DNA from: Hankyongella ginsenosidimutans
GTDB taxonomy: Bacteria; Pseudomonadota; Alphaproteobacteria; Sphingomonadales; Sphingomonadaceae
NCBI RefSeq assembly: GCF_005144965.1
Contig: NZ_CP039704.1
Coordinates: 992,001-1,056,000, forward strand
Reading direction: 5' to 3'
Length of the DNA: 64,000 nucleotides
Each line of letters opens with the position of its first letter. Position 1 is the first letter of the stretch. Under the pieces are notes generated by a model that worked only from the letters and a program-made list of their open reading frames with translations, was not told the origin of the DNA and ran no database searches. Both the position numbers and the translations under genes were made by a program. This document shows, in pieces, positions 1 to 64,000 of this stretch.

Positions 1-3000
1 GGTAATTGTCCCGCAACACGATGGCCCCGACGTCGTCCGTCATCGACACCAGCAGATCGTTGCGCACATCCTGGGTCATGCGCCCGGCGCTCATGATCGG
101 ATCGAGCAGGATCTTGATGTTGACCTCATTGTCCGAACAGTCGACGCCCGCCGAATTGTCGATGAAGTCCGTGTTGATGCGTCCGCCGCGCCGGGCGAAT
201 TCGATCCGTCCGGCCTGGGTGACGCCCAGATTGGCGCCCTCTCCGATCACCTTGACCCGCAGTTCGCCCGCATCGACGCGCACGGCATCGTTGGTTTTGT
301 CCCCGGCCTGCGCGTGGGTTTCGTCCGATGCTTTCACATAGGTGCCGATGCCGCCCAGCCAGAGCAAGTCGACCGGCGCTTTCAGGATTGCGGACATCAG
401 CGTGATCGGATCGAGCACCGCGTCGGCGATCCCGAGCATGGCACGGATTTCCGGGCTGAGCGGAATTTCCTTGGCCGAGCGCGGGAACACGCCGCCACCC
501 GGTGAAATCAGGCCCGGGTTATAATCCGCCCAGGACGAGCGCGGCAGATCGAACATCCGCTGCCGCTCGGCAAAGCTCGCCTCCGGATTCGGATTGGGGT
601 CAAGGAAGATGTGGCGGTGGTCGAACGCCGCCACCAGCCTGATCGCCCGGCTGAGCAGCATGCCGTTACCGAAGACATCGCCCGACATGTCGCCGACCCC
701 GATGACGTCGATCGGATCGACGGCGACATTGACCCCATTTCACGGAAATGCCGTTCGACGGAAATCCAGGCGCCGCGCGCGGTGATGCCCATCTTCTTGT
801 GGTCATAGCCTTGGCTGCCGCCAGAGGCGAACGCATCGCCGAGCCAGAAGCCCGCATCCAGGCTGATGGCGTTGGCGGTATCGGAGAAGGTCGCCGTGCC
901 CTTGTCGGCCGCGACCACGAAATACGGATCGTCACCATCCAGCCGGACCACGCCCGTCGGCGGCACGATCTCCTCACCCACGCGATTGTCGGTGACGCTC
1001 AACAGCGTGCGCACGAACACCTTGTAGGCCTCCCGCCCCTCGGTGAGGAACGCCTCGCGGTCGGTCGGCGGTGGCAACTGCTTCGGGAAGAAACCGCCTT
1101 TCGCGCCGACCGGAACGATCACGGCGTTCTTGACCATCTGCGCCTTCAAGAGGCTCAGGATTTCCGTGCGGAAGTCGTCCCGCCGGTCGGACCAGCGCAG
1201 GCCGCCGCGCGCGACCTTGCCGCCGCGCAGGTGGATGCCTTCCACCCGCGGCGAATGCACAAAGATTTCCATATAGGGCACGGGCGGCGGCAGGTCCGGC
1301 ATCTCGGCGGAGCGGATTTTGAAGGCGAGCGCTTCCGGCTCCGGATCCTGGAATGCATTGGTGCGCACGGTCGCCCGGATGGCGGCGAGGAAGCGGCGCA
1401 GAATCCGGTCGTCATCGAGCGCGGAGACATCGGTGAGCGCGTCCTCGAACGCCGCGACGATCTGCTGTTCCTGCGCTGCGCTGTCCGGCGTGCCCGAAAA
1501 ACACCTCGAACAGCGCGACCAACTGCGCCGCCTGGCGCGGGTAATTGCGCAGCGCAGCATACACGGTCTCTGCCTCGTAGGCGAGGCCAGTCTGGCGCAA
1601 ATAGCGGCTATAGGCGCGCAACCAGCTGATCTGGCGGTGCGTGAGGCCGGCGGAGAGCACCAGTGCATGAAAGCCATCGTTCTCCACCCGGCCTTCCAGC
1701 ACCGCCTCGACAGCGGCGCGCAGGCGCTCGCCGACCGCTTCGAGGTCGATCGGCTGGCCGCCGCGGTCGGTCACCAGGAAGTCGTGAATCCAGCCGAGCG
1801 CCCCGCCATCCAGATCGAAGGGGTATTCCTCCATGACCGTCAGGCCGAAGGCCTCGAGCAGCGGCACCGCCTCCGACAGTGGAATGATCTCGCCGAGACG
1901 GTAGATCTTCACCCGCAGCTGGTCCGGGCGGTCGCCGATGTGCTTGTAGATGTGCACGCCGCGCTCGGCGGGCGAGGCCAGCGAGGTCAGGTAGCCGATG
2001 TCCTGCGCCGCCTCGATCGCGCTGAACTGCGCGCGATAAGAGGGCGAAAACAACTTGCCGTAGGTGGTGGTCAGCCGCAGCGCCGCCTCTGCCCCAAAGC
2101 GATCCTCCAGCGTCAGTTCGAGTTGGTCGTCCCACCCGCGCACAAGGCCCGTCAACTGCGCATCCAGGATTTCCGTCGAAATATCGGGTATCTTGCCGGG
2201 GTCGGTCGCGAGGATGAAATGCACACGCGCCAGACTGTCGTCATCCAGCCGCACGGAGAACATTGCGACCGGGGCATGATAGGCCCCTGCAGCATATCGC
2301 CGATCCGTTTGCGCAGGTCGGCGCGGTAGATGTCGCGCGGCACATAGACCAGGATCGAGACATGCCGTTCGAAACGGTCGTGGCGCACGAACAGCTTCGG
2401 GCGCGGCCGGTCCATCAGCGACAGCAGGCCGATCGCCGTGCGCTCCAACAGGTCAACATCGATCTGGAACAGCTCGTCACGCGGGAACTGCTCGAGCACA
2501 TGCACAAGCGCCTTGCCGGCGTGGCTGCGCGGATCGAAGCCGCAGCGCGCAATCACCTGCTGAACCTTGCCACGCAGCACCGGCACGGTGCGCGGGTTGG
2601 TCGCATAGGCCGTCGAGGTGAACAGGCCGACGAAGCGGCGCTCTCCGACCAGTTGGCCGGCGCCGTCGAATCGTTTGACCGCAATATAGTCCAGATGCAC
2701 CCGCCGGTGCACGTGGGACATCGCGTTGGCCTTGGTGATGAGGATCGGCTCCGCCGCATGCAGGAACTGGCTGAGTTGCGGCGGCAGATCGGCGACGCCG
2801 CGCATGCCGCGCCAGAGCGGATAATTCGGGTCGGTCAGCAGGCCATGACCGGGATGCACGGTTGGCGGCGCGTCGCGGTCGCCGTAATCGATGACCTGGC
2901 TGCCAAGGAATGTGAAATTGTCCGCGCACAGCCATTCGAGAAACGCGATCGCCTCCTGCGCGTCGCCTTCGCGCGGGGATACTGGCGCAGATCCTCGATC

Positions 3001-3602
3001 GCCGCCTGCATGTCCGCAAGCATCGGCCGCCAGCCCGCGACGCATCGACGAACATCCGCCAGGACCTCCTCAAGCGCGGCCTTGATTTCCGTGCGCGCAC
3101 GCGCCGTCGTCGGCTCGAACTCCACATAGATCACCGACTCCCGCACCGCGTCCGGCGCCGGGGCGACCCCGGCCTGTGCAGGAACGGCGGCGCAGGCCTT
3201 GCCCTCGGCGTCGCGCGTCACATCGACCACCGGATGCAGCAGGCAGTCCATCGCGAGGCCGCGCCCGCTTAGTTCGCTGACGACAGAGTCGACGATGAAC
3301 GGCGTATCGTCGTTGATGACCACGAGGCGGGTCCGTCGCCGACCGGCCACGGACTCGGTTGCAACCACGGGTTCGATTGACACCAGGGTCTCACCGGGCC
3401 TCCGGTAGCGCTGCTGCGCACTCAGCAACAGGGCGATGCGGGCGATGTCATTGCCGTCCAGCTCATCCAGCTCGCCGGTTGCAGACGGCTGGAACCAGGC
3501 GCTCAGGAAGGGTTTAACCTCCGCCGCAGCCGCTCCGTCCAGCCGCGAAAGCGCCGCCTCCGCCGCCGCTGCGCGCTCCCCACTCAACCCGGATGCAGTC
3601 AT
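1..3602 (-). CDS. NAD-specific glutamate dehydrogenase, large (180 kDa) type, 3' end outside window
   Basis: Oxidatively deaminates glutamate to 2-oxoglutarate with NAD+, feeding amino-acid carbon into the TCA cycle; cytoplasmic. The N-terminal part has the regulatory region of the large bacterial GDH family ([16 protein letters not shown] near residue 95), and the catalytic half shows [28 protein letters not shown] and a [11 protein letters not shown] stretch. These are hallmarks of the roughly 1600-residue enzymes; about 1200 codons are in the window and the C-terminus lies beyond base 1. I chose the ATG at 3602 because GGAGA stands five bases before it; an upstream ATG at 3626 has no such site. 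The frame changes near 2990-3040, 2160-2260, about 1500 and about 740, with homology continuing each time, so I infer sequencing indels rather than decay. Caulobacter calls this enzyme GdhZ and Pseudomonas GdhB. Confidence 0.93.
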
Positions 3603-3690
3603 CGTTGTCTCCAGCCGCATTTCCATTCTGGTCTGTGCCGTGGCCTTGAAAGTCGCATCAAGCCCGTCGACCCAGAAATCTTGTTCTGCG

Positions 3691-5380
3691 TTACGACACG
3701 TTTATTGCGCCCTCAAGCGCATCTCGCATGCTGCTAATCTCTTTCGCCGGCTGTGGTTTTCGGTGCTGCGCCGCGAGCCTCTTGGCCGCTGCCTCCGCCA
3801 TGCGGGATGCGCCGGGAACGGAGCCGATAACCTCAACCGTGTTTTCCAGCGGGCCGGCGAACCAGCACCAGCGCGAACTCATCCTGGTCCGGAATCGACG
3901 CGCCATCGATGGTGGCGATCGCGGGCATGCGCCGCAGTACATCGCGCATCCCCTCGATTGTATCGGTGCGGCGATTGCCCATCGCCTGCGCGCGCGCCGT
4001 CCGTTCCGCCTGCACAATGCCTTTTAGGCCGCCCGGAAAATTCTCGATGAAATCGAGGAAGTTTCCAGCACCGACGCCCTCCCGGTGCGCATAGCTGAGC
4101 GACGCGGCGAACTCGGTCAGCCGGGTCTTGTCGTAATCCTCCCCGAACACGAGTTTGGTGATCGGCGTGAAGGGCGCGCGCAATTGCTGTTTGAGGCCAG
4201 CCGCCTCCAGCAGCCGCTGGTATGCGTGCGGCGCAGTCGATGCGGCCAGCGCAAAATCATGCGCCTCGGCGAGCGCCTGGTAGAGCGCCGTGCGCGAGCG
4301 GTGATCCGAGGAGCGGGAAGCGGCGGCTTTCAACTGCGCCAGCTCCAGCTTGCCGACCAGATCCTCGACGCCGTCGTCAACGGTTTCTACATCGTCCGTG
4401 TCTGCGATCTGCGCCCAGGTACCGAGGTCCAGCGTCTCTTCCGCCAAGACCTCTTCGCCGGCAGGGCGCGGCGCGGACAATTCGAGATCATCCTCCAGCC
4501 CCGCCGGCAGTTCGTCCATGGGCACCAAGGGTTCCGGGGTGTCATCCAGACTCGCGTCTTCCGGTTGCGCGGCCTGGTGAGCGGTATCGGCCTCCGCCAG
4601 AAATTCCGCAAGGTCGAGGGGCTCGTCAGCCCCGTCTTCAGCCGGCGTTTCCATCATGGGTGCGTCTTCAGGCGCAAGAGCTTCCGCAGGCTCCTGCCGC
4701 CGCCCCGCGGGGACGCTGAGCAGCAGCGCCTCGATGTCGTCGTCGTCCAGCGACGCCTCCTCAACCGGCGTCGAGAGGTCCAGCACGTCCTCGTCGAGCG
4801 CCCCTGTCAACTCCAGCGCCTCGCTTGCCTCCACGTCCGAGGCGGCGGGTCCTGCCGCCGATGCGCCGTGCAGGAGCGCTTCATCCTTCCAGGATACGAC
4901 CCCGTACATGAAATTGATGGTCTGGCCATCGTCGGAGAGCGGCAGCAGAATGCCGCGGTACTTGGTCAGGACGCCGCGTGGCGACTCGAACTCCGCTTCG
5001 AATCCGACCGGCGCCAGGTTCGCATGAATTTCCAGGTGATGCGCCGTCAGGCGGGAGATCAGCGAACGGGTCGGAATATCGGCCGGGTTGAGGACACCCT
5101 GCTCGATGCCGCTCTCCTCCCGCAGCGACTTGCCGACAAAACGCAGGATCGGCGCTTCCGGGCCTTGGGTGAAATCGAGAAGGATGGACTGATCGCTGAA
5201 AGACTCGACAGCGCGCGGGTCAAGATCGGCAACCGACGGGAACAACCGCCCGTTCAGCAACGATTGCCAGTAAAGATACGCCCGCATGGTCAGGCGGCGT
5301 TCATCCAGCGCCGAAGCCGCGGGGTCCGGAGCCTCATGATCCGAACTGTGCGTATCGACAGGAGACGGCTGATGCATCAC
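3691..5380 (-). CDS. PAS-domain protein with long acidic linker
   Basis: About 560 residues. Residues 30-165 form a PAS-like domain (RAYLYWQSL near the start, then ILRFVGKSLREESG and a YRGILLPLSDDG strand) of the type found in alphaproteobacterial PAS proteins where the domain stands alone. Residues 170-330 are very acidic and low complexity (many E, D, A), probably a disordered linker. The last 200 residues are helical (LYQALAEAHDFALAAS onward). No kinase, GGDEF or other output domain is visible, so its partner is unknown. The frame changes near 3850; the other frame continues naturally with LENTVEVIGSVPGASRMAEA to a stop at 3691. It is read in the same direction as the glutamate dehydrogenase, 88 bases upstream of it. 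ATG 5380 is followed by a second ATG at 5377, so the start is uncertain by one codon. Confidence 0.75.
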
Positions 5381-5420
5381 TGGGTCGCCATCCTTGTTGC
5401 CTGGTCCTGCTCAAGCGCCT

Positions 5421-5472
5421 CTAGACCGTGATCGTTTCAGAGTGAATCGATCCGAAACGTGAATCATGGCCT
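5421..5472. repeat. Intergenic palindrome, family A variant
   Basis: Starts CTAGACCGTGATCGTTT and ends CGTGAATCATGGCCT, so its two ends are inverted copies (ACCRTGAT / ATCATGG). It matches in reverse the element at 12423-12476 over nearly its full length. It lies upstream of the PAS gene. Confidence 0.75.
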
Positions 5473-5483
5473 CATTTATTGCG

Positions 5484-5547
5484 TAGAGCCTGATTCATGC
5501 CATCGGCAGAAGCAATCATGCTTTCCGCCTCAGCCGATCATGCTCTA
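5484..5547. repeat. Intergenic palindrome, family A
   Basis: Begins TAGAGCCTGATTCATGCC and ends CCGATCATGCTCTA. The centre holds the AGAAGCAATCATGCTTT core shared (in reverse) with the copies at 10742, 12352 and 25195. It lies back to back with the variant copy at 5421, in the gap between nhaA and the PAS gene. Confidence 0.75.
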
Positions 5548-5608
5548 AGATCACGGAATTACCGTTAAACTAACGTCTATGGCGCGAAAAGCCTAATCTT
5601 GACCGGGA

Positions 5609-6797
5609 TCAGGTCGCCTTTTGCGCATCCGGGCGCTTCAGCACGGCGTTCAGCACGATGAAACCGGCGATCGCCGAAACAATGGAGCCGCAAAGGATGC
5701 CGATACGCACGGCATCAACATGTGCGCCATCGCGGAACGCCAGGCCGCCAATGAACAGGCTCATCGTGAAGCCTATTCCGCATAGCAACGAAAGACCGAT
5801 CATCTGCGCGAGGGTCACGCCGCTCGGTAATTGCGCCAGGCGCAGCCGCGTCATGAGGAAACTGACCCCCAGGATACCGACGGGCTTGCCGAGGATCAGG
5901 CCAAGTGCGACCGCTTCGGGCAGCGGCCCAGCCACAGCGCCGGATAGCGGCACACCGGCGTTCAGGAACGCGAAAACCGGTACGACCAGGAACGTCACCC
6001 AAGGGTGAATGCCGTGCTCGAGCCGCAAAGGGCGCTGTCGCGCGCACCGCGCTGCTGCAGCGGAATGGTCAGCGCAAGCAGCACGCCAGCCAGCGTCGCA
6101 TGCACGCCGGACCTGTAGGTCGCGTACCATAGCGCCGCCCCGATCAGCAGGTAGGGCCAGACCCGCCCCACCCCAAGCCTGTTCAGGGTCAGCAGCAGCA
6201 TGAACAGCCCGAACGCCCCAGCAGGTACGGCAGCGCCAAAGACTGCGTGTAGAACACGGCAATGATGACGATGGCCCAGGTCGTCGATCACGGCGATGCT
6301 GGTCAGCAGCACTTTGAGGCCGAGTGGAACCCGTTTGCCCAGCGCCATGAGCACCCCGAGCGCAAAGGCGATATCGGTCGCGGCCGGAATGGCCCAGCCA
6401 TGCGCAAGCGTTGCATCCCCTGGATCACGCCGAGGTAGACCGCCGCCGGCGCCGCCATGCCGCCAAGCGCTGCGGTCAGCGGCAACAGCATCTGCCCTTT
6501 GCGGGACAGTTCGCCCTGAAGCATTTCCCGTTTCAGTTCCAGCCCCACCAACAGAAAGAACAGCGCCATCAGCGCGTCGTTGACCCAGTGCTCGACGGAA
6601 AGCGCCAGGCTCAACGGCGGCGCCCCAAGCTCCAGCTTCAGATGGCGCAGGCCTTGATACCATTCGTTGAGCGGCGAATTTGCGACCAGCATGGCGATGA
6701 GCGCCGCGGCGAGCAGCAAATAACTGCCCGCTCCTTCGACCTGAACGAACTGGTTAAAGACCGCTCTGGCCGATGAAAGTGGTTTGGGCGTACGCAT
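5609..6797 (-). CDS. nhaA: Na+/H+ antiporter NhaA
   Basis: Inner-membrane antiporter that expels Na+ or Li+ in exchange for protons, for pH and salt homeostasis. The first 130 residues contain [19 protein letters not shown] (first membrane helix), then [20 protein letters not shown] and [11 protein letters not shown], all typical of NhaA. The C-terminal part has [13 protein letters not shown] and [20 protein letters not shown]. The length of about 395 residues fits the family. The frame changes near 6400, 6250 and 6020; the helices on each side still align in order, so indel error is the likely cause. It has no co-directional neighbour close by and appears monocistronic. The leader from 6798 upward is long and contains structured sequence (see 6962-7026). 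Confidence 0.92.
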
Positions 6798-7452
6798 GTC
6801 AGAGTCCCGATAATCGCCGGCGCTGGAATTGCCTCGCCTGCTTATGGCGCATGCAGCGAGCGCGCGCGAGTATTTTAGGCGAAATCAGGCAATACGGATG
6901 GATCACCTCGATTTATCGCAGAGCGGCGATGCTTGACTTTATTAGGCGGGGCGCAGGCGGCTGACTGGTCGCGCGGTAGAGGGTAGGGGAAAGAACCGTG
7001 GGCTTGCGCCCATTAGCGACCAGTCAACCAAAGACGAGTTGAAGGGAATAAGGTGGATTTCTCGAAGGCTGCCTTTAATATTCGGCAGACGCCAAGAAAA
7101 TTCCATATTCTTCAATCGATATAGACGAGGTTTTTGTGCAGGGGCTGCGGTTTATTTTTGCCGCCGCCACATGCTACCGTCGTCATCGTAGCCGAATGCT
7201 CATTATGTTTTTGCTTACCGGAAGCAAAACCAATTTTCATATTGCATAAATGTAACATCGGAGCCAGCGCGCCACATATAAAATATCCCGCGCCGGGGCG
7301 TCAGCGGAAATCATTACCGTCTAGCAATGGATTTGCCGCGCGAATCACACAGATGCAAAGGGATTGCTCGGCTGCCCGCTGGCATGACTTTTGGACCTTG
7401 CCGCACGACGACGGCTCAGGCACTAGCTGGCGCTCCAACCGGGAGCCGGGCC
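6798..7452. other. Long divergent intergenic region between nhaA and the MATE gene
   Basis: This 655-base gap must hold the leftward nhaA promoter and leader and the rightward promoter of the MATE gene. I see no supported protein in it. A perfect 11-bp inverted repeat with an inner hairpin lies at 6962-7026. The part from 7180 to 7320 is richer in A and T than its surroundings, as expected for a promoter, but I could not assign -35/-10 boxes with confidence. Confidence 0.5.
6962..7026. ncRNA. Structured element upstream of nhaA (candidate leader RNA or terminator-like hairpin)
   Basis: TGACTGGTCGC at 6962-6972 is the exact reverse complement of GCGACCAGTCA at 7016-7026. Inside lies a second hairpin, TGGGC-TTGC-GCCCA (6999-7012), plus an unpaired purine-rich arm on the + strand (about 6973-6997). 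It is 165 bases upstream of the nhaA start on the minus strand and about 430 bases upstream of the MATE start on the plus strand. The nhaA-I and nhaA-II riboswitch motifs (Li+ sensing) are known in front of nhaA genes, but I cannot match this sequence to either consensus from memory. The structure is seen; the role is inference. Confidence 0.35.
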
Positions 7453-8888
7453 ATGCGAGACCTGACCAAGGGGCCGATCACCGGTCATATCATAGCGATG
7501 GCAACCCCCATCGCCATCGGCCAACTGGTCTCGACGCTATATTTCCTGATCGACCTCTATTTCGTTTCGCACCTCGGCGAGGCGGCGCTCGCGGGCGTCA
7601 GCGCCGCAGGTACGCTGGTTTTCCTCAGCATCGCCATCACGCAGGTACTGACGGTGGGCGTGCTTGGCGTTCTGGCGCGCCGTGTGGGGCCGGCGACCGC
7701 GACGGCGCGAACCATGTCTACAACCAGTCCATCTCGCTGGCGCTTGCGATCATGCTTGCGACCTTGATCGTCGGGTACCTTGGCGTCGACGCCTACATGG
7801 GGAGCATCAGCGCGGATACGGCGACGCAGATCGCCGGCAGCACCTACCTGCACTGGTATATGCCGGGCCTGGCGCTGCAGTTCCCCATCACCGCCATCGC
7901 CGCCAGCCTGCGCGGCACCGGCGTCGTCAAACCCGTGATGCTCGGGCAGGTGCTGTCGATTGTCGTCAACATCGTTCTGGCGCCGGTGTTGATCGCCGGC
8001 TGGGGAACAGGCCATCCGCTCGGCGTCATGGGGGCCGGCCTTGCCTCCAGTTGCGCGGTTTTCGCAGGGCTCGCCATCTTCTGCCGCCATATGCTGAAGC
8101 AGGAGCGCTACCTGAAAACGACCCCGGCGACTGGCGGCCGAAATTCGCCACCTGGCCTGATGCTGGGCATCGGGCTGCCGTCCGGGGCGGAATTCGGCAT
8201 CATGTTCGTGATGACCACGCTGATCTACTTCATCATCCGCGACTTCGGCCCTGCAGCGCAGGCAGGATACGGCGCTGGATCGCGCATCATGCAGGCGCTG
8301 TTCCTGCCGGTGATGTCGATCGCCTTTTCGGTTCCCGCCATCGCGGGCCAGAATATGGGAGCGCGCCAGCCGGAACGGGTGCGCGAAACCTTCTGCGGGC
8401 CAGCCTCCTGTGCTCGGCCCTGATGCTCCTCGCCATGCTTGCCTGCCAATATGGCGCCGCCGTGCTGCTGCGCATGCTGACGAACGATGCCGCCATCGTC
8501 GCGTTCGGCGCGGACTTTCTGCGCATCATCGCCTGGAATTTCATCGGCGCGGGACTGATCTTCTGCTGTTCCGGCATGTTTCAAGCGTTCGGCAACACCC
8601 TGCCCTCCCTGTACAGCATGGCAACGCGGCTCATCACCTTCGCGGTGCCTGCCTTAATCATCGCGCGGCAACCGCATTTTCGCTGCGCGACATCTGGCTG
8701 CTCTCGGTCGCCAGCGTCGGCTTCAGGCTGTCTTCAGCCTGATTCTTGTGCGTCGGGCCATGCGGAAGCACCTGGGACCGCTGGAAATCGACAGCGCTGC
8801 CCCCGGCCCACCTGAGCCGCGCCCGAGGGCAGGGCGCTGCCCGGCTGGAGCGTCCTGGAAACGGCCTGAATGCCCGGGAACCGGTTGA
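7453..8888 (+). CDS. MATE family multidrug/Na+ efflux transporter
   Basis: Inner-membrane exporter of the MATE family. The N-terminus reads MRDLTKGPITGHIIAMATP, then hydrophobic helices with TLYFLIDLYFVSHLGEAALAG, the typical MATE first-lobe pattern. The second half repeats it (GLPSGAEFGIMFVMTTLIYF, then GQNMGARQPERV). The length of about 475 residues fits the family. I chose ATG 7453 because GGGAG precedes it; in-frame codons run further up but without homology. The frame changes near 7700, 8395, 8680 and 8720. The final frame ends at TGA 8886-8888, and that TGA is the first three bases of the palindromic repeat that follows. The substrate cannot be told from sequence. Confidence 0.88.
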
Positions 8889-8947
8889 GCCTGCTCAGTT
8901 GGGGCGGAACATGGTTGCTCCAACCGATAGCGTGAATCATGGTCTAT
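8886..8947. repeat. Intergenic palindrome, family A
   Basis: Starts TGAGCCTGCTCAGTTG, has the core GGTTGCTCCAACCGAT and ends GCGTGAATCATGGTCTAT. It sits between the convergent MATE and EAL genes and could also act as a bidirectional terminator. Its first three bases are the MATE stop codon. Confidence 0.75.
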
Positions 8948-8976
8948 GGCCGGCCCCAGAGCATAGTGGTGTTGCA

Positions 8977-10649
8977 CTACGTCGTGGGAAAAATCCGCAC
9001 GACCTTCTGTTCTGCGCGCCGGTCAGCCTGGACCCGGATCTGTTCTTCATACATCTGCGCAAAACTCTCGAGCGGCATGGGACGACCGAAATAATAACCC
9101 TGACCATACTGGACACCGAGCTTGAGCAGCAGGTCCCGCTGCTCGACGTTCTCCACACCTTCCGCAATTACCCGCGCGCCGACAGTCGCCGCGATGTCGA
9201 TGATCTGCGGGATCATTGACGAACGCACGCTTGATTCTTCCATGTCGAAGACAAACGATTTGTCGATTTTGATGATATCCGGTTGAATATTCTTGACGAT
9301 CCTGAGATTCGAATATCCGGTGCCAAAATCATCCACGGACACCTCGTACCCCATTTTTTGATCCGGGAGATTTCGTGGATGATTTCCTCAGAGGCTATGT
9401 TCCGTGACTTTAATGCCGACGCAGAAGTTCTTACTACACTTTGACAATTGCATATCAAAGTGCCTGGAAAGAAGATCGTACTTTACATCCTCAGGGAAGA
9501 AATTAAAGGCGACACGGAAGGGTTTATTTGGCGAAATTCTCTCATTCAGTTCTCTCAAAGCCTTTTTAGAGACGATAGAATCCAGCGCCCATGTCATGCC
9601 TTGTTCTGATATATCTTTAAGAATTTGGTCAGGATAAAGTATATTATGTCCATCGCGTATTCTAACCAGGACTTCGCAACCGATTATTTCGTTTGCCAGC
9701 ATATCCATGACAGGCTGATAATAGCAAATAACATTCTCATATCGGCACAGAAATTTCATTCTGTACTTTGAGCGACTCAGTCGCCGCAATCTCGGCGATA
9801 GCATCATGCCCGCCAGGATCGCGAGCAACGCGCTGGCCGCGAACATTGTCAGGGCCAGCGCGGGTTGCGACCGGGCCGCATCCATGCAGTTGATCAAAGT
9901 GTGGAGTGTATACGTCCCACGGCCCACTGGGATAGAAGAGTAGGAAATACAAAAATCTACACCATAACCACGTTTTTCACCGGGAGTATTTAAAATGTAA
10001 CTTCCAAGTTTTTCAGAGTCAAAACCATCCGAACTTGCGACAATTTTGCCGAATCGCCCCAGGCAAGCGCCACCATGTTTTCATTATACTTTATGTCATT
10101 TTTAAAATTGTTGACAAAATTGTAGTCAAATACGACATTAAATCTTTTGTATTTCCTTACAACTGAACTTATTTTTCTTTCGCCTATCGTAATTGGCAAA
10201 TTCCACCAAATATCAAAGCCATTAATTACATTATTTGGTGCAGGTAATTCTATAGGCTTATTTAATTTCTCCAGTCCTGTCGTGCATTCAAGCCTTCCAT
10301 CGGCATCAAATATGCCTATATCTCTAATATATTGTGATTTAAATTGTATTATCCTTAAATCAAGTAGCGTCTTTTCAGAACAATCTGGTTTATAATACTT
10401 ATCTAAAGTGAGAAGTGTTTCAGTGCCATCGGCGATCATTGCATCGATACGATCGGCAATTATGTGCTGTTGCTGCATGACGTGCCGTACGTACATATTG
10501 TACATTGACGCATATGCGATAATAAGAGTTATTATGAAAACTATGCCGCCAGACAACAAGGATATGACACGCCAGCGCTGGCCGGCGTACAGTAACGCTT
10601 TCGAGAAAAGCGCTCCGGAGAATTGAGTCCCGTTCATCGTGTGGACCAA
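8977..10649 (-). CDS. Membrane CSS-motif / EAL cyclic-di-GMP phosphodiesterase
   Basis: Probably degrades cyclic di-GMP in response to a periplasmic signal. Residues 20-45 form a membrane helix (VISLLSGGIVFIITLIIAY). A periplasmic CSS-type domain follows with its two cysteines (KPDCSEKTLLDLR and GRLECTTGLEK), which in this family form a redox-sensitive disulfide. A second helix follows (ALALTMFAASALLAILAGM), then the EAL domain. Its catalytic signature is EVLVR instead of EALVR, followed by DDFGTGYSN, IKIDKSFV and EGVE, with the glutamate in KVTEHSL kept. An active enzyme is therefore likely. The frame changes near 9950-9990, 9400 and 9355. The gene is visibly A+T-rich compared with its neighbours, which suggests horizontal transfer. 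ATG 10649 has no strong ribosome site; ATG 10637 is an alternative. Confidence 0.88.
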
Positions 10650-10741
10650 TCTCTCTTATTTACCGTATCATCCTGCACAATCAGCAGACTGAACGCCAGG
10701 GAAATGAAAAGAAAATATACCGCATTGACAACAATCTGCAC

Positions 10742-10802
10742 AGAGCCTGATCGGTTTATGTTGAAGCATGATTGCTTCAACCGAAGGCGTGAATCAGGTT
10801 TA
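10742..10802. repeat. Intergenic palindrome, family A
   Basis: Starts AGAGCCTGATCGG, has the clear hairpin core TTGAAGCATGATTGCTTCAA and ends GGCGTGAATCAGGTTTA. It is nearly the same as the copies at 12352 and 25195. Confidence 0.8.
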
Positions 10803-10840
10803 GTTCGAATACATACCTTTGAATCTAAAGTATCTTTTCC

Positions 10841-10915
10841 CCTTAAATGCGACACTGTGCTTGGTCCAAGTCCTGGGCCACATTTAAGGCGAGATGCTTT
10901 AGAGGCGAATGCATC
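10841..10915. repeat. Pair of hairpin-forming inverted repeats
   Basis: CCTTAAATG (10841-10849) pairs with CATTTAAGG (10881-10889) across 31 bases that include a small TTGGTCCAA palindrome. It is followed by GATGC (10893-10897) pairing with GCATC (10911-10915). It could be a small structured RNA or the remains of a mobile element; nothing decides between these. Confidence 0.35.
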
Positions 10916-10987
10916 GCTTTCACCCGCCCAGATGGCCGATAATCCAACTTAAAACTTAAAGGAAACTGAAGAGTACCAATCGAGTTT

Positions 10988-11162
10988 TAGGGTCAGGACT
11001 CATTAAGAATGAGGCTGTGGCGCTGGCGATTTTGGCGCGCAGGCAGGCGCGAGGGAGGCGAATATTGAACATATTCAACGACCGAGTAACAAACCTGCAC
11101 GCCAAAGCGCCGCGTCCTGCGGATGGCGGCACGATCCTCGTCGTTAATGGGTCCTGACCCTA
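10988..11162. mobile_element. MITE-like element, short copy (175 bp)
   Basis: Ends are TAGGGTCAGGACTCATTAA and GTTAATGGGTCCTGACCCTA, near-perfect terminal inverted repeats bounded by TA. It carries no open frame of note. It is the same element as 25347-25613 apart from point changes and the loss of about 90 central bases. The TA boundaries would suit mobilisation by an IS630/mariner-type transposase, which is inference since no transposase is in the window. Its right end supplies the TAG stop codon of the neighbouring methyltransferase gene. Confidence 0.8.
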
Positions 11163-12341
11163 ATCCAGCGCGTATGCTATGAACTTCAGGTAGGCCGTCT
11201 GCGGCAAAAACGGGTGCACCGGATGGTCCGGCCCGGCGCCGGCGGTATGGATGCGCCGCCCGGCACGCCCGGCGGCGCGCAGGCCCTGCACGGTTGCTTC
11301 GGCGAAGGCCTCGGGGAGCACGTTGTGGCTGCACGATGCCAGGCACAGGAAGCCGCCTTCCGCCACCCGGTCAGCGGCAAGCCGTGCCAGCTTCTCGTAA
11401 CCTTTCAGCGCCGCCGGCACATCCTTGCGGGATTTTGCGAACGCGGGCGGATCGGCGATGACCACATCGAACCGCCGGGTCTCCTGCTCCAGATAGGCGA
11501 ACCCCTCGGACGTTACAGTCTCGAGGCAATCGTTCAGACCGCTGAGGTCAGCCGCCGTCCGCACCAGGTCGAGCGCCGGGGCGGACCGGTCGACCAGAGT
11601 CACCCGCGCCGCGCCGGCCTTTGCAGCAGCCAGGCCGAACCCGCCAGCGTAGCAATAGGCATCAGGACGGATGCGCCTCGACTGAGCCGCGCGGCGAAGG
11701 CGCGGTTGTCGCGGTGGTCGTAGAACCAGCCGGTCTTCTGCCCGCCCAGGGGTCGATGGCGAAGCGGCACCCGTTCTCCTCGATGACCAAGGGCACCGGC
11801 AGCGCCATGCCGTGCAGCGCGGACAGCGGCTCCAGCCCCTCGCTGGCGCGCGCGGGGCCGTCGCTGGCGACGACGATCGAACGCGGCGCCATCAGGGCCT
11901 CCAGCGCCGCCCGAATATCCGGCAGCGCAGCGGTCATGCCGGCGGTGTTGGGCTGCACGACGAGGACATCGCCATGGCGATCGATCACCAGCCCGGGCAG
12001 GCTGTCCCTTCGGCGTGACAGAGCCGGTAATACGGTGCCTCAAACAGCCGGTCGCGCAGGCGCAGCGCGCGCGCCAACCGCTCTTCGAAATAACCGGCGT
12101 CGATCGTGCGATCGGTATTGCGGGTGAGCAGCCGCGCGGCGATCAGGCTGTGCGGGTTGAAGTGATACAGGCCGAGCAGGCGACCGTTCGGTTCCGCAAG
12201 GCGCACCACGCTGCCGGGCACGATCCGGCGCGCCTCCGCGTTCATCTGCAATTGGTTCGCATAAACCCAAGGGCGGCCGCGCACCGCTGCGGGCTTCACC
12301 GCGCTGTCGAGTACGAGTTTTGGTGTTTGGTCATTTTTCAT
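11160..12341 (-). CDS. rlmI: Class I rRNA methyltransferase, RlmI-like (PUA plus SAM domain)
   Basis: Predicted 23S rRNA cytosine-C5 methyltransferase. The first 80 residues are a PUA domain (GRPWVYANQLQ, PGSVVRLAEPNGRLLGLYHFNP). The linker has YYRLCHAEGTACPG and QKTGWFYDHRDNR, and the SAM domain shows RFDVVIADPPAFAKS, with the DPPAF active motif, and CLASCSHN. All are typical of the roughly 390-residue RlmI family. ATG 12341 starts MKNDQTPKLVL; an upstream ATG at 12380 would fall inside a repeat and is rejected. The frame changes near 11990, 11735 and 11615. The stop codon TAG (11160-11162) is made by the end of the MITE-like element inserted there. Exact target specificity cannot be told, so the symbol is by family. 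Confidence 0.85.
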
Positions 12342-12351
12342 AGTCAGGCCA

Positions 12352-12411
12352 TAGAGCCTGATCGACTGAGGTTGAAGCATGATTGCTGCAACCGATGCCG
12401 TGAACAGGCTC
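12352..12411. repeat. Intergenic palindrome, family A
   Basis: TAGAGCCTGATCGACTGAGG, then core TTGAAGCATGATTGCTGCAA, then CCGTGAACAGGCTC. It is 10 bases upstream of the rlmI-like start codon, so it is part of that gene's promoter or leader region. Confidence 0.78.
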
Positions 12412-12422
12412 CTTTCAACGAA

Positions 12423-12476
12423 TTAGACCATGATTCACGCTTCGGATCGATTCAATCTCAAACGATCATGGTCTAG
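12423..12476. repeat. Intergenic palindrome, family A variant
   Basis: TTAGACCATGATTCACGC at the left and AACGATCATGGTCTAG at the right form inverted ends. It is the reverse complement of the copy at 5421-5472 with few changes. It lies in the divergent gap between the rlmI-like gene and the asparagine-synthase-like gene. Confidence 0.75.
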
Positions 12477-12549
12477 GCGCGTAACGCAGATGTTTCAATT
12501 ACGCAGCCTGGCGGCTACATGCCGTGAGCAATAACGCCAGGGAGCAGGC

Positions 12550-14290
12550 ATGGGCGCATGGTTTATCTGTCGCAGTGGCGAACCGGCTGCGACATCCGCC
12601 AAGCTGGCGGCTGCGCGTGCCCAGTTCCGCCGTCACGGCCTGCCGGAGCCGGTGGATTTCGCAACGCCGACCCACCAGGGCTTCTTCAGCGGCCCGGTGC
12701 ACGCCGGGCTGCCGACCCATGTGCAGCGCGGCGGGGATTTCGTCGCGGTGGCGGGCACGCTGTTCTACAAAGGCCAGGGCGGCGAGGCGGCGCTGTTGCA
12801 GCTTCTGGACGATTTCACCTTTCCGTTCGAGCGCTGGAGCGACTGCATCGGCCAGTTCGCGCTGCTGGTTTGCAAAGACGGCGTGCTTCATGTCGCGACG
12901 GACTATTTTGCCGCCTTCCAGGTCTTCCACGATGCCGCGCGCGACATCGTCTCCACGTCGATGCTGGCGACCGTGGCCTGCCTGCCGCGGGTGCGCTTCT
13001 CGCCTCAGGGGTCTACGAGTTCGTGTTCAGCGCCTTTCCGATGGGCGACGAGACGGTATTCGAGGAGGTGAAGCGCCTTGGGCCGCACGAGCAGCTGCGC
13101 CTGGGGACCAGGTCAGCTTCGCCGCGACGCCCAAACACCTGCCGGATGCCTTTGACGACCGCCCGATCGAGTCAATGGTGCGCGAGCATGCGGACCGGGT
13201 GCTTGCGCTCGCCGGGGTCGCCGTCAAGCTCTACGGCGACAATATCCAGTGCCCACTGTCTGCCGGCTACGACTCCCGGATGGCGCTGGCGGCGTTGCGG
13301 GCACAGGGTCCAAACCCTATGTCTATGTCTACGGCTCCCGGGTGATCCGGACGTCGAGCTGGCCTGCGCCATCGGCAAGGGAGAAGGGTTCGCGGTCAAC
13401 CTGTTCCAGAAAAGCAGCTGGAAGATGATCACGCCCGCGGAATTTCCGGCTGTCGTCGCCGAGAATTTCGAGGAAACCGACGGTCTGGTGACCGACGGCG
13501 GCCTGTTCGACAACGGCGGCAACCGCCGCGCCAGGCTGGACCGGCAGGCCGGCGGCGCGCTGGCTGTCTCCGGCGGCTGCGGCGAAGTGTTCCGCAACTT
13601 CTTCTACCTGCCGGACGGCCGCTACACGACGCGGGACATCCTCTATGCGTTCTTCTCGCAGTTCGATGCGGCGGACTGCACAAGCGAGTTCGATCCGCAC
13701 CGCTACTACATGATCCTGTCAGCAAAGCTGAAAGCCGCGATCAGGACCACCAACGATACGCTGACCCGCCAGCAGGTGGAGAAAATATACCCGGCCTTTC
13801 GGTGCCGGCCGTTCTTCGGGCGGGAGATCAGCCTCGTTGGCCGTCACGGCGCCTATTTCATGCCGTTCCTCGAGACCGATCTGGTGCGAGCGGCCTTGCA
13901 AATTCCCCTGCGCTACAAGACGTTCGGGCAATTCCAGGCCAGATTGATTGCCGCCATCGACCCAAAACTCGCACGTTACATGTCAAGCTACGGCCATAGT
14001 TTCGATCAGCCGCCGGGGTGGAACATCGCCTGTCGGAGCTGAGCGGCATGGTGCGGCCACCCTGGATGCGTCGCCTCAGCCACCCTCTGAAGAACCGCCT
14101 GAATCTGACCACGGACGATCACGGCGGCCTGCTGTCCCCGGAATTCCTCGGTCGGGTCATCGACCTGAGCTATCCGGCCATGCGGCGCTATTTCCGCATG
14201 GATCGGCTGCGCGATCCAGGCATGCGGCGGCGGATCGCCAATCTCGAGTATCTTGCGACCTGGCTGGGCGCCAAACTGGCTACCCCTTGA
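12550..14290 (+). CDS. Asparagine-synthase-like ATP-pyrophosphatase protein lacking the amidotransferase cysteine
   Basis: About 575 residues. The N-terminal third looks like a class II glutamine amidotransferase fold (GDFVAVAGTLFYKG, DDFTFPFERWSDCIGQFALL), but it begins MGAWFICRSG and so lacks the Cys that must be residue 2. The second part carries an ATP-binding PP-loop, LSAGYDSRMALAALRAQG, in place of SGGxDS, and then asparagine-synthase-type helices. It may therefore amidate or adenylate an unknown acceptor with ammonia rather than glutamine, or act as a non-amidating synthetase-like protein. ATG 12550 is preceded by GGGAG. The frame changes near 13010, 13110, 13300-13345 and 14020; the sequence continues to TGA 14288. 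It is convergent with the histidine kinase, seven bases away. No operon partner is present. Confidence 0.72.
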
Positions 14291-14296
14291 GGCGCG

Positions 14297-15924
14297 CTAG
14301 ACCCCGACAAGTGCCGATCGCTTGTCGGGGTCAGACCGGCGGCCCTTGATCGAGGCGTCGAACGCTTCATTGATCGCCTCGACGATCTTGGCAACGATGA
14401 TCGGTTTCGAGAGATAGCGGAAGAAACCCGCGCTCAACCCACGCTCGATATGATGCGGCATCGCATTGGCGCTGAGCGCCAGAACCGGGGTCAGGGCGAA
14501 TTCCGGATCGCGCTTGATCTGCTGCAGAAGCGCGAAGCCGTTCTGGTCCGGTAGATTGATATCCAGAAGTACGACATCGGGCTTCTCGTTGCGCAGCGCT
14601 TCCAGCCCGCTCCGGCCGTCGTTCGCCTCGATCAGCGTGACGTTCTTGATGGTGGTGCAGATCGCACTGATGAGCTGGCGGTTCATGTAGTTGTCTTCGA
14701 CATAGAGCAGCTTGAAGTTCCGCGCCGCCACTTGAAACTCGGTTTCCTGCACGGTGTCCGCCTCTTCCTTATTGGGTTGATAGATCGGGAGTTCTACCCA
14801 GAATGTAGAACCCACGCCCTCCGTGCTGGTATAACCCAGTGACCCTCCCATAAGTTCCGCCAATTGCCGTGTCAGCGCCAAGCCTACGCCAGTCCCCTCT
14901 ATGGCCTTTTGCTCCGCACCCAGACGATTGAACGGTTGAAACAATTCCGATTGCCGATCCGCAGGTATACCGATGCCGGTATCGGTAACGCTGATCCGTA
15001 CCTTGTGCCCGGCAAGGACCTTGATTGAAAACAACACCGTGCCGTTCGGTCGATTATACTTGATGGCATTCGATCCAAGATTATAAAGGCATTGCGAAAT
15101 TCTGGTGGCATCGGCAAGTACGAGTGGAATATCATCATGGCATTCCGCAACATCGATCCCGATACCATATTGCAATGCCAGATGCGTTAGTGATGTATAC
15201 ACTGACTTTACGACATTAACGACGTCAACTTGTTCTACAGAAACCGTGAGTTTTCCGGTTTCTATTTTACTTAACTCCAGGACTTCATTGATAAGGCTGA
15301 GCAGATGGTTGCCACTGCTCAACAAGGACTGCACAAATTCTTTCTGTTCAGCATTCAGAGGACCGAAAAACTCCCCATCGAGAAGCTGGCCGAACCCGAG
15401 GATGCCGTTCATGGGCGTCCGCAGTTCATGGCTCATGATGGTCAGAAATTCCGACTTTGCCCGGTTGGCGCGTTCCGCCTCCTCCTTGGCATCGCGCAAC
15501 GCCTGCTCCGCTGCAAGGCGCGGCCGCAAATCGAAGAGTGTGGCGACAATCACGGAGCCGTCCTTGGTCTGGGAGCGGCGCAACTGGATATCGAGCGGAA
15601 TCATTTCCCTAATTTGTTCCGCCCGCTGACCTCACGCCCCGCGCCCATGGTGCGCGTGGTGTCATTGACGAGGTTGGCGGAGCTTCTGTAGCGCACATGA
15701 TCGCCGCGGAATTGCTCCGGCACCAGCAGCTCGACCAGCTGCCCGGTCAGCTCCTCTACCGTATAGCCGAAGAGCCGCTCGACGCTGCTGTTGGCGTAAA
15801 CGATCCTCCCCGACGTATCGACCGCCAGCAAACCATGGGCCGTCGCTTCGCCAAGCGTATCGAATGCAGCGACATAGCGGCTCTCACAGTGGCGAACGTC
15901 CTGCGCTGGGTTCTCGTCGGTCAC
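14297..15924 (-). CDS. PAS hybrid sensor histidine kinase with receiver domain
   Basis: Residues 20-115 form a PAS domain (HGLLAVDTSGRIVYANSSVE, LFGYTVEELTGQ). A HisKA domain follows with the phosphorylated His in SHELRTPMNGILGFGQLL, then an HATPase domain with NLGSNAIKY, DTGIGIPADRQ and GTGVGLALTRQL. A C-terminal receiver domain has the acceptor Asp in VVLLDINLPDQNG and the Lys in YLSKPII. There is no membrane segment, so it is a soluble sensor and phosphorelay protein. The frame changes once near 15610; reading GRNK then GEMIPLDIQLRR restores the PAS C-cap. The start is ATG 15924. The last codons and the TAG stop run into a strong hairpin at 14300-14332. No response regulator or phosphotransfer partner lies nearby. 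Confidence 0.92.
14300..14332. terminator. Strong hairpin between convergent genes
   Basis: GACCCCGACAAG (14300-14311) pairs perfectly with CTTGTCGGGGTC (14321-14332) over a 9-base loop. It stands between the asparagine-synthase-like gene and the histidine kinase and can fold in both transcripts. The arms also encode the last residues of the kinase. No T-run follows, so intrinsic termination is likely but not certain. Confidence 0.6.
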
Positions 15925-16128
15925 CTTGGCCCCCGTTTCTGGAGTTGATCTTTAGCCGTCCCTTTATCGTTAAAGGGCGGGTACGCCACTACGAGCACTA
16001 CGAGTATAGCAGTCTAATTAAAAGTTCCGTTAAGGTGACTGATTAACTGTCGCACGAAGTACGCAATTAAAACAAGCCGTCCGCCATTGCGTAGAAAGCG
16101 CGGATTTCCGATATGTAGGCAGGAAATG

Positions 16129-16742
16129 ATGGAGGCGAAATGCGATGGGGAAATCATCAAGGCAAGACAGGCGTTTATCATTATCGCCATGGCGCTGACC
16201 CTTTCAGGTTGCGGCATTAACGATGTTCCGACCAAGGGCGAGGCGGCGCGCAAGGCCTTCGCCGACCTGCAGGCGCAATATCAGCGGCGCGCGGATCTGA
16301 TTCCGAACCTCGTCGAGACGGTGAAGGGCTACGCCGCACAGGAAAAGGATGTCCTGGTCGGCGTGACCGAGGCGCGCGCCAAAGCGACCCAGGTCACCAT
16401 CGCCCCGGCGACCTGTCGGACCCAACCAAGCTCCAGCAGTTCCAGGAAGCGCAAAGCGGCCTCAGCAGCGCCCTCTCCCGTCTGCTGGTCACGGTCGAGC
16501 GCTACCCGGAGCTGAAATCCAACCAGAATTTCCTGGCCCTGCAGGACCAGCTTGAGGGAACGGAAAACCGCATCGCCATCGCGCGCGAGAATTACAACGA
16601 GTCGGTGCAGGGCTATAATCTGGAATTCAGCACAATCCCCGACAAATGGGTGACCGGCGCGTTCCACGGCGACGCCAAGCAGATGCAGATGTTCCAGGCG
16701 AGCAGCGCGGCGCAGGACGCCCCGAAAGTCAGCTTCAATTGA
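16129..16742 (+). CDS. LemA family lipoprotein
   Basis: About 200 residues. It opens with a short positively charged stretch and a hydrophobic segment ending in LTLSGCGIN, a lipobox with the acylated Cys. It then shows [21 protein letters not shown], the LemA signature, and the long helices [20 protein letters not shown] and YNESVQGYN. LemA proteins are four-helix membrane-anchored proteins of uncertain role, often placed with TPM-domain genes as here. ATG 16126 and 16129 are both possible; AGGA precedes them. The frame changes once near 16405. Its TGA stop (16740-16742) overlaps the TTG start of the next gene. Confidence 0.88.
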
Positions 16743-17473
16743 TCCGACTTCTGAACGCCGTCCTGCTGGCGCTGCTGCTGGCGGCTGCGCCGGCGCATGG
16801 CTTCACTCCGCCGGCGCTTACCGGCCGAGTCGTCGATGCCGCCGGCCTGCTGTCGCCGGACGAGGAAGCGCGGCTGACCGCCGAACTGGAAGCCCTGGAA
16901 GCGAAATCCGGCGATCAGGTGGTTGTCGTCACCCTGCCGTCGCTGGACGGGCAGGACATCGCATCTGTCGGCTACCTGCTCGGCAAGACCTGGCAGATCG
17001 GCCAGAAGCAGGTGGACAACGGCGCGCTGCTGATCGTCGCGCCGAACGACCGCAAGGTGCGCATCGAGGTCGGACGCGGCCTTGAGGGCCAGCTGACCGA
17101 CCTCATCAGCGGCTACATCATCCGCGAGTCGATCCTGCCGCGTTTTCGTGAAGGCGATTTTGCCGGCGGCATCGAGCGCGGGGTGCAGGACATCACCAGC
17201 GTGCTGCTGGGCGACGCCGCAGAATGGCAGAAGCGGGCCGCCAAGCGCCCGGAGCGCAGCGACGGCTCCAACGCAGCCGGCACAGCGCTGTTCATCCTGT
17301 TCCTGATCCTGTTTTTCATTCTGCGGGCCCGCTCCGGCCGGCAGGGGCTCTTGCCGCTGATCTGGACCATCGGGTCGAGCGGCTGGTCCGGCGGCGGGCG
17401 GGGCGGCTTTGGCGGTGGCTTCGGCGGTGGCGGCGGACGCTTCGGCGGTGGAGGTGCAAGTGGCGGCTGGTGA
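16739..17473 (+). CDS. TPM-domain membrane protein (YgcG type)
   Basis: 244 residues in one frame. A signal peptide (LLNAVLLALLLAAAPAHG) is followed by a TPM domain (VVDAAGLLSPDEEARLTAEL, GDQVVVVTLPSLDGQDI, NGALLIVAPNDRKVRIEVG). One membrane helix (ALFILFLILFFILRA) comes next, then a glycine-rich tail of GGFGGG repeats. The TPM domain faces the periplasm; related proteins are linked to photosystem repair in plants, but the bacterial role is unclear. The TTG start at 16739 overlaps the stop of lemA (TTGA), suggesting coupled translation. The 3' end overlaps the next TPM gene by 14 bases. Confidence 0.85.
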   Translation: MIRLLNAVLLALLLAAAPAHGFTPPALTGRVVDAAGLLSPDEEARLTAELEALEAKSGDQVVVVTLPSLDGQDIASVGYLLGKTWQIGQKQVDNGALLIVAPNDRKVRIEVGRGLEGQLTDLISGYIIRESILPRFREGDFAGGIERGVQDITSVLLGDAAEWQKRAAKRPERSDGSNAAGTALFILFLILFFILRARSGRQGLLPLIWTIGSSGWSGGGRGGFGGGFGGGGGRFGGGGASGGW

Positions 17474-18071
17474 GACCCTCAGCGCTGCCGACATCAGCCG
17501 CGTCAGCGCTGCTGTCGCACGCATCGAGACGCTGACCAGCGGCGAGATCGTCTGCATGGTTGCGCCGCGCGCGCTGGACCCGGAGCCATATGCCTGGGCG
17601 CTCTCCGGCATGCTGGCTCTGGCGACGCCCTGGGCGCTGCTGTGGCTCACGGCCTGGCCGCTGCTGGACATCCTGCTGGCGCAACTCGGCGTGCTGGCGC
17701 TCGGCATGGCGATAGTTCGCGTGCTTGGGCTGCGGGCGATCCCCGGCTCCCTGGTCAAACGCCGGGTGCGCGAAGAAGCGGAAGCGCGCTTTGTCCAGCA
17801 TGGCCTGGCAAATACCAGCGGTCGCACCGGCCTGTTGCTGTTCGTTGCGCTGGCCGAGCACCGGGTCGAGGTCGTGGTCGATACGGCGCTCGCGGACCCG
17901 GCGCTTCAGCCGGTGTGGGATACCATGGTGGCGACCGTGGTCGCGGCCATCCGTGAAGAGCGGCTGGCGGACGGCCTGATCGCGGCGGTCGACCAGGCGG
18001 CTGAGGCGCTGGCGCGCATCGCCCCGCCTCGCCCTGACGACCGCAACGAACTGCCGAACGTCATCGCCTGA
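17460..18071 (+). CDS. Second TPM-domain membrane protein
   Basis: About 203 residues. An N-terminal cytoplasmic helix ([23 protein letters not shown]) leads into two membrane helices ([18 protein letters not shown] and [17 protein letters not shown]). The C-terminal TPM-type half follows ([24 protein letters not shown]). I favour the GTG at 17460 because GGAGG lies five bases before it, inside the glycine-rich tail of the previous gene. With lemA and the first TPM gene it forms a three-gene operon with overlapping ends; this lemA-TPM-TPM set recurs in many proteobacteria. Confidence 0.82.
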
Positions 18072-18074
18072 CGG

Positions 18075-18377
18075 CTATTTCCGGTTCTGCACGACGCTCG
18101 CCGCCATGCGGTCCAGCTGTTCCTGCGATGCCGGCGTCTGGAACTGCGCGCGATAATCGTCATATGGCATGCCGTAGACCCATTCGCGGGCACCGGCTTT
18201 GTCCAGCGAAGCGCCAGTTTCCGCCGCAGCCTCCATCAGCCAGTCGGCCAGGCAGTTCCGGCAAAAGCCGCCGTGCCCCATCAGGTCGATGTTCTGCACG
18301 TCCGTACGGTGACGCAGGTGCTCAAGCAGGCGCCGAAAAGCCATGGATTCAAGGTGCTGGCGCTGTTCTTCCGTCAT
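18075..18377 (-). CDS. DUF1244 family protein
   Basis: 100 residues, in one frame. The signature [20 protein letters not shown] near residues 27-46, with its CRNC pair, is diagnostic of DUF1244, a small alphaproteobacterial and gammaproteobacterial family with no settled function. The start [10 protein letters not shown] is preceded by GGAAGCCAC. It converges on the TPM gene (three bases apart) and diverges from pyk. Such a protein is often next to pyk in alphaproteobacteria, which supports the call. Confidence 0.88.
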
Positions 18378-18448
18378 GTGGCTTCCTTTGGTTAAGCCGG
18401 CGTGGTACGCCGGACACACTCGTTCTAAAAACCTTACATGGGGATCGC

Positions 18449-19888
18449 ATGTCCTTTCAGCCACGTCAGCGCAACACCCGGATCGTCGCCACGCTCGGCC
18501 CCGCCTCCAACACCAAGGAGATGGTAACCAAGCTGATCGAGGCGGGCGTGGACGTGTTCCGCATCAACATGTCGCACGGCTCACAGGCGGACAAGGGCCC
18601 TCATCGAGACGATCCGCGAGATCGAAAGCGAGGAACGCCGGCCGCTCACCATTCTCGCTGACCTGCAGGGCCCCAAGCTGCGGGTCGGCCAGTTCGCCGA
18701 TGGGCCGGTGCTGCTGGAAAATGGCGCAACCTTCGTGTTCGACGCCGACCCGACCCCCGGCGACGCGACCCGCGTCCACCTGCCGCATCCGGAGCTGTTT
18801 GCCGCGCTGGAAGTCGGGCAGCGGCTGATGATCGACGACGGCAAGGTCAAGGTCGAAGTCACGGAGGCGAGCGAGACCCGCCTGGTCACCCGCGTGCTGG
18901 TCGGCGGCAAGATCTCCAACAACAAAGGCGTGAACGTGCCGGATGCGGTGATCCCGCTGGCGGCGCTGACCGAAAAGACCACTCAGACCTTCAGTTCGCC
19001 CTGCAGCACAACGTGGACTGGATCGCGCTGTCCTTCGTGCAGCGCCCGGAGGATGTGGTTGAGGCCAAACGTCTGATCGATGGCCGCGCCGGGGTGCTTG
19101 CCAAGATCGAAAAGCCCTCAGCCCTGAAGGATATCGAGGCGATCCTCGATGTGTCGGACGCCGTGATGGTGGCGCGTGGCGACCTGGGCGTCGAATTACC
19201 GCCTGAGGAGGTGCCGGCAGCGCAGAAGCGCATCGTCGAGCAGGCCCGCGCCAAGGGCAAGATGGTCGTGGTCGCGACCCAGATGCTCGAGTCCATGATC
19301 CAGTCGCCGACGCCGACCCGCGCCGAAGTCTCGGACGTCGCCAACGCCATCTATGACGGTGCGGACGCGGTGATGCTGTCCGCGGAGTCGGCCGCCGGCG
19401 CTTTCCCGATCGAAGCGGTTGCGATGATGGACGCGATCGCCCGGCAGGTGGAAGCGGACCCCAGCTATTCCGCGCGCATGCACCTGACCCGCACGGACCC
19501 GGAGTCGACGGCTGCAGACGCACTGTCCCGCGCCGCCGCCCAGGTCGCGCAGACCGTGTCCGCCAAGCTTGTCTGCTGCTTCACGTCATCCGGCTCGACG
19601 GCGATCCGCGTCTCCCGCGAGCGCCCCGCGACCGCTATCCTGGTCCTGACGCCGGAGCTCAAGACCGCGCGCCGGCTCGGCATCGTCTGGGGCGTGCACT
19701 CGATCCACACGCGCGACGTCGTCGATTTCGAGGAGATGATCGCCAAATCGAAGCGGATGGCCCTGCGCTCGCAGCTGACCCAGGGCGGCGACCGTATCGT
19801 CGTGGTGGCCGGCTATCCGTTCGGCATCGCCGGCTCGACCAACACGCTGCACATCGCCAAACTGACCGGCGACGAACTCTACGCCTGA
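18449..19888 (+). CDS. pyk: Pyruvate kinase
   Basis: Last step of glycolysis: phosphoenolpyruvate plus ADP to pyruvate plus ATP. It starts [20 protein letters not shown] with the RINMSHG motif near residue 40, then [14 protein letters not shown] and AKIEKPSAL, whose Lys is catalytic. [11 protein letters not shown] and VATQMLESM follow, and then a C-terminal domain ending [18 protein letters not shown]. Total length is about 478 residues, as expected. The frame changes near 18590 and 19000, where the homology carries on in another frame. Transcribed alone; a repeat of family B begins four bases after the stop. Confidence 0.95.
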
Positions 19889-19891
19889 GAT

Positions 19892-20041
19892 TAGAGCGCA
19901 ATGACATTTGATGGAATCGTCATTGCGAGGAGCCGTAGGCGACGTGGCAATCCAGAGACTTTAACTTTGTTCGCTGGATCGCCGCGGCTGCAGGGCAGCC
20001 TCGCGATGACGCATGGATCAACGTAATGTCATCAGACTCTA
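19892..20041. repeat. Intergenic palindromic repeat, family B
   Basis: Begins TAGAGCGCAATGACATTTG and ends AATGTCATCAGACTCTA. Inside these ends a second inverted pair (GTCATTGCGAGGAGC and GCCTCGCGATGACG) encloses GTGGCAATCCA. The copy at 21982-22128 has the same plan. It is fused at its right end to a family C element: the joining CTCTAGAGC serves both. Confidence 0.8.
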
Positions 20042-20121
20042 GAGCGAAAATCGCTCTATGCTTTTGTTTTGCCGCGATTTCTTAATCGTCAGATGATGCC
20101 ATCTGACTGGAAATCGCTCTA
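20040..20121. repeat. Intergenic repeat, family C
   Basis: TAGAGCGAAAATCGCTCTATG at the left and GGAAATCGCTCTA at the right, around TTTTGTTTTGCCGCGATTTC and an AGATGATGCCATCT hairpin. The second copy is at about 45746-45848. The ends again begin TAGAGC. Confidence 0.75.
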
Positions 20122-20199
20122 AAACATGAAGGCCGCCGGCAATGTGCGGGCGGCCCAGAATGACGATCTGCAGGAAGACGACGGCGAAGCGCCGTCGGG

Positions 20200-20325
20200 T
20201 CAGCCCTGGCGTGCCTTGAAGCGACGCTGCGTCTTGTTGATGACGTAGGTGCGACCGCGGCGACGGATCACGCGGCAATCCCGGTGGCGGGCCTTCAGCG
20301 ATTTCAGCGAATTGCGAATCTTCAT
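20200..20325 (-). CDS. rpmJ: 50S ribosomal protein L36
   Basis: 41 residues: [18 protein letters not shown] then [19 protein letters not shown] and a short tail ending ARQG. This is the longer L36 form, of 41 residues, usual in alphaproteobacteria, with only one cysteine of the zinc set, so probably zinc-independent. It is a component of the large ribosomal subunit. The start ATG 20325 and the stop TGA 20200-20202 are clear. It stands alone, away from the main ribosomal operons, as is common for this form. A repeat of family E is inserted 20 bases upstream of the start, in its promoter region. Confidence 0.93.
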
Positions 20326-20688
20326 AACGAGTGTCCAAAGCGGTCTCGTGTCGCGGAATCGATGTTCGCCACACGATGATATCGGGTGGCCCAGCGAACT
20401 TCGATTCTATAAACGACACGACAAACCATGATTTGCTCGTGTCCTTTTCGAAGCTGAAATCCAACCGGACATTATATCGCGTGTAACGGATTTCAGATTC
20501 GGGACACGAGCTGCGAGGACGATGCCCTATGGAAATTCCCCGCAGGAGTCAAGCCGGAGACGCGGTTGCGGCGATTGTGTGCGTCGCCGTAATCAATATG
20601 GCGCATCCGCTCGACAAACCACCGCGCAAGGGCCACATTTACACATGATGCGCGGTATGCTTGAAGCGCGTCACACTCAGGGTACCCC
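20326..20688. other. Gap between rpmJ and the phosphatase gene
   Basis: The first half is the family E element. The remaining 180 bases (20511-20688) hold no gene I can support; they probably carry the promoter for the rightward phosphatase gene. Confidence 0.5.
20345..20510. mobile_element. Terminal-inverted-repeat element, family E, copy 1
   Basis: Ends are CTCGTGTCGCGGAATCGA and ATTCGGGACACGAG, imperfect inverted repeats. Read on the minus strand it aligns over about 165 bases with 44846-45009, sharing GGATTTCAGCTTCGAAAAG and ATATCATCGTGTGGCGAAC. No coding capacity is seen. It lies between rpmJ and the phosphatase gene. Confidence 0.78.
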
Positions 20689-21472
20689 ATGTTCTCGAAG
20701 TTGTTCAAACGCAAGGAACCGGCCAAGATCGCGACAACCCCGCCAGGCGAGCAGCTTTTCGCGATCGGCGACGTTCACGGCCGGCTCGACCTGCTGAACG
20801 AGTTGCTGGCCATTATCCTGGCCGATTGCCACGATCAGGCGCGCCGCGGCATCCGCAGCCACATCGTCATGCTCGGCGATTATGTCGACCGCGGCCAGTC
20901 CTCCGCCCAGGTGGTCGAGCGGCTGATGGCGCTCCAGGAGGAGTGGCCGGAGACCATCCTGCTGCGCGGGAACCACGAACAGATCATGCTCGAGGTGCTG
21001 GGCGAACGCCCGGATCTCGAGACGTTCGAGAGCTGGCTGCATTACGGCGGGCGCGAAACCCTGATCTCCTACGGCCTGACCCTGCAGGACGTCTTCAACG
21101 AGAATTCGCAGCTCATCCTCAACAAGGCGCGCCGGGCGATCCCGCAGGCGCATGTCGAGTGGATGTCCCGCCTCAAAACAACTGGCAGCGCGGAGACTAT
21201 TATTTCACCCATGCCGGCGTTCGCCCCGGCATCGCGCTTGCGGAACAGCGTCCGCACGACCTGCTGTGGATCCGCGAACCGTTTCTATCCTCGCGGGAGG
21301 ATTTCGGCATGGTCGTCGTCCATGGCCACAGCGTCTCGAACAGCGTCGATGATCGACCGAACCGGATCGGCATCGACACCGGCGCTATGCCTCCGGCGTC
21401 CTGACCGCCGTGCGCCTGACCGAAGACGGCAGCCGCAGCTTCGTCGACACCCGGGTGCTCACCCGGGCCTGA
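20689..21472 (+). CDS. Calcineurin-like metallophosphoesterase (protein phosphatase type)
   Basis: Cytoplasmic di-metal phosphatase of the PrpA/ApaH group. Motifs in order: FAIGDVHGRLDLLNELL (GDxHG), VMLGDYVDRGQSS (GDxVDRG), LLRGNHEQIML (GNHE), YYFTHAGVRPG and VVHGHSVSN, so the full metal site is kept. The length of about 260 residues is normal for this group. The frame changes near 21180 and 21390; the last frame reads YASGVLTAVRLTEDG to TGA 21470-21472. The substrate cannot be decided between phosphoserine/threonine proteins and dinucleoside polyphosphates. It is transcribed alone. Confidence 0.9.
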
Positions 21473-21981
21473 AGGCAAGAGGTTGATCTCATCAGGTTGA
21501 GCCACGTCTCCCTCTCTCTGGTGAGGGGCAATGCACCCACCCTGGCCTGCGGTCACCCCTTCCGCGCGCGGGAGGGGAGAATCAGCGGTTTTGCAGGCGC
21601 ACGTCTGGCCTTGTTGCCATCGATCAGGCTCTTGGGCAGGGGAACGACCGGCGCTTATCTGTCACGGGCATCCGGGGCTGGACGACTTGGGTGGTTGGTC
21701 AGGTCAAGTCGCGTCCAGACTTGTCTGATGCTCCGGCCTTCCCGTCCGCTTCGGGTGTGACTCCAGGCGGGGACCGCCTGCACGGACTTTGCACGGGACA
21801 CGTGCCCCAGTTGGCCGCGAGCGGTCTATGCGAAGCTTCGGCTGTATCACCGGATGGCTTCGCGCCGGTCGCCCCGGTGCGGGAGGGCACCGGGCTGCCG
21901 CCCTGCCGACCGTGATCAAGGGCTGCAGGGACGCTCCATCATATAACCCATATGGTTATAAATGTCAAGAAAAATGTGCTT
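21473..21981. other. Unexplained 500-base G+C-rich stretch
   Basis: Short open frames exist on both strands but none has a clear ribosome site or recognisable protein. The sequence contains many CGGTCGCCCCGG-like short inverted blocks and then turns abruptly A+T-rich at 21940-21980 (ATATAACCCATATGGTTATA, a 6-bp palindrome). It could be a non-coding RNA gene, a decayed gene or foreign remnant; I cannot tell. Confidence 0.4.
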
Positions 21982-22128
21982 TAGAGCGTGATGACTTTAG
22001 ATAGAGTCGTCATTGCGAGGCGGAAAGCCGAAGCAATCCAGGAACGCTCATCTTTTCATGGATTGCCGCGTCGGCCTATCGGCCTCCTCGCAATGACGCA
22101 TGGTTCAACCTAATGTCATCATGCTCTA
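21982..22128. repeat. Intergenic palindromic repeat, family B
   Basis: TAGAGCGTGATGACTTTAG at the left and AATGTCATCATGCTCTA at the right. Inside, GTCATTGCGAGGCGGAAAGC faces GGCCTCCTCGCAATGAC, and AGCAATCCA faces TGGATTGC. The right end forms the TAG stop codon of pgi. Confidence 0.82.
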
Positions 22129-23681
22129 GCGCAGGGCGGCGATCAGCCCGGCAGTCGAGGCGTCCCAGCCGGCCGGCAGTGGTGCGCCCGCCATCGGTCC
22201 CGTGAGGTCGCGCGCCATCAGCTTGCCGAGCTCGACGCCCATCTGATCAAAGCAGTTGACGCCCATCAGCACCGACCAGGCAAAGGTCCGGTGCTCGTAG
22301 AACGCCAGCAGCGCCCCGAGCGCATGAGCGTCCAGCCGGTCAAGCAGGATGGTGGTCGAGGCACGGTCGCCGGGCGAGACCTGCGCCGCATCGACGCCGT
22401 CTGCGCGGCCGCGCAGCAGCGCACTGGACTGGGCGAGGCAATTCGCCAGCAGGGCCTGATGCGCCGTGGCATGGCCGTGGTTCGGGGTCTTCACCGCGAT
22501 GAAATCGATCGGGCACCAGTCGCTCGACTGATGCAGCCACTGGAACACCGCATGCTGCGCATCCGTGCCGACACTGCCCCAGACCACCGGCATGGCAGGG
22601 CCGGTGTAAGGATCGCCGTCGTGGTCGACGCGTTTGCCATCGCTCTCCAGCTCAAGCTGCTGCAGGAATGGCACCAGCAGGTTCAGTCGCTGATCATAGG
22701 GCATCACGGCGCGGGTCGCCCGGCCCCAGACCCCGGCGTAGAGGAAGCCCATGAGCGCGGAAATCAGCACCGCGTTGGCCTCGGGCGGCGCGTCCGCCAT
22801 GTGCGCGTCCATCTCCCGCGCGCCGGCCCGCAGGGCCTCGAACACCGGCAGGCCGTAATGCAGGGCGACCGGCAGGCCAACCGCCGACCACAGCGAATAG
22901 CGGCCACCGACCCAGGCGCCGAAATGGGCGATCCGCTCGGGCGACACACCCTGCGCCTGCGCCAGATCGGGCCGCGCGGTGACTGCCACCACGTCCGCAT
23001 AGGGATTGGTGACCCCGGCCGCCTGCTTCCAGGCCAGCGCCTGCGCCAGGTTGGTCTGCATCTCCAGCGTGGTCCAGGTCTTGGAGCAGGCGATCAGCAG
23101 GGTGCGCGCGGGGTCCAGCCCGCGATCGCCTGCTCGAAGGCGTGCCCGTCGATGTTGGAGAAAGCGCAGATCGTAGCGGCCCGGCGTGCCGAGCCTCAGG
23201 GCGTCCGCAATCACCGCCGGCCCGAGCACCGAGCCCCGATGCCGATGTGGATGATCGCCGTGTAGTCGCCAGCATGCACGTTCTGGACGACCGCAGCCAT
23301 TTTGGCGTCGGCGCTCGCCACGTCCTCGGCTATTCTGTCCCCGTTGGCGGCCACAGCCGGCGCGCGGAAGCCCGCGTCGCCGTATGCAGCGCCGGCCGGC
23401 CTTCGGTCGGATTGACGATGCCGCCACCAATCAGGGCATCCGCCGCCGCGCCATCCGGCGGCCTGCCAGAGCGCGCGCCCGGCGTCGCGGATCGCGGCGC
23501 AATAGTGGGTTTTGGAAAAATCGAACAGCAGCGGGCCGACCCGCAGGCTGCAGGCTGCAAAGCGCTGGGGATCGTCCGCGAACAGCGCCATGATCGGGCG
23601 TTCGGCGACGGCGCTTGCGACTTCGGCGAGTTTCTGACCGGCCAGCGAGCGGTGCGGCTGCTTAACGAACGCGTGAGTCAA
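22126..23681 (-). CDS. pgi: Glucose-6-phosphate isomerase
   Basis: Interconverts glucose 6-phosphate and fructose 6-phosphate. The start reads MTHAFVKQPHRSLAGQKLAEV and LLFDFSKTHYCAA. Later blocks include LIACSKTWTTLEMQTNLAQA, FGAWVGGRYSLWSAVGLPVA, VVWGSVGTDAQHAVFQWLHQ, the ligand-binding SDWCPIDFIAVKTP and a C-terminal GVELGKLMARDL; length of about 515 residues fits. The frame changes several times between 23130 and 23450, more densely than elsewhere. The start ATG lies 20 bases inside the 3' end of galE, so the two genes form an operon. The TAG stop is made by the end of a family B repeat. Confidence 0.93.
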
Positions 23682-24655
23682 GGTCTCTCTCCCACTTGAG
23701 CGCGGTCTCGACGATGAAATCGAGGTTGCCGTAGCGCGGCTGCCAGGCGAACGCCTCGCGGATGCGGCTGTTGTCCGCGACCAGCGCTGCGGGGTCGCCG
23801 GGGCGGCGCTCGCTCAGGATGCGCGCGATCCTAGTCCCTGAAACCCGGTCGACCGCGTCCAGAACTTCCAGCACAGAAAAACCGCGGTTGTAGCCGCAGT
23901 TGAGCGTGAACGAGTCCGCCGGCTTCTCGATCAGTTCGCGCAGGGCAATCACATGCGCCTCCGCGAGGTCCATGACGTGGATGTAGTCGCGCACGCCCGT
24001 GCCGTCCGGCGTGTCGTAGTCGGTGCCGAACACCTGGACGTGCGGGCGCTTGCCCAGCGCCGCCTCGACGCCCACCTTGATCAGATGGGTGGCGTTGCGG
24101 GTCGACTGGCCCGTGCGGCCCTTGGGGTCGGCACCGGCGACGTTGAAATAGCGCAGCACGCCATAGTTCAGCGGATGCGCGAAGGCGGTGTCGCGCAGCA
24201 TGGTCTCGGTCATCAGCTTTGACGACCCGTATGGATTGATCGGTGCGGTCGGCATGTCCTCGCGCACCGGCGTCACCTCCGGGATGCCGTAGACGGCAGC
24301 CGTCGACGAGAAAATGAAGTGCCTGACCCGCGGCGCACCGCCGCTTCGAGAAGGGCGCGGCTTTTGACCGTGTTGTTGAAATAATATTTAAGCGGATCGC
24401 TGACCGACTCCGGCACGATGATCGAGCCGGCGAAATGCATGATGGCGCCGATGCCGTGCGCGTCGATGATCCGGTCGAGCGCTGCATCGTCGGCGATATC
24501 GGCTTCGTAGAACGGCGTGTCGTCCGGCGTCGCCCAGCGAAAGCCGGTGCTGAGGTTGTCGATGACCACCGGCGTATACCCGGCATCCCGTAGCGCCAGC
24601 ACGGCATGGCTGCCGATGTAGCCCGCCCGCCGGTGACCAGAACCGCAACGCTCAT
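23662..24655 (-). CDS. galE: UDP-glucose 4-epimerase
   Basis: Interconverts UDP-glucose and UDP-galactose, supplying surface polysaccharides. It shows the NAD-binding GYIGSHAVLALRDAGYTPV start, VVIDNLSTGFRWA, the catalytic NPYGSSKLMTETMLRD (YxxxK), RYFNVAGADPKGRTGQ and VRDYIHVMDLAEAHV, the standard GalE order. Length is about 330 residues. ATG 24655 is preceded by AGGAG. The frame changes near 24625, 24330 and 24300. It overlaps pgi by 20 bases; the two likely form one operon directing hexose phosphates to nucleotide sugars. UDP-glucuronate epimerases are related, but the C-terminus here fits GalE. Confidence 0.92.
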
Positions 24656-24856
24656 GTAGTTTCTCCTGTCGGAATAGCCGGGCCAAGTCGCAACAATATT
24701 GCACTGTAAACAATCGCGGATGCCTCTACTCCATTCGTCCGGATGCGGCAACGTGCTTGGGGTGGAGTAGGAAAGGGTTAACCGCAAGTGTTCACAGCTA
24801 TTTCGGACGTGGCGCGTTACGGTGCGCCGATTCCGGCACTGGGGACCCCGCCTTCC

Positions 24857-25197
24857 ATGCATATTCTGCTTTATGTGATCGGTGTGATGGCGACGCTCGT
24901 TGGCATTGGGGCCGGCGTGCTGTTGCAGCAGTTGAACATGATCGCCAACGGTCTGTTGATCGGCGTGCTGTTCGGGACGCTCGGCAAAGCCCTGCACCTG
25001 CTGCAAAGATCGAGAACCACCTGCGGGTCGGCTTCATCAACCTGAAGATGGCGGACAGCCGGTGGGAGACGCTGCTGAAATTCGGCACACGCGATCTGCC
25101 GCACCCGCCGGCCGCAGCAGCCACCAAGGCAGAGTCGGACGAAGATCGCGACGTCCCGCCGGTAGTCGACCCGCATAACGGTGCCCGCCCGCATTAG
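24857..25197 (+). CDS. Small membrane protein of unknown function
   Basis: About 113 residues. The N-terminus has two close hydrophobic segments (HILLYVIGVMATLVGIGAGVL and IANGLLIGVLFGTLGKALHLL), then a soluble part (ENHLRVGFINLKMADSRWE) and a proline- and acid-rich tail. I do not recognise the family. The frame changes near 25008. The TAG stop (25195-25197) is the first three bases of a family A palindrome. It is divergent from galE by 200 bases. The long hydrophobic N-terminus and conserved-looking linker make it more likely real than chance. Confidence 0.6.
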
Positions 25198-25258
25198 AGC
25201 CTGATCGGTTAAGGTTGAAGCATATGTGCTTCAACCGAGGGCGTGAATCATGGTCTAG
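25195..25258. repeat. Intergenic palindrome, family A
   Basis: TAGAGCCTGATCGGTTAAGG, core TTGAAGCATATGTGCTTCAA, end GCGTGAATCATGGTCTAG. It abuts the preceding membrane-protein gene and provides its stop codon. A degenerate further copy may follow to about 25325. Confidence 0.8.
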
Positions 25259-25346
25259 AACCTTTCCGACTGAGATTGAGGCACTTGTGTTGAAGTGGCT
25301 CAAGCGAAAACGATAAGAAAGGCTCTCACTCTTTGGAGTCGGATTC

Positions 25347-25613
25347 TAGGGTCAGGACCCATTAAGAATGAGGCCGTGGCGCTGGCGATTTTGGCGCGCA
25401 GGCAGGCGCGAGGGAGGCGAATATTGAACATATTCAACGACCGAGCAACAAACCTGCACGCCAAAAGCGCCGCGTCCTGCGGATGGCGGCACGCGGGCGA
25501 TCTGGTTCGTCGAAGCGCCTCACCGGGGGCAGGCCCCGCTTTCGGCGCTTCTCCTGCCATCTCATCCCGCGTGCCGCCACCACGATCCTCGTTGTTAATG
25601 GGTCCTGACCCTA
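25347..25613. mobile_element. MITE-like element, long copy (267 bp)
   Basis: Starts TAGGGTCAGGACCCATTAAG and ends GTTAATGGGTCCTGACCCTA, a near-perfect inverted pair. Compared with 10988-11162 it has about 90 more bases, which form a nested palindrome: GGCGGCACGCGGG (25485-25497) pairs with CCCGCGTGCCGCC (25566-25578), then GAAGCGCC with GGCGCTTC, then GGGGC with GCCCC. No protein is encoded. The right end supplies the stop codon of the pirin gene. Confidence 0.82.
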
Positions 25614-26313
25614 GCCGCGCAGGTCGAACACCAGAAATTCGGCGTCGCTGTCGCCCACGAACACCAGCTCCTGATGCTCGCTGACCGCGACGCCGTCGCC
25701 AGCAGTGGCATGCACGCCGTTGACGTTAACCGCACCAGAGACGATCTGAACCCAGGCCTTGCGCTTCTCGCCAAGCCAGACATGGCCGGTCTGGCCGGCC
25801 ATGAGCAGCCCGCTGTAGAGGTTGAGGTCCTGGTGGATCTTGACCTGGCCGGCACCCCCTCGCGCGAACCGATCAGGCGTACCGGCTCCTGCGCGTCGGG
25901 GCTGCGGGACAGGTCGACCTGTTCGTACCCCGGTGCAATACCCTGCGACTCCGGGTGAACCCAGATCTGCAACAGGTGCAGGGGCGCGCTGCTGCTGGCG
26001 TTATATTCGGAGTGTCGGATGCCGGTGCCGGCCGACATGCGCTGAATCTCGCCCTTTGCGATGCGCGCAGCGGTTCCGGTACTGTCCTTGTGCTCGATTT
26101 CCCCATCGATCACATAGGTGATGATCTCCATGTCCTTATGGCCATGGGTCGGAAACCCGGTCCCCGGTGCGACGATATCCTCGTTGATGACGCGCAGATC
26201 CGACCAGCCCATGTACTGGGGTCATAATAATCGCCGAAAGAGAAGCTGTGCCGGGTATCCAGCCAGCCCCAGTCAAAATGGCCCCGTGCGTCGGACTTTC
26301 TCAAGCTGATCAT
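25611..26313 (-). CDS. Pirin family protein
   Basis: Iron-binding cupin protein of the pirin family; some members are quercetinases, others bind regulators. It starts MISLRKSDARGHFDWGWLDT with HSFSFGDYYDP, then the metal site GFPTHGHKDMEIITYVIDGE and GTGIRHSEYNAS, and a second cupin lobe with HVWLGEKRKAWVQIVSG. The length of about 233 residues fits a YhhW-like pirin. The frame changes near 26210 and about 25820-25840. The TAG stop (25611-25613) comes from the end of the adjacent MITE-like element, so the natural C-terminus may have been longer or shorter. It is transcribed alone. Confidence 0.88.
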
Positions 26314-26432
26314 TGCCCTTACTCCCGTTAAGAGCGCCAAGTGCGCTCCGTTACAGGCACCCATATAGGGAAATGATGACAGCTAACATCCTCTGGTCGC
26401 GCAGTTCAGTGTTTGCCGATTGGAAACGCGCA

Positions 26433-26867
26433 TCACCCCGCCATGGCGATATATTCGCGAAGATGGCCAGCTTCCTGCTCCGCCGCCTGGATCCGCAGCT
26501 TGACCAGATCGCCGATCGAGACAATGCCGGTCAGGCGACCGTTGTCGATCACCGGCAAGTGGCGGAAACGCCGACTCGTCATGAGTTCCATGGCGGACTG
26601 CACAGTGTCCTCCGGCGTGCAGGTGATGACGGGCGAGGTCATGATGGTGCCGGCCGCTTTCTCGAGCAGTTCGCCGCCCAGCGTCGCCAGGCCGCGCACG
26701 ATGTCGCGTTCAGACACGATGCCGATCAGGTCGCCGGACACATCGGTCACCAGCACGGCGCCGATCCCGCGTTCCCGCAGCACGTTGGCGACGCCGATGA
26801 CCGGCATGGTCTGCGGCACCGTGACGATGGTGCCGCCCTTGTTCTTCAGAATGCGCGCTATCGTCAT
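26433..26867 (-). CDS. Two-CBS-domain protein
   Basis: 144 residues, uninterrupted. The N-terminal CBS domain covers residues 5-60 (MPVIGVANVLRERGIGAVLV, GIVSERDIVRGLA), the second residues 75-130 (SAMELMTSRRFRHLPVIDNG, GIVSIGDLVKLRI). Such stand-alone CBS pairs bind adenosine nucleotides and act as energy-status sensors. I chose ATG 26867 because GGAGGAGGATCC precedes it. Its neighbours give no clear partner; it may be transcribed alone. Confidence 0.9.
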   Translation of the reverse strand: MTIARILKNKGGTIVTVPQTMPVIGVANVLRERGIGAVLVTDVSGDLIGIVSERDIVRGLATLGGELLEKAAGTIMTSPVITCTPEDTVQSAMELMTSRRFRHLPVIDNGRLTGIVSIGDLVKLRIQAAEQEAGHLREYIAMAG

Positions 26868-27022
26868 GGGATCCTCCTCCGGATTACAAGCGCTCTGCAG
26901 TCGCCCGGCGGTTCTTGCGTCCGCCTGTTGCGGCTCACTCCCTTGACTTGGGAGAATATCATCGCGAACTGACGCGCCAATGCAATGGCAAATCGTCCTT
27001 AACCGCGTCATGGAGGAGAGAA

Positions 27023-27277
27023 ATGCGCGCCTTGTCGATCGCAGCCGCCCTGTGCGCTGCACTGCTGGCGACGGGATATCTGATCTGGCGCGACTCGTTC
27101 GCGTGGCCCCGGATCGACCTGCCGTTGCATGGCATGATCGCGCTCGGGATCGGCGTCGTCTTGACGTTCCTGCTCGGCGCGGGGCTGATGGCGCTGGTGT
27201 TCTACAGCGCGCGCCGCGGCTACGACGATCTCGCCGACAAAAGCAGCGATTCCCAAAATGGAGACCATAATGCGTAA
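27023..27277 (+). CDS. Small two-helix membrane protein
   Basis: 84 residues with two predicted membrane helices (ALCAALLATGYLIW and LGIGVVLTFLLGAGLMALVFY), then a short polar tail (YDDLADKSSDSQNGDHNA). Family not recognised. ATG 27023 follows GGAGGAGAGAA. Its end overlaps the start of the thioesterase gene by 8 bases, so the two are cotranscribed and perhaps translationally coupled. Confidence 0.75.
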   Translation: MRALSIAAALCAALLATGYLIWRDSFAWPRIDLPLHGMIALGIGVVLTFLLGAGLMALVFYSARRGYDDLADKSSDSQNGDHNA

Positions 27278-27634
27278 CCCCGTGCTGCGGGTTGTCCCCG
27301 CCCGGCCGACATCAACATGAACGGCCACATCTTTGGCGGCTGGATTCTCTCGCAGATGGATATCGCGGCCGGCATCGCCGCTGGCGTTCGCGCCAAAGGG
27401 CCGGTCGCGACCATCGCCATCGACGGCATGAAATTTCTGCGCCCGATCCTGCTCGGCGATCTGCTCTCGGTCTATGCGGATGTGCGCCGGGTCGGGAACA
27501 CATCGCTGACGATCGACGTTGAAGTGATGGTGCAACGGCGTGGCACCATGGAGGAAATGGTCGTGACCCAGGGTGTTTTCGTGTTCGTCGCGATCGGGGA
27601 AGATGGGCGTCCGCGCCCGGTGCCGAAGGAATAA
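27270..27634 (+). CDS. Acyl-CoA thioesterase, YciA type (hotdog fold)
   Basis: Hydrolyses acyl-CoA thioesters. The family pattern PADINMNGHIFGGWILSQMD contains the active-site region (N-x-x-G-x-IFGGW), followed by AIDGMKFLRPILLGDLLSVY and SLTIDVEVMVQRR. The length of about 121 residues fits a single hotdog domain. The start ATG 27270 overlaps the end of the small membrane gene. The frame changes near 27300, directly before the conserved block. Chain-length preference cannot be read from the sequence. Confidence 0.87.
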
Positions 27635-27672
27635 GCGTATCGCCCGACGCCCGATCCGCTAAAACCGGACTG

Positions 27673-30631
27673 ATGAGATACCGGCGATTCCTCTGGCTGG
27701 CGCTGCCCGTTGCCGCGCTCGCAGCCCTCTGGGCAGGGCGTCAGCCGCTGACGGCGGCAGGCGTGCGCCAATATCTCTCGTCCAGAGGCGTCGCGGCCCG
27801 CTTCGAAATCGCGCAGCTCGGCACGCGCCGCGTCGTGCTTGAGAATATCGCGCTGGGGCGGACGGAGGGTGCGTCTGCCCGGCGGATCACCATCGACTAC
27901 GCGCTTGGCCTTACGCCGCGGGTCGTTCGTATCTCTGCCGAAGGCGCAACACTGCATGCGACAGTGCGGGCCGATGGCACATTCGACCTGGGCGCGCTGC
28001 AGGCGCTCGTGCCGCCGCCAAGCGACGAGCCGCTCAGCCTGCCGGATTACGACCTGCAGTTAAGCGACGCACGCGTAAAACTTGCAACACCGGCGGGGCC
28101 GGTCGCCTTGCGTCTGTACGGCCAGGATCCCCGCGCAAACTTTCCATGCGCGCGTCTCCGGTACTTCAGCGCGCCTGTCCTACGCGGGGGCGCGTATCGA
28201 GGGCGTGCGCCTGACTGCCCGGGCCACTCTGCGCGACAATCGCCTGCTGGTCGCAGCGCAGGCAACCGCAACCAACGTGCACGCGCCCGAATATGGGCAG
28301 GCGACGCGGGCAGCACTTGCCTTTCAGGGTGCGCTGCCCCTGGAGGAAGGTGCCGTCGCGGGTGCCTGGGCGGTCCGCAGCGCCGATACCCGCCTGCCGG
28401 GCGGGCGGGCCGACATGGTGCGCGCGCAGGGCCTGATCACCTTTACGCCCAGCAGCAACGCGGCATGGCTGCGCCTGCAGGCATCCGCCACGCAGGCCCG
28501 CCCGGATGCAGCAAGCCTCGCGCCGCTTCGGGCCGGCGTGTCCAGCCTCCCCGCATCTCCCTGGACCCCTTGAAAACCGGGCTGGCGCAGACGGCCGACG
28601 CGCTGGCCAAAGGGATCACCGCGCGCGCCGATGCCACGCTGGCCTGGCGGGACGATGCTGGCGCTCTGCGCCTGCACAGCCTGCACCTGGGGACCTGGCA
28701 GCCGTGGATGCGCGCGACCTGCGGATCGCCGTGCCGTCCTTGCGGATCGACGGCAGCGCCGCGTTCCGGCTGACGCCGGTCGGCCTGCCGGCTGTCTCCG
28801 GGCAGGCGACCGATATCGTCTTTCGACCCGATGGGCATTCTGTGGGGTCTTAACACTGAACCCGGTGCGCTGGCGCACAAAGGATCTGGACCTGGCGCTG
28901 GGCAAGACCACGCTCGCTCTGTCGCCAGCCGGGGCACGCGTTGCCTCGCACCTGGCGGCGTCGCTGCACACAGAAGCAGCCCGCATCGAGGGCCTGCGCG
29001 CGCCGATCGCCCTCGACATCGATCCCGATGGCGGCGTGCGCGCGCCGGCGGCTGCCAGACCCTCAGCGTCGCCCGCCTGCGTGCACAAACCCTCGATATT
29101 GGTCCCGCAACCGCCAGGGTATGTGCCGCCGGCGGCCCTGTTTGCACTCGCGGCGAACGGCGCGGTTCGCAGTCAGGCGACACTTGCGCTTTCTCCCTGG
29201 TCGTCCGGCAGGAGGCAGCGCGGCTTACTCTGGCGCCGGCCCGGATTGCGCTGGCGCTTTCGGGCTCGACGAAGAGCCCGATCCTCGTCCTCAACGGCAG
29301 ACACCTGAGCGCGGCAGCCGAGGTTTCGCCCAATACGGCCGCGATCCAGGCAGATGCCCTGTCGCTGCGCTGGCAAGACGGCAGCGCCGATCTCATGCTC
29401 TCCGGGGCGCAGCCAGCATCGCCGGGCAGCCGGTAACCGTCTCCGGGCTGGCGCTTGCCGCGACCCTCGATGCCACAGGCACCGTGCGGGTGCGCAATGC
29501 GACGGCACTGGTGCGCAACACCGATCCGCGCCCGCCGTTTGCGCCAATCCGCCTGTCGGACGTCCGTGCTGATTATGATGGCAAGACCATCAAGGGAGAC
29601 GGCGCGCTGTTGCTGCACGCCAAGGCGCAGCGTATCGGCCGTCTCCGGTTCGGGCACGACCTCGGCACGGCGGAAGGGGCGGCCAGAGTCGATATCGACG
29701 GCCTGACCTTCTCCCCAGAGCTTGAGGCCTACGAGCTGACCGAACTGGCGCGCGGCCAGGTCGAGAACGTCAGCGGCACGGTCACGGCAAATGCCGATTT
29801 CGCCTGGGGCCAAGCCATATCCGCCAAGGGCGCGATCGCCTTTCAGAATGTGAGCCTCGCGACGGCGGCGCTTGGCCCGATCAGCGGCATCAACGGCGAA
29901 ATCGCCCTCGACGATCTGCTGGCACCGCACTCGCCGCTGAACCAGACGGTGACGATCGACAGCATCAACCCCGGAGTCGAGGTCGCGCACGGCGTGCTGC
30001 GCTTCCAGCTGCTGCCCGGCTTTCATCTGAACGTGCAGGATGCGCGCTGGCCATTCGCCGGCGGCGACCTGTTCCTGGAGCCGGTAGTCATCGATCCAGC
30101 CGCCGGGACCCAGCGCGTGACCTTCCGCGCTGCGAACATGGACGCCGCCCTGCTGCTCGAACAGTTCGACCTGAAGAATCTGCGCGTGACCGGGCGGCTC
30201 GACGGCGCGTTTCCCATGGTTGCAGAGGGCGCGGCCTTGCGGATCGAGAACGGGCGCATCACCACGCAGCCGGGTGGCGGCCTGATTCAATATGTGGGGA
30301 GGTCGGCAAGGAAGTCACCGGGCCAAGCAAGCTCGCCTTCGACGCCCTGCAGCGCTTTCGCTACGACACCGCGGCACTTGACCTGAACGGCGACCTGGCC
30401 GGCGAGATCGTCGCCGCCATACGCTTCTCAGGCGAGAACCAGACGCCAGTCAGCCCTGCCGGCGGCCTGCCGATCAAGGCGGACGGCCTGCCGTTCAAGT
30501 TCAACGTGACGGTGCGCGCGCCGTTTCGCGGTTTGCTGAATACTGCCTCCGGTCTGTTCGACGCCCGCAAGGTGATCGAGCAGGCGCGCCCGATCGATAC
30601 GGACGAAATTCCCGGCGCAGCACCGCAATGA
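27673..30631 (+). CDS. ydbH: YdbH-like intermembrane (AsmA/TamB-like) protein
   Basis: About 980 residues, anchored in the inner membrane by FLWLALPVAALAALWAG and extending through the periplasm as a beta-rich bridge. The C-terminal third is the YdbH domain (NQTVTIDSINPGVEVAHGVL, LLPGFHLNVQDARWPFAGGD, LLLEQFDLKNLRVTGRLDG, then KLAFDALQRFRYD). In E. coli, YdbH is one of three redundant AsmA-like proteins for phospholipid transport to the outer membrane and works with the lipoprotein YnbE, which follows here. The frame changes at least seven times (about 28130, 28570, 28700, 28850, 29060, 29430, 30290), but the order of blocks is preserved. It heads the operon with ynbE and ydbL. Confidence 0.85.
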
Positions 30632-30776
30632 ACAAGGGCGTTCATGGGGTGTTCAGGGGCAGACTACACATTGACCCGGGATCAGGTTCGCGCCATCGGT
30701 TGGCGTGATGACGCTTCACCCTCGGTTGCTCCGGTTCCAGACTGGACGCACGCACGACAGGCAAAGGACACAAGGA

Positions 30777-30980
30777 ATGCGGGAACACAGAGTGCAGACA
30801 ATTCCGCGTACCGCGGTCATGGCCAGCCTGGCGCTGTTCGGGCTTTCGGCCTGCGTGAAGGTGCAGGCGCCGGACAAGCCGATCGAGATCAACCTGAACG
30901 TCAACATCAAGCAGGAGGTGGTCATCCGGCTGGAGAAGGACGTTCGCGACCTCATCAAGAACAACCCCGCTGTATTTTGA
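30777..30980 (+). CDS. ynbE: YnbE family lipoprotein
   Basis: 67 residues. A signal sequence ends in the lipobox LFGLSAC, and the mature part contains VQAPDKPIEINLNVNIKQEV and VRDLIKNNPAVF, the YnbE signature. In E. coli YnbE is an outer-membrane lipoprotein that binds the C-terminus of YdbH by beta-strand stacking to complete the intermembrane bridge. ATG 30777 has AGGA close to it; a GTG at 30792 is an alternative start. It lies between ydbH and ydbL. Confidence 0.9.
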   Translation: MREHRVQTIPRTAVMASLALFGLSACVKVQAPDKPIEINLNVNIKQEVVIRLEKDVRDLIKNNPAVF

Positions 30981-30994
30981 GATTTGGAGACACG

Positions 30995-31372
30995 ATGCTG
31001 CGCACCACCCTTATTGCTGCCTTGATCGCTGTCACTGCGCCGGCTTTGGCGCAGACCGCCGACCCGGTGATCGAGGCTGCCCGCAACGCCGGCAAGGTTG
31101 GCGAGCAGGCGGACGGCTACCTGGGCCTGGTCTCCGGCGGCGACGCCGACCTGAAGGCACGGGTCGACCAGATCAACATCAAGCGCAAAGCCGTATACAC
31201 CGACCTCGCGGCCAAGCGCGGCGTGACCATCAACGAGGTCGCTGCCGCCACCGCCTGCCAGCTTTTCCGCGACCGGGTCGGGCCGGGGCAAGCCTATCGC
31301 GGCGAGAACGGCCAGTGGACCCAGCGTCAGGGCTCCGCGCCCGTAGTGATGCCGAGCTTCTGCGGCGGCTGA
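30995..31372 (+). CDS. ydbL: YdbL family (DUF1318) periplasmic protein
   Basis: 125 residues. A signal peptide (TLIAALIAVTAPALAQ) is followed by the DUF1318 domain: GKVGEQADGYLGLVSGGDAD, VDQINIKRKAVYTDLAAKRG and VAAATACQLFRDRV, ending PSFCGG. In E. coli YdbL acts as a periplasmic helper that controls YdbH-YnbE assembly. ATG 30995 follows GGAGA, 14 bases after the end of ynbE. The frame is intact. Confidence 0.92.
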   Translation: MLRTTLIAALIAVTAPALAQTADPVIEAARNAGKVGEQADGYLGLVSGGDADLKARVDQINIKRKAVYTDLAAKRGVTINEVAAATACQLFRDRVGPGQAYRGENGQWTQRQGSAPVVMPSFCGG

Positions 31373-31446
31373 TCTCGCTGCGTTTTTGCGATTGACTCTT
31401 AAATACGAATAGCCATACTTGCGAACTATTCGCAGATGGAGTTCGT

Positions 31447-31975
31447 ATGCAGGATATCGAAACGGTGTTCCGCGCCCCAACGGTCCCGGAGCTCAGCAGC
31501 CAGCAACGCTTGATGCTCTGGGGAATACGCCATTGGGTGCGCGCCACGCTTTCCGGCGTCGACCCCAGCCAGGGGCTTGAGGCGGCTTTCCAGCGCTTCG
31601 GTGTCCAGAACGGCGCAGCGCGGATCGGCCTGTTGATGGCGGCCGCCGTCTCGGTGTGGCCGGAGCCGTTTCGCGTCGCCCCACCCTGCTGCCGCCAGCC
31701 GGTCACGACCGACGAGCACACGGTGCTGCGCGTGCTGGCGCTGGCCGGCCGGGGATCTGATCGGGGTCCATGAGGAGCTGCGGGATCTGCTGCCGACGGC
31801 GGCGTGCGAGCATCTGTTCGCCGTCGGGCAGCGCGCAGCCCTTGCTTTCTCCATGCCGACATGGGCGGCGGCGACTGAAAAACCTATCTTGGATAGATGT
31901 GAAAATCCGCGCGTGGTGAACTCGGACAGAACCACGAACCGCCCAACCCTTCGTCAAGCTCAGGGTGAGCGGTAA
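31447..31975 (+). CDS. Hypothetical soluble protein
   Basis: About 176 residues including a tail. Mostly helical: RLMLWGIRHWVRATLSGVDP, GLEAAFQRFGVQNGAARIGL and DEHTVLRVLALAG, then after a frame change near 31755 DLIGVHEELRDLLPTAACEH and FAVGQRAALAFSMP. No family recognised. GGAG precedes ATG 31447. The last codons run into CCTTCGTCAAGCTCAGGGTG, an imperfect palindrome, so the true 3' end may be shorter. It follows ydbL in the same direction after 74 bases. Confidence 0.6.
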
Positions 31976-32040
31976 TACTTCAAACGGAAAGATAACCGGA
32001 AACCGCTTGCGCAACCGCACTTTGGCGCTAGCGTGCCGTC

Positions 32041-33338
32041 ATGACGTCCGTCGGCAAAGCCGGTTCCAACCTGCTTCTCTACTTCCAGCCCCGCCCCATC
32101 GCGGCGTTCCTGCTCGGGATCGCCAGCGGCTTCCCGCTGACGCTGCTGCTGGCGACCATGACCTACTGGCTGTCCAAGGTCGGCGTCGACAAGAAGACCA
32201 TCGGCTTTGCCGTCGGCCTGACCACGCCGTACACGCTGAAATTCCTGTGGGCACCGCTGATCGACCGCTGGCGCCTGCCGATCCTCAGCGGGCTGATCGG
32301 CCACCGGCGGTCCTGGCTGGTGCTGACCGGGGTGCTGCTGGCGATCGCAGTCATCATGCTCGGCCGCAGCGACCCGGTGAACGATCTCGGCGGCTTCGCG
32401 CTATGGGCGGTCGCAACCGCCTTCCTGTCCGCGACCCAGGACATCGTGATCGATGCCTACCGCATCGAAATCCTGCCGGACGAGCAGCTGGCGTACGGCA
32501 CCGCCATGAACCAGTTCGGTTACCGCGTCGGCAGCGCCCTGATCGGCGGCGCGCTGGTGGTGTGGCTGGCGTCGCCGGAGGGAGCGTCGCTTGGCTGGGC
32601 CGGGGCCTATGGCCTTAGCACCCTGTGCATCCTGGCCGGCTGGGCGGCGGCGCTGTGGTGCGGCGAGACCCACAAGGAGCGCCCGCTCGAAAACTGGTCC
32701 TTCGCCCGCTGGATGTCGACCGCGGTCGCCGGCCCGTTCCGCGAGTTCTTCAGCCGGCGCGGCGCGCTGCTGATCCTGTTGTTCATCATGATCTACAAGA
32801 TCGGCGACGCCATGGGGCAGATCATGCTCTCGCCCATGATCGTCGAGCTTGGTTTCACGGACACCGAGTATATCGCGGCCAACAAGGCGGTCGGCTTCTG
32901 GGCGCTGATCGCCGGCACCGCCGTCGGCCCGATGTTCCTGAGCTGGGCGGGCATGGGGCGCGGGCTGTTCTGGTCCGGGGTTTTGATGATGGCCTCCAAC
33001 CTCGGCTTTACCGCCCTGGCGCTGCTGGGCCATCAGCCCTGGGCGCTGGGCGTCGCCGTGGGTATCGAGAACTTCACCAGCGGCCTCGGATTGACGGTGT
33101 TCGCGACCTACCTCTCCGGCCTCACCAACGCGTCCTTCACCGCGACCCAATATGCCTTGCTGTCCTCCCTGGCGGCAGTCGGCCGAACATTTCTCTCGAC
33201 CCCCAGCGGCTATCTTGCCGAGGGCTTCGGCTGGCCGGGCTTTACCTTTTCACCACGCTTGCCGCCCTGCCGGGGCTGCTGCTGCTGTGGCTGATCTGGC
33301 GCAGCGGCATTGTCTCTGCGGCAATACGGGCACAGTAA
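32041..33338 (+). CDS. ampG: MFS transporter, AmpG-like
   Basis: About 432 residues, 12 membrane segments. The N-terminus AAFLLGIASGFPLTLLLATM then KFLWAPLIDRW is typical of AmpG permeases, which import muropeptides for peptidoglycan recycling. Later segments include SATQDIVIDAYRIEILP, where the acidic residues are conserved in AmpG, and KIGDAMGQIMLSPMIVELGF. The frame is intact until about 33245, where it changes once to end LYLFTTLAALPGLLLLWLIW and TAA-type stop at 33338. It could be another member of the AmpG/PAT (acetyl-CoA transporter-like) group. Confidence 0.82.
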
Positions 33339-33479
33339 CACGCTTCAGCGCAATGATTTCGTCAAATCATCGCCACAAATTTGACACGAGTGCCGCAATC
33401 GGCGATAGCTTCGCGCGTTACAAGCGTCGGAACTGTGCGCTGATGACTCGGCAAGACAATAGAACAGGCCGTATATTCA

Positions 33480-34342
33480 ATGACATACTCTAGCTTCGGC
33501 TCGACGGCCGTCGCAGCGGCGACGCTCGCGGCAGCACCCTACATTCACCGCATAGGTCAACTGGACGTGCGGCTGGCAACGTCGGAAGAAGAAATCCGCG
33601 CGGCCCAGGCCCTGCGATACGACATCTTCTACAACGAAATGGGTGCCAGCCCGACCGCCGAGATGGAGCGCTATCGTCTCGATATCGACGCCTACGACTC
33701 CATCTGCGACCACCTGCTGGTGATCGACCACGGCACGGACGGCGAACCGCACGTCGTCGGCACCTACCGGCTGCTGCGCCAGCTGGTCGCCCAGCAGCAC
33801 CGCGGTTTCTATTCGTCCGGCGAATATGATCTCTCGCCGCTGCTCGATCTGCGTTTCCAGGACAAGATCGGTGCCGGCCGCCAGTTGCTGGAGCTTGGCC
33901 GTTCCTGCGTCGCCAAGCCGTACCGCAACAACGCGACCATCCAGCTGCTCTGGCGCGGCATCGCGACCTATCTTCAGACCCACAGCATCGGCTACATGTT
34001 CGGCTGCGCATCCTGCATGGCACCGACCCGGATGAGCACAAGGTCGCGCTGAGCTATCTCTATCACAATCACCTGGTTCCGGCCGACCTGCGCGTGCGCG
34101 CACTGCCGGAGCATTATGTCCCGATGGATCGCCTGCCGATCGGCGCCTACGATACGCGCGAGGCGCTGAAGGCGCTGCCGCCGCTGATCAAGGGGTATCT
34201 GCGCACGGGCTGCATGATCGGCGACGGCGCGTTCATCGACCGCCAGTTCAACACTGTCGACGTGTTCATCCTGCTGCCGGTCGAGGGCATCACCCAGCGC
34301 TATTCCGAGCGCTTCCAGGTCAGCGCCAACGATATCGGCTGA
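33480..34342 (+). CDS. olsB: L-ornithine N-acyltransferase, OlsB-like (GNAT fold)
   Basis: First step of ornithine-lipid synthesis: transfer of a 3-hydroxyacyl chain from acyl-ACP to ornithine. It has LATSEEEIRAAQALRYDIFY, then EMGASPTAEMER, VVGTYRLLRQL and LELGRSCVAKPYRNNATIQL, the family's GNAT core. The C-terminal half reads ALSYLYHNHLVPADLRVRAL and LIKGYLRTGCMIGDGAFID. Length of about 287 residues is normal. The frame changes near 34015. No olsA acyltransferase is adjacent. The start ATG has only a weak ribosome site. Haemolysin-type GNAT proteins are the alternative. Confidence 0.78.
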
Positions 34343-34343
34343 G

Positions 34344-35640
34344 CTACTGCGGGGCGAGGCCGGACCGCCTGAGGATATCGCCCGCCAGATACAGCGACCC
34401 GGCAACGACGACATGCGGCGGCGGATGGGCCGGGCTGGCCGCCACGCGGTCGAACGCTTCCTCGATCGAGTTGCACGGATAGGCGGTGATGCCTTCCTCG
34501 GTTGCCATCGTCGCCAGATGCGCGGGTTCGTGGCACTCATGTCCCGGACCGGCACGGCATAAAGCCGCGCCACCTTGCCGGCAAAGGCGCGTACGATCTC
34601 CGTGGCGCTCTTGGTGCCGACGACCCCAGGATCAGGGTGATCGGCCGCTCGGCGAACAACGACAACGCATCGGCCAGCACCCTTGCACTGGCCGGATTGT
34701 GCGCGCCGTCAACAGTGAGCCGCGCGTTCGGCGGCAGCATCGCATGCAGCGGCCCGCTCTCGATGGCCTGCAGCCGCCCCGGCCACTCCGCCCACCCGAT
34801 GCCGGCGCGGATTGCCGCCTCGGGAACGGCGACCCGCGACTGATGGCGCAGCATGGCGATCGCCAGCCCGGCATTGTCGACCTGATGGGCCCCGAGCAGG
34901 CGCGGCAGCGGCAGCTCGAGCCGGCCTGACGCATCGCGGTAATGCATCGCTTCGCCGTAACGTGCGACCTCCCAGTCCGCCCCCGCAGCACAACCCGCGC
35001 GCCGGCAACGCCCGCGACTTCCGCGCAGCGCTGGGTCACCGCCTGCGCATAGCGGGAGAGTACGAGATTGGCGCCCGGCAGCGATCGCGGCTTTCTCGGC
35101 AGCGATCTGCAGGATGGTGGTGCCAAGAAACGCCGTATGGTCCAGGCCAAGCTGCGCGATGCCGCAGACGGCGGGGTCCGGCACCACATTGGTCGCATCC
35201 AGCCGGCCGCCCATGCCGACTTCCAGCACGCAGGCGTCGGCCGGGGTGCGGGAGAAGGCCAGGAACGCCAGAACCGTCGTCGCCTCGAAGATGGTGAGCG
35301 GCTGGCCGGCGTTGACTTCCAGCATGTCACGGAAGAGCGCCAGCAGGGCGTCATCAGCGATCAGCTTGCCGGCAACGCGAATGCGCTCGTTGAAGTTCAC
35401 CAGATGCGGCGACGTGAAGACATGCACGCGCAGCCCGGCCGCCTCCAGGCAGGCGCGCAGGAACGCGACGGTCGAGCCCTTGCCATTGGTGCCTGCGACA
35501 TGGAACACCGGCGGCAGACGTCGCTCCGGATTGCCAAGCGCCGCCAGCAGCCGCTCGATGCGCGCCAGCGACATATCGATCTCGGCCGGGTGCAGGGTGC
35601 GAATCTCGGCGGTCAGGGCGTCGATGGCGGCGGCGGTCAT
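34344..35640 (-). CDS. folC: Folylpolyglutamate synthase / dihydrofolate synthase
   Basis: Adds L-glutamate to dihydropteroate and to folates. Motifs: [20 protein letters not shown] (ATP-binding P-loop), [30 protein letters not shown] and [20 protein letters not shown]. The C-terminus ends [17 protein letters not shown]. Length is about 430 residues. The frame changes near 35060-34990 (two changes), 34630, 34570 and 34530. It starts 11 bases after the inferred accD stop; the apparent open reading through from accD is an artefact (see accD). It converges on olsB, one base from its stop. Confidence 0.92.
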
Positions 35641-35651
35641 GGCGAAAAACG

Positions 35652-36527
35652 TCAGCGGACGGCGGGGATGGCCGCGCGCTCCGGGGCGCGCCAGCATGAT
35701 GAGGCCGATCAGGCGCACCAGAGTCTCGCGCAGCCTGCTGCGCGGCACCACCATGTCCAGCATGCCATGCTCGAGCAGATACTCCGCGCGCTGAAACCCG
35801 TCCGGCAGCTTTTCGCGGATGGTATTCTCGATCACCCGTTGCCCGGCAAACCCGATCAAGGCCCCGGCTCGGCGATCTGGATATCGCCCAGCATGGCGTA
35901 AGAAGCGGTGACGCCGCCGGTCGTCGGGTCGGTCAGCACGACGATATAGGGCAGCCCGGCTTCGTGCAGCTCGGCGATCGCAACCGTCGTGCGCGGCATC
36001 TGCATGAGGCTCAGCGTCCCCTCCTGCATGCGCGCTCCGCCGGCGGCCGTGAAGATGACAAACGGTGCCTTGCGGGCAATCGCGGCCCGTGCTGCCGTCA
36101 GAAACGCTTCCCCGACGCCCACGCCCATGGACCCGGCCATGAACGCGAAATTCTGCACGGCGACCACAGTCGGCACGCCGCCGACCGCGCCGGCCGCCAC
36201 CTGCATGGCCTCGGTCGATTTCGTGGACGCCCGCGCATCCTTCAGCCGGTCGACGTAGCGCTTCTGGTCGCGGAATTTCAGCGGATCCTCGCGCGGTGCC
36301 GGCACCGGCAACAGTTCGTACTGGCCGCCGTCGAAGGTTTGGGCGAAGCGGTCCTCCGGGCCAATGCGCTCATGGTGGCCGCAGTGACTGCAGACACTGA
36401 GGTTCGCCAGAAAATCCTTCTTGTAGATCATCTGGCCGCAGTTGCCGCACTTCTGCCAGAGGTTGTCGGGCGTATCGCGCTTGACGACCTGGCTGACCTT
36501 GTTGCGAAGTCGGGTGAGCCAGCTCAT
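35652..36527 (-). CDS. accD: Acetyl-CoA carboxylase carboxyltransferase subunit beta
   Basis: Transfers CO2 from carboxybiotin to acetyl-CoA in the AccA-AccD complex, making malonyl-CoA for fatty acids. The N-terminal zinc ribbon has [20 protein letters not shown] with a final SHCG. The carboxylase core shows [20 protein letters not shown] and [19 protein letters not shown]. The frame changes near 35865 ([19 protein letters not shown] follows). A second change is likely in the CCCC run near 35690: with one C removed the gene ends [13 protein letters not shown] and TGA at 35652-35654, a natural AccD end; without it, the frame would run into folC. Its ATG overlaps the TGA of trpA. Confidence 0.94.
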
Positions 36528-37341
36528 GCCGCCTCCGCCGATCGGGCGTTGCGCACGGCGGTTGCCAGCGCACGGACTTCGGCGGCCACCCGCTCGGTCG
36601 CCGCCGCCGCAGGGCCCTCGCCGGCCAAGGCGACAAGCGCTGACCCGACGACCACGCCGTCAGCTATACGCGCAATGCCGGCGGCCTGCTCCGGTGTGCG
36701 GATGCCAAAGCCCACTGCGACCGGCAGACCGCTTGCCGCGCGCAGGCGCGAGACGGCGGCGCGGATGGCGTCGAGCGCACCGCTTGCGCCGCCCGTGATC
36801 CCGGCGACCGAGACGTAATACAGGAAGCCCGACGCCGCAGCGCAGACTGCACCCTGGCGCTGGGCGTCCGTCGTTGGTGTCGCCAGCCGCACCACATGCA
36901 GCCCGACAGCGCGCAGCGGCGCAGTTCTGCGTCTTCCTCCGGCGGCACATCGACGACGATCACGCCATCGACGCCCGCGGCCTGCGCATCCTGCGCGAAG
37001 CGGGTGACACCATAGTGAAAGATCGGGTTGAAATACCCCATGAGGATGACCGGGGTGTCGGCATCCTGCGCGCGGAAGCCGCGCACCATCTCCAGAACGC
37101 GCGCCAGCGTCATGCCGCCTGCGAGCGCCCGGATATTGGCGGCCTGGATCGCCGGACCGTCCGCCATCGGATCGGTGAACGGAACGCCCAGCTCAATGAC
37201 ATCGGCGCCGGCAGCGGGCAGCGCGTGCAAAATGGCGGCAGACGTCGCGGCATCCGGATCGCCGGCAGTGACGAAGGTCACCAGCGCCGCGCGGTTCTGC
37301 TCGGCGCAGGCCGCGAAGCGGCGGGTCAAGCGATCCGGCAT
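36524..37341 (-). CDS. trpA: Tryptophan synthase alpha chain
   Basis: Cleaves indole-3-glycerol phosphate to indole and passes indole to TrpB. Contains [20 protein letters not shown], the catalytic Glu in [34 protein letters not shown] and [16 protein letters not shown] with the catalytic Asp; later [15 protein letters not shown] and [11 protein letters not shown]. Length is about 272 residues. The frame changes once near 36925. The stop TGA overlaps the accD start (ATGA), and trpB lies 7 bases upstream, so trpF-trpB-trpA-accD-folC form a run. Confidence 0.95.
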
Positions 37342-37348
37342 TACAGCG

Positions 37349-38553
37349 TTACCCCAGCGCTGCGGCAACGGTGAAGATGTCCTTGTCGCCCCGCCCGCAC
37401 ATGTTGACGACCAGCAGATGGTCTGAAGGCAAGGTCGGTGCCCGGCGGATCACCTCGGCCAGCGCATGGCTCGGCTCCAGCGCCGGAATGATGCCTTCCA
37501 GCCTGGAGACGGTCTGGAATGCCGCCAGCGCGTCGGCGTCGGTCACCGAAACATACGTCACGCGGCCTTGATCGCGCAGCCAGGCATGCTCCGGCCCGAT
37601 GCCGGGATAATCGAGCCCGGCCGAGATCGAGTGCGCATCGACGATCTGACCATCGGCGTCCTGCAGCAGATAGGTCTTGTTCCCATGGAGCACGCCGGGC
37701 TGGCCTGCGGTCAGGAGGCGGCGTGCTGGCCGGTCTCGACGCCATGGCCCGCGGCCTCGACGCCGACCATCGCGACGTCCGGCTCGTCCAGAAACGGGTG
37801 GAACAGGCCGATGGCGTTGGAGCCGCCGCCAATGGCGGCCACCAGCGTATCCGGCAGGCGGCCTTCGCGCGCCAGCATCTGTTCGCGGGTCTCGCGGCCG
37901 ATTACCGACTGGAAATCGCGCACCAGCTCCGGATAGGGATGCGGCCCGGCGGCAGTACCGATGATGTAGAAGGTATCCTCCACATTGGTCACCCAGTCGC
38001 GCAGCGCCTCGTTCATGGCGTCCTTGAGGGTCTTCGCGCCGCTGGTGACCGGCCGGACCTCGGCGCCCAGCAGCTTCATGCGGAACACGTTGGGCTGCTG
38101 GCGTTCGATGTCGCGCGCGCCCATGTAGACGACGCACGGCAGGCCGAAGCGGGCGGCGACCGTGGCAGTCGCGACACCATGCTGCCCGGCACCGGTCTCG
38201 GCGATGATCCGGGTTTTGCCCATGCGGCGGGCGAGCAGAATCTGGCCGATGCAGTTGTTGATCTTGTGCGCGCCGGTGTGGTTCAGCTCGTCGCGCTTGA
38301 AATAGATTTTCGCCCCGCCCAGATGCCGGGTCAGGCGCTCCGCGAAATAGAGCGGGCTGGGCCGGCCGACGAAATGCGCCAGCAGGTCCTGGAGTTCCGC
38401 CTCGAACGCTGGATCGGCCTGGGCCGCCCGGTATGCCCGCTCAAGGTCGAGGATCAGCGGCATGAGTGTTTCGGCGACATAGCGGCCGCCATAGGGGCCG
38501 AAGTGGCCGCGCTCGTCCGGGCCGCTGCGCAAGCTGTTGGGTACTGATGCCAT
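37349..38553 (-). CDS. trpB: Tryptophan synthase beta chain
   Basis: Condenses indole with serine to tryptophan, PLP-dependent. The PLP lysine is in [34 protein letters not shown] and the phosphate-binding [17 protein letters not shown] follow, and the C-terminus has the STOP-like [17 protein letters not shown]. Length is about 400 residues. The start [20 protein letters not shown] fits the family. The frame changes once near 37725. Confidence 0.96.
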
Positions 38554-38615
38554 CCGGGGACTCTGGTGAACGGAAGTGTCGGCTCTTACGATGCCCACGG
38601 GCGGGCTGTCCAGCG

Positions 38616-39266
38616 TCAGGCGCTGCGCGCCGCCGCGACAAAGGCGACGATCTTGTCCGCGGACTTGACACCCCGCGCCGCCTCGACGCCCGAAGACACA
38701 TCGACCAGACCGGGGCGCAGGCGACGAACCGCTTGCCCGACATTCTCCGGCGTCAGGCCGCCGGACAAGCCCCACCCCGGTACGGTCACGCCTTCCAGCA
38801 GCGACCAGTCGAACGTCCGCCCGGTGCCGCCCGGGACTGCGCTCGCGCCCGGCTCCGGCTGGTCCGGCCTGGCGTCGAAAAGAATGCGATCGGCGACCGC
38901 CGCATAGGCAAGGCCAAGATCCACGTCCGCGCGGGTGCGCACGCCCTGCGCGCGCCAGACTGGCCGCCCGGTGCGATCCTGCAGTGCAGCGATGCGCACG
39001 GGATCGTCGACCTCATGGACCTGGAGGACATTGATGCGCCCTGCGGCCAGCACATCGTCGATCAGCTTATCGTCCGGCGTCACCAGCACGGCGACCGTCT
39101 GCACGTGCGACGGCACCTCGCGGAGCAGGTCGCCCAGCGTCGCCAGCGGGACGTGCCGCACGCTGGCCGGAAACAGTACAAAGCCGATGTGGGTCGCGCC
39201 GGCATCCGCTGCGACCCGGACCGCCTCCACCGTGCGCAAGCCACAGATTTTGATGTCGAGCGTCAT
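38616..39266 (-). CDS. trpF: Phosphoribosylanthranilate isomerase
   Basis: Third step of tryptophan synthesis: Amadori rearrangement of phosphoribosylanthranilate. 216 residues in one frame: [20 protein letters not shown] with the catalytic Cys, [36 protein letters not shown] with the catalytic Asp, and [15 protein letters not shown]. It overlaps pyrF by four bases (ATGA) and precedes trpB by 62. Confidence 0.96.
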
Positions 39267-39964
39267 AAGCTCGCCAGGATCATTCGTGCAGCTTCCGCCG
39301 GGTTGGCGGCGTCCGTGATTGGCCGGCCAATCACCAGAACATCCGAACCAGCGGCAAGCGCCGCGCGCGGCGTCATCACCCGCTTCTGGTCGCCGGCCGC
39401 GCTCTCGAGCGGGCGGATGCCGGAGTCACGAGGAACCCCTCCGGCCAGGCGGCACGCACGCCTGCAACCTCCGCCGCCGAGCAGACCACACCATCCATGC
39501 CCGCGCGGCGGGGCCGCAAGCACCAGTGCCTGCTCGTGCGGCGGCGCCACGACACCCATCTCCGCCAGATCGCCCGAGTCGAGGCTGGTCAGCACCGTCA
39601 CGGCGACGATGCGCGGCGGCGGCACGCCGAGCGTCGCCGCCGCGTCGTGCGCTGCTGTGCGCGCAGCCTGGAGCATCGCCACGCCGCCTTGCGCGTGAAC
39701 CGTCAGGATCGCCGGGCGCGCGGGCATGACCGACCGCACGGCCGCCGCCACCGTGTTGGGAATGTCATGGAACTTCAGGTCGAGAAACAGCGGCAGGCCG
39801 GCGGCATCGTTGACCGCCCTGACCCCGCTGAGCCCGTTCGCGCAGAAAAATTCCAGGCCCAGCTTGATGCCGCCGAGGCTGGGAGCAGCCTGCTGCCCAA
39901 GCGCAATCGCCGCATCGACAGACGGCACATCGAGCGCACAATAGATCGGTGATGTCGCCGCCAC
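39263..39964 (-). CDS. pyrF: Orotidine 5'-phosphate decarboxylase
   Basis: Final step of UMP synthesis. It shows IYCALDVPSVDAAIALGQQ, GGIKLGLEFFCANG, the catalytic motif LFLDLKFHDIPNTVAAAV (K and D residues) and RVMTPRAALAAGSDVLVIGR at the phosphate site. Two frame changes lie between 39440 and 39520, in the loop between barrel strands. I favour GTG 39964 (VAATSPIYC) as start. The gene overlaps trpF by four bases. Confidence 0.93.
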   Translation of the reverse strand: MAATSPIYCALDVPSVDAAIALGQQAAPSLGGIKLGLEFFCANGLSGVRAVNDAAGLPLFLDLKFHDIPNTVAAAVRSVMPARPAILTVHAQGGVAMLQAARTAAHDAAATLGVPPPRIVAVTVLTSLDSGDLAEMGVVAPPHEQALVLAAPPRGHGWCGLLGGGGCRRACRLAGGVPRDSGIRPLESAAGDQKRVMTPRAALAAGSDVLVIGRPITDAANPAEAARMILASL

Positions 39965-39983
39965 GCGCAGACCCCTTCCAACT

Positions 39984-40331
39984 CTAGAGCGCTTCGCGCG
40001 CGATCGGCAGGGTTTCGCCGCCGATCCCGACCGCCGCCGGCTCCGCAGGTGCGCCACGTCTGCCGCGCAGCGTCGCGATCTCCGCATCCTTGTTGACGAT
40101 GAGTTTCTCCAGCCGGGAAATCCGCCGGCGCAACCCCCAGCGCACGAAGGCGTGCAGCAGCATCATGGGCAAGATCAGAACCAGCGCGAACACGGCGAGC
40201 AGCAGCGGCAAAGGCAGGACCATCACGAGATCACGCGTCAGATTGAGCGTGACCTCCATCCAGTTGCGCGCCGAGAACCAGGCGAAGGCCGCAGCCAGCA
40301 GAATGGAGAAGAGCAGCGTGACGATCCGCAT
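39984..40331 (-). CDS. LapA-like (DUF1049) membrane protein
   Basis: 115 residues with two membrane helices (IVTLLFSILLAAAFAWFSA and PLPLLLAVFALVLILPMML) separated by NWMEVTLNLTRDLV, then a coiled-coil-like basic region (RRRISRLEKLIVNKDAEIATL). This is the layout of LapA, which in E. coli works with LapB in controlling lipopolysaccharide synthesis; it stands in the usual place, after the IHF beta gene. No lapB follows here. The frame is intact. Confidence 0.82.
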   Translation of the reverse strand: MRIVTLLFSILLAAAFAWFSARNWMEVTLNLTRDLVMVLPLPLLLAVFALVLILPMMLLHAFVRWGLRRRISRLEKLIVNKDAEIATLRGRRGAPAEPAAVGIGGETLPIAREAL

Positions 40332-40392
40332 GTTCGGTCAATGTCCTGTTCGGGCCGCCAGCGGTCCCGGGCATCAAGCCAGACCCGCGGCC

Positions 40393-40671
40393 TTACTTGT
40401 TGAGCCGCTCGCGCAGTTCCTTGCCCGCCTTAAAATAGGGGACGCGCTTGGCGTCAACCACTACCGGCTCGCCGGTTCGCGGGTTGCGGCCGGTGCGGCC
40501 ATCCCGGCCGCGTGTGGAAAAGGCCCCGAAGCCGCGCAGCTCCACACGGTCGCCGCGGGCCAAGGCCTCCGAGATTTCGTTGAAGACGGTCGCGACGATG
40601 CGCTCGACGTCTTTATGCAAAAGATGGGCGTGTTGCTGGGCCAGTTTATCGACCAGTTCCGACTTTATCAT
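40393..40671 (-). CDS. ihfB: Integration host factor subunit beta
   Basis: 92 residues, intact. A small HU-family DNA-bending protein: [20 protein letters not shown], then [20 protein letters not shown] and [20 protein letters not shown]; the DNA-intercalating arm has [20 protein letters not shown]. Partner of IhfA, used in replication, recombination and promoter control. ATG 40671 starts this standard N-terminus. It stands between rpsA and the LapA-like gene, as in many proteobacteria. Confidence 0.95.
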
Positions 40672-40873
40672 GGAACACCCCGCGCGCTGTTGAGAAGCCT
40701 GAGCGAGCGTCTTGCCAGCCCCTCGCTGGGCACGACGGCTCGCTACCAATGCGTATTCTGCTGCGTCTTCTTTTGCCTGAACGCTATGGCATGAATCCGG
40801 CAACGTCCAGAAAATATTGATCTGGAAGAGGATTTTTATGCCGTTACGGCATGGCCACATCCCGCTGCGCACG

Positions 40874-40906
40874 AAAAACCCGCACACCGCTCGCGGTGCG
40901 CGGGTT
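40874..40906 (-). terminator. Intrinsic terminator of rpsA
   Basis: On the minus strand AACCCGCGCACCGC pairs with GCGGTGTGCGGGTT, with one mismatch, followed by TTTTT. It starts about 38 bases after the rpsA stop and separates rpsA from ihfB. Confidence 0.88.
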
Positions 40907-40943
40907 GTTCATTTTCTAAAACAAAGATCCCGCAGGCGTATCG

Positions 40944-42677
40944 TTACGCGTCGCGATCCGTATTGTCGCGGGCCCGGTTGAGCGCCGCCCCGAGGATGTC
41001 GCCGAGCGATGCGCCCGAGTCCGACGAGCCATACTGGGCCACCGCCTGCTGCTCTTCGGCGATTTCACGCGCCTTGATGGACAGTTGCGGGCGACGAGTC
41101 TGGCGATCCATCCCGACGATCAACGCATCGACCTTCTGGCCGACCTGGAAGCGGTCCGGACGCTGCTCGTCGCGGTCGCGCGACAGGTCGCCGCGGCGGA
41201 TGAACGCAATCGGCCCGCTGTCGCCGACCTGCACATCGATGCCGGCATCCTTCACCTCGACGACGGTGCAAGTGACCGTCTCGCCGCGACGCATCTCGGC
41301 GTTCGACGATGGCGAAGCCGGCGCGGACTGCGCACGGTTGTCCTCGAGCTGCTTGATGCCGAGGCTGATGCGCTCCTTCTCGGCGTCGACGTCGAGCACG
41401 ACCGCCTTCACTGCATCGCCGCGATTGTAGCGGCCGAGCGCTTCCTCGCCAGAGACGCCCCAGGCGATATCCGACATGTGCACCATGCCGTCGATATCGC
41501 CATCCAGCCCGATGAACAGGCCGAATTCGGTGGCGTTCTTGACCTCGCCCTCGACGACGGAGCCCACTGGATGGCGCTCGGTGAAGGCAAGCCACGGATT
41601 TTCCGCCGCCTGCTTGATGCCGAGCGAGATGCGGCGCTTGTCCGCATCGACCTCCAGCACCACCACATCCACTTCCTGGCTGGTGGAGACGATCTTGCCC
41701 GGGTGCACGTTCTTCTTCGTCCAGCTCATTTCCGAGACGTGGACCAGACCCTCCACACCGGCTTCCAGCTCCACGAAGGCGCCGTAGTCGGTGATGTTGG
41801 TCACGCGGCCGGAGAAGCGACCGCCGATCGGGTACTTGGCCTCCGCACCTTCCCACGGATCCGACTCAAGCTGCTTCATGCCGAGCGAAATGCGCTGGGT
41901 GTCGCGGTTGATGCGGACGATCTGCACGCGCACGGTGTCGCCGATGTTGATGACTTCCGACGGGTGGGCAACGCGACGATAGCTCATGTCGGTCACGTGC
42001 AGCAGACCGTCGACGCCACCGAGGTCAACGAACGCACCGTAATCGGTGATGTTCTTGACCACGCCATCGACGATTGCGCCTTCCACCAGGTTGGCGATCA
42101 GGCTGGTACGCTGCTCGGCGCGGGTTTCCTCGAGCACCGCGCGGCGCGACACTACGATGTTGCCACGACGGCGATCCATTTTCAGAATCTGGAACGGCTG
42201 CGGAATGTCCATCAGCGGCGCGACATCGCGCACCGGACGTACATCGACCTGGCTGCCCGGCAGGAACGCCACGGCACCCGACAGATCGACGGTGAAACCG
42301 CCCTTGACGCGACCGAAGATCACGCCTTCGACGCGCTCACCAGCCTGGAACTGCTCTTCCAGCTTGTTCCACGAGGCTTCGCGGCGGGCGCGGTCGCGGC
42401 TGAGCATGGCCTCGCCGTTCGCGTTCTCGACGCGGTCGACATAAACTTCGACGTCGTCGCCGGCCTTGATGTCCGCCTGCTGGCCCGGCGCTGCGAATTC
42501 GCGCAGCGGCACGCGGCCTTCCGACTTCAGTCCGACGTCGATCACGACCATGTCGTTTTCGATGGCGGTCACACGGCCCTTGACCACGCGCCCTTCAAAA
42601 CCACCTTCCGCGCCGAAGCTTTGCTCCAGCATTGCGGCGAATTCATCGCGCGCGGAGCCAAATCCTTGAGATGCCAT
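40944..42677 (-). CDS. rpsA: 30S ribosomal protein S1
   Basis: 577 residues in one uninterrupted frame. Six S1 OB-fold domains follow each other: GRVTAIENDMVVIDVGLKSE, GVIFGRVKGGFTVDLSGAVA, then GVVKNITDYGAFVDLGGVDG, GRVTNITDYGAFVELEAGVE, GEVKNATEFGLFIGLDGDID and a last divergent one (VVEVKDAGIDVQVGDSGPI). Binds mRNA and helps 30S initiation. Its intact frame, among so many broken genes, is notable. It is followed by an intrinsic terminator. It lies 149 bases downstream of cmk in the usual order cmk-rpsA-ihfB. Confidence 0.98.
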   Translation of the reverse strand: MASQGFGSARDEFAAMLEQSFGAEGGFEGRVVKGRVTAIENDMVVIDVGLKSEGRVPLREFAAPGQQADIKAGDDVEVYVDRVENANGEAMLSRDRARREASWNKLEEQFQAGERVEGVIFGRVKGGFTVDLSGAVAFLPGSQVDVRPVRDVAPLMDIPQPFQILKMDRRRGNIVVSRRAVLEETRAEQRTSLIANLVEGAIVDGVVKNITDYGAFVDLGGVDGLLHVTDMSYRRVAHPSEVINIGDTVRVQIVRINRDTQRISLGMKQLESDPWEGAEAKYPIGGRFSGRVTNITDYGAFVELEAGVEGLVHVSEMSWTKKNVHPGKIVSTSQEVDVVVLEVDADKRRISLGIKQAAENPWLAFTERHPVGSVVEGEVKNATEFGLFIGLDGDIDGMVHMSDIAWGVSGEEALGRYNRGDAVKAVVLDVDAEKERISLGIKQLEDNRAQSAPASPSSNAEMRRGETVTCTVVEVKDAGIDVQVGDSGPIAFIRRGDLSRDRDEQRPDRFQVGQKVDALIVGMDRQTRRPQLSIKAREIAEEQQAVAQYGSSDSGASLGDILGAALNRARDNTDRDA

Positions 42678-42826
42678 TCTAAAAAGTCCTTTCAGTCATT
42701 GTTGCGGGCCGACCGGTTGTCTCCGGCGGTCTACCGCCATCCGGATTCCGGATAGCGGCCTGGGTTCAATGCATAACGGCTGCGCCCACGATGGCTTTCC
42801 ACCGTGTGTGCGGCCGGATTCGGTGA

Positions 42827-44839
<2,013 letters not shown>

Positions 44840-44845
44840 GGCGTC

Positions 44846-45009
44846 CTCGTGTCCCGAATCTGAACTCATCACACTCAATATCAGGTCCGGCTGGATTTCA
44901 GCTTCGAAAAGAGCATGAGCAACCCATTGTTTCTCATGCCCTTTCCAGAATCGACGTTCGCGTCAGCGCCAATATCATCGTGTGGCGAACGTCGCTTCCA
45001 CGACACGAG
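44846..45009. mobile_element. Terminal-inverted-repeat element, family E, copy 2
   Basis: CTCGTGTCCCGAATCTGAA at the left and CGCTTCCACGACACGAG at the right. It aligns with the reverse complement of 20345-20510 at about 70% or more by eye. It lies directly before the aroA start, so its edge contributes to the aroA ribosome site (GAGGAC), and it fills the space between aroA and the TIGR02300 gene. Confidence 0.78.
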
Positions 45010-45170
45010 GAAAACAGGGGTGAGGCGAAAACGAAAACTCTTTGACAGCCGCATGACGCTATGGCAAGCGCTCGCCCCACGCGGCAGGGCCAGCCCCTCG
45101 CCGCGCTTTATCCGTTCGGTTTATCGCCGCATACGCCCCTCGAAGGCGCGCGGCGTCATGGAGGCAACCG

Positions 45171-45494
45171 GTGATCAAGCCCGAGTGGGGTTCCAAGCAT
45201 AGCTGCCCGCGCTGCGCCACGCGCTTCTACGATATGGGCAAGGCCGACCCGGTGACCTGCATCAACTGCGGTTATGCCTGGACGCCGGAGCCGATCCTGA
45301 AATCGAAGCAGCCGCTGCCCTTCCAGGAGCAGGCACCGCAGGCCGGCAATGGCGAGATCGAGGACGCCGACCTGCTGGTCGACGACGCCGACCTCGATGT
45401 CGAGGACGACGACGAGTCGACCGGTGACGTCAGCATCGACGACGACGATGCCGACCTCGCGGACGTGGTTGACCCGAACCGCGAGGACGAATAG
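45171..45494 (+). CDS. TIGR02300 family zinc-ribbon acidic protein
   Basis: 107 residues, in one frame, with a GTG start and GGAGG seven bases upstream. The N-terminus has two Cys pairs (SCPRCATRFYDMGKADPVTC then INCGY), a zinc ribbon; the C-terminal half is very acidic (many D and E). This fits TIGR02300, a family confined to alphaproteobacteria and of unknown function. It is divergent from aroA, a usual arrangement. Confidence 0.9.
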   Translation: MIKPEWGSKHSCPRCATRFYDMGKADPVTCINCGYAWTPEPILKSKQPLPFQEQAPQAGNGEIEDADLLVDDADLDVEDDDESTGDVSIDDDDADLADVVDPNREDE

Positions 45495-45583
45495 GCCCGA
45501 ACGGGCTTGCATGGCGCACGCACTCTGGACTATGCGTGCGCCTCCTGAAATTTGACCGGGATCCCGACCGGTCATCTGGACGT

Positions 45584-45658
<75 letters not shown>

Positions 45659-45745
45659 ATACTTCACTCTCATTACTTTGATATCAAATTCTGCCAGTAT
45701 AGCCCAAGAGCACTGTGGCTTACAGCGCAGCTCAGCTTGATATTT

Positions 45746-45848
45746 TGAGCGGTTTTCGATCTGATCGAATCAGATCGCCGCTCTATGTTTTTGTTTTGCC
45801 GCGATTCCTCAACCAGAAGATGAGTCCATCTGCCTGGAAATCACTCTA
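45746..45848. repeat. Intergenic repeat, family C, second copy
   Basis: Shares with 20040-20121 the stretch CGCTCTATG-TTTTGTTTTGCCGCG, AGATGA-TCCATCTG-CTGGAAATC and the CTCTAA end. Its left half is longer and contains the inverted pair GATCTGATCGAATCAGATC. It ends one base before the stop codon of the next gene. Confidence 0.7.
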
Positions 45849-45849
45849 A

Positions 45850-46550
45850 TCAAGATTTAGGCAACACTACAATATCTGCGCTCTTGATATCGGTATAGGC
45901 CCCGCCATCACCATCCGCGCGGAATATAATGGGGACTTCAGCAGTCCGCCCGCAAATGGTGAATTGCCAAACTTCCTTCCACGAACCGACATAACGAACG
46001 CCATAAATATCCGGACCCAGATCTTTGTCTTCGGAGTCAATACGAGTTCGGCCAAATTGTACATCGTTAGGCGCACAGCTCGCATCCATTTTCTTGATAG
46101 TCATGTATGCTGCGGCAGCAGCCTGGCCGCTGGTGTCGCGCATGATTGACAGATTTGCGTAGGATTTTCCCTCATTGGTTGTGACTGCAAGCAACGATGA
46201 GTCGGGTTTTGGAGAACGGCATACCGAAAGACATCGTTCTTCGGGCAACCATTGTGCCGGGCATAAACGGACCAGCCATTACGTAGACTATTGTTCAATA
46301 CACCCTCAAGGATTGATCGAGCCAGTGATCGGGGTGGTTTCAACGATCGTGATGGACGTGGGCTGACATAGCTTCTGCGCACTCGCCCTCGCCTTGGCAG
46401 TGATCGTTACCGCGTCTAGGATCGCACCATCGTCGGGTTTCGGGAGCGAGAATCAAGTTCGGTGATGAGCTGTATCACCTGAGCATTCTGGGCATAGGTT
46501 GGCGAATTTGCCGCCACTAACGCTAAGGAAAACACAACACCAAACTTCAT
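45850..46550 (-). CDS. Secreted protein of unknown function
   Basis: About 232 residues. Signal peptide MKFGVVFSLALVAANSPTYAQ, cleaved after AQ. ATG 46550 is preceded by CGGAGGAAAT. The mature protein has a short helical region (AQVIQLITELDSRSRNP) and, at the C-terminus, YMTIKKMDASCAPNDVQFG and SWKEVWQFTICGRTAEVPII; two or more Cys could form a disulfide. The frame changes near 46425, 46325 and 46200. I do not recognise the family. It may not belong to the polysaccharide cluster but to its edge. Confidence 0.6.
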
Positions 46551-46578
46551 ATTTCCTCCGTTCGCTCGCGCTGCGTAA

Positions 46579-47888
46579 TCACGCCAATCCAAGCTGGCCA
46601 AGCCCCAGGGCTGCACGGATGCGCTCCGGGAGCTTCGACAGCGGGAATTGGTCTGCCACCGGGTCCAGTCTTGCGCCGCTATCCGTGAAATACCCTATTC
46701 CATTATGCTCGCCATTCTTGATGGCGACGAATGCCACAGAGTCGCGCAGCCGCTGATAGGGCACGTTGCCGACGGTAAAGCCGAAATCTTCTGCAATGTC
46801 GTCCGGATACGTGAGCATGACAAAGAGATCGCTGCCACGATTGTCCACTTCGAACAGGTCTTGCCCATCATCGCCGCGCGCATTGGCCAGCAGCACTTGA
46901 GCTCGTGCCGCCTCAGCCTCGTCCTGGCAGCGGACGATGAAGTCTCGGGACATGCGCGGCTCCACTGAAGCGAAAGGAACGCCGATCGCCCTGAGGAAGG
47001 TGGCGTGATCTTTGAGCCGCCAGTAGAATTTTGCTCGGGGTAAGGCTCTTGGTGGAGGCCGGTCGCGATCATGATCCGCGCGTGAGGCAAGCAGCGCTGA
47101 ATTCTCGCGAGGACTTGATCGTATAGCCTGTAAATATCGAGCAGGGGTCTGCCCCAGCCGGAACATACCAATCCGGGTTTCGACGTGTACCTTTATAAAT
47201 AGGCGAACAATACATGTAATGATGCTGAATGTGCGCGCCTGCATTCAGGAAAAGAGAGGCAAAATCTGGCCTCGTTCGCCTGAGGCACCACGCGAAGACA
47301 TCACTAAGAAGCAAGTCAAGAAACATGGATTTAAACCAGCCTCGCGAAATTGACCGGCGTGCATATTCATAATAGCGGGAATAGTGTGCCGGTGCCGCGC
47401 AGACGGCTGCACCGTAAAGTAGATCAAGAACGGAGCGGGTGGTCAGCCGGGACTGTGCATTGTCGTTCACAGCTTGGGATGCTGCTCTGTAAAGTGATTT
47501 TACTGGGCCAGGTGCGATGATTTCGGTCGGCGTCAAGGGTCCGGCACGAAAATGCCGGAGATTTCAGGCGCATTTTGCATTCATGGGGCTGATGGCACCG
47601 ACCTTGAGGCCTTTTCTTCAAGCTGCTCCCAAATTTGAACGAGGTCATGATTGACGACGTCCCCGAGGCGGAAAATACCGTGCTGGGCAAAGGCTAGGCC
47701 CGTATGGGCCGTGACCCATTGTATCCAGGGTTCCAGTTCCTCATAGCGCTGTTCAGATGTTGTGCGGGCAAAGCCATGATTGTGTAAAACTTGCGCAGAG
47801 TCGGTAATTCTCCACGTTCTATATACCCCAGGAGATAGTCAAAATTGACTTCATTCAGCTCAAGAAATAGAAGCGGCTGGCGTGCCAT
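46579..47888 (-). CDS. Alkaline-phosphatase-superfamily (type I phosphodiesterase-like) protein of polysaccharide locus
   Basis: About 435 residues. It starts MARQPLLFLELNEVNFDYLL, with metal-binding-type N-terminal E/N, then TAHTGLAFAQHGIFRLGD and TPTEIIAPGPVKSLYRAA. The C-terminus has NRGSDLFVMLTYPDDIAEDF. Proteins of this type recur in O-antigen and capsule clusters; their reaction is not settled (possibly phosphoester cleavage or transfer). The frame changes about five times (47790, 47590-47530, 47100, 47030). It is divergent from the first glycosyltransferase gene. Confidence 0.6.
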
Positions 47889-48003
47889 ACAAAAACAATT
47901 CCCTTCTCAAACTATACTTATACCATTCAAGAGTTTTGCTTGACTATGTACAATTTATTTTAGATGGAGCAGTGATAGATATTTTTAGGGTATATATTGA
48001 AAA

Positions 48004-49125
48004 ATGGCAAAACCTGAAAGAAGCCAGAAACGCTTGCTGTACGTCGTTAGTCCGGCAAAATTCTTTGTGACTCATCGCTTGCCCTTAGCCTTGGCGGCAC
48101 GATCCCATGGATTTGAGGTTGCTGTATGCACGCCAGACGGCCCTGGTGTCGATGCGATTCAGCAGCATGGCCTCACATGGATGGACCTGAAGATGGATCG
48201 CGGCGGCATGAACCCACTACGTGACATGATGACGCTGGCTCGGTTATGCCGACTCTACAGGTATTGGCAGCCCGACATTGTCCATCATGTCACCCTCAAG
48301 CCGGTACTCTATGGTACTGTAGCTGCCCGAATGGCCCGTGTGAACAGGGTGGTGAACGCCATTTCCGGTATGGGTTATCTTTTACGGGCGGAGGTTGGAA
48401 GGCTGGACTGGCAACCGCCTTGTATCGACTATGTCTTCGCCATCGCGACATGGCCGTTATCGTCCAAAATCCTGATGACAAACATTTTTTCTACAGCGAC
48501 AACTGGTCCAGCCCGATAGCCTGCAGCTGATCACGGGGTCTGGGGTTGATCTGGAGAGATTTACGCCGAAACAGAGATCTGACGAAGATACCGCTCGTCC
48601 TATGGTCGTGCAGACCTGCCGGATGCTGGCGGATAAGGGTGTGCGGGAGTTTATCGCGGCTGCACGTCAGCTGCGCAGCAGCCATCCCGAGGCACGATTC
48701 GTCCTTGTCGGCGCGCCGGACCCGGGAATCCCACCGCCATCCCGATTGAAGAACTCGAGACGGCTGTACGTCAAGGTGATGTCGAGTGGTGGGGCGAGCG
48801 TTCCGACATTCCCGAAATTCTGGCCCGCGCCACAGTCTATGTCCTGGCATCCTATCGCGAGGGCTTGTCCAAAGCGCTTATCGAGGCGGCCGCCGCGGGC
48901 CTGCCGCTCGTGACGACAGACACCACAGGCTGCCGCGACGTCGTGCGCGATGGCGAAAACGGCCTGCTCGTCCCACCGCGCGATGCTGGTGCTCTGGCAG
49001 TTGCCATTGCACGCCTGCTCGATGATCCAGAACTTCGGGAGCGACTTGGCAAAGCGGCCCGAGCCGACGCTGAAGCCCGCTATGGAATTGACGGCATTAT
49101 CGCCGCTCAGCTCGCGCTATACTGA
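48004..49125 (+). CDS. Glycosyltransferase, GT4 family
   Basis: About 372 residues, with two Rossmann-type lobes. N-terminal: RLLYVVSPAKFFVTHRLPLA, DIVHHVTLKPVLYGTVAARM and AISGMGYLL. C-terminal: MVVQTCRMLADKGVREFIAA and the nucleotide-sugar EX7E-type motif in ASYREGLSKALIEAAAAGLP, then GENGLLVPPRDA. The frame changes near 48385, 48500-48520 and 48730. It resembles GT4 enzymes of bacterial polysaccharide clusters that add a second sugar; donor and acceptor are unknown. Its 3' end overlaps the convergent asnB by 19 bases. Confidence 0.82.
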
Positions 49126-51044
49126 GCATCCCACCAAGCCTGAAACATCAGGACATCCCATAAGTGATTGTGCCAGCGTCGGCGGCCCTGTTGGTGTTCC
49201 TGCCAGTAGCGCGTGATGATATCAGGCTCGAAAATGCCCTGCGCCTTTATGCGCCGGGGATCGAGCAAGTCTTCCGCCCAATGCTTCAGCGGGCCCTTCA
49301 GCCAGGCTTCAACGGGTACGCCAAAGCCCATTTTCGGGCGATCAACAATGGATTGCGGGACATGCCGATAAAGCAGCCTACGCAGCGGCAGCTTGCCCGT
49401 GTTGCCGTTTATCTTTGCATCGAGCTGCATCTGCCAGGCGAACTCGGCCACACGATGATCCAGAAACGGCACCCGAGCTTCCAGGCTGACGGCCATACTG
49501 GCGCGGTCCACTTTCACCAGTATGTCATCCGGCAGATACGTGAGGGTATCCATCGCCATCATCCGGTGCGCGAAATCGAGCTGCGGAAAAGGCGTGCTGG
49601 CGATCAGCGTTCCCGGTTCGCGCCCGCCAATCACAAGCTGTTCCGGCTGTGACCAGTGCGACACCAACTGGCGATACAGCGCATCATCCGTATCTGCCTC
49701 AAGCAGGCTTGCCAGCTTGGGCAGCCTGTCTGCGACCGCGGCCTGCCGGACGCGTGCCGGCAGCAGGGTATTGACTGCCCCAAGCACGGTTCCGAGCTGC
49801 GGGCTCTGCATGGCGCGCGCCAGCATCCGGCGCAGACCCGACGGCAGTTTTCCAATATTGCGACGCAACCATACCGCCTGAAAATAACGATTATAGCCGC
49901 CGAAGATTTCATCCCCGCATCGCCGGAAAGGCTGACCGTCACATGCGCCTTGGTCAGCTTGCTCAGCAGCAGGGTCGGGATTTGCGACGAGTCCGCGAAC
50001 GGCTCATCCCAAATGTGCGGTAGTTGCGGCACCACATCCAGCGCATCGCGGGGCTGGACATAAAGCTCTGTATGATCCGTGCCCAGATGGCGCGCAACCG
50101 CTTTGCCGTGTTCCGCCTCATTGTAGGCTTTTTCATGAAAACCCATGGAGAAGGTCTTCACAGGCGATGCAGATTGCGCCTGCATCAGTGCTACGATCAG
50201 CGAGGAGTCTATGCCGCCGGACAGAAAAGCGCCCGTTGGCACATCGGAGTCCATGCGGCGCAGCACGGCATCCTTGAGCAGCGATTCAAGTTCATCCAGC
50301 ATTGCAGGCGTATCAGCACGTGCGCTGTATTGTCCGCGCAGTGCGGCCTCTTCAAAGCTCCAGTAACATTTCAAAATCCGGGAACCGGTCCCGCTCAGCG
50401 TCAGATAGTGAGCCTGCGGCAGCTTGCTGATATTCTTCCAGATACTATGCGGTGTCGGCACGTAATTATGACGCAGGAAAAGGCAAAGCGCATCGCGGTC
50501 CAGTTCGCGGCGCACATGTGGATGCGCGTTCAATGCCTTGAGTTCCGACCCGAACACAAAGCCACCCTCGACCCAGCCATAATAGAGCGGCTTTTCGCCG
50601 AAGCGATCACGCGCCAGAGTCAGGGCACGCTCTTTGCGGTCCCACAGCGCCAGCGCAAACATGCCGTTGCTGCGCCTCAGGGTCTCTTCAAGCCCCCAGA
50701 AACTTATGCCGGCCAGCAGCACTTCGGTATCGGAATGGCCGCGCCAGTCCGGTGCGGTGCCCGCAGACACGAGCTCGGCGCGCAGATCCCTGTGATTGTA
50801 GATCTCGCCGTTGTAGACCAGCACATAACGGCCATCCGCTGACTCCATGGGCTGACGCCCGGCTGGCGACAAATCAGGATGGACAACCGGCGATGGCCGA
50901 GCGCCACGCCGGCCTCATCATCAATCAATGCTGCGCATCATCCGGCCCGCGATGCGCGATGGCTTGCGTCATGCGATTGATCGTTGGCTGCAAATCCAGC
51001 TTGCTGGCCCGTCCATTAAAGAGAAATCCGGCTATGCCGCACAT
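49107..51044 (-). CDS. asnB: Asparagine synthase, glutamine-hydrolysing (polysaccharide-locus type)
   Basis: About 640 residues. MCGIAGFLFNGRA gives the catalytic Cys at position 2; RRLSI, then NGEIYNHRDLRAEL and GMFALALWDRKERALTLARD complete the class II amidotransferase. The synthase domain has the PP-loop FLSGGIDSSLIVALMQA and VSLSGDAG. Unlike the protein at 12550, this one keeps every key residue. In polysaccharide clusters such AsnB-type enzymes may amidate uronic acids rather than make asparagine; this is inference. The frame changes near 50920, 50865 and 49900. It lies 10 bases downstream of the methyltransferase. Confidence 0.9.
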
Positions 51045-51054
51045 ATTGATACTT

Positions 51055-51890
51055 TCATTCAGCAGCGCCCGCTTTTATGCCAACGGCGCACCAGTACGGT
51101 GCATGTGCGCTGAATTTAACCTGTTCAAGACCAGCATCGCGCATCATTTTTCGATTTCCTGGCGCGTAAAGCGCTGCTCCAGCCGGGTGCCGAAACGATC
51201 CAGTGCATCCGTGCGCATTACATAGAATGATTTCGCACGATAGTAGGACAGAGGCAGGCCTTCTGCAGGAAAACCCATTTTTCTACAAGGCGGGCCATCC
51301 GCGCCAGCGGCCAATAAACCAAAACCGCAATCCCCTGGCTCATGACGTAGCGCGGTCCATGGGGCAGTCGTGATATCACGGCCCGGCCAAGCTCCGAGGC
51401 TTGCCATAGCGCTCGGAACCACCAGGGCCCATCAAAGCGATAGTAGAGGTAAAGCAGAAATGGTGCGCCGGGCTTTAGCTTGGCAACGCAGGATACAAGA
51501 CCAGCGGCCGTGTCTGGCATATGATGGAGCACGCCCAGAGAATACCCAAAATCAAGGCTGTTACCCCTGATTTCTGGCATATCTCCAATGCTGCTGAGCA
51601 GGAACTCACAATTCGAGTAAGCGGCGAGGTTTCGGCGCGCCACCGCAAGGGCCGCCTCGCTGGCATCCACGCAGACGAGCCTGGAAATACGCCCCGCAAC
51701 CACCGACGCCCATCGGCCACTGCCGCATCCAAAATCTGCGCCGCATGCGTCTGCTGGCAATTCATTCCAGGGAAAATCTCAAAATATTCATTAAATATTT
51801 TTTCTTCTCGTCATCAGATAAAATTGACTGATCAAATCTGGTCCATTCATCACCGAAACCCGCGGTAACATCATAGTCAACATTAGACAT
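51055..51890 (-). CDS. Class I SAM-dependent methyltransferase
   Basis: About 278 residues. The start MSNVDYDVTAGFGDEWTRFD is common in methyltransferases of surface-polysaccharide clusters. Motif I: ADFGCGSGRWASVVAGRI; then LVCVDASEAALAVARRNL, LGVLHHMPDTAAGLVSCVAK and LKPGAPFLLYLYYRFDG. After a frame change near 51245 it continues GLPLSYYRAKSFYVMRTDAL and ends AVGIKAGAAE. Another frame change lies near 51765. It sits upstream of asnB with a gap of 10 bases, so the two are one operon. The methylated substrate is unknown. Confidence 0.83.
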
Positions 51891-52049
51891 ATGTGATTGT
51901 CTTTCTTGTATCGCCGATATCATAATTTTAGAGATACACCCTGTACGCCATTGACTTGTGCAAGCCGCATACCGCAATGGTTATGCCAATTGCAACGCTT
52001 GATAACCAGGGCTTTGGCACATAGAAGCGCACATTCGCTGCATCATTCA

Positions 52050-53158
52050 TGACGGAAATCCTGTTTGCCCGCCCCGCTTAATGTTCTTTTGTTGTTCGCC
52101 ACCTCTGCAATAGGTGGCGCCGAGCGCAGCCTGACGCGCATGGCGCTGTGCAGACCGAATGGGCCGGTGCATTATACCCTGGCGACGTTGGGAGAAGAAG
52201 GCGACTGGACACAATGGGCCCGCAGCCAAGGCGCAGACGCGATCGCCCTTGCCGGATCACCTGCAGCACCACGTCACAAGGTGCGGGCGCTCGTCGATTT
52301 ATGGCGACAACTCAAGCCGGACTTTATCTACGTCATGGGCCTGCGCCCCGCGACACTCGTTCGGGCGCTGCGACCTTTCATGCCGAGGACAAGAATTGTC
52401 CATGGCATCCGCGGTAATGTGGAACCAGGAACTCCCCTTGGGCGCGATTACAGACGCGTTGAGTGGCCGCAGCGATTTCTCACCGATCATTACATTACAA
52501 ATGCGGAAGTCACAAAACGCAGTCTTGCTCGCCTGATCTCGGTATCGCCGTTACGCATCGACGTTGTATACAATGGTATTGAAGCACCCGAAGGGCCGCC
52601 GATAGCCTGGCCTGAACGCGCGCGCGAAATTGTCAGTGTTGCAAACCTTTTACCGGTCAAGGGGCATATCCGTTTCTCGAGGCAATCAAGCAAGTCGTGA
52701 CAGAATTGCCGGAGACAAGATTCCGTTTCATCGGCCGCGATGACATGAATGGAGCAGTCGCCAGGGCCGTACAGGAAGCCGGGCTTGAACAGCATGTGAT
52801 CCTGCACGGCTATGATCGTCATCCGGAGCAGTGGGTGGCACAAGCACAGATGCTCGCAATGCATTCACTTTGGGGAGGGCTGCCCGACTGCAATTTTGGA
52901 GGCAATGTCATATGGTACACCCGTCGTTTCATATGCAACTGGCGGCATTCCTGAGATTGTAGATCATGGTCGGGATGGATTGCTGGTGCCACCAAAGGAT
53001 ACCGTAGAAATGGCGGCAGCGATTCTGCGCTTGTTGCGTGACCGGAAACGGCTGCATCCTACGGACTAGCAGGCCGCGCCAAAGTACTTGAGCGTTTCAC
53101 TCTCGCCGCAACGGCTGATGCGCATATGGAGATATTTAGCAAACTGGCCGCAAGATAG
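52050..53158 (+). CDS. Glycosyltransferase, GT4 family
   Basis: About 370 residues. N-terminal lobe: NVLLLFATSAIGGAERSLTR, YVMGLRPATLVRALRPF and VHGIRGNV. C-terminal lobe: IVSVANLLPVKGH, FRFIGRDDMNGAVARAV, then EAMSYGTPVVSYATGGIPEI and DGLLVPPKDTVEM, the GT4 donor site. ATG 52050 (MTEILFARPA) needs a frame change at about 52078; TTG 52065 is an alternative start. Further changes lie near 52670, 52895 and 53060. It reads away from the methyltransferase at 51890 across a 160-base gap. Confidence 0.82.
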
Positions 53159-53260
53159 AATTGATCTCAATTCCATTCAATTTGACATTGCTATAATTTT
53201 ACAAGGCAGACGCGAATTATTGCGCAGACCAAATTATTAAAAATTTAGGAATAAGTATAT

Positions 53261-54574
53261 TTATTTCTCTCCTGTATCGGCACTCAATTTTATACAATAC
53301 AGAATTTTTACCATGAAAATTGCTAGTATCATAAAACTATTATACCACCGAATGATCTTATTATTCCTATAAGATTGGCCATAAGATATATAAGTACAGC
53401 CATATATCCCTTCTGACTTTTGGATTTTTCATAGATTAGACGTAGCAACAACCCAAACAAGAAGGGGAAAATAAAAACGCCGACCGGGCCATAGTTGATA
53501 TAACCTTCACCCAAAAACCTATTGGATAGGTCGCGTTCAGTCCTGCGTAATCAAATAAACCAGGCAGTACATCGTTCTGGGCACGAAGCGTTCCATATAT
53601 CTCGGGTTTGAATGGGAAAAGCGAACGAGGCATGTAGGTTAGAACTACATCTTCGATCGGGGTGAGTCCAAAGTAGAAATTGTCACATCGGTATAAACAG
53701 GACGATAGCATTTCAAACTGGTCGAACGACTGGGTAAAACGCACAAAACTTAACCAAAGTATATTCGAAAAATTGAGTAATTGGTTTCAAATGCAAAGGA
53801 CACAAGAATCAGCCCAAGAATGCCCCGGTAGTAACAACGGATATCAGGATGATGATTTGATATAAAACTTGTATGTTTCTTACGTTATAATGATAAAACA
53901 ATATCACGATCATTAGCAGTGACAACAGAACTTGTCTTGATCCGATTATTCCAAAAATTAAGGCGACTAAAATAAATATTAATGTTAAAAAATTTTGTTT
54001 AAAGCGTGGGCTTCGCTGTTCACGTATGAAAGCATTAGAATAGTCAAAATTAGAGGTAATTGCAACAATAAAAATAAATATTGACCTTGGCCAGACCATG
54101 ATTTCAATATGTTTATTCTTAAATCTGACGAAAATAGTTGGATCGCGGAGCCAGAAGACAGTACATCTGGAAGTAATTTAGAAAACATAGCAACTGATAC
54201 TATTACAAGAATAAATGAAACATATCTGGCATTCTTATCACTACGAAAACTCAATTCCGGTAATATCATGTAGTCGGAAAGTTGTGCTCCAGCCAAGTAT
54301 CCAAAAATAAGCCCAAAAATACCTAAAAAGATAGACATAATGTTGCATAGAATAAAGATATATTATCTATAGGGTAATAATTATCAAAAACTGAAAAATC
54401 ATTTGGATAAAAGTATGTCAAAAAGCCGCGAATGGGATAGGCAAAAATAAAGCCGCATGATATAAATATGAGTGGCGACAAGAAACTGCGTTCATGAAAT
54501 TTATCTTCAAGCACGCCGGCGAGGATTATTAATAATACGATTGATACCCCAAGAGTTGTAAATACAGCAATCAT
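53261..54574 (-). CDS. Wzy-like polysaccharide polymerase
   Basis: About 435 residues, a multi-helix membrane protein. Hydrophobic segments: FTTLGVSIVLLIILAGVL, FLSPLIFISCGFIFAYPI, GIFGLIFGYLAG, YVSFILVIVSVAMF, LQLPLILTILML and GVFIFPFLFGLLLRLIYE. The polar loop with RSLFPFKPEIYG and GEGYINYGPVGVF resembles O-antigen polymerases. It is very A+T-rich for this genome. The frame changes near 54330, 53990, 53800, 53510 and 53320; allowing the last, it ends with KILYCIKLSADTGEK at 53261. It lies next to wzz, as expected for a Wzx/Wzy system. Wzy sequences are too variable for a certain call. Confidence 0.72.
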
Positions 54575-54583
54575 AGACTTAAC

Positions 54584-55470
54584 TTACTTGACATTATCGC
54601 GCACGACTATAAATATAGATGCAAGTATTATCCCTGATATGAAGCCTAGTAAACATATTAAAGCGCGTTGAGGGCTTGCTTTGTTATAAGGTATTGTCGC
54701 AACATCAATTATTTTAAATGCATAGCTTGTCGTACCGGACGTCAATGCCAATGTTCTTGCCTCTTGTGCTAAAAGTGTTGCCAGCGCGCCGCGTACTTCC
54801 GGTAATTGTTGTGCACCAATCCTTTGAGTTAATAAGTCCAGACGGCGACGTGATTCTAATACCGCATCAGTGCGTATTATTTCATCAGCATAATGAATAT
54901 ACTGGTTGCATATCTGTGTAGCCAATTCTGGCCGATTCAGTACAATTTCTATAGTGTAAACACCGCCGTCGACTGAAGGACTAAAGAGTAAATTTTCACG
55001 CTTAAATTTGTCAACCGCCTTCTCTATGCTCTTACTGGTGTCTAAATTTTTACCTGTTGTCGATAAAGTTTTATTTTCTTTACCTCCATTCTCATCTGTC
55101 ATATTTATATAGTCTACAAGCCTATTTTTAATTAAAACCCTCGAATCATTGTTCGAGACTTGAGTCTCTGAAAATTCAGATCAAAATTGGATTGATCGCT
55201 ACCAGACAAGCCAGCCAAACGCCCCAACGTACCAAGAATCTGCGGAGAAGTAGAAAGTTGTTGGGAAAATGGCGGTGGTACTAGTGCGAAAGTAGCCTTC
55301 GCCCTATATTTTACTGGCAATGCAACACTCAAAAATATGGCAAATAAAGTGCAAAGTATCGTAATTGTTATAAAACTAATGTAGCGCTTACGGACAGAAT
55401 TTATGAAACCAAATAGCGTAACAGCTTGAGATTTATCGTCGTTCTTAGGCTTATCCATTGATCGCATCAC
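54584..55470 (-). CDS. Wzz-type polysaccharide chain-length regulator
   Basis: About 290 residues. N-terminal membrane helix ISFITITILCTLFAIFLSVA with LPVKYRAKATFALVPPP after it; a periplasmic coiled region (RRRLDLLTQRIGAQQLPEVR); and a C-terminal helix (QRALICLLGFISGIILASIF) preceded by P-rich VATIPYNKASP, the Wzz signature. It sets polymer length together with Wzy. The frame changes once near 55130. The base composition is A+T-rich, like wzy next to it. Confidence 0.83.
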
Positions 55471-55606
55471 TCTGTAATTCTTCCTGACAATTTGTGCATA
55501 TATACGTTTTATACGCTAGTTTAATTTATTCTTTACGTAGTAATGCACGTGGCAGCCTAAATTTCACCTTATTCATGAAAACTCTGTAAGCTATAATAAC
55601 CGACTT

Positions 55607-56353
55607 TCAGTATCTGGCGTACCAGCCCGGCCGGGCGAAAGCAACGCCAGTTCTCGCGCAAAATACGGGCATGGCCGCGGGCCAGCAATCGCGCTCGGGC
55701 AGAAAAACCTTGGGCGCACTCAGCCGGTCGTCGCCACGCGTTTCGTAGCGACGCGCCTCCACTGGCGACACCAACATGGGACCATGACGGGCGAGAAGCC
55801 GAAGATAGGCAAGCCCTTCAAAGCCACGCAGGTCGGCATCATAAGGAGAGGCGACAAAGGCGTCCCGACGCAGGACAGGCAGGCATTCGCCGTAGGGCCA
55901 GTCGCCGAGATATGTCTCTCGGTCCACCAAGATGTCCTGCGCCTGCGCGGAACCTAGCAATGCGCCGCTAGCCTGATCGACACAGCGGAACATGATGATT
56001 GCCATATCCTTGTAGGCGCGAAGTGTGGCCGCGACAGGGCCCGCTGCGGTGGGGATCAAAAGATCGTCCGAGTCCAGAAAGACGATCCAGTGACCGCTTG
56101 CGGCCATGGCTCCAGCGTTCTTGGCGCCGGTAACACCCTGATTGCAGGGCAGCGCAACCACCTTGAGATATGAACGCGCGAGCTCATCCGCATAGCGCGA
56201 TCTAAGCTGTGCGAGCGTGTCGTCCGTCGAGGCATCGTCGACGACAATGACTTCACAGTCCCCGAGCGCCTGCGCCCAGACAAGCGCACTGTCGATAGCG
56301 TCAAAAACGCACCTGAGACGATTATAGGTCGGGATGACAATAGATATCTGCAC
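55607..56353 (-). CDS. Glycosyltransferase, GT2 family
   Basis: About 248 residues, GT-A fold: QISIVIPTYNRLRCVFDAID, CEVIVVDDASTDDTLAQLR, KNAGAMAASGHWIVFLDSDD, the DXD metal motif in LDSDD. Later ECLPVLRRDAFVASPYDADL and GFEGLAYLRLLARHGPMLVS. GTG 56353 is a likely start (VQISIVI). The frame is open from the preceding DUF268 gene, so a hidden indel may have removed the stop between the two, or they are translated as a fusion. Confidence 0.82.
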   Translation of the reverse strand: MQISIVIPTYNRLRCVFDAIDSALVWAQALGDCEVIVVDDASTDDTLAQLRSRYADELARSYLKVVALPCNQGVTGAKNAGAMAASGHWIVFLDSDDLLIPTAAGPVAATLRAYKDMAIIMFRCVDQASGALLGSAQAQDILVDRETYLGDWPYGECLPVLRRDAFVASPYDADLRGFEGLAYLRLLARHGPMLVSPVEARRYETRGDDRLSAPKVFLPERDCWPAAMPVFCARTGVAFARPGWYARY

Positions 56354-57128
56354 TTTGCAGCCTTCACCCAGGCCGTCGGAAAGAAAGAAACCACAGCCAT
56401 AACCCTGCTTCTCGAGCAGATCTTTCGCAATACTCTGATGGAAATGGCGATCATCCGTTACGCCTGCTAGATGCTCAAGCTCCAGCCCCTCATGCGCGAA
56501 CGTGTCAATCACGTCCTGTGGAGCGAACACCCGGTGCGCGTTGAACTGGACCCGTGGCTGCCCGCACGGAACGGCAAAATCAGCCGCCCTGCTGGTGCTA
56601 CGACTCGCGCCAGTTCCCGCATGGCCTGCCAGCATCCATCGGGGTTTAGCGGATCGCCATAGCGGCCAAGGCCGACATGCTCAACGACATGCAAACAGGA
56701 GAGGGAACGAAGCGACTGATCATCATACGGCAGCGCCATCAGACTACCGGACTTTACAGTGAGGCTAGGTACATCCTGCGCAAAGGGGCGGATGTCGACG
56801 GTGGTGACCTGTGCAGAGGCAGCCAGCCCCATCAGCCAGGATACCTGGCCGCCAACATCGACATGGGCCACAGCATCGCCCTTCTCCAGCACCATGCGCG
56901 TCGCCCAATAGGCAAGATAGCAGTAATGCGGATCAAACTGGGTTTCTATCGTACGCTCATGCAGAGTGGGCCATAATGCGAGTGGGTAGCGACGTTGGCT
57001 ATGCGCCGCCAGGATGCGGAACCGGAGCAGATCACTGAAAAACGCGGGTAATTACAAAGCCCGTGCAAGAGACGCCTCGGGTCGAGGACAGGCGTCACCA
57101 GGTTATACAGTGACCGAACCAATGCCAT
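56354..57128 (-). CDS. DUF268 (methyltransferase-like) protein
   Basis: About 255 residues. It contains HVDVGGQVSWLMGLAASAQV (an SAM-type glycine loop), VTTVDIRPFAQDVPSLTVKS and SLSCLHVVEHVGLGRYGDPL, the DUF268 hallmark, followed by ELARVVAPAGRLILAVPCG. The family occurs in polysaccharide clusters; enzymatic role unproven, perhaps a sugar methyltransferase. The N-terminus reads MALVRSLYNLVTPVLDPRRL. The frame changes near 57030, 56895 and 56590. It is divergent from the flippase gene (126 bases). Confidence 0.75.
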
Positions 57129-57253
57129 AAACTTGAACCATTCCAATAATATGTTTAGCACGCTGGTGATCACGTCTGGCACTTGTGTCAAGACGGTGAC
57201 CACAATACGCAATTTGCCACTATGGCGCTTATGCGCCCGGACCTGATTATACG

Positions 57254-58728
57254 ATGGCGCAAGCCTTTTCCGGCATATTGATGTCTACCGTCGCAAGCCG
57301 CCTCGTGCCGGCGGCGCTGAGTCTTCTCACCATTCCGCTCTACACGCGCCTCATCGGCCTTGAGAGCTACGGGATCATCGGATTTTATGCCTCTTTGCAC
57401 TCGTTGATGACCCTGTTGGACTTCGGCCTTGGCGTAACCGTCAGCCGCCGCCTGATCTTCGATCGCGCGCAAGGCAAAGGACCGAGGAAAGCCGATCCTT
57501 CTGCTCTGCCATCGAAACTTTCTATCTCGTTATTGTAATGCTGATCGTCCTGGCCTTCGGCGGTATGGCGCTTGCCGCGCTACATGGCATGGCACCAGCG
57601 GAACAGCAGGGGCTTACAGCCCAGATCTGGCTGATGATCGGCTTCCTGCTTGCGTGTCGTTTTCCCATGGCCCTTTACAACGCCATTCTGACTGGCAGCG
57701 ATCGCATGATCGAGGCCAATGCCATCACCGTCGGCTTCGACCTTTTACGCCATTCATGCGCCGCACTTGCGCTGCTGTTGATCAGCAGCAGCGTGGAAAT
57801 GTTTTTGCTGAGCAACATGCTGGCCGCTGTCCTGGCCCTTGTGCCACTACGCTGGCTGTGCCGGACAGTACTTGGCTTGCCGTTCCGAGCGCATGGCGGG
57901 CTTGCCACGGTGCGGAGAGCGCTGCCATTTGCCGCAGGGATGTCTCTCATCAGCCTGTCTTGGTTTTGCTTGGCTACCTCGACAAGATATTGCTGATCGG
58001 TATGATGTCGCCGTCAGTTTATTCAAGCTACACGCTCAGCTATCAGGTTTCAGGCGCCATGCTGATGCTCGCTACCATCGTCACCCAATCGCTTTATCCA
58101 AAGATCAACAGGCTCGTTGCCGAGAATGATCAGGCCGGCATTTCCAATTTGGCAGGGCTTGCCACGTCCGCCATTACCGTTTTGCTGTAACCGCCTTCTG
58201 GATCACATGGATGTTTGAGGAGCAAATCGCCCGGATAATTGTCTCATCTGATCAGCGCAGCAGTTTTCAATCTTCGATACTCATTGCCTTCATGGCCGGC
58301 ATGGCGTTCGCGGCAGTCTGGCAGGTTCCATACCAACTTGGCGTTGCACGTGGCTTACTTCGTCCTATTCTGATCTGTAATTGCGTCGCGATACCCGTGT
58401 TTATAACGGCAGTTTTATTCTTTGGAATGCACGATGACGGCGTATCTATTGCAATAGTTTGGATGTTTATATATGTGTTTTACACAATTTTACTTGGAAG
58501 TTGGCTGATTAAACGCATAACTGTGAATTTTTAACTTGGCTAAACCGCGCTATTTTTATACCTGCCGCCGCAATATCGCTGCTTGCAGGCCTTTTCATTT
58601 TTTCAGCGCCATATGCTTGTTCAGTTACAGCCGCTGTATGCCTTGCTTCTTGCGGCATTATTTTCGTTAGTGTTTGGTTTAATCGGTATATATTTATCCC
58701 CGCACTTGAAATCAATGATAATTCATGA
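57254..58728 (+). CDS. Wzx-type oligosaccharide flippase
   Basis: About 480 residues; a multi-helix membrane protein moving lipid-linked repeat units across the inner membrane. Segments: FSGILMSTVASRLVPAALSL, IPLYTRLIGLESYGIIGFYA and LLDFGLGVTVSRRL (typical of the polysaccharide-transport family), IGFLLACRFPMALYNAILTG, PFAAGMSLISLSW, IGMMSPSVYSSYTLSYQVSG, and AFMAGMAFAAVWQVPYQLGV. The frame changes near 57480, 57960 and 58190. A further one is likely at the T-run near 58531: with one extra T it reads ITVNFLTWLNRAIFIPAAA and runs to TGA at 58726. Confidence 0.83.
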
Positions 58729-58854
58729 AAGCCTTGGCAGGATGCATCATCGGCTTGGCACAGAAAGGTAGAATGTATATTGGCTCAGGCGGATACGCCA
58801 TTTGATTTAACATAACATTCTTAATGGCATCATATTTGCTAGACTACTCAAACC

Positions 58855-59508
58855 ATGAGCATAGAAAGATTTAGCGACATGTTTAGTCCTGAAAGTAAAT
58901 ATTACATTCGCAGCATGCCAGGCGGAAAATTATACGTTCAGGCCATGGCGTGGCTTGAAATGAAACGGTGGGAACTTTCTAAAAGGAGCGGGGCATATCC
59001 CGCTATGAAAAAGCGCATGATGATCTCTGACTTAATCCGAAAAAATTTTATACAATGGTTTGTAGAAACAGGCACATTTCTTGGCGACACAACTTATGTA
59101 GCGTCTAAGATTTGCAAGCGAGTAGATACCATAGAAGTGTCTGAGCGCCTGCATACCCTTGCTGAGAAGCGCTTCTCATCTATGCCACATGTTCATTGTC
59201 ATTTGGGAGATAGTGGTGATGTATTAGGAAAAATTACACTTGTGCAGACGGAACCTGCCTTATTTTGGCTAGATGGGCATTTTTCCGGTGGATTCACCGC
59301 GCGCGGAGCAGAGGATACACCAGTTTTCAGAGAACTTCTTCATATTTCAGCACGTAACCAGCCTAAAGATATCATTTTGATTGATGATGCACGATGCTTT
59401 GGAACTGATCCGGCTTATCCAAGCGAGGCAGATTTAATGCGTTTTGCAGGTGGATTAGGGTACCAGATAACCAGATCTGGCGACACATTCCTCCTCACTA
59501 AGCCATGA
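58855..59508 (+). CDS. Methyltransferase-like protein of polysaccharide locus
   Basis: 217 residues in one intact frame. The middle has FIQWFVETGTFLGDTTYVAS, an SAM-type nucleotide loop, then VDTIEVSERLHTLAEKRF and ALFWLDGHFSGGFT with DIILIDDARCFG. This pattern resembles class I methyltransferases seen in capsule clusters, but the reaction is unknown. The codon use is A+T-rich, unlike the gene after it, suggesting recent transfer. Its TGA overlaps the ATG of the next gene (ATGA). Confidence 0.7.
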   Translation: MSIERFSDMFSPESKYYIRSMPGGKLYVQAMAWLEMKRWELSKRSGAYPAMKKRMMISDLIRKNFIQWFVETGTFLGDTTYVASKICKRVDTIEVSERLHTLAEKRFSSMPHVHCHLGDSGDVLGKITLVQTEPALFWLDGHFSGGFTARGAEDTPVFRELLHISARNQPKDIILIDDARCFGTDPAYPSEADLMRFAGGLGYQITRSGDTFLLTKP

Positions 59509-60304
59509 AAGACTATCTGGATTTCCGGACTATCCCCGCCTGCCTCTTCGTCGCCAGCAGTGATCGCACGCGGGATGTGTTCGATCAGGTCTACGCGGGC
59601 TTCGGCAAGCTGTGGCCGTATTGCCCCTGGCCACGCTATGTTGGGCTGACAACCGCTGTTCCCGAAGCTTCACTGCACGGTTTCACACCGATTGCGACCG
59701 GTGTGGAATGCGGCTGGCGCGGCGAACTTAATGCCCAGATTCAGCAATTACCGCCGGAGATCAGCCACATCATTCTCATGCTGGATGATTTTTGCTGCTG
59801 AAACCGGTTGACCAATCAGTACTGGCTGCAGCGCTTGCCGAGGCGATAACGCAAGATTTGGCCTACGCACGACTCGTACCAGTAGAACGCAGCCTGCCAG
59901 TACGGCTATTAAGAAATTTAGGCACTCGCCAATTCTTTGAGCCTCTGGCTCACAATGAGCCTTACCCTTCCTCCCTGCAGGCCACGCTCTGGAAGCGCGA
60001 CTACCTGCTAGAGGCATTACGGAAGCCTGGCAGCATATGGGATTTCGAGCATCAGCGTGGCGCGCCAGGCCAGCACCACGCGGCGACCCGAAGGCTGATT
60101 CAGTACCGTCATGTGGTGGAGCGCGGCAAATGGATGCCATATACGCGCCGCCTGTTCCATGGTCTGGGCATGACGTTCGATGCGGGATCTCGCCCCATGC
60201 ATAGTCTAAGTCATGGCCTGCGATGGCATGCTCACAAACTACTGTTTGCTTTCGCAGGATATGGTTTGTCGCGCCTGAAGCGCGCACTGCGCGCAAGGCC
60301 GTGA
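59505..60304 (+). CDS. Putative glycosyltransferase-like protein of unknown family
   Basis: About 266 residues. ACLFVASSDRTRDVFDQVYA begins a first lobe, then PWPRYVGLTTAVPEAS, LNAQIQQLPPEISHIILML and an acidic DDFLLLKPVDQ, which resembles a DXD-type donor site. The C-terminal half is basic and helical (HGLRWHAHKLLFAFAGYGLS). Similar proteins with a WPDCP-like and LLLEDF-like layout occur in other polysaccharide clusters in my memory, without a defined role. The frame changes near 59797. It overlaps the preceding gene by four bases. Confidence 0.6.
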
Positions 60305-60308
60305 ATTG

Positions 60309-61246
60309 TTACCGCGGCATTGCCGCATAGGCGTCGGCCAAACCCTCTGCGAGCTTGATGCGTGCTCGCCAGCCCAGCGCCCTTAGGCGACCGTTATCCA
60401 TGAGCTTGCGGGGCGTGCCATCCGGTTTGCTGGCATCGAACTTTAGGTGACCGCCAAACCCAACGACATCGCAAATCTTCTGCGCCAGTGCGGCGATGGT
60501 GATTTCCTCGCCTGTGCCGACATTGATGTGCTCATGAGCTGAATAGTGTTTGAGAAGAAACACGAGCGCATCTGCAAGATCATCGACGTGCATGAACTCG
60601 CGCAACGGCGTACCGCTGCCCCATATGACAATATCTTCTGCGCCTGAGCGTTTTGCGTCATGTGCCTTGTGCAACAAGGCGGGGATGACGTGGCTTGAGT
60701 ACAAGTCATAATTATCGCCCGGACCGTAAAGATTGGTCGGCATAGCAGAGATGAAATCGTGGCCATGCTGTTTGCGATATGCCTGACAAAGTTTGATACC
60801 GGCAATCTTGGCAATGGCATACCACTCATTGGTTGGCTCGAGCGGGCCGGTTAGTAATGCTTCCTCTGACATCGGCTGCGCTGCCAGCTTAGGGTAGATG
60901 CAGCTAGACCCGAGAAACAATAATTTTTGTACTCCTAATTGCGCGGATGTATGGATGATATTCGCCTCAATCATGAGGTTATCATACAAAAATCTGCGGG
61001 AAAACTGTCATTAGCTAAAATACCGCCTACCTTCGCCGCAGCAATCACTACGGCATCGGGCTTCGCTACTTTCATCCAGGCTTCCACATCATCCTGGCGG
61101 CGCAAATCGGTACTCGCACGATCACTTGTGAGTATATCACCAACAGACTCTTGCGCCAGCCGCCTCACGACCGCGCTGCCCACCATGCCACGGTGACCTG
61201 CAACCCAGACGCGCTTACCTTTTAGATCGTAAACCTGATTAGCCAC
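60309..61246 (-). CDS. fcl: GDP-L-fucose synthase
   Basis: Epimerises and reduces GDP-4-keto-6-deoxymannose to GDP-L-fucose with NADPH. Shows [20 protein letters not shown], then [19 protein letters not shown] with the catalytic Ser, [20 protein letters not shown] (YxxxK), [12 protein letters not shown] and [20 protein letters not shown]. Length is about 312 residues. The frame changes once near 60990. Its start overlaps the end of gmd by eight bases, so both are one operon. Confidence 0.95.
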
Positions 61247-62290
61247 GCTTTTGATCTTTCATGACTTCAAGATCACTCTGCATCATGTCTGTCACCAGAT
61301 CCTGAAGTGAGGATTTATGCGTCCAGCCAAGCTTGGTATTGGCTTTGGTCGGGTCGCCAAGCAGCAGGTCAACCTCTGTAGGGCGGAAATAGGCCGGGTC
61401 GATCGCGACGAGCGTCTGGCCAGTTCTGGCATCCTTGCCGACTTCATCAACGCCTTCGCCGTCCCATGTGATGGTGCGCCCTACATGCGCAAATGCCATT
61501 TCCACAAAGGTGCGCACCGAGGTCGTTTTGCCTGTCGCCAGCACCCAATCTTCCGCTTGTGGATGCTGCAGTATCATCCACATGCCTTCGACATAATCAC
61601 GGGCATGGCCCCAGTCGCGTTGGGCATCAAGGTTGCCGAGATAGAGTTTCGACTGTAAGCCATATTCAATAGCAGCCACTGCGCGCGTAATTTTACGTGT
61701 CACGAAAGTCTCTCCACGCAGAGGGCTTTCATGATTAAACAAAATACCGTTCGTCGCGAACACGCCATAGGCTTCACGATAATTTACAGTAATCCAATAG
61801 GCATAAAGCTTGGCGGCAGCATAAGGCGAACGCGGATAAAATGGAGTTGATTCGTTTTGTGCATGGCCCTGAACCCCACCAAATAGCTCAGATGTTGAAG
61901 CCTGATAGAATTTTGTATTTCTTTCCAACCCGAGAATCCGCATCGCCTCAAGAATACGTAACGCACCAACGGCGTCCGCGTTGGCAGTGTATTCAGGAGT
62001 CTCGAAACTGACCTGTACATGACTTTGCGCCGCTAGATTGTATATTTCATCTGGTTTTGTCTGCTGGATCAAACGGATCAGGTTCGTCGAGTCCGTCATG
62101 TCACCATAGTGCATAAAAACCGCGTTTCTCCTTCATGCGGATCACGGTAAAGGTGGTCAACGCGCGCCGTGTTGAAAGAGGAAGATCGCCGCTTGACGCC
62201 GTGCACGATATAGCCCTTGGCGAGCAGCAACTCCGACAAGTAGGCGCCATCCTGCCCGGTTACGCCTGTAATCAGAGCTGTTTTTGTCAA
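61239..62290 (-). CDS. gmd: GDP-mannose 4,6-dehydratase
   Basis: Converts GDP-mannose to GDP-4-keto-6-deoxymannose, first step to GDP-L-fucose. Contains [59 protein letters not shown], the catalytic [20 protein letters not shown] and [20 protein letters not shown]. Length is about 350 residues. I favour TTG 62290 (MTKTALITG) because AGGAG stands eight bases before it; a GTG at 62299 is an alternative but too close to that site. The frame changes near 62110. It heads the operon with fcl. Confidence 0.95.
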
Positions 62291-62617
62291 AATTATCACT
62301 CCTGATGTTATGATGTGGCGTCTTAGGCAGGCTGCTTTGACCTGTCGAGTGGCTGAGTTTAGGCAATAGGCGCAGTACCCGTGGCGAGCGCCATGGGGAA
62401 ATCTCCAGTATTTTCATATTTATAGCGGTGTTTTGGCATACCAACAGTGCTGTTCTGCGATCCTGCGTGACTTATCTGCATGCTTGAATGCGCGAAAACT
62501 TTATCAGCTAGAGGCTTAAGCCCCGCGGAAAAGGCGCATAGAGGCGGCAAGACTCAAGAAAAATCCACCCAAACTTCTAATCATTTAATCAATTTTCGGA
62601 AGTACCCGGAATAAAAA
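62291..62617. other. Gap between gmd and tRNA-Leu
   Basis: Holds the leftward gmd promoter. I see no gene, no strong inverted repeat and no match to the other repeat families. The part near 62555-62617 is A+T-rich. Confidence 0.5.
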
Positions 62618-62704
62618 TGGTGCCCAGGAGAGGACTCGAACCTCCACGCCGTTGCCAGCGCCAGCACCTGAAGCTGGTGCGTCTACCAATTCCGCCACCT
62701 GGGC
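62618..62704 (-). tRNA. tRNA-Leu(CAG)
   Basis: On the minus strand GCCCAGG begins the acceptor stem, followed by a D-arm (GGCGGAATTGGTAGACGC), anticodon stem CCAGC / GCTGG with loop TTCAGGT (anticodon CAG), a long variable arm, T-arm GAGGTTCGAGTCCTC and TGGGCACCA with encoded CCA. 87 bases, as expected for a class II tRNA. It bounds the polysaccharide region on the right. Confidence 0.96.
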
Positions 62705-62830
62705 ACGGTGTCATTCAAAGCGACTCCGGCGAGCCGCGATCTGGCAGAGCGAGCGCCGATAGGGGTTGCTCGGCTGTTGTCAACAGCGATCGGCTTTGGC
62801 ATGAGCAGCGGACAGCAACACAGGTGGCGC

Positions 62831-63775
62831 GCATGACGGATTTGGTGACGGTAATCGGCGGATCGGGCTTTCTCGGGCGTTATGTCGTGCAGCAGCTGGC
62901 CAAGGCCGGCCACCGCGTGCGGGTCGCCGTGCGCCACCCGGAGCTGGCGCTGTTCCTGAAGCCGCTTGGTGCGGTCGGCCAGATCCAGATCGTCCAGGCC
63001 AATGTGCGCTACCCGGCGTCCATCGCCCGCGCGGTGGCGGCGCCAGCGCCGTCGTCAATCTGGTCGGCATCCTCTTCCCCACCGGTCGGCAGACGTTCGA
63101 CCGCGTGCAGGCCGAGGGCGCGCAGTGCATCGCCGCGGCTGCGGCCGCCGCACAGGTCAAAACGCTGGTCCATGTCTCGGCGATCGGCGCGGATGCACAA
63201 TCGACGGCGCACTACGCCCGCACCAAGGGCGAAGGCGAGGCCCATGTGCGCGCCGCCTTCCCCGCCGCCGTCATCCTGCGGCCGTCGCTGGTCTTCGGGC
63301 CGGAAGATGGCTTCTTCAACCGCTTTGCCGGGCTGGCGCAGATCGCGCCGGTCATGCCCGTCATCTGCGGCGACAGCCGGTTTCAGCCGGTCTATGTCGG
63401 CGATGTCGCCGCCGCCATCGCCAAGGCGGTTGATGCCCCGGCCGACTTCGCCGGCAAGACCTTCGAGCTCGGCGGCCCGCACGTATGGACGTTCCGCGAC
63501 CTGCTGAAATACATCCTCAAGGAAATCCGCATCGACCGGCCGCTGGTCGAAATCCCCTGCCGCTGGCCCGGCTGAAGGCAGCGGTCCTTGGCCTGTTGCC
63601 CCGGCCGCTGCTGACCCTTGATCAACTGAAGCTGCTGGCCCGGGACAATGTGGTCAGCCCCGGTGCCCTGGGACTCAAGGCCTTCGACATCGCGCCGACG
63701 CCTGTTGAAGCGATCGTCCCCAATTACCTCGTCACTTACCGCCCGCACGGCCAGTTCAACCGCAAGACCGCCTGA
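62831..63775 (+). CDS. NDUFA9-like NAD(P)-binding protein (complex I-associated SDR)
   Basis: About 314 residues of the extended, atypical SDR type. The NAD-binding loop is [20 protein letters not shown], then [39 protein letters not shown] and [20 protein letters not shown], in which the catalytic Tyr-Lys of classical enzymes is altered. Later [20 protein letters not shown]. Homologues are called complex I NDUFA9 subunit family in alphaproteobacteria. The frame changes near 63045 and 63560. It precedes uppP in the same direction (28 bases). Confidence 0.9.
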
Positions 63776-63803
63776 ACCGCGCCCCTTTGAAAAGAGACTG
63801 CTC

Positions 63804-64000
63804 ATGGACCTGGCGCACCTTGCCGAGGCGCTGCTGCTCGGCTTGCTGGAAGGCTTGACCGAGTTCATTCCCGTCTCCTCGACCGGGCATCTGGTGATCG
63901 CCGGGCACTTCATCGGCTTTCGCGACCCCGGCAACACCTTCAAGATCGCCATTCAGCTGGGCGCGATCCTGGCGGTATGCGTCGCCTATCGGCAGCGGCT
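63804..64000 (+). CDS. uppP: Undecaprenyl-diphosphatase, 5' part
   Basis: First 65 codons of the membrane enzyme that removes one phosphate from undecaprenyl diphosphate, recycling the lipid carrier for peptidoglycan and surface polysaccharides. The start [20 protein letters not shown] leads to the active-site loop [19 protein letters not shown], whose [14 protein letters not shown] motif is diagnostic. The frame is open to the right edge of the window, where the gene is cut. Confidence 0.96.

Follow-up and report, generated by a model that had tools for sequence, protein, structure and literature searches.

In E. coli asparagine synthetase B (AsnB, 1CT9), the NGE motif is the oxyanion/glutamine triplet. 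Beta-lactam synthetase and CarA (1JGT, 1Q15) have a non-functional N-lobe and carry a catalytic Tyr/Glu pair and a catalytic Lys. To our knowledge, the exosortase-A/PEP-CTERM polysaccharide system combines many genes with little solved chemistry. The closest match to the family described here, the hydroxyamidotransferase TsnB9 (7YLZ), is reported to take a hydroxylamine unit from glutamyl hydroxamate and attach it to a carboxylate; a homologue needs ATP for this (PMC13418202). The AsnB fold is reported to make hydroxamates (PMC13418202) and nitriles (PMC13060819). The gene analysed here is a member of a widespread family with the AsnB fold for which Pfam and NCBIfam offer no specific model, and no paper on it was present among the matches listed for the open-access literature. 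The family adds a Cys-less branch to a fold known for lactams, lasso rings, hydroxamates and nitriles.

The window, a stretch of 64,000 nucleotides from Hankyongella ginsenosidimutans (contig NZ_CP039704.1, positions 992,001 to 1,056,000), carries one member of this family. An earlier note had read 12550-14290 as a single gene for a stand-alone AsnB-like protein that starts MGAWF, lacks the catalytic Cys2 and has LSAGYDS as its PP-loop. Both motifs are in the DNA: translation from an ATG at 12550 gives MGAWFICRSG, and the LSAGYDSR codons begin at 13256, in another frame. The single reading frame did not hold up, as the frame-1 ORF from 12550 runs for only 173 aa before a stop. Matching to relatives instead divides the gene into six pieces joined by five frame changes, which together encode 582 aa in a family whose proteins are about 570-585 aa long. 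None of the six pieces contains an internal stop codon, and coding ends at 14287. Each of the five frame changes was computed to have the sense of one missing base. The features of the locus are:

11160..12380, minus strand: upstream divergent neighbour, methyltransferase-like with a PUA_3 domain (over cut-off), split over several ORFs
12550..13011, plus strand, frame 1: piece 1, N-lobe with a predicted Ntn-hydrolase-like fold; MGAWF start, without Cys2, and AGT at the position of AsnB NGE (from alignments)
13011..13109, plus strand, frame 3: piece 2, end of the N-lobe, VYEFVFSAFPMGDETVFEEVKRLGPHEQLRLGT
13103..13309, plus strand, frame 2: piece 3, start of the synthetase domain and PP-loop LSAGYDSR
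13256..13279, plus strand: PP-loop codons, with a private GCC (Ala) where the family has Gly
13309..13338, plus strand, frame 1: piece 4, the ten residues SKPYVYVYGS, with the family motif VYVYG
13341..14015, plus strand, frame 3: piece 5, bulk of the synthetase domain, with GGCGEVFRNFFYLP
14015..14287, plus strand, frame 2: piece 6, C-terminal end, followed by the stop at 14288-14290
14297..15604, minus strand: downstream convergent neighbour, a histidine kinase with a receiver domain

The upstream neighbour, which we take to be RlmI-like, matches the MTS model at 21.4 bits, below its cut-off of 23. Neither the methyltransferase-like nor the histidine kinase flank occurs among the recurrent neighbours of relatives at the 80 loci described below.

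Clear relatives were found by genome search in 14 of 59 related genomes, the window genome included; the weak hits in G001 and G003 and a second hit in G046 were left out of the family. An alignment scan of named genomes yielded 187 relatives, the best 80 of which were used. These 80 were retrieved with patterns that partly select for the SGG motif and were chosen partly by hand. A further 13 relatives from the related genomes were retrieved without a motif pattern; 7 of them are also among the 80, giving 86 distinct relatives. Scanning genome contigs with the single window composite gave no match. In a phylum sample, 10 of 398 genomes, again including the window genome, scored above 300 bits: nine at 565 bits or more and the fragmented window copy at 310.8 (best piece). 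The next genome scored 110, and hits at or below that score, including G327, were left out. Members among the best 80 come from Sphingomonas, Sphingosinicella, Pacificimonas, Parasphingopyxis, Emcibacter, Kordiimonadaceae, Magnetococcales, Roseomonas, Belnapia, Caenispirillum, Neptunomonas and Chromatiales, among others; the family spans Alpha- and Gammaproteobacteria and Magnetococcales. A plasmid or phage origin was rejected, as tblastn of the relative L008 at E 1e-5 found no match among 72,556 plasmid records and none among 50,697 phage records.

The absence of Cys2 is real and family-wide. Among the 74 named relatives with an automatically visible start (80 minus six), none has Cys at position 2, which is instead G in 39, A in 25, S in 7, R in 2 and T in 1; nor does any of them have a Cys anywhere in its first six residues. 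In four of the remaining six, an in-frame Met is present, and the residue after it is G (L062), S (L098), A (L100) or G (L103). Six further distinct relatives also lack Cys2, which makes 80 distinct relatives with a start and none with Cys2. The earlier note had allowed that close homologues might keep MC and that the loss here might be an indel or a wrong start; the 74 and 6 relatives without Cys2 rule out both causes. In a pair alignment with AsnB, the NGE triplet falls on A-G-T, and these columns lack Asn at the first place and Glu at the third in all 86 distinct relatives. Because Cys2 and the Asn and Glu of NGE are all absent, the glutaminase is, on sequence grounds, lost as a family trait, and glutamine use by the family is very unlikely.

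The fold evidence comes from a model of L008, which is 53% identical to the window protein; the window protein itself is known by sequence alone. The AlphaFold model (pLDDT 91.4, pTM 0.92) has the two-lobe architecture of the AsnB superfamily, a predicted Ntn-like lobe followed by a predicted PP-loop synthetase lobe. It aligns best with TsnB9 (7ylz; Z 23.1, rmsd 3.6, 501 aligned), then with E. coli AsnB (1ct9; Z 20.5, rmsd 3.9, 428 aligned), CarA (1q15; Z 19.1, rmsd 4.0, 412 aligned) and beta-lactam synthetase (1jgt; Z 18.9, rmsd 4.3, 422 aligned), and the first match outside the AsnB group appears at Z 10.2. The AsnB-like assignment made from the letters is therefore borne out over the full length of the modelled relative, as an AsnB/beta-lactam-synthetase fold. 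Profile models barely register it. Against Pfam PF00733 Asn_synthase (cut-off 21 bits), 10 of 11 members fall below and only L018 passes, at 22.1; the window composite had no Pfam hit. Scored one by one, the same number of members reached at best 27.6 bits on TIGR01536 (cut-off 267.1), and the family lies far below every NCBIfam cut-off. A macrolactam cyclase NCBIfam model matches 4 of 13 members, at best with E 1.3e-7 and 30.6 bits against a cut-off of 300.

Each described system resembles the family in part. E. coli AsnB shares the full-length two-lobe fold and the SGGxDS PP-loop, but the family lacks its Cys2, NGE, aligned catalytic Lys and SGEG/D loop, and L008 is only 12% identical to it in the structural alignment. 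Beta-lactam synthetase and CarA, like the family, have the AsnB fold without the glutaminase nucleophile; they differ in that their catalytic Tyr/Glu and Lys seem unaligned in the family (by profile alignment with AsnB) and in that no natural-product cluster was seen at the family's loci. TsnB9 is the best match in sequence (E 0.00087) as well as in structure, but it belongs to Streptomyces hydroxamate clusters rather than to glycan loci. The XrtA/PEP-CTERM amidotransferases of TIGR03108 (eps_aminotran_1; the WbpS/WbqG group) share both the AsnB fold and the kind of locus. AsnB proteins that match this model are separate genes, neighbouring the family gene in several genomes, and the AsnB neighbours in L060, L062, L068 and L096 start MCGI, unlike the family. 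TIGR03108 itself hit only 1 of 13 family members, at E 0.016, below the model cut-off and in a protein without Cys2.

In the synthetase lobe, the PP-loop reads SGGxDSR in 83 of the 86 distinct relatives and SGGxDTR in 3. SGG is found in all 80 named relatives, whose retrieval partly selected the motif, and in all 13 found without a motif pattern. SAGYDS is private to the window among the 86, and the idea that homologues conserve it is rejected. Residues S236, G237, G238, D240, R242, G344, R348 and R420 (L028 numbering) are invariant in all 86, and K287, E345 and R422 are kept in 85, D310 in 84 and K459 in 83. A profile alignment to E. coli AsnB (probability 99.1) places Ala in 66 relatives, Gly in 13, Ser in 7 and Lys in none at the column that we take to be the AsnB catalytic Lys, a mapping that is uncertain; a pair alignment with one AsnB sequence has its gaps elsewhere and places the Lys region otherwise. 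The AsnB loop SGEGSDEVF becomes SG-GCGEVF, in which the Glu falls on a gap and the Asp is Gly in 86 of 86; the following Glu is kept in 85. The catalytic Lys and acidic residues of AsnB thus do not seem to be kept, and AsnB-type adenylation may have been lost in the family, because these columns are not matched in the alignment. The pattern of conserved charged residues fits an active site that works but has been rebuilt, and the residues kept across 86 relatives argue for an active enzyme.

Neighbours were counted within five genes on simple gene calls at 80 loci, some of them on short contigs. A GT4 gene is present at 38 loci, an O-ligase-family gene at 29 and either at 48. A gene of GT4, O-ligase, AsnB or XrtA type lies within this distance at 50 of the 80. 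Sphingomonas loci often have the order GT4 / O-ligase / family gene. At L041, the GT4 passes the 442-bit cut-off of the PEP-CTERM/XrtA glycosyltransferase model TIGR04063 with 607 bits; the ligase, at 183.7 bits, falls short of the 188.1 set for TIGR03097. The GT4 next to the gene at L028 reaches none of the cut-offs listed; its best score, 134 against 409, is on TIGR03088. We scanned 122 neighbours of the more distant loci, namely 121 of 194 recorded neighbours plus the L060 AsnB, which was added by hand. At E 1e-10, and not always over cut-off, TIGR03088 and TIGR04063 matched 9 each (related models overlap), TIGR03108 matched 8, TIGR03097 7, TIGR03101 4 and TIGR03100 3; TIGR03108, TIGR03101 and TIGR03100 are models of the XrtA system. 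Where the recurrent neighbours at the 80 loci were annotated, they have glycan or housekeeping functions; precursor-peptide and natural-product families were not conspicuous among them, and on this ground a biosynthetic-cluster product was rejected.

Fifteen of the loci lie beside the ATP synthase operon, adjoining atpH (delta), with priA within two genes in 12 (L064, L065, L066, L069, L072, L076, L077, L079, L083, L085, L087, L089, L090, L091 and L093); several are from Emcibacter or Kordiimonadaceae. Another 15 of the 80 have none of the markers. The earlier note had placed the gene outside any cluster, which is correct for the window genome and for the 15 ATP-synthase loci but does not describe the family, given the 50 loci near a GT4, O-ligase, AsnB or XrtA-type gene.

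Genomes with the family tend also to carry the exosortase-A-associated O-glycosylation ligase, TIGR03097. This model is over its cut-off in 13 of 14 family-positive genomes and 20 of 45 other relatives (Fisher p 0.001), and in the phylum sample in 8 of 10 family-positive genomes and 52 of 388 others (Fisher p 6e-6), values that ignore relatedness and so overstate independence. Seven of the 10 phylum positives come from two families, one of which also has ligase-bearing members without the gene. The two phylum positives that do not pass for TIGR03097 are G082, which misses the cut-off at 183.2 bits, and G194, which has no match. For the more distant loci, TIGR03097 is over its cut-off in 38 of 46 genomes (Fisher 5e-22 vs the 388, with the same overstatement), a count that covers 46 of the 80 loci (L028-L059, L061 and L063 left out) and includes 8 genomes that are also in the two earlier sets, with identical match places. 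Even the solitary ATP-synthase loci come from genomes with the ligase in 11 of 15 cases. Many genomes have the ligase and no family gene (the 20 of 45 and 52 of 388 above), and therefore the ligase does not need the gene. The family is linked to the TIGR03097 ligase by co-occurrence and proximity, and the link runs one way. The exosortase XrtA is a weaker companion than TIGR03097 and not a dependable partner: it is over cut-off in 11 of 14 family-positive genomes and 26 of 45 other relatives (p 0.14). In the phylum sample, XrtA passes its cut-off in 3 of 10 family-positive genomes and 32 of 388 others; at E 0.001 the counts are 5 of 10 and 75 of 388 (p 0.03). XrtA as an obligate partner is not supported by these counts.

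The window genome has the same components, dispersed. Its TIGR03097 ligase lies with WecB-like and GT4 genes at 104.9-106.1 kb of the contig, and XrtA with an AsnB that resembles the relatives' AsnB neighbours at 436.5-439.9 kb. The window gene is at 1004.6-1006.3 kb, about 0.9 Mb from the ligase and GT4. Within the 64-kb window, and the gene itself aside, glycan-type matches to the relatives' neighbour proteins fall solely in an asnB/GT4 stretch at 48.7-53.0 kb. The asnB there, which the earlier note had named as the normal counterpart with MCGIAGF, is present, with its start at 51044 (minus strand); the Asn_synthase and GATase_7 models both hit it, and it too is split into frames. GT4-like stretches at 48745-49122 and 52290-53024 flank it. 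Because it is set between them, this asnB (48745-53024 stretch) may itself be a glycan-locus amidotransferase. The odd PP-loop and the isolation of the window gene are local to this genome; the loss of Cys2 is family-wide.

What might such a protein do? Because the family keeps company with a particular surface-sugar assembly system, its enzyme probably builds a bond on a polysaccharide of the cell surface instead of making asparagine. The reading we favour, at about an even chance of being right, is that an AsnB-fold enzyme with a dead glutaminase uses ATP to modify either an extracellular glycan or the precursor of one. The synthetase lobe would bind ATP at SGGxDSR, and a carboxylate on a glycan, sugar nucleotide or small acyl donor would be activated. 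An amine other than glutamine-derived ammonia would then attack to give an amide or similar bond, and the product would feed an extracellular polysaccharide/O-glycosylation pathway whose last step is the Wzy_C-family ligase of TIGR03097. We infer three of these points: that the protein works as a catalyst, that a carboxylate is what it activates and that a glycan is its substrate. Work on the exopolysaccharide of a freshwater Sphingomonas reports an exosortase-associated amidotransferase among the insertion hits for colony morphology (PMC11340318). The tie between the family and the O-ligase across Alphaproteobacteria, Gammaproteobacteria and Magnetococcales offers a testable handle on what attaches to what.

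An AsnB without its glutaminase could instead be an ammonia-dependent amidating synthetase that converts a sugar carboxylate to an amide. The AsnB-type PesC is reported to take ammonia in place of glutamine, like canonical asparagine synthetases (PMC13060819), and WbpS-type eps_aminotran_1 proteins are described as making uronamides for cell-surface linking sugars (PMC7468200). The AsnB acidic and Lys positions are unaligned in the family, however, and the second AsnB, beside XrtA in the window genome, could do the amidation; we hold this option to be possible but doubtful. The apparent loss by alignment of the catalytic Lys and two acidic residues, together with the missing Cys2, would also suit a catalytically dead AsnB relative that serves the polysaccharide machinery as an ATP-sensing or scaffold subunit, and the window copy departs even from the PP-loop Gly. 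Yet 86 relatives show little or no variation in the PP-loop and in many charged residues, which is more conservation than a scaffold would need, and we think such a role unlikely. Ring closure or internal amine joining in a small metabolite or peptide, in the manner of beta-lactam synthetase, CarA or lasso cyclases and with no role on surface glycans, would account for the shared two-lobe architecture (Z 18.5-19.1 to both synthetases) and for the weak macrolactam cyclase match. Its difficulty lies in the neighbours, where annotated recurrent genes are of glycan or housekeeping type and precursor-peptide and natural-product families are not prominent, and we consider it quite improbable.

Within the favoured reading of a glycan-modifying enzyme, a narrower version can be drawn. 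Cargo of the T9SS carries an aminoacylated, amidated linking sugar. The family could be a dedicated, glutaminase-dead AsnB-fold ligase of the TIGR03097/XrtA system, with a rebuilt site that lacks the usual Lys. It would couple a carboxylated linking sugar through an amide to an amino acid or an amino sugar, letting the O-ligase (or exosortase, where present) join the glycan to protein or lipid as a Proteobacterial counterpart of the T9SS linking sugar. We offer this version as a long shot. If it is true that the reaction links glycan and protein, the importance of the family rises.

The window copy raises a separate question, whether it is a pseudogene. Its genome is a single contig of 2.88 Mb, 86.66% complete and 6.5% contaminated. 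Four other split genes in it, XrtA, the TIGR03097 ligase, the XrtA-linked AsnB and the window asnB, were checked and also have the one-missing-base sense, for nine of nine frame-change cases (five in the window gene plus four genes). Because all nine share this sense, the assembly, which seems to drop bases, is the probable source of the indels, and the frame breaks therefore say little about the window gene. The PP-loop Ala codon, GCC, is one base off Gly GGC, so SAGYDS may be an assembly error as well. At 54 highly conserved sites, the window protein departs at 3, vs 0-2 for its 34 nearest relatives; three or more departures occur in 11 of the 80 relatives, none of them among those 34. The five frame changes, the SAGYDS loop and the three departures speak for decay of this one copy. 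Set against them are the missing-base sense that all five changes share with four other genes of the assembly, the six pieces free of internal stops, and the 11 relatives with as many departures. We judge it unlikely that the window copy is a pseudogene.

Several minor observations accompany these results. Reading this assembly by ORFs misleads, as frame changes run through several genes. A family of about 337-aa proteins lies near the gene at seven loci (L071 at 5321-6331, L062, L078, L082, L104, L105 and L106); its L071 representative had no Pfam match at E 0.001 and no NCBIfam match at E 1e-8. At five loci, a second AsnB-like protein near the family gene also starts without Cys2 (MSGFCGW, MTGN or MNVLFG, on simple gene calls) and keeps SGGLDSST: L106:6143-7996, L092:16363-18273, L098:5656-7551, L099:5702-7594 and L080:5-1150. 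Those of L106 and L098 score 306 and 303 bits on TIGR03108 (cut-off 816.9). In the window, G+C falls to 0.42-0.47 at 52001-56000 and 58001-60000, vs 0.52-0.70 in the other 2-kb steps; these low-G+C stretches lie between tRNA-Ala (45584) and tRNA-Leu (62618) and may mark an island.
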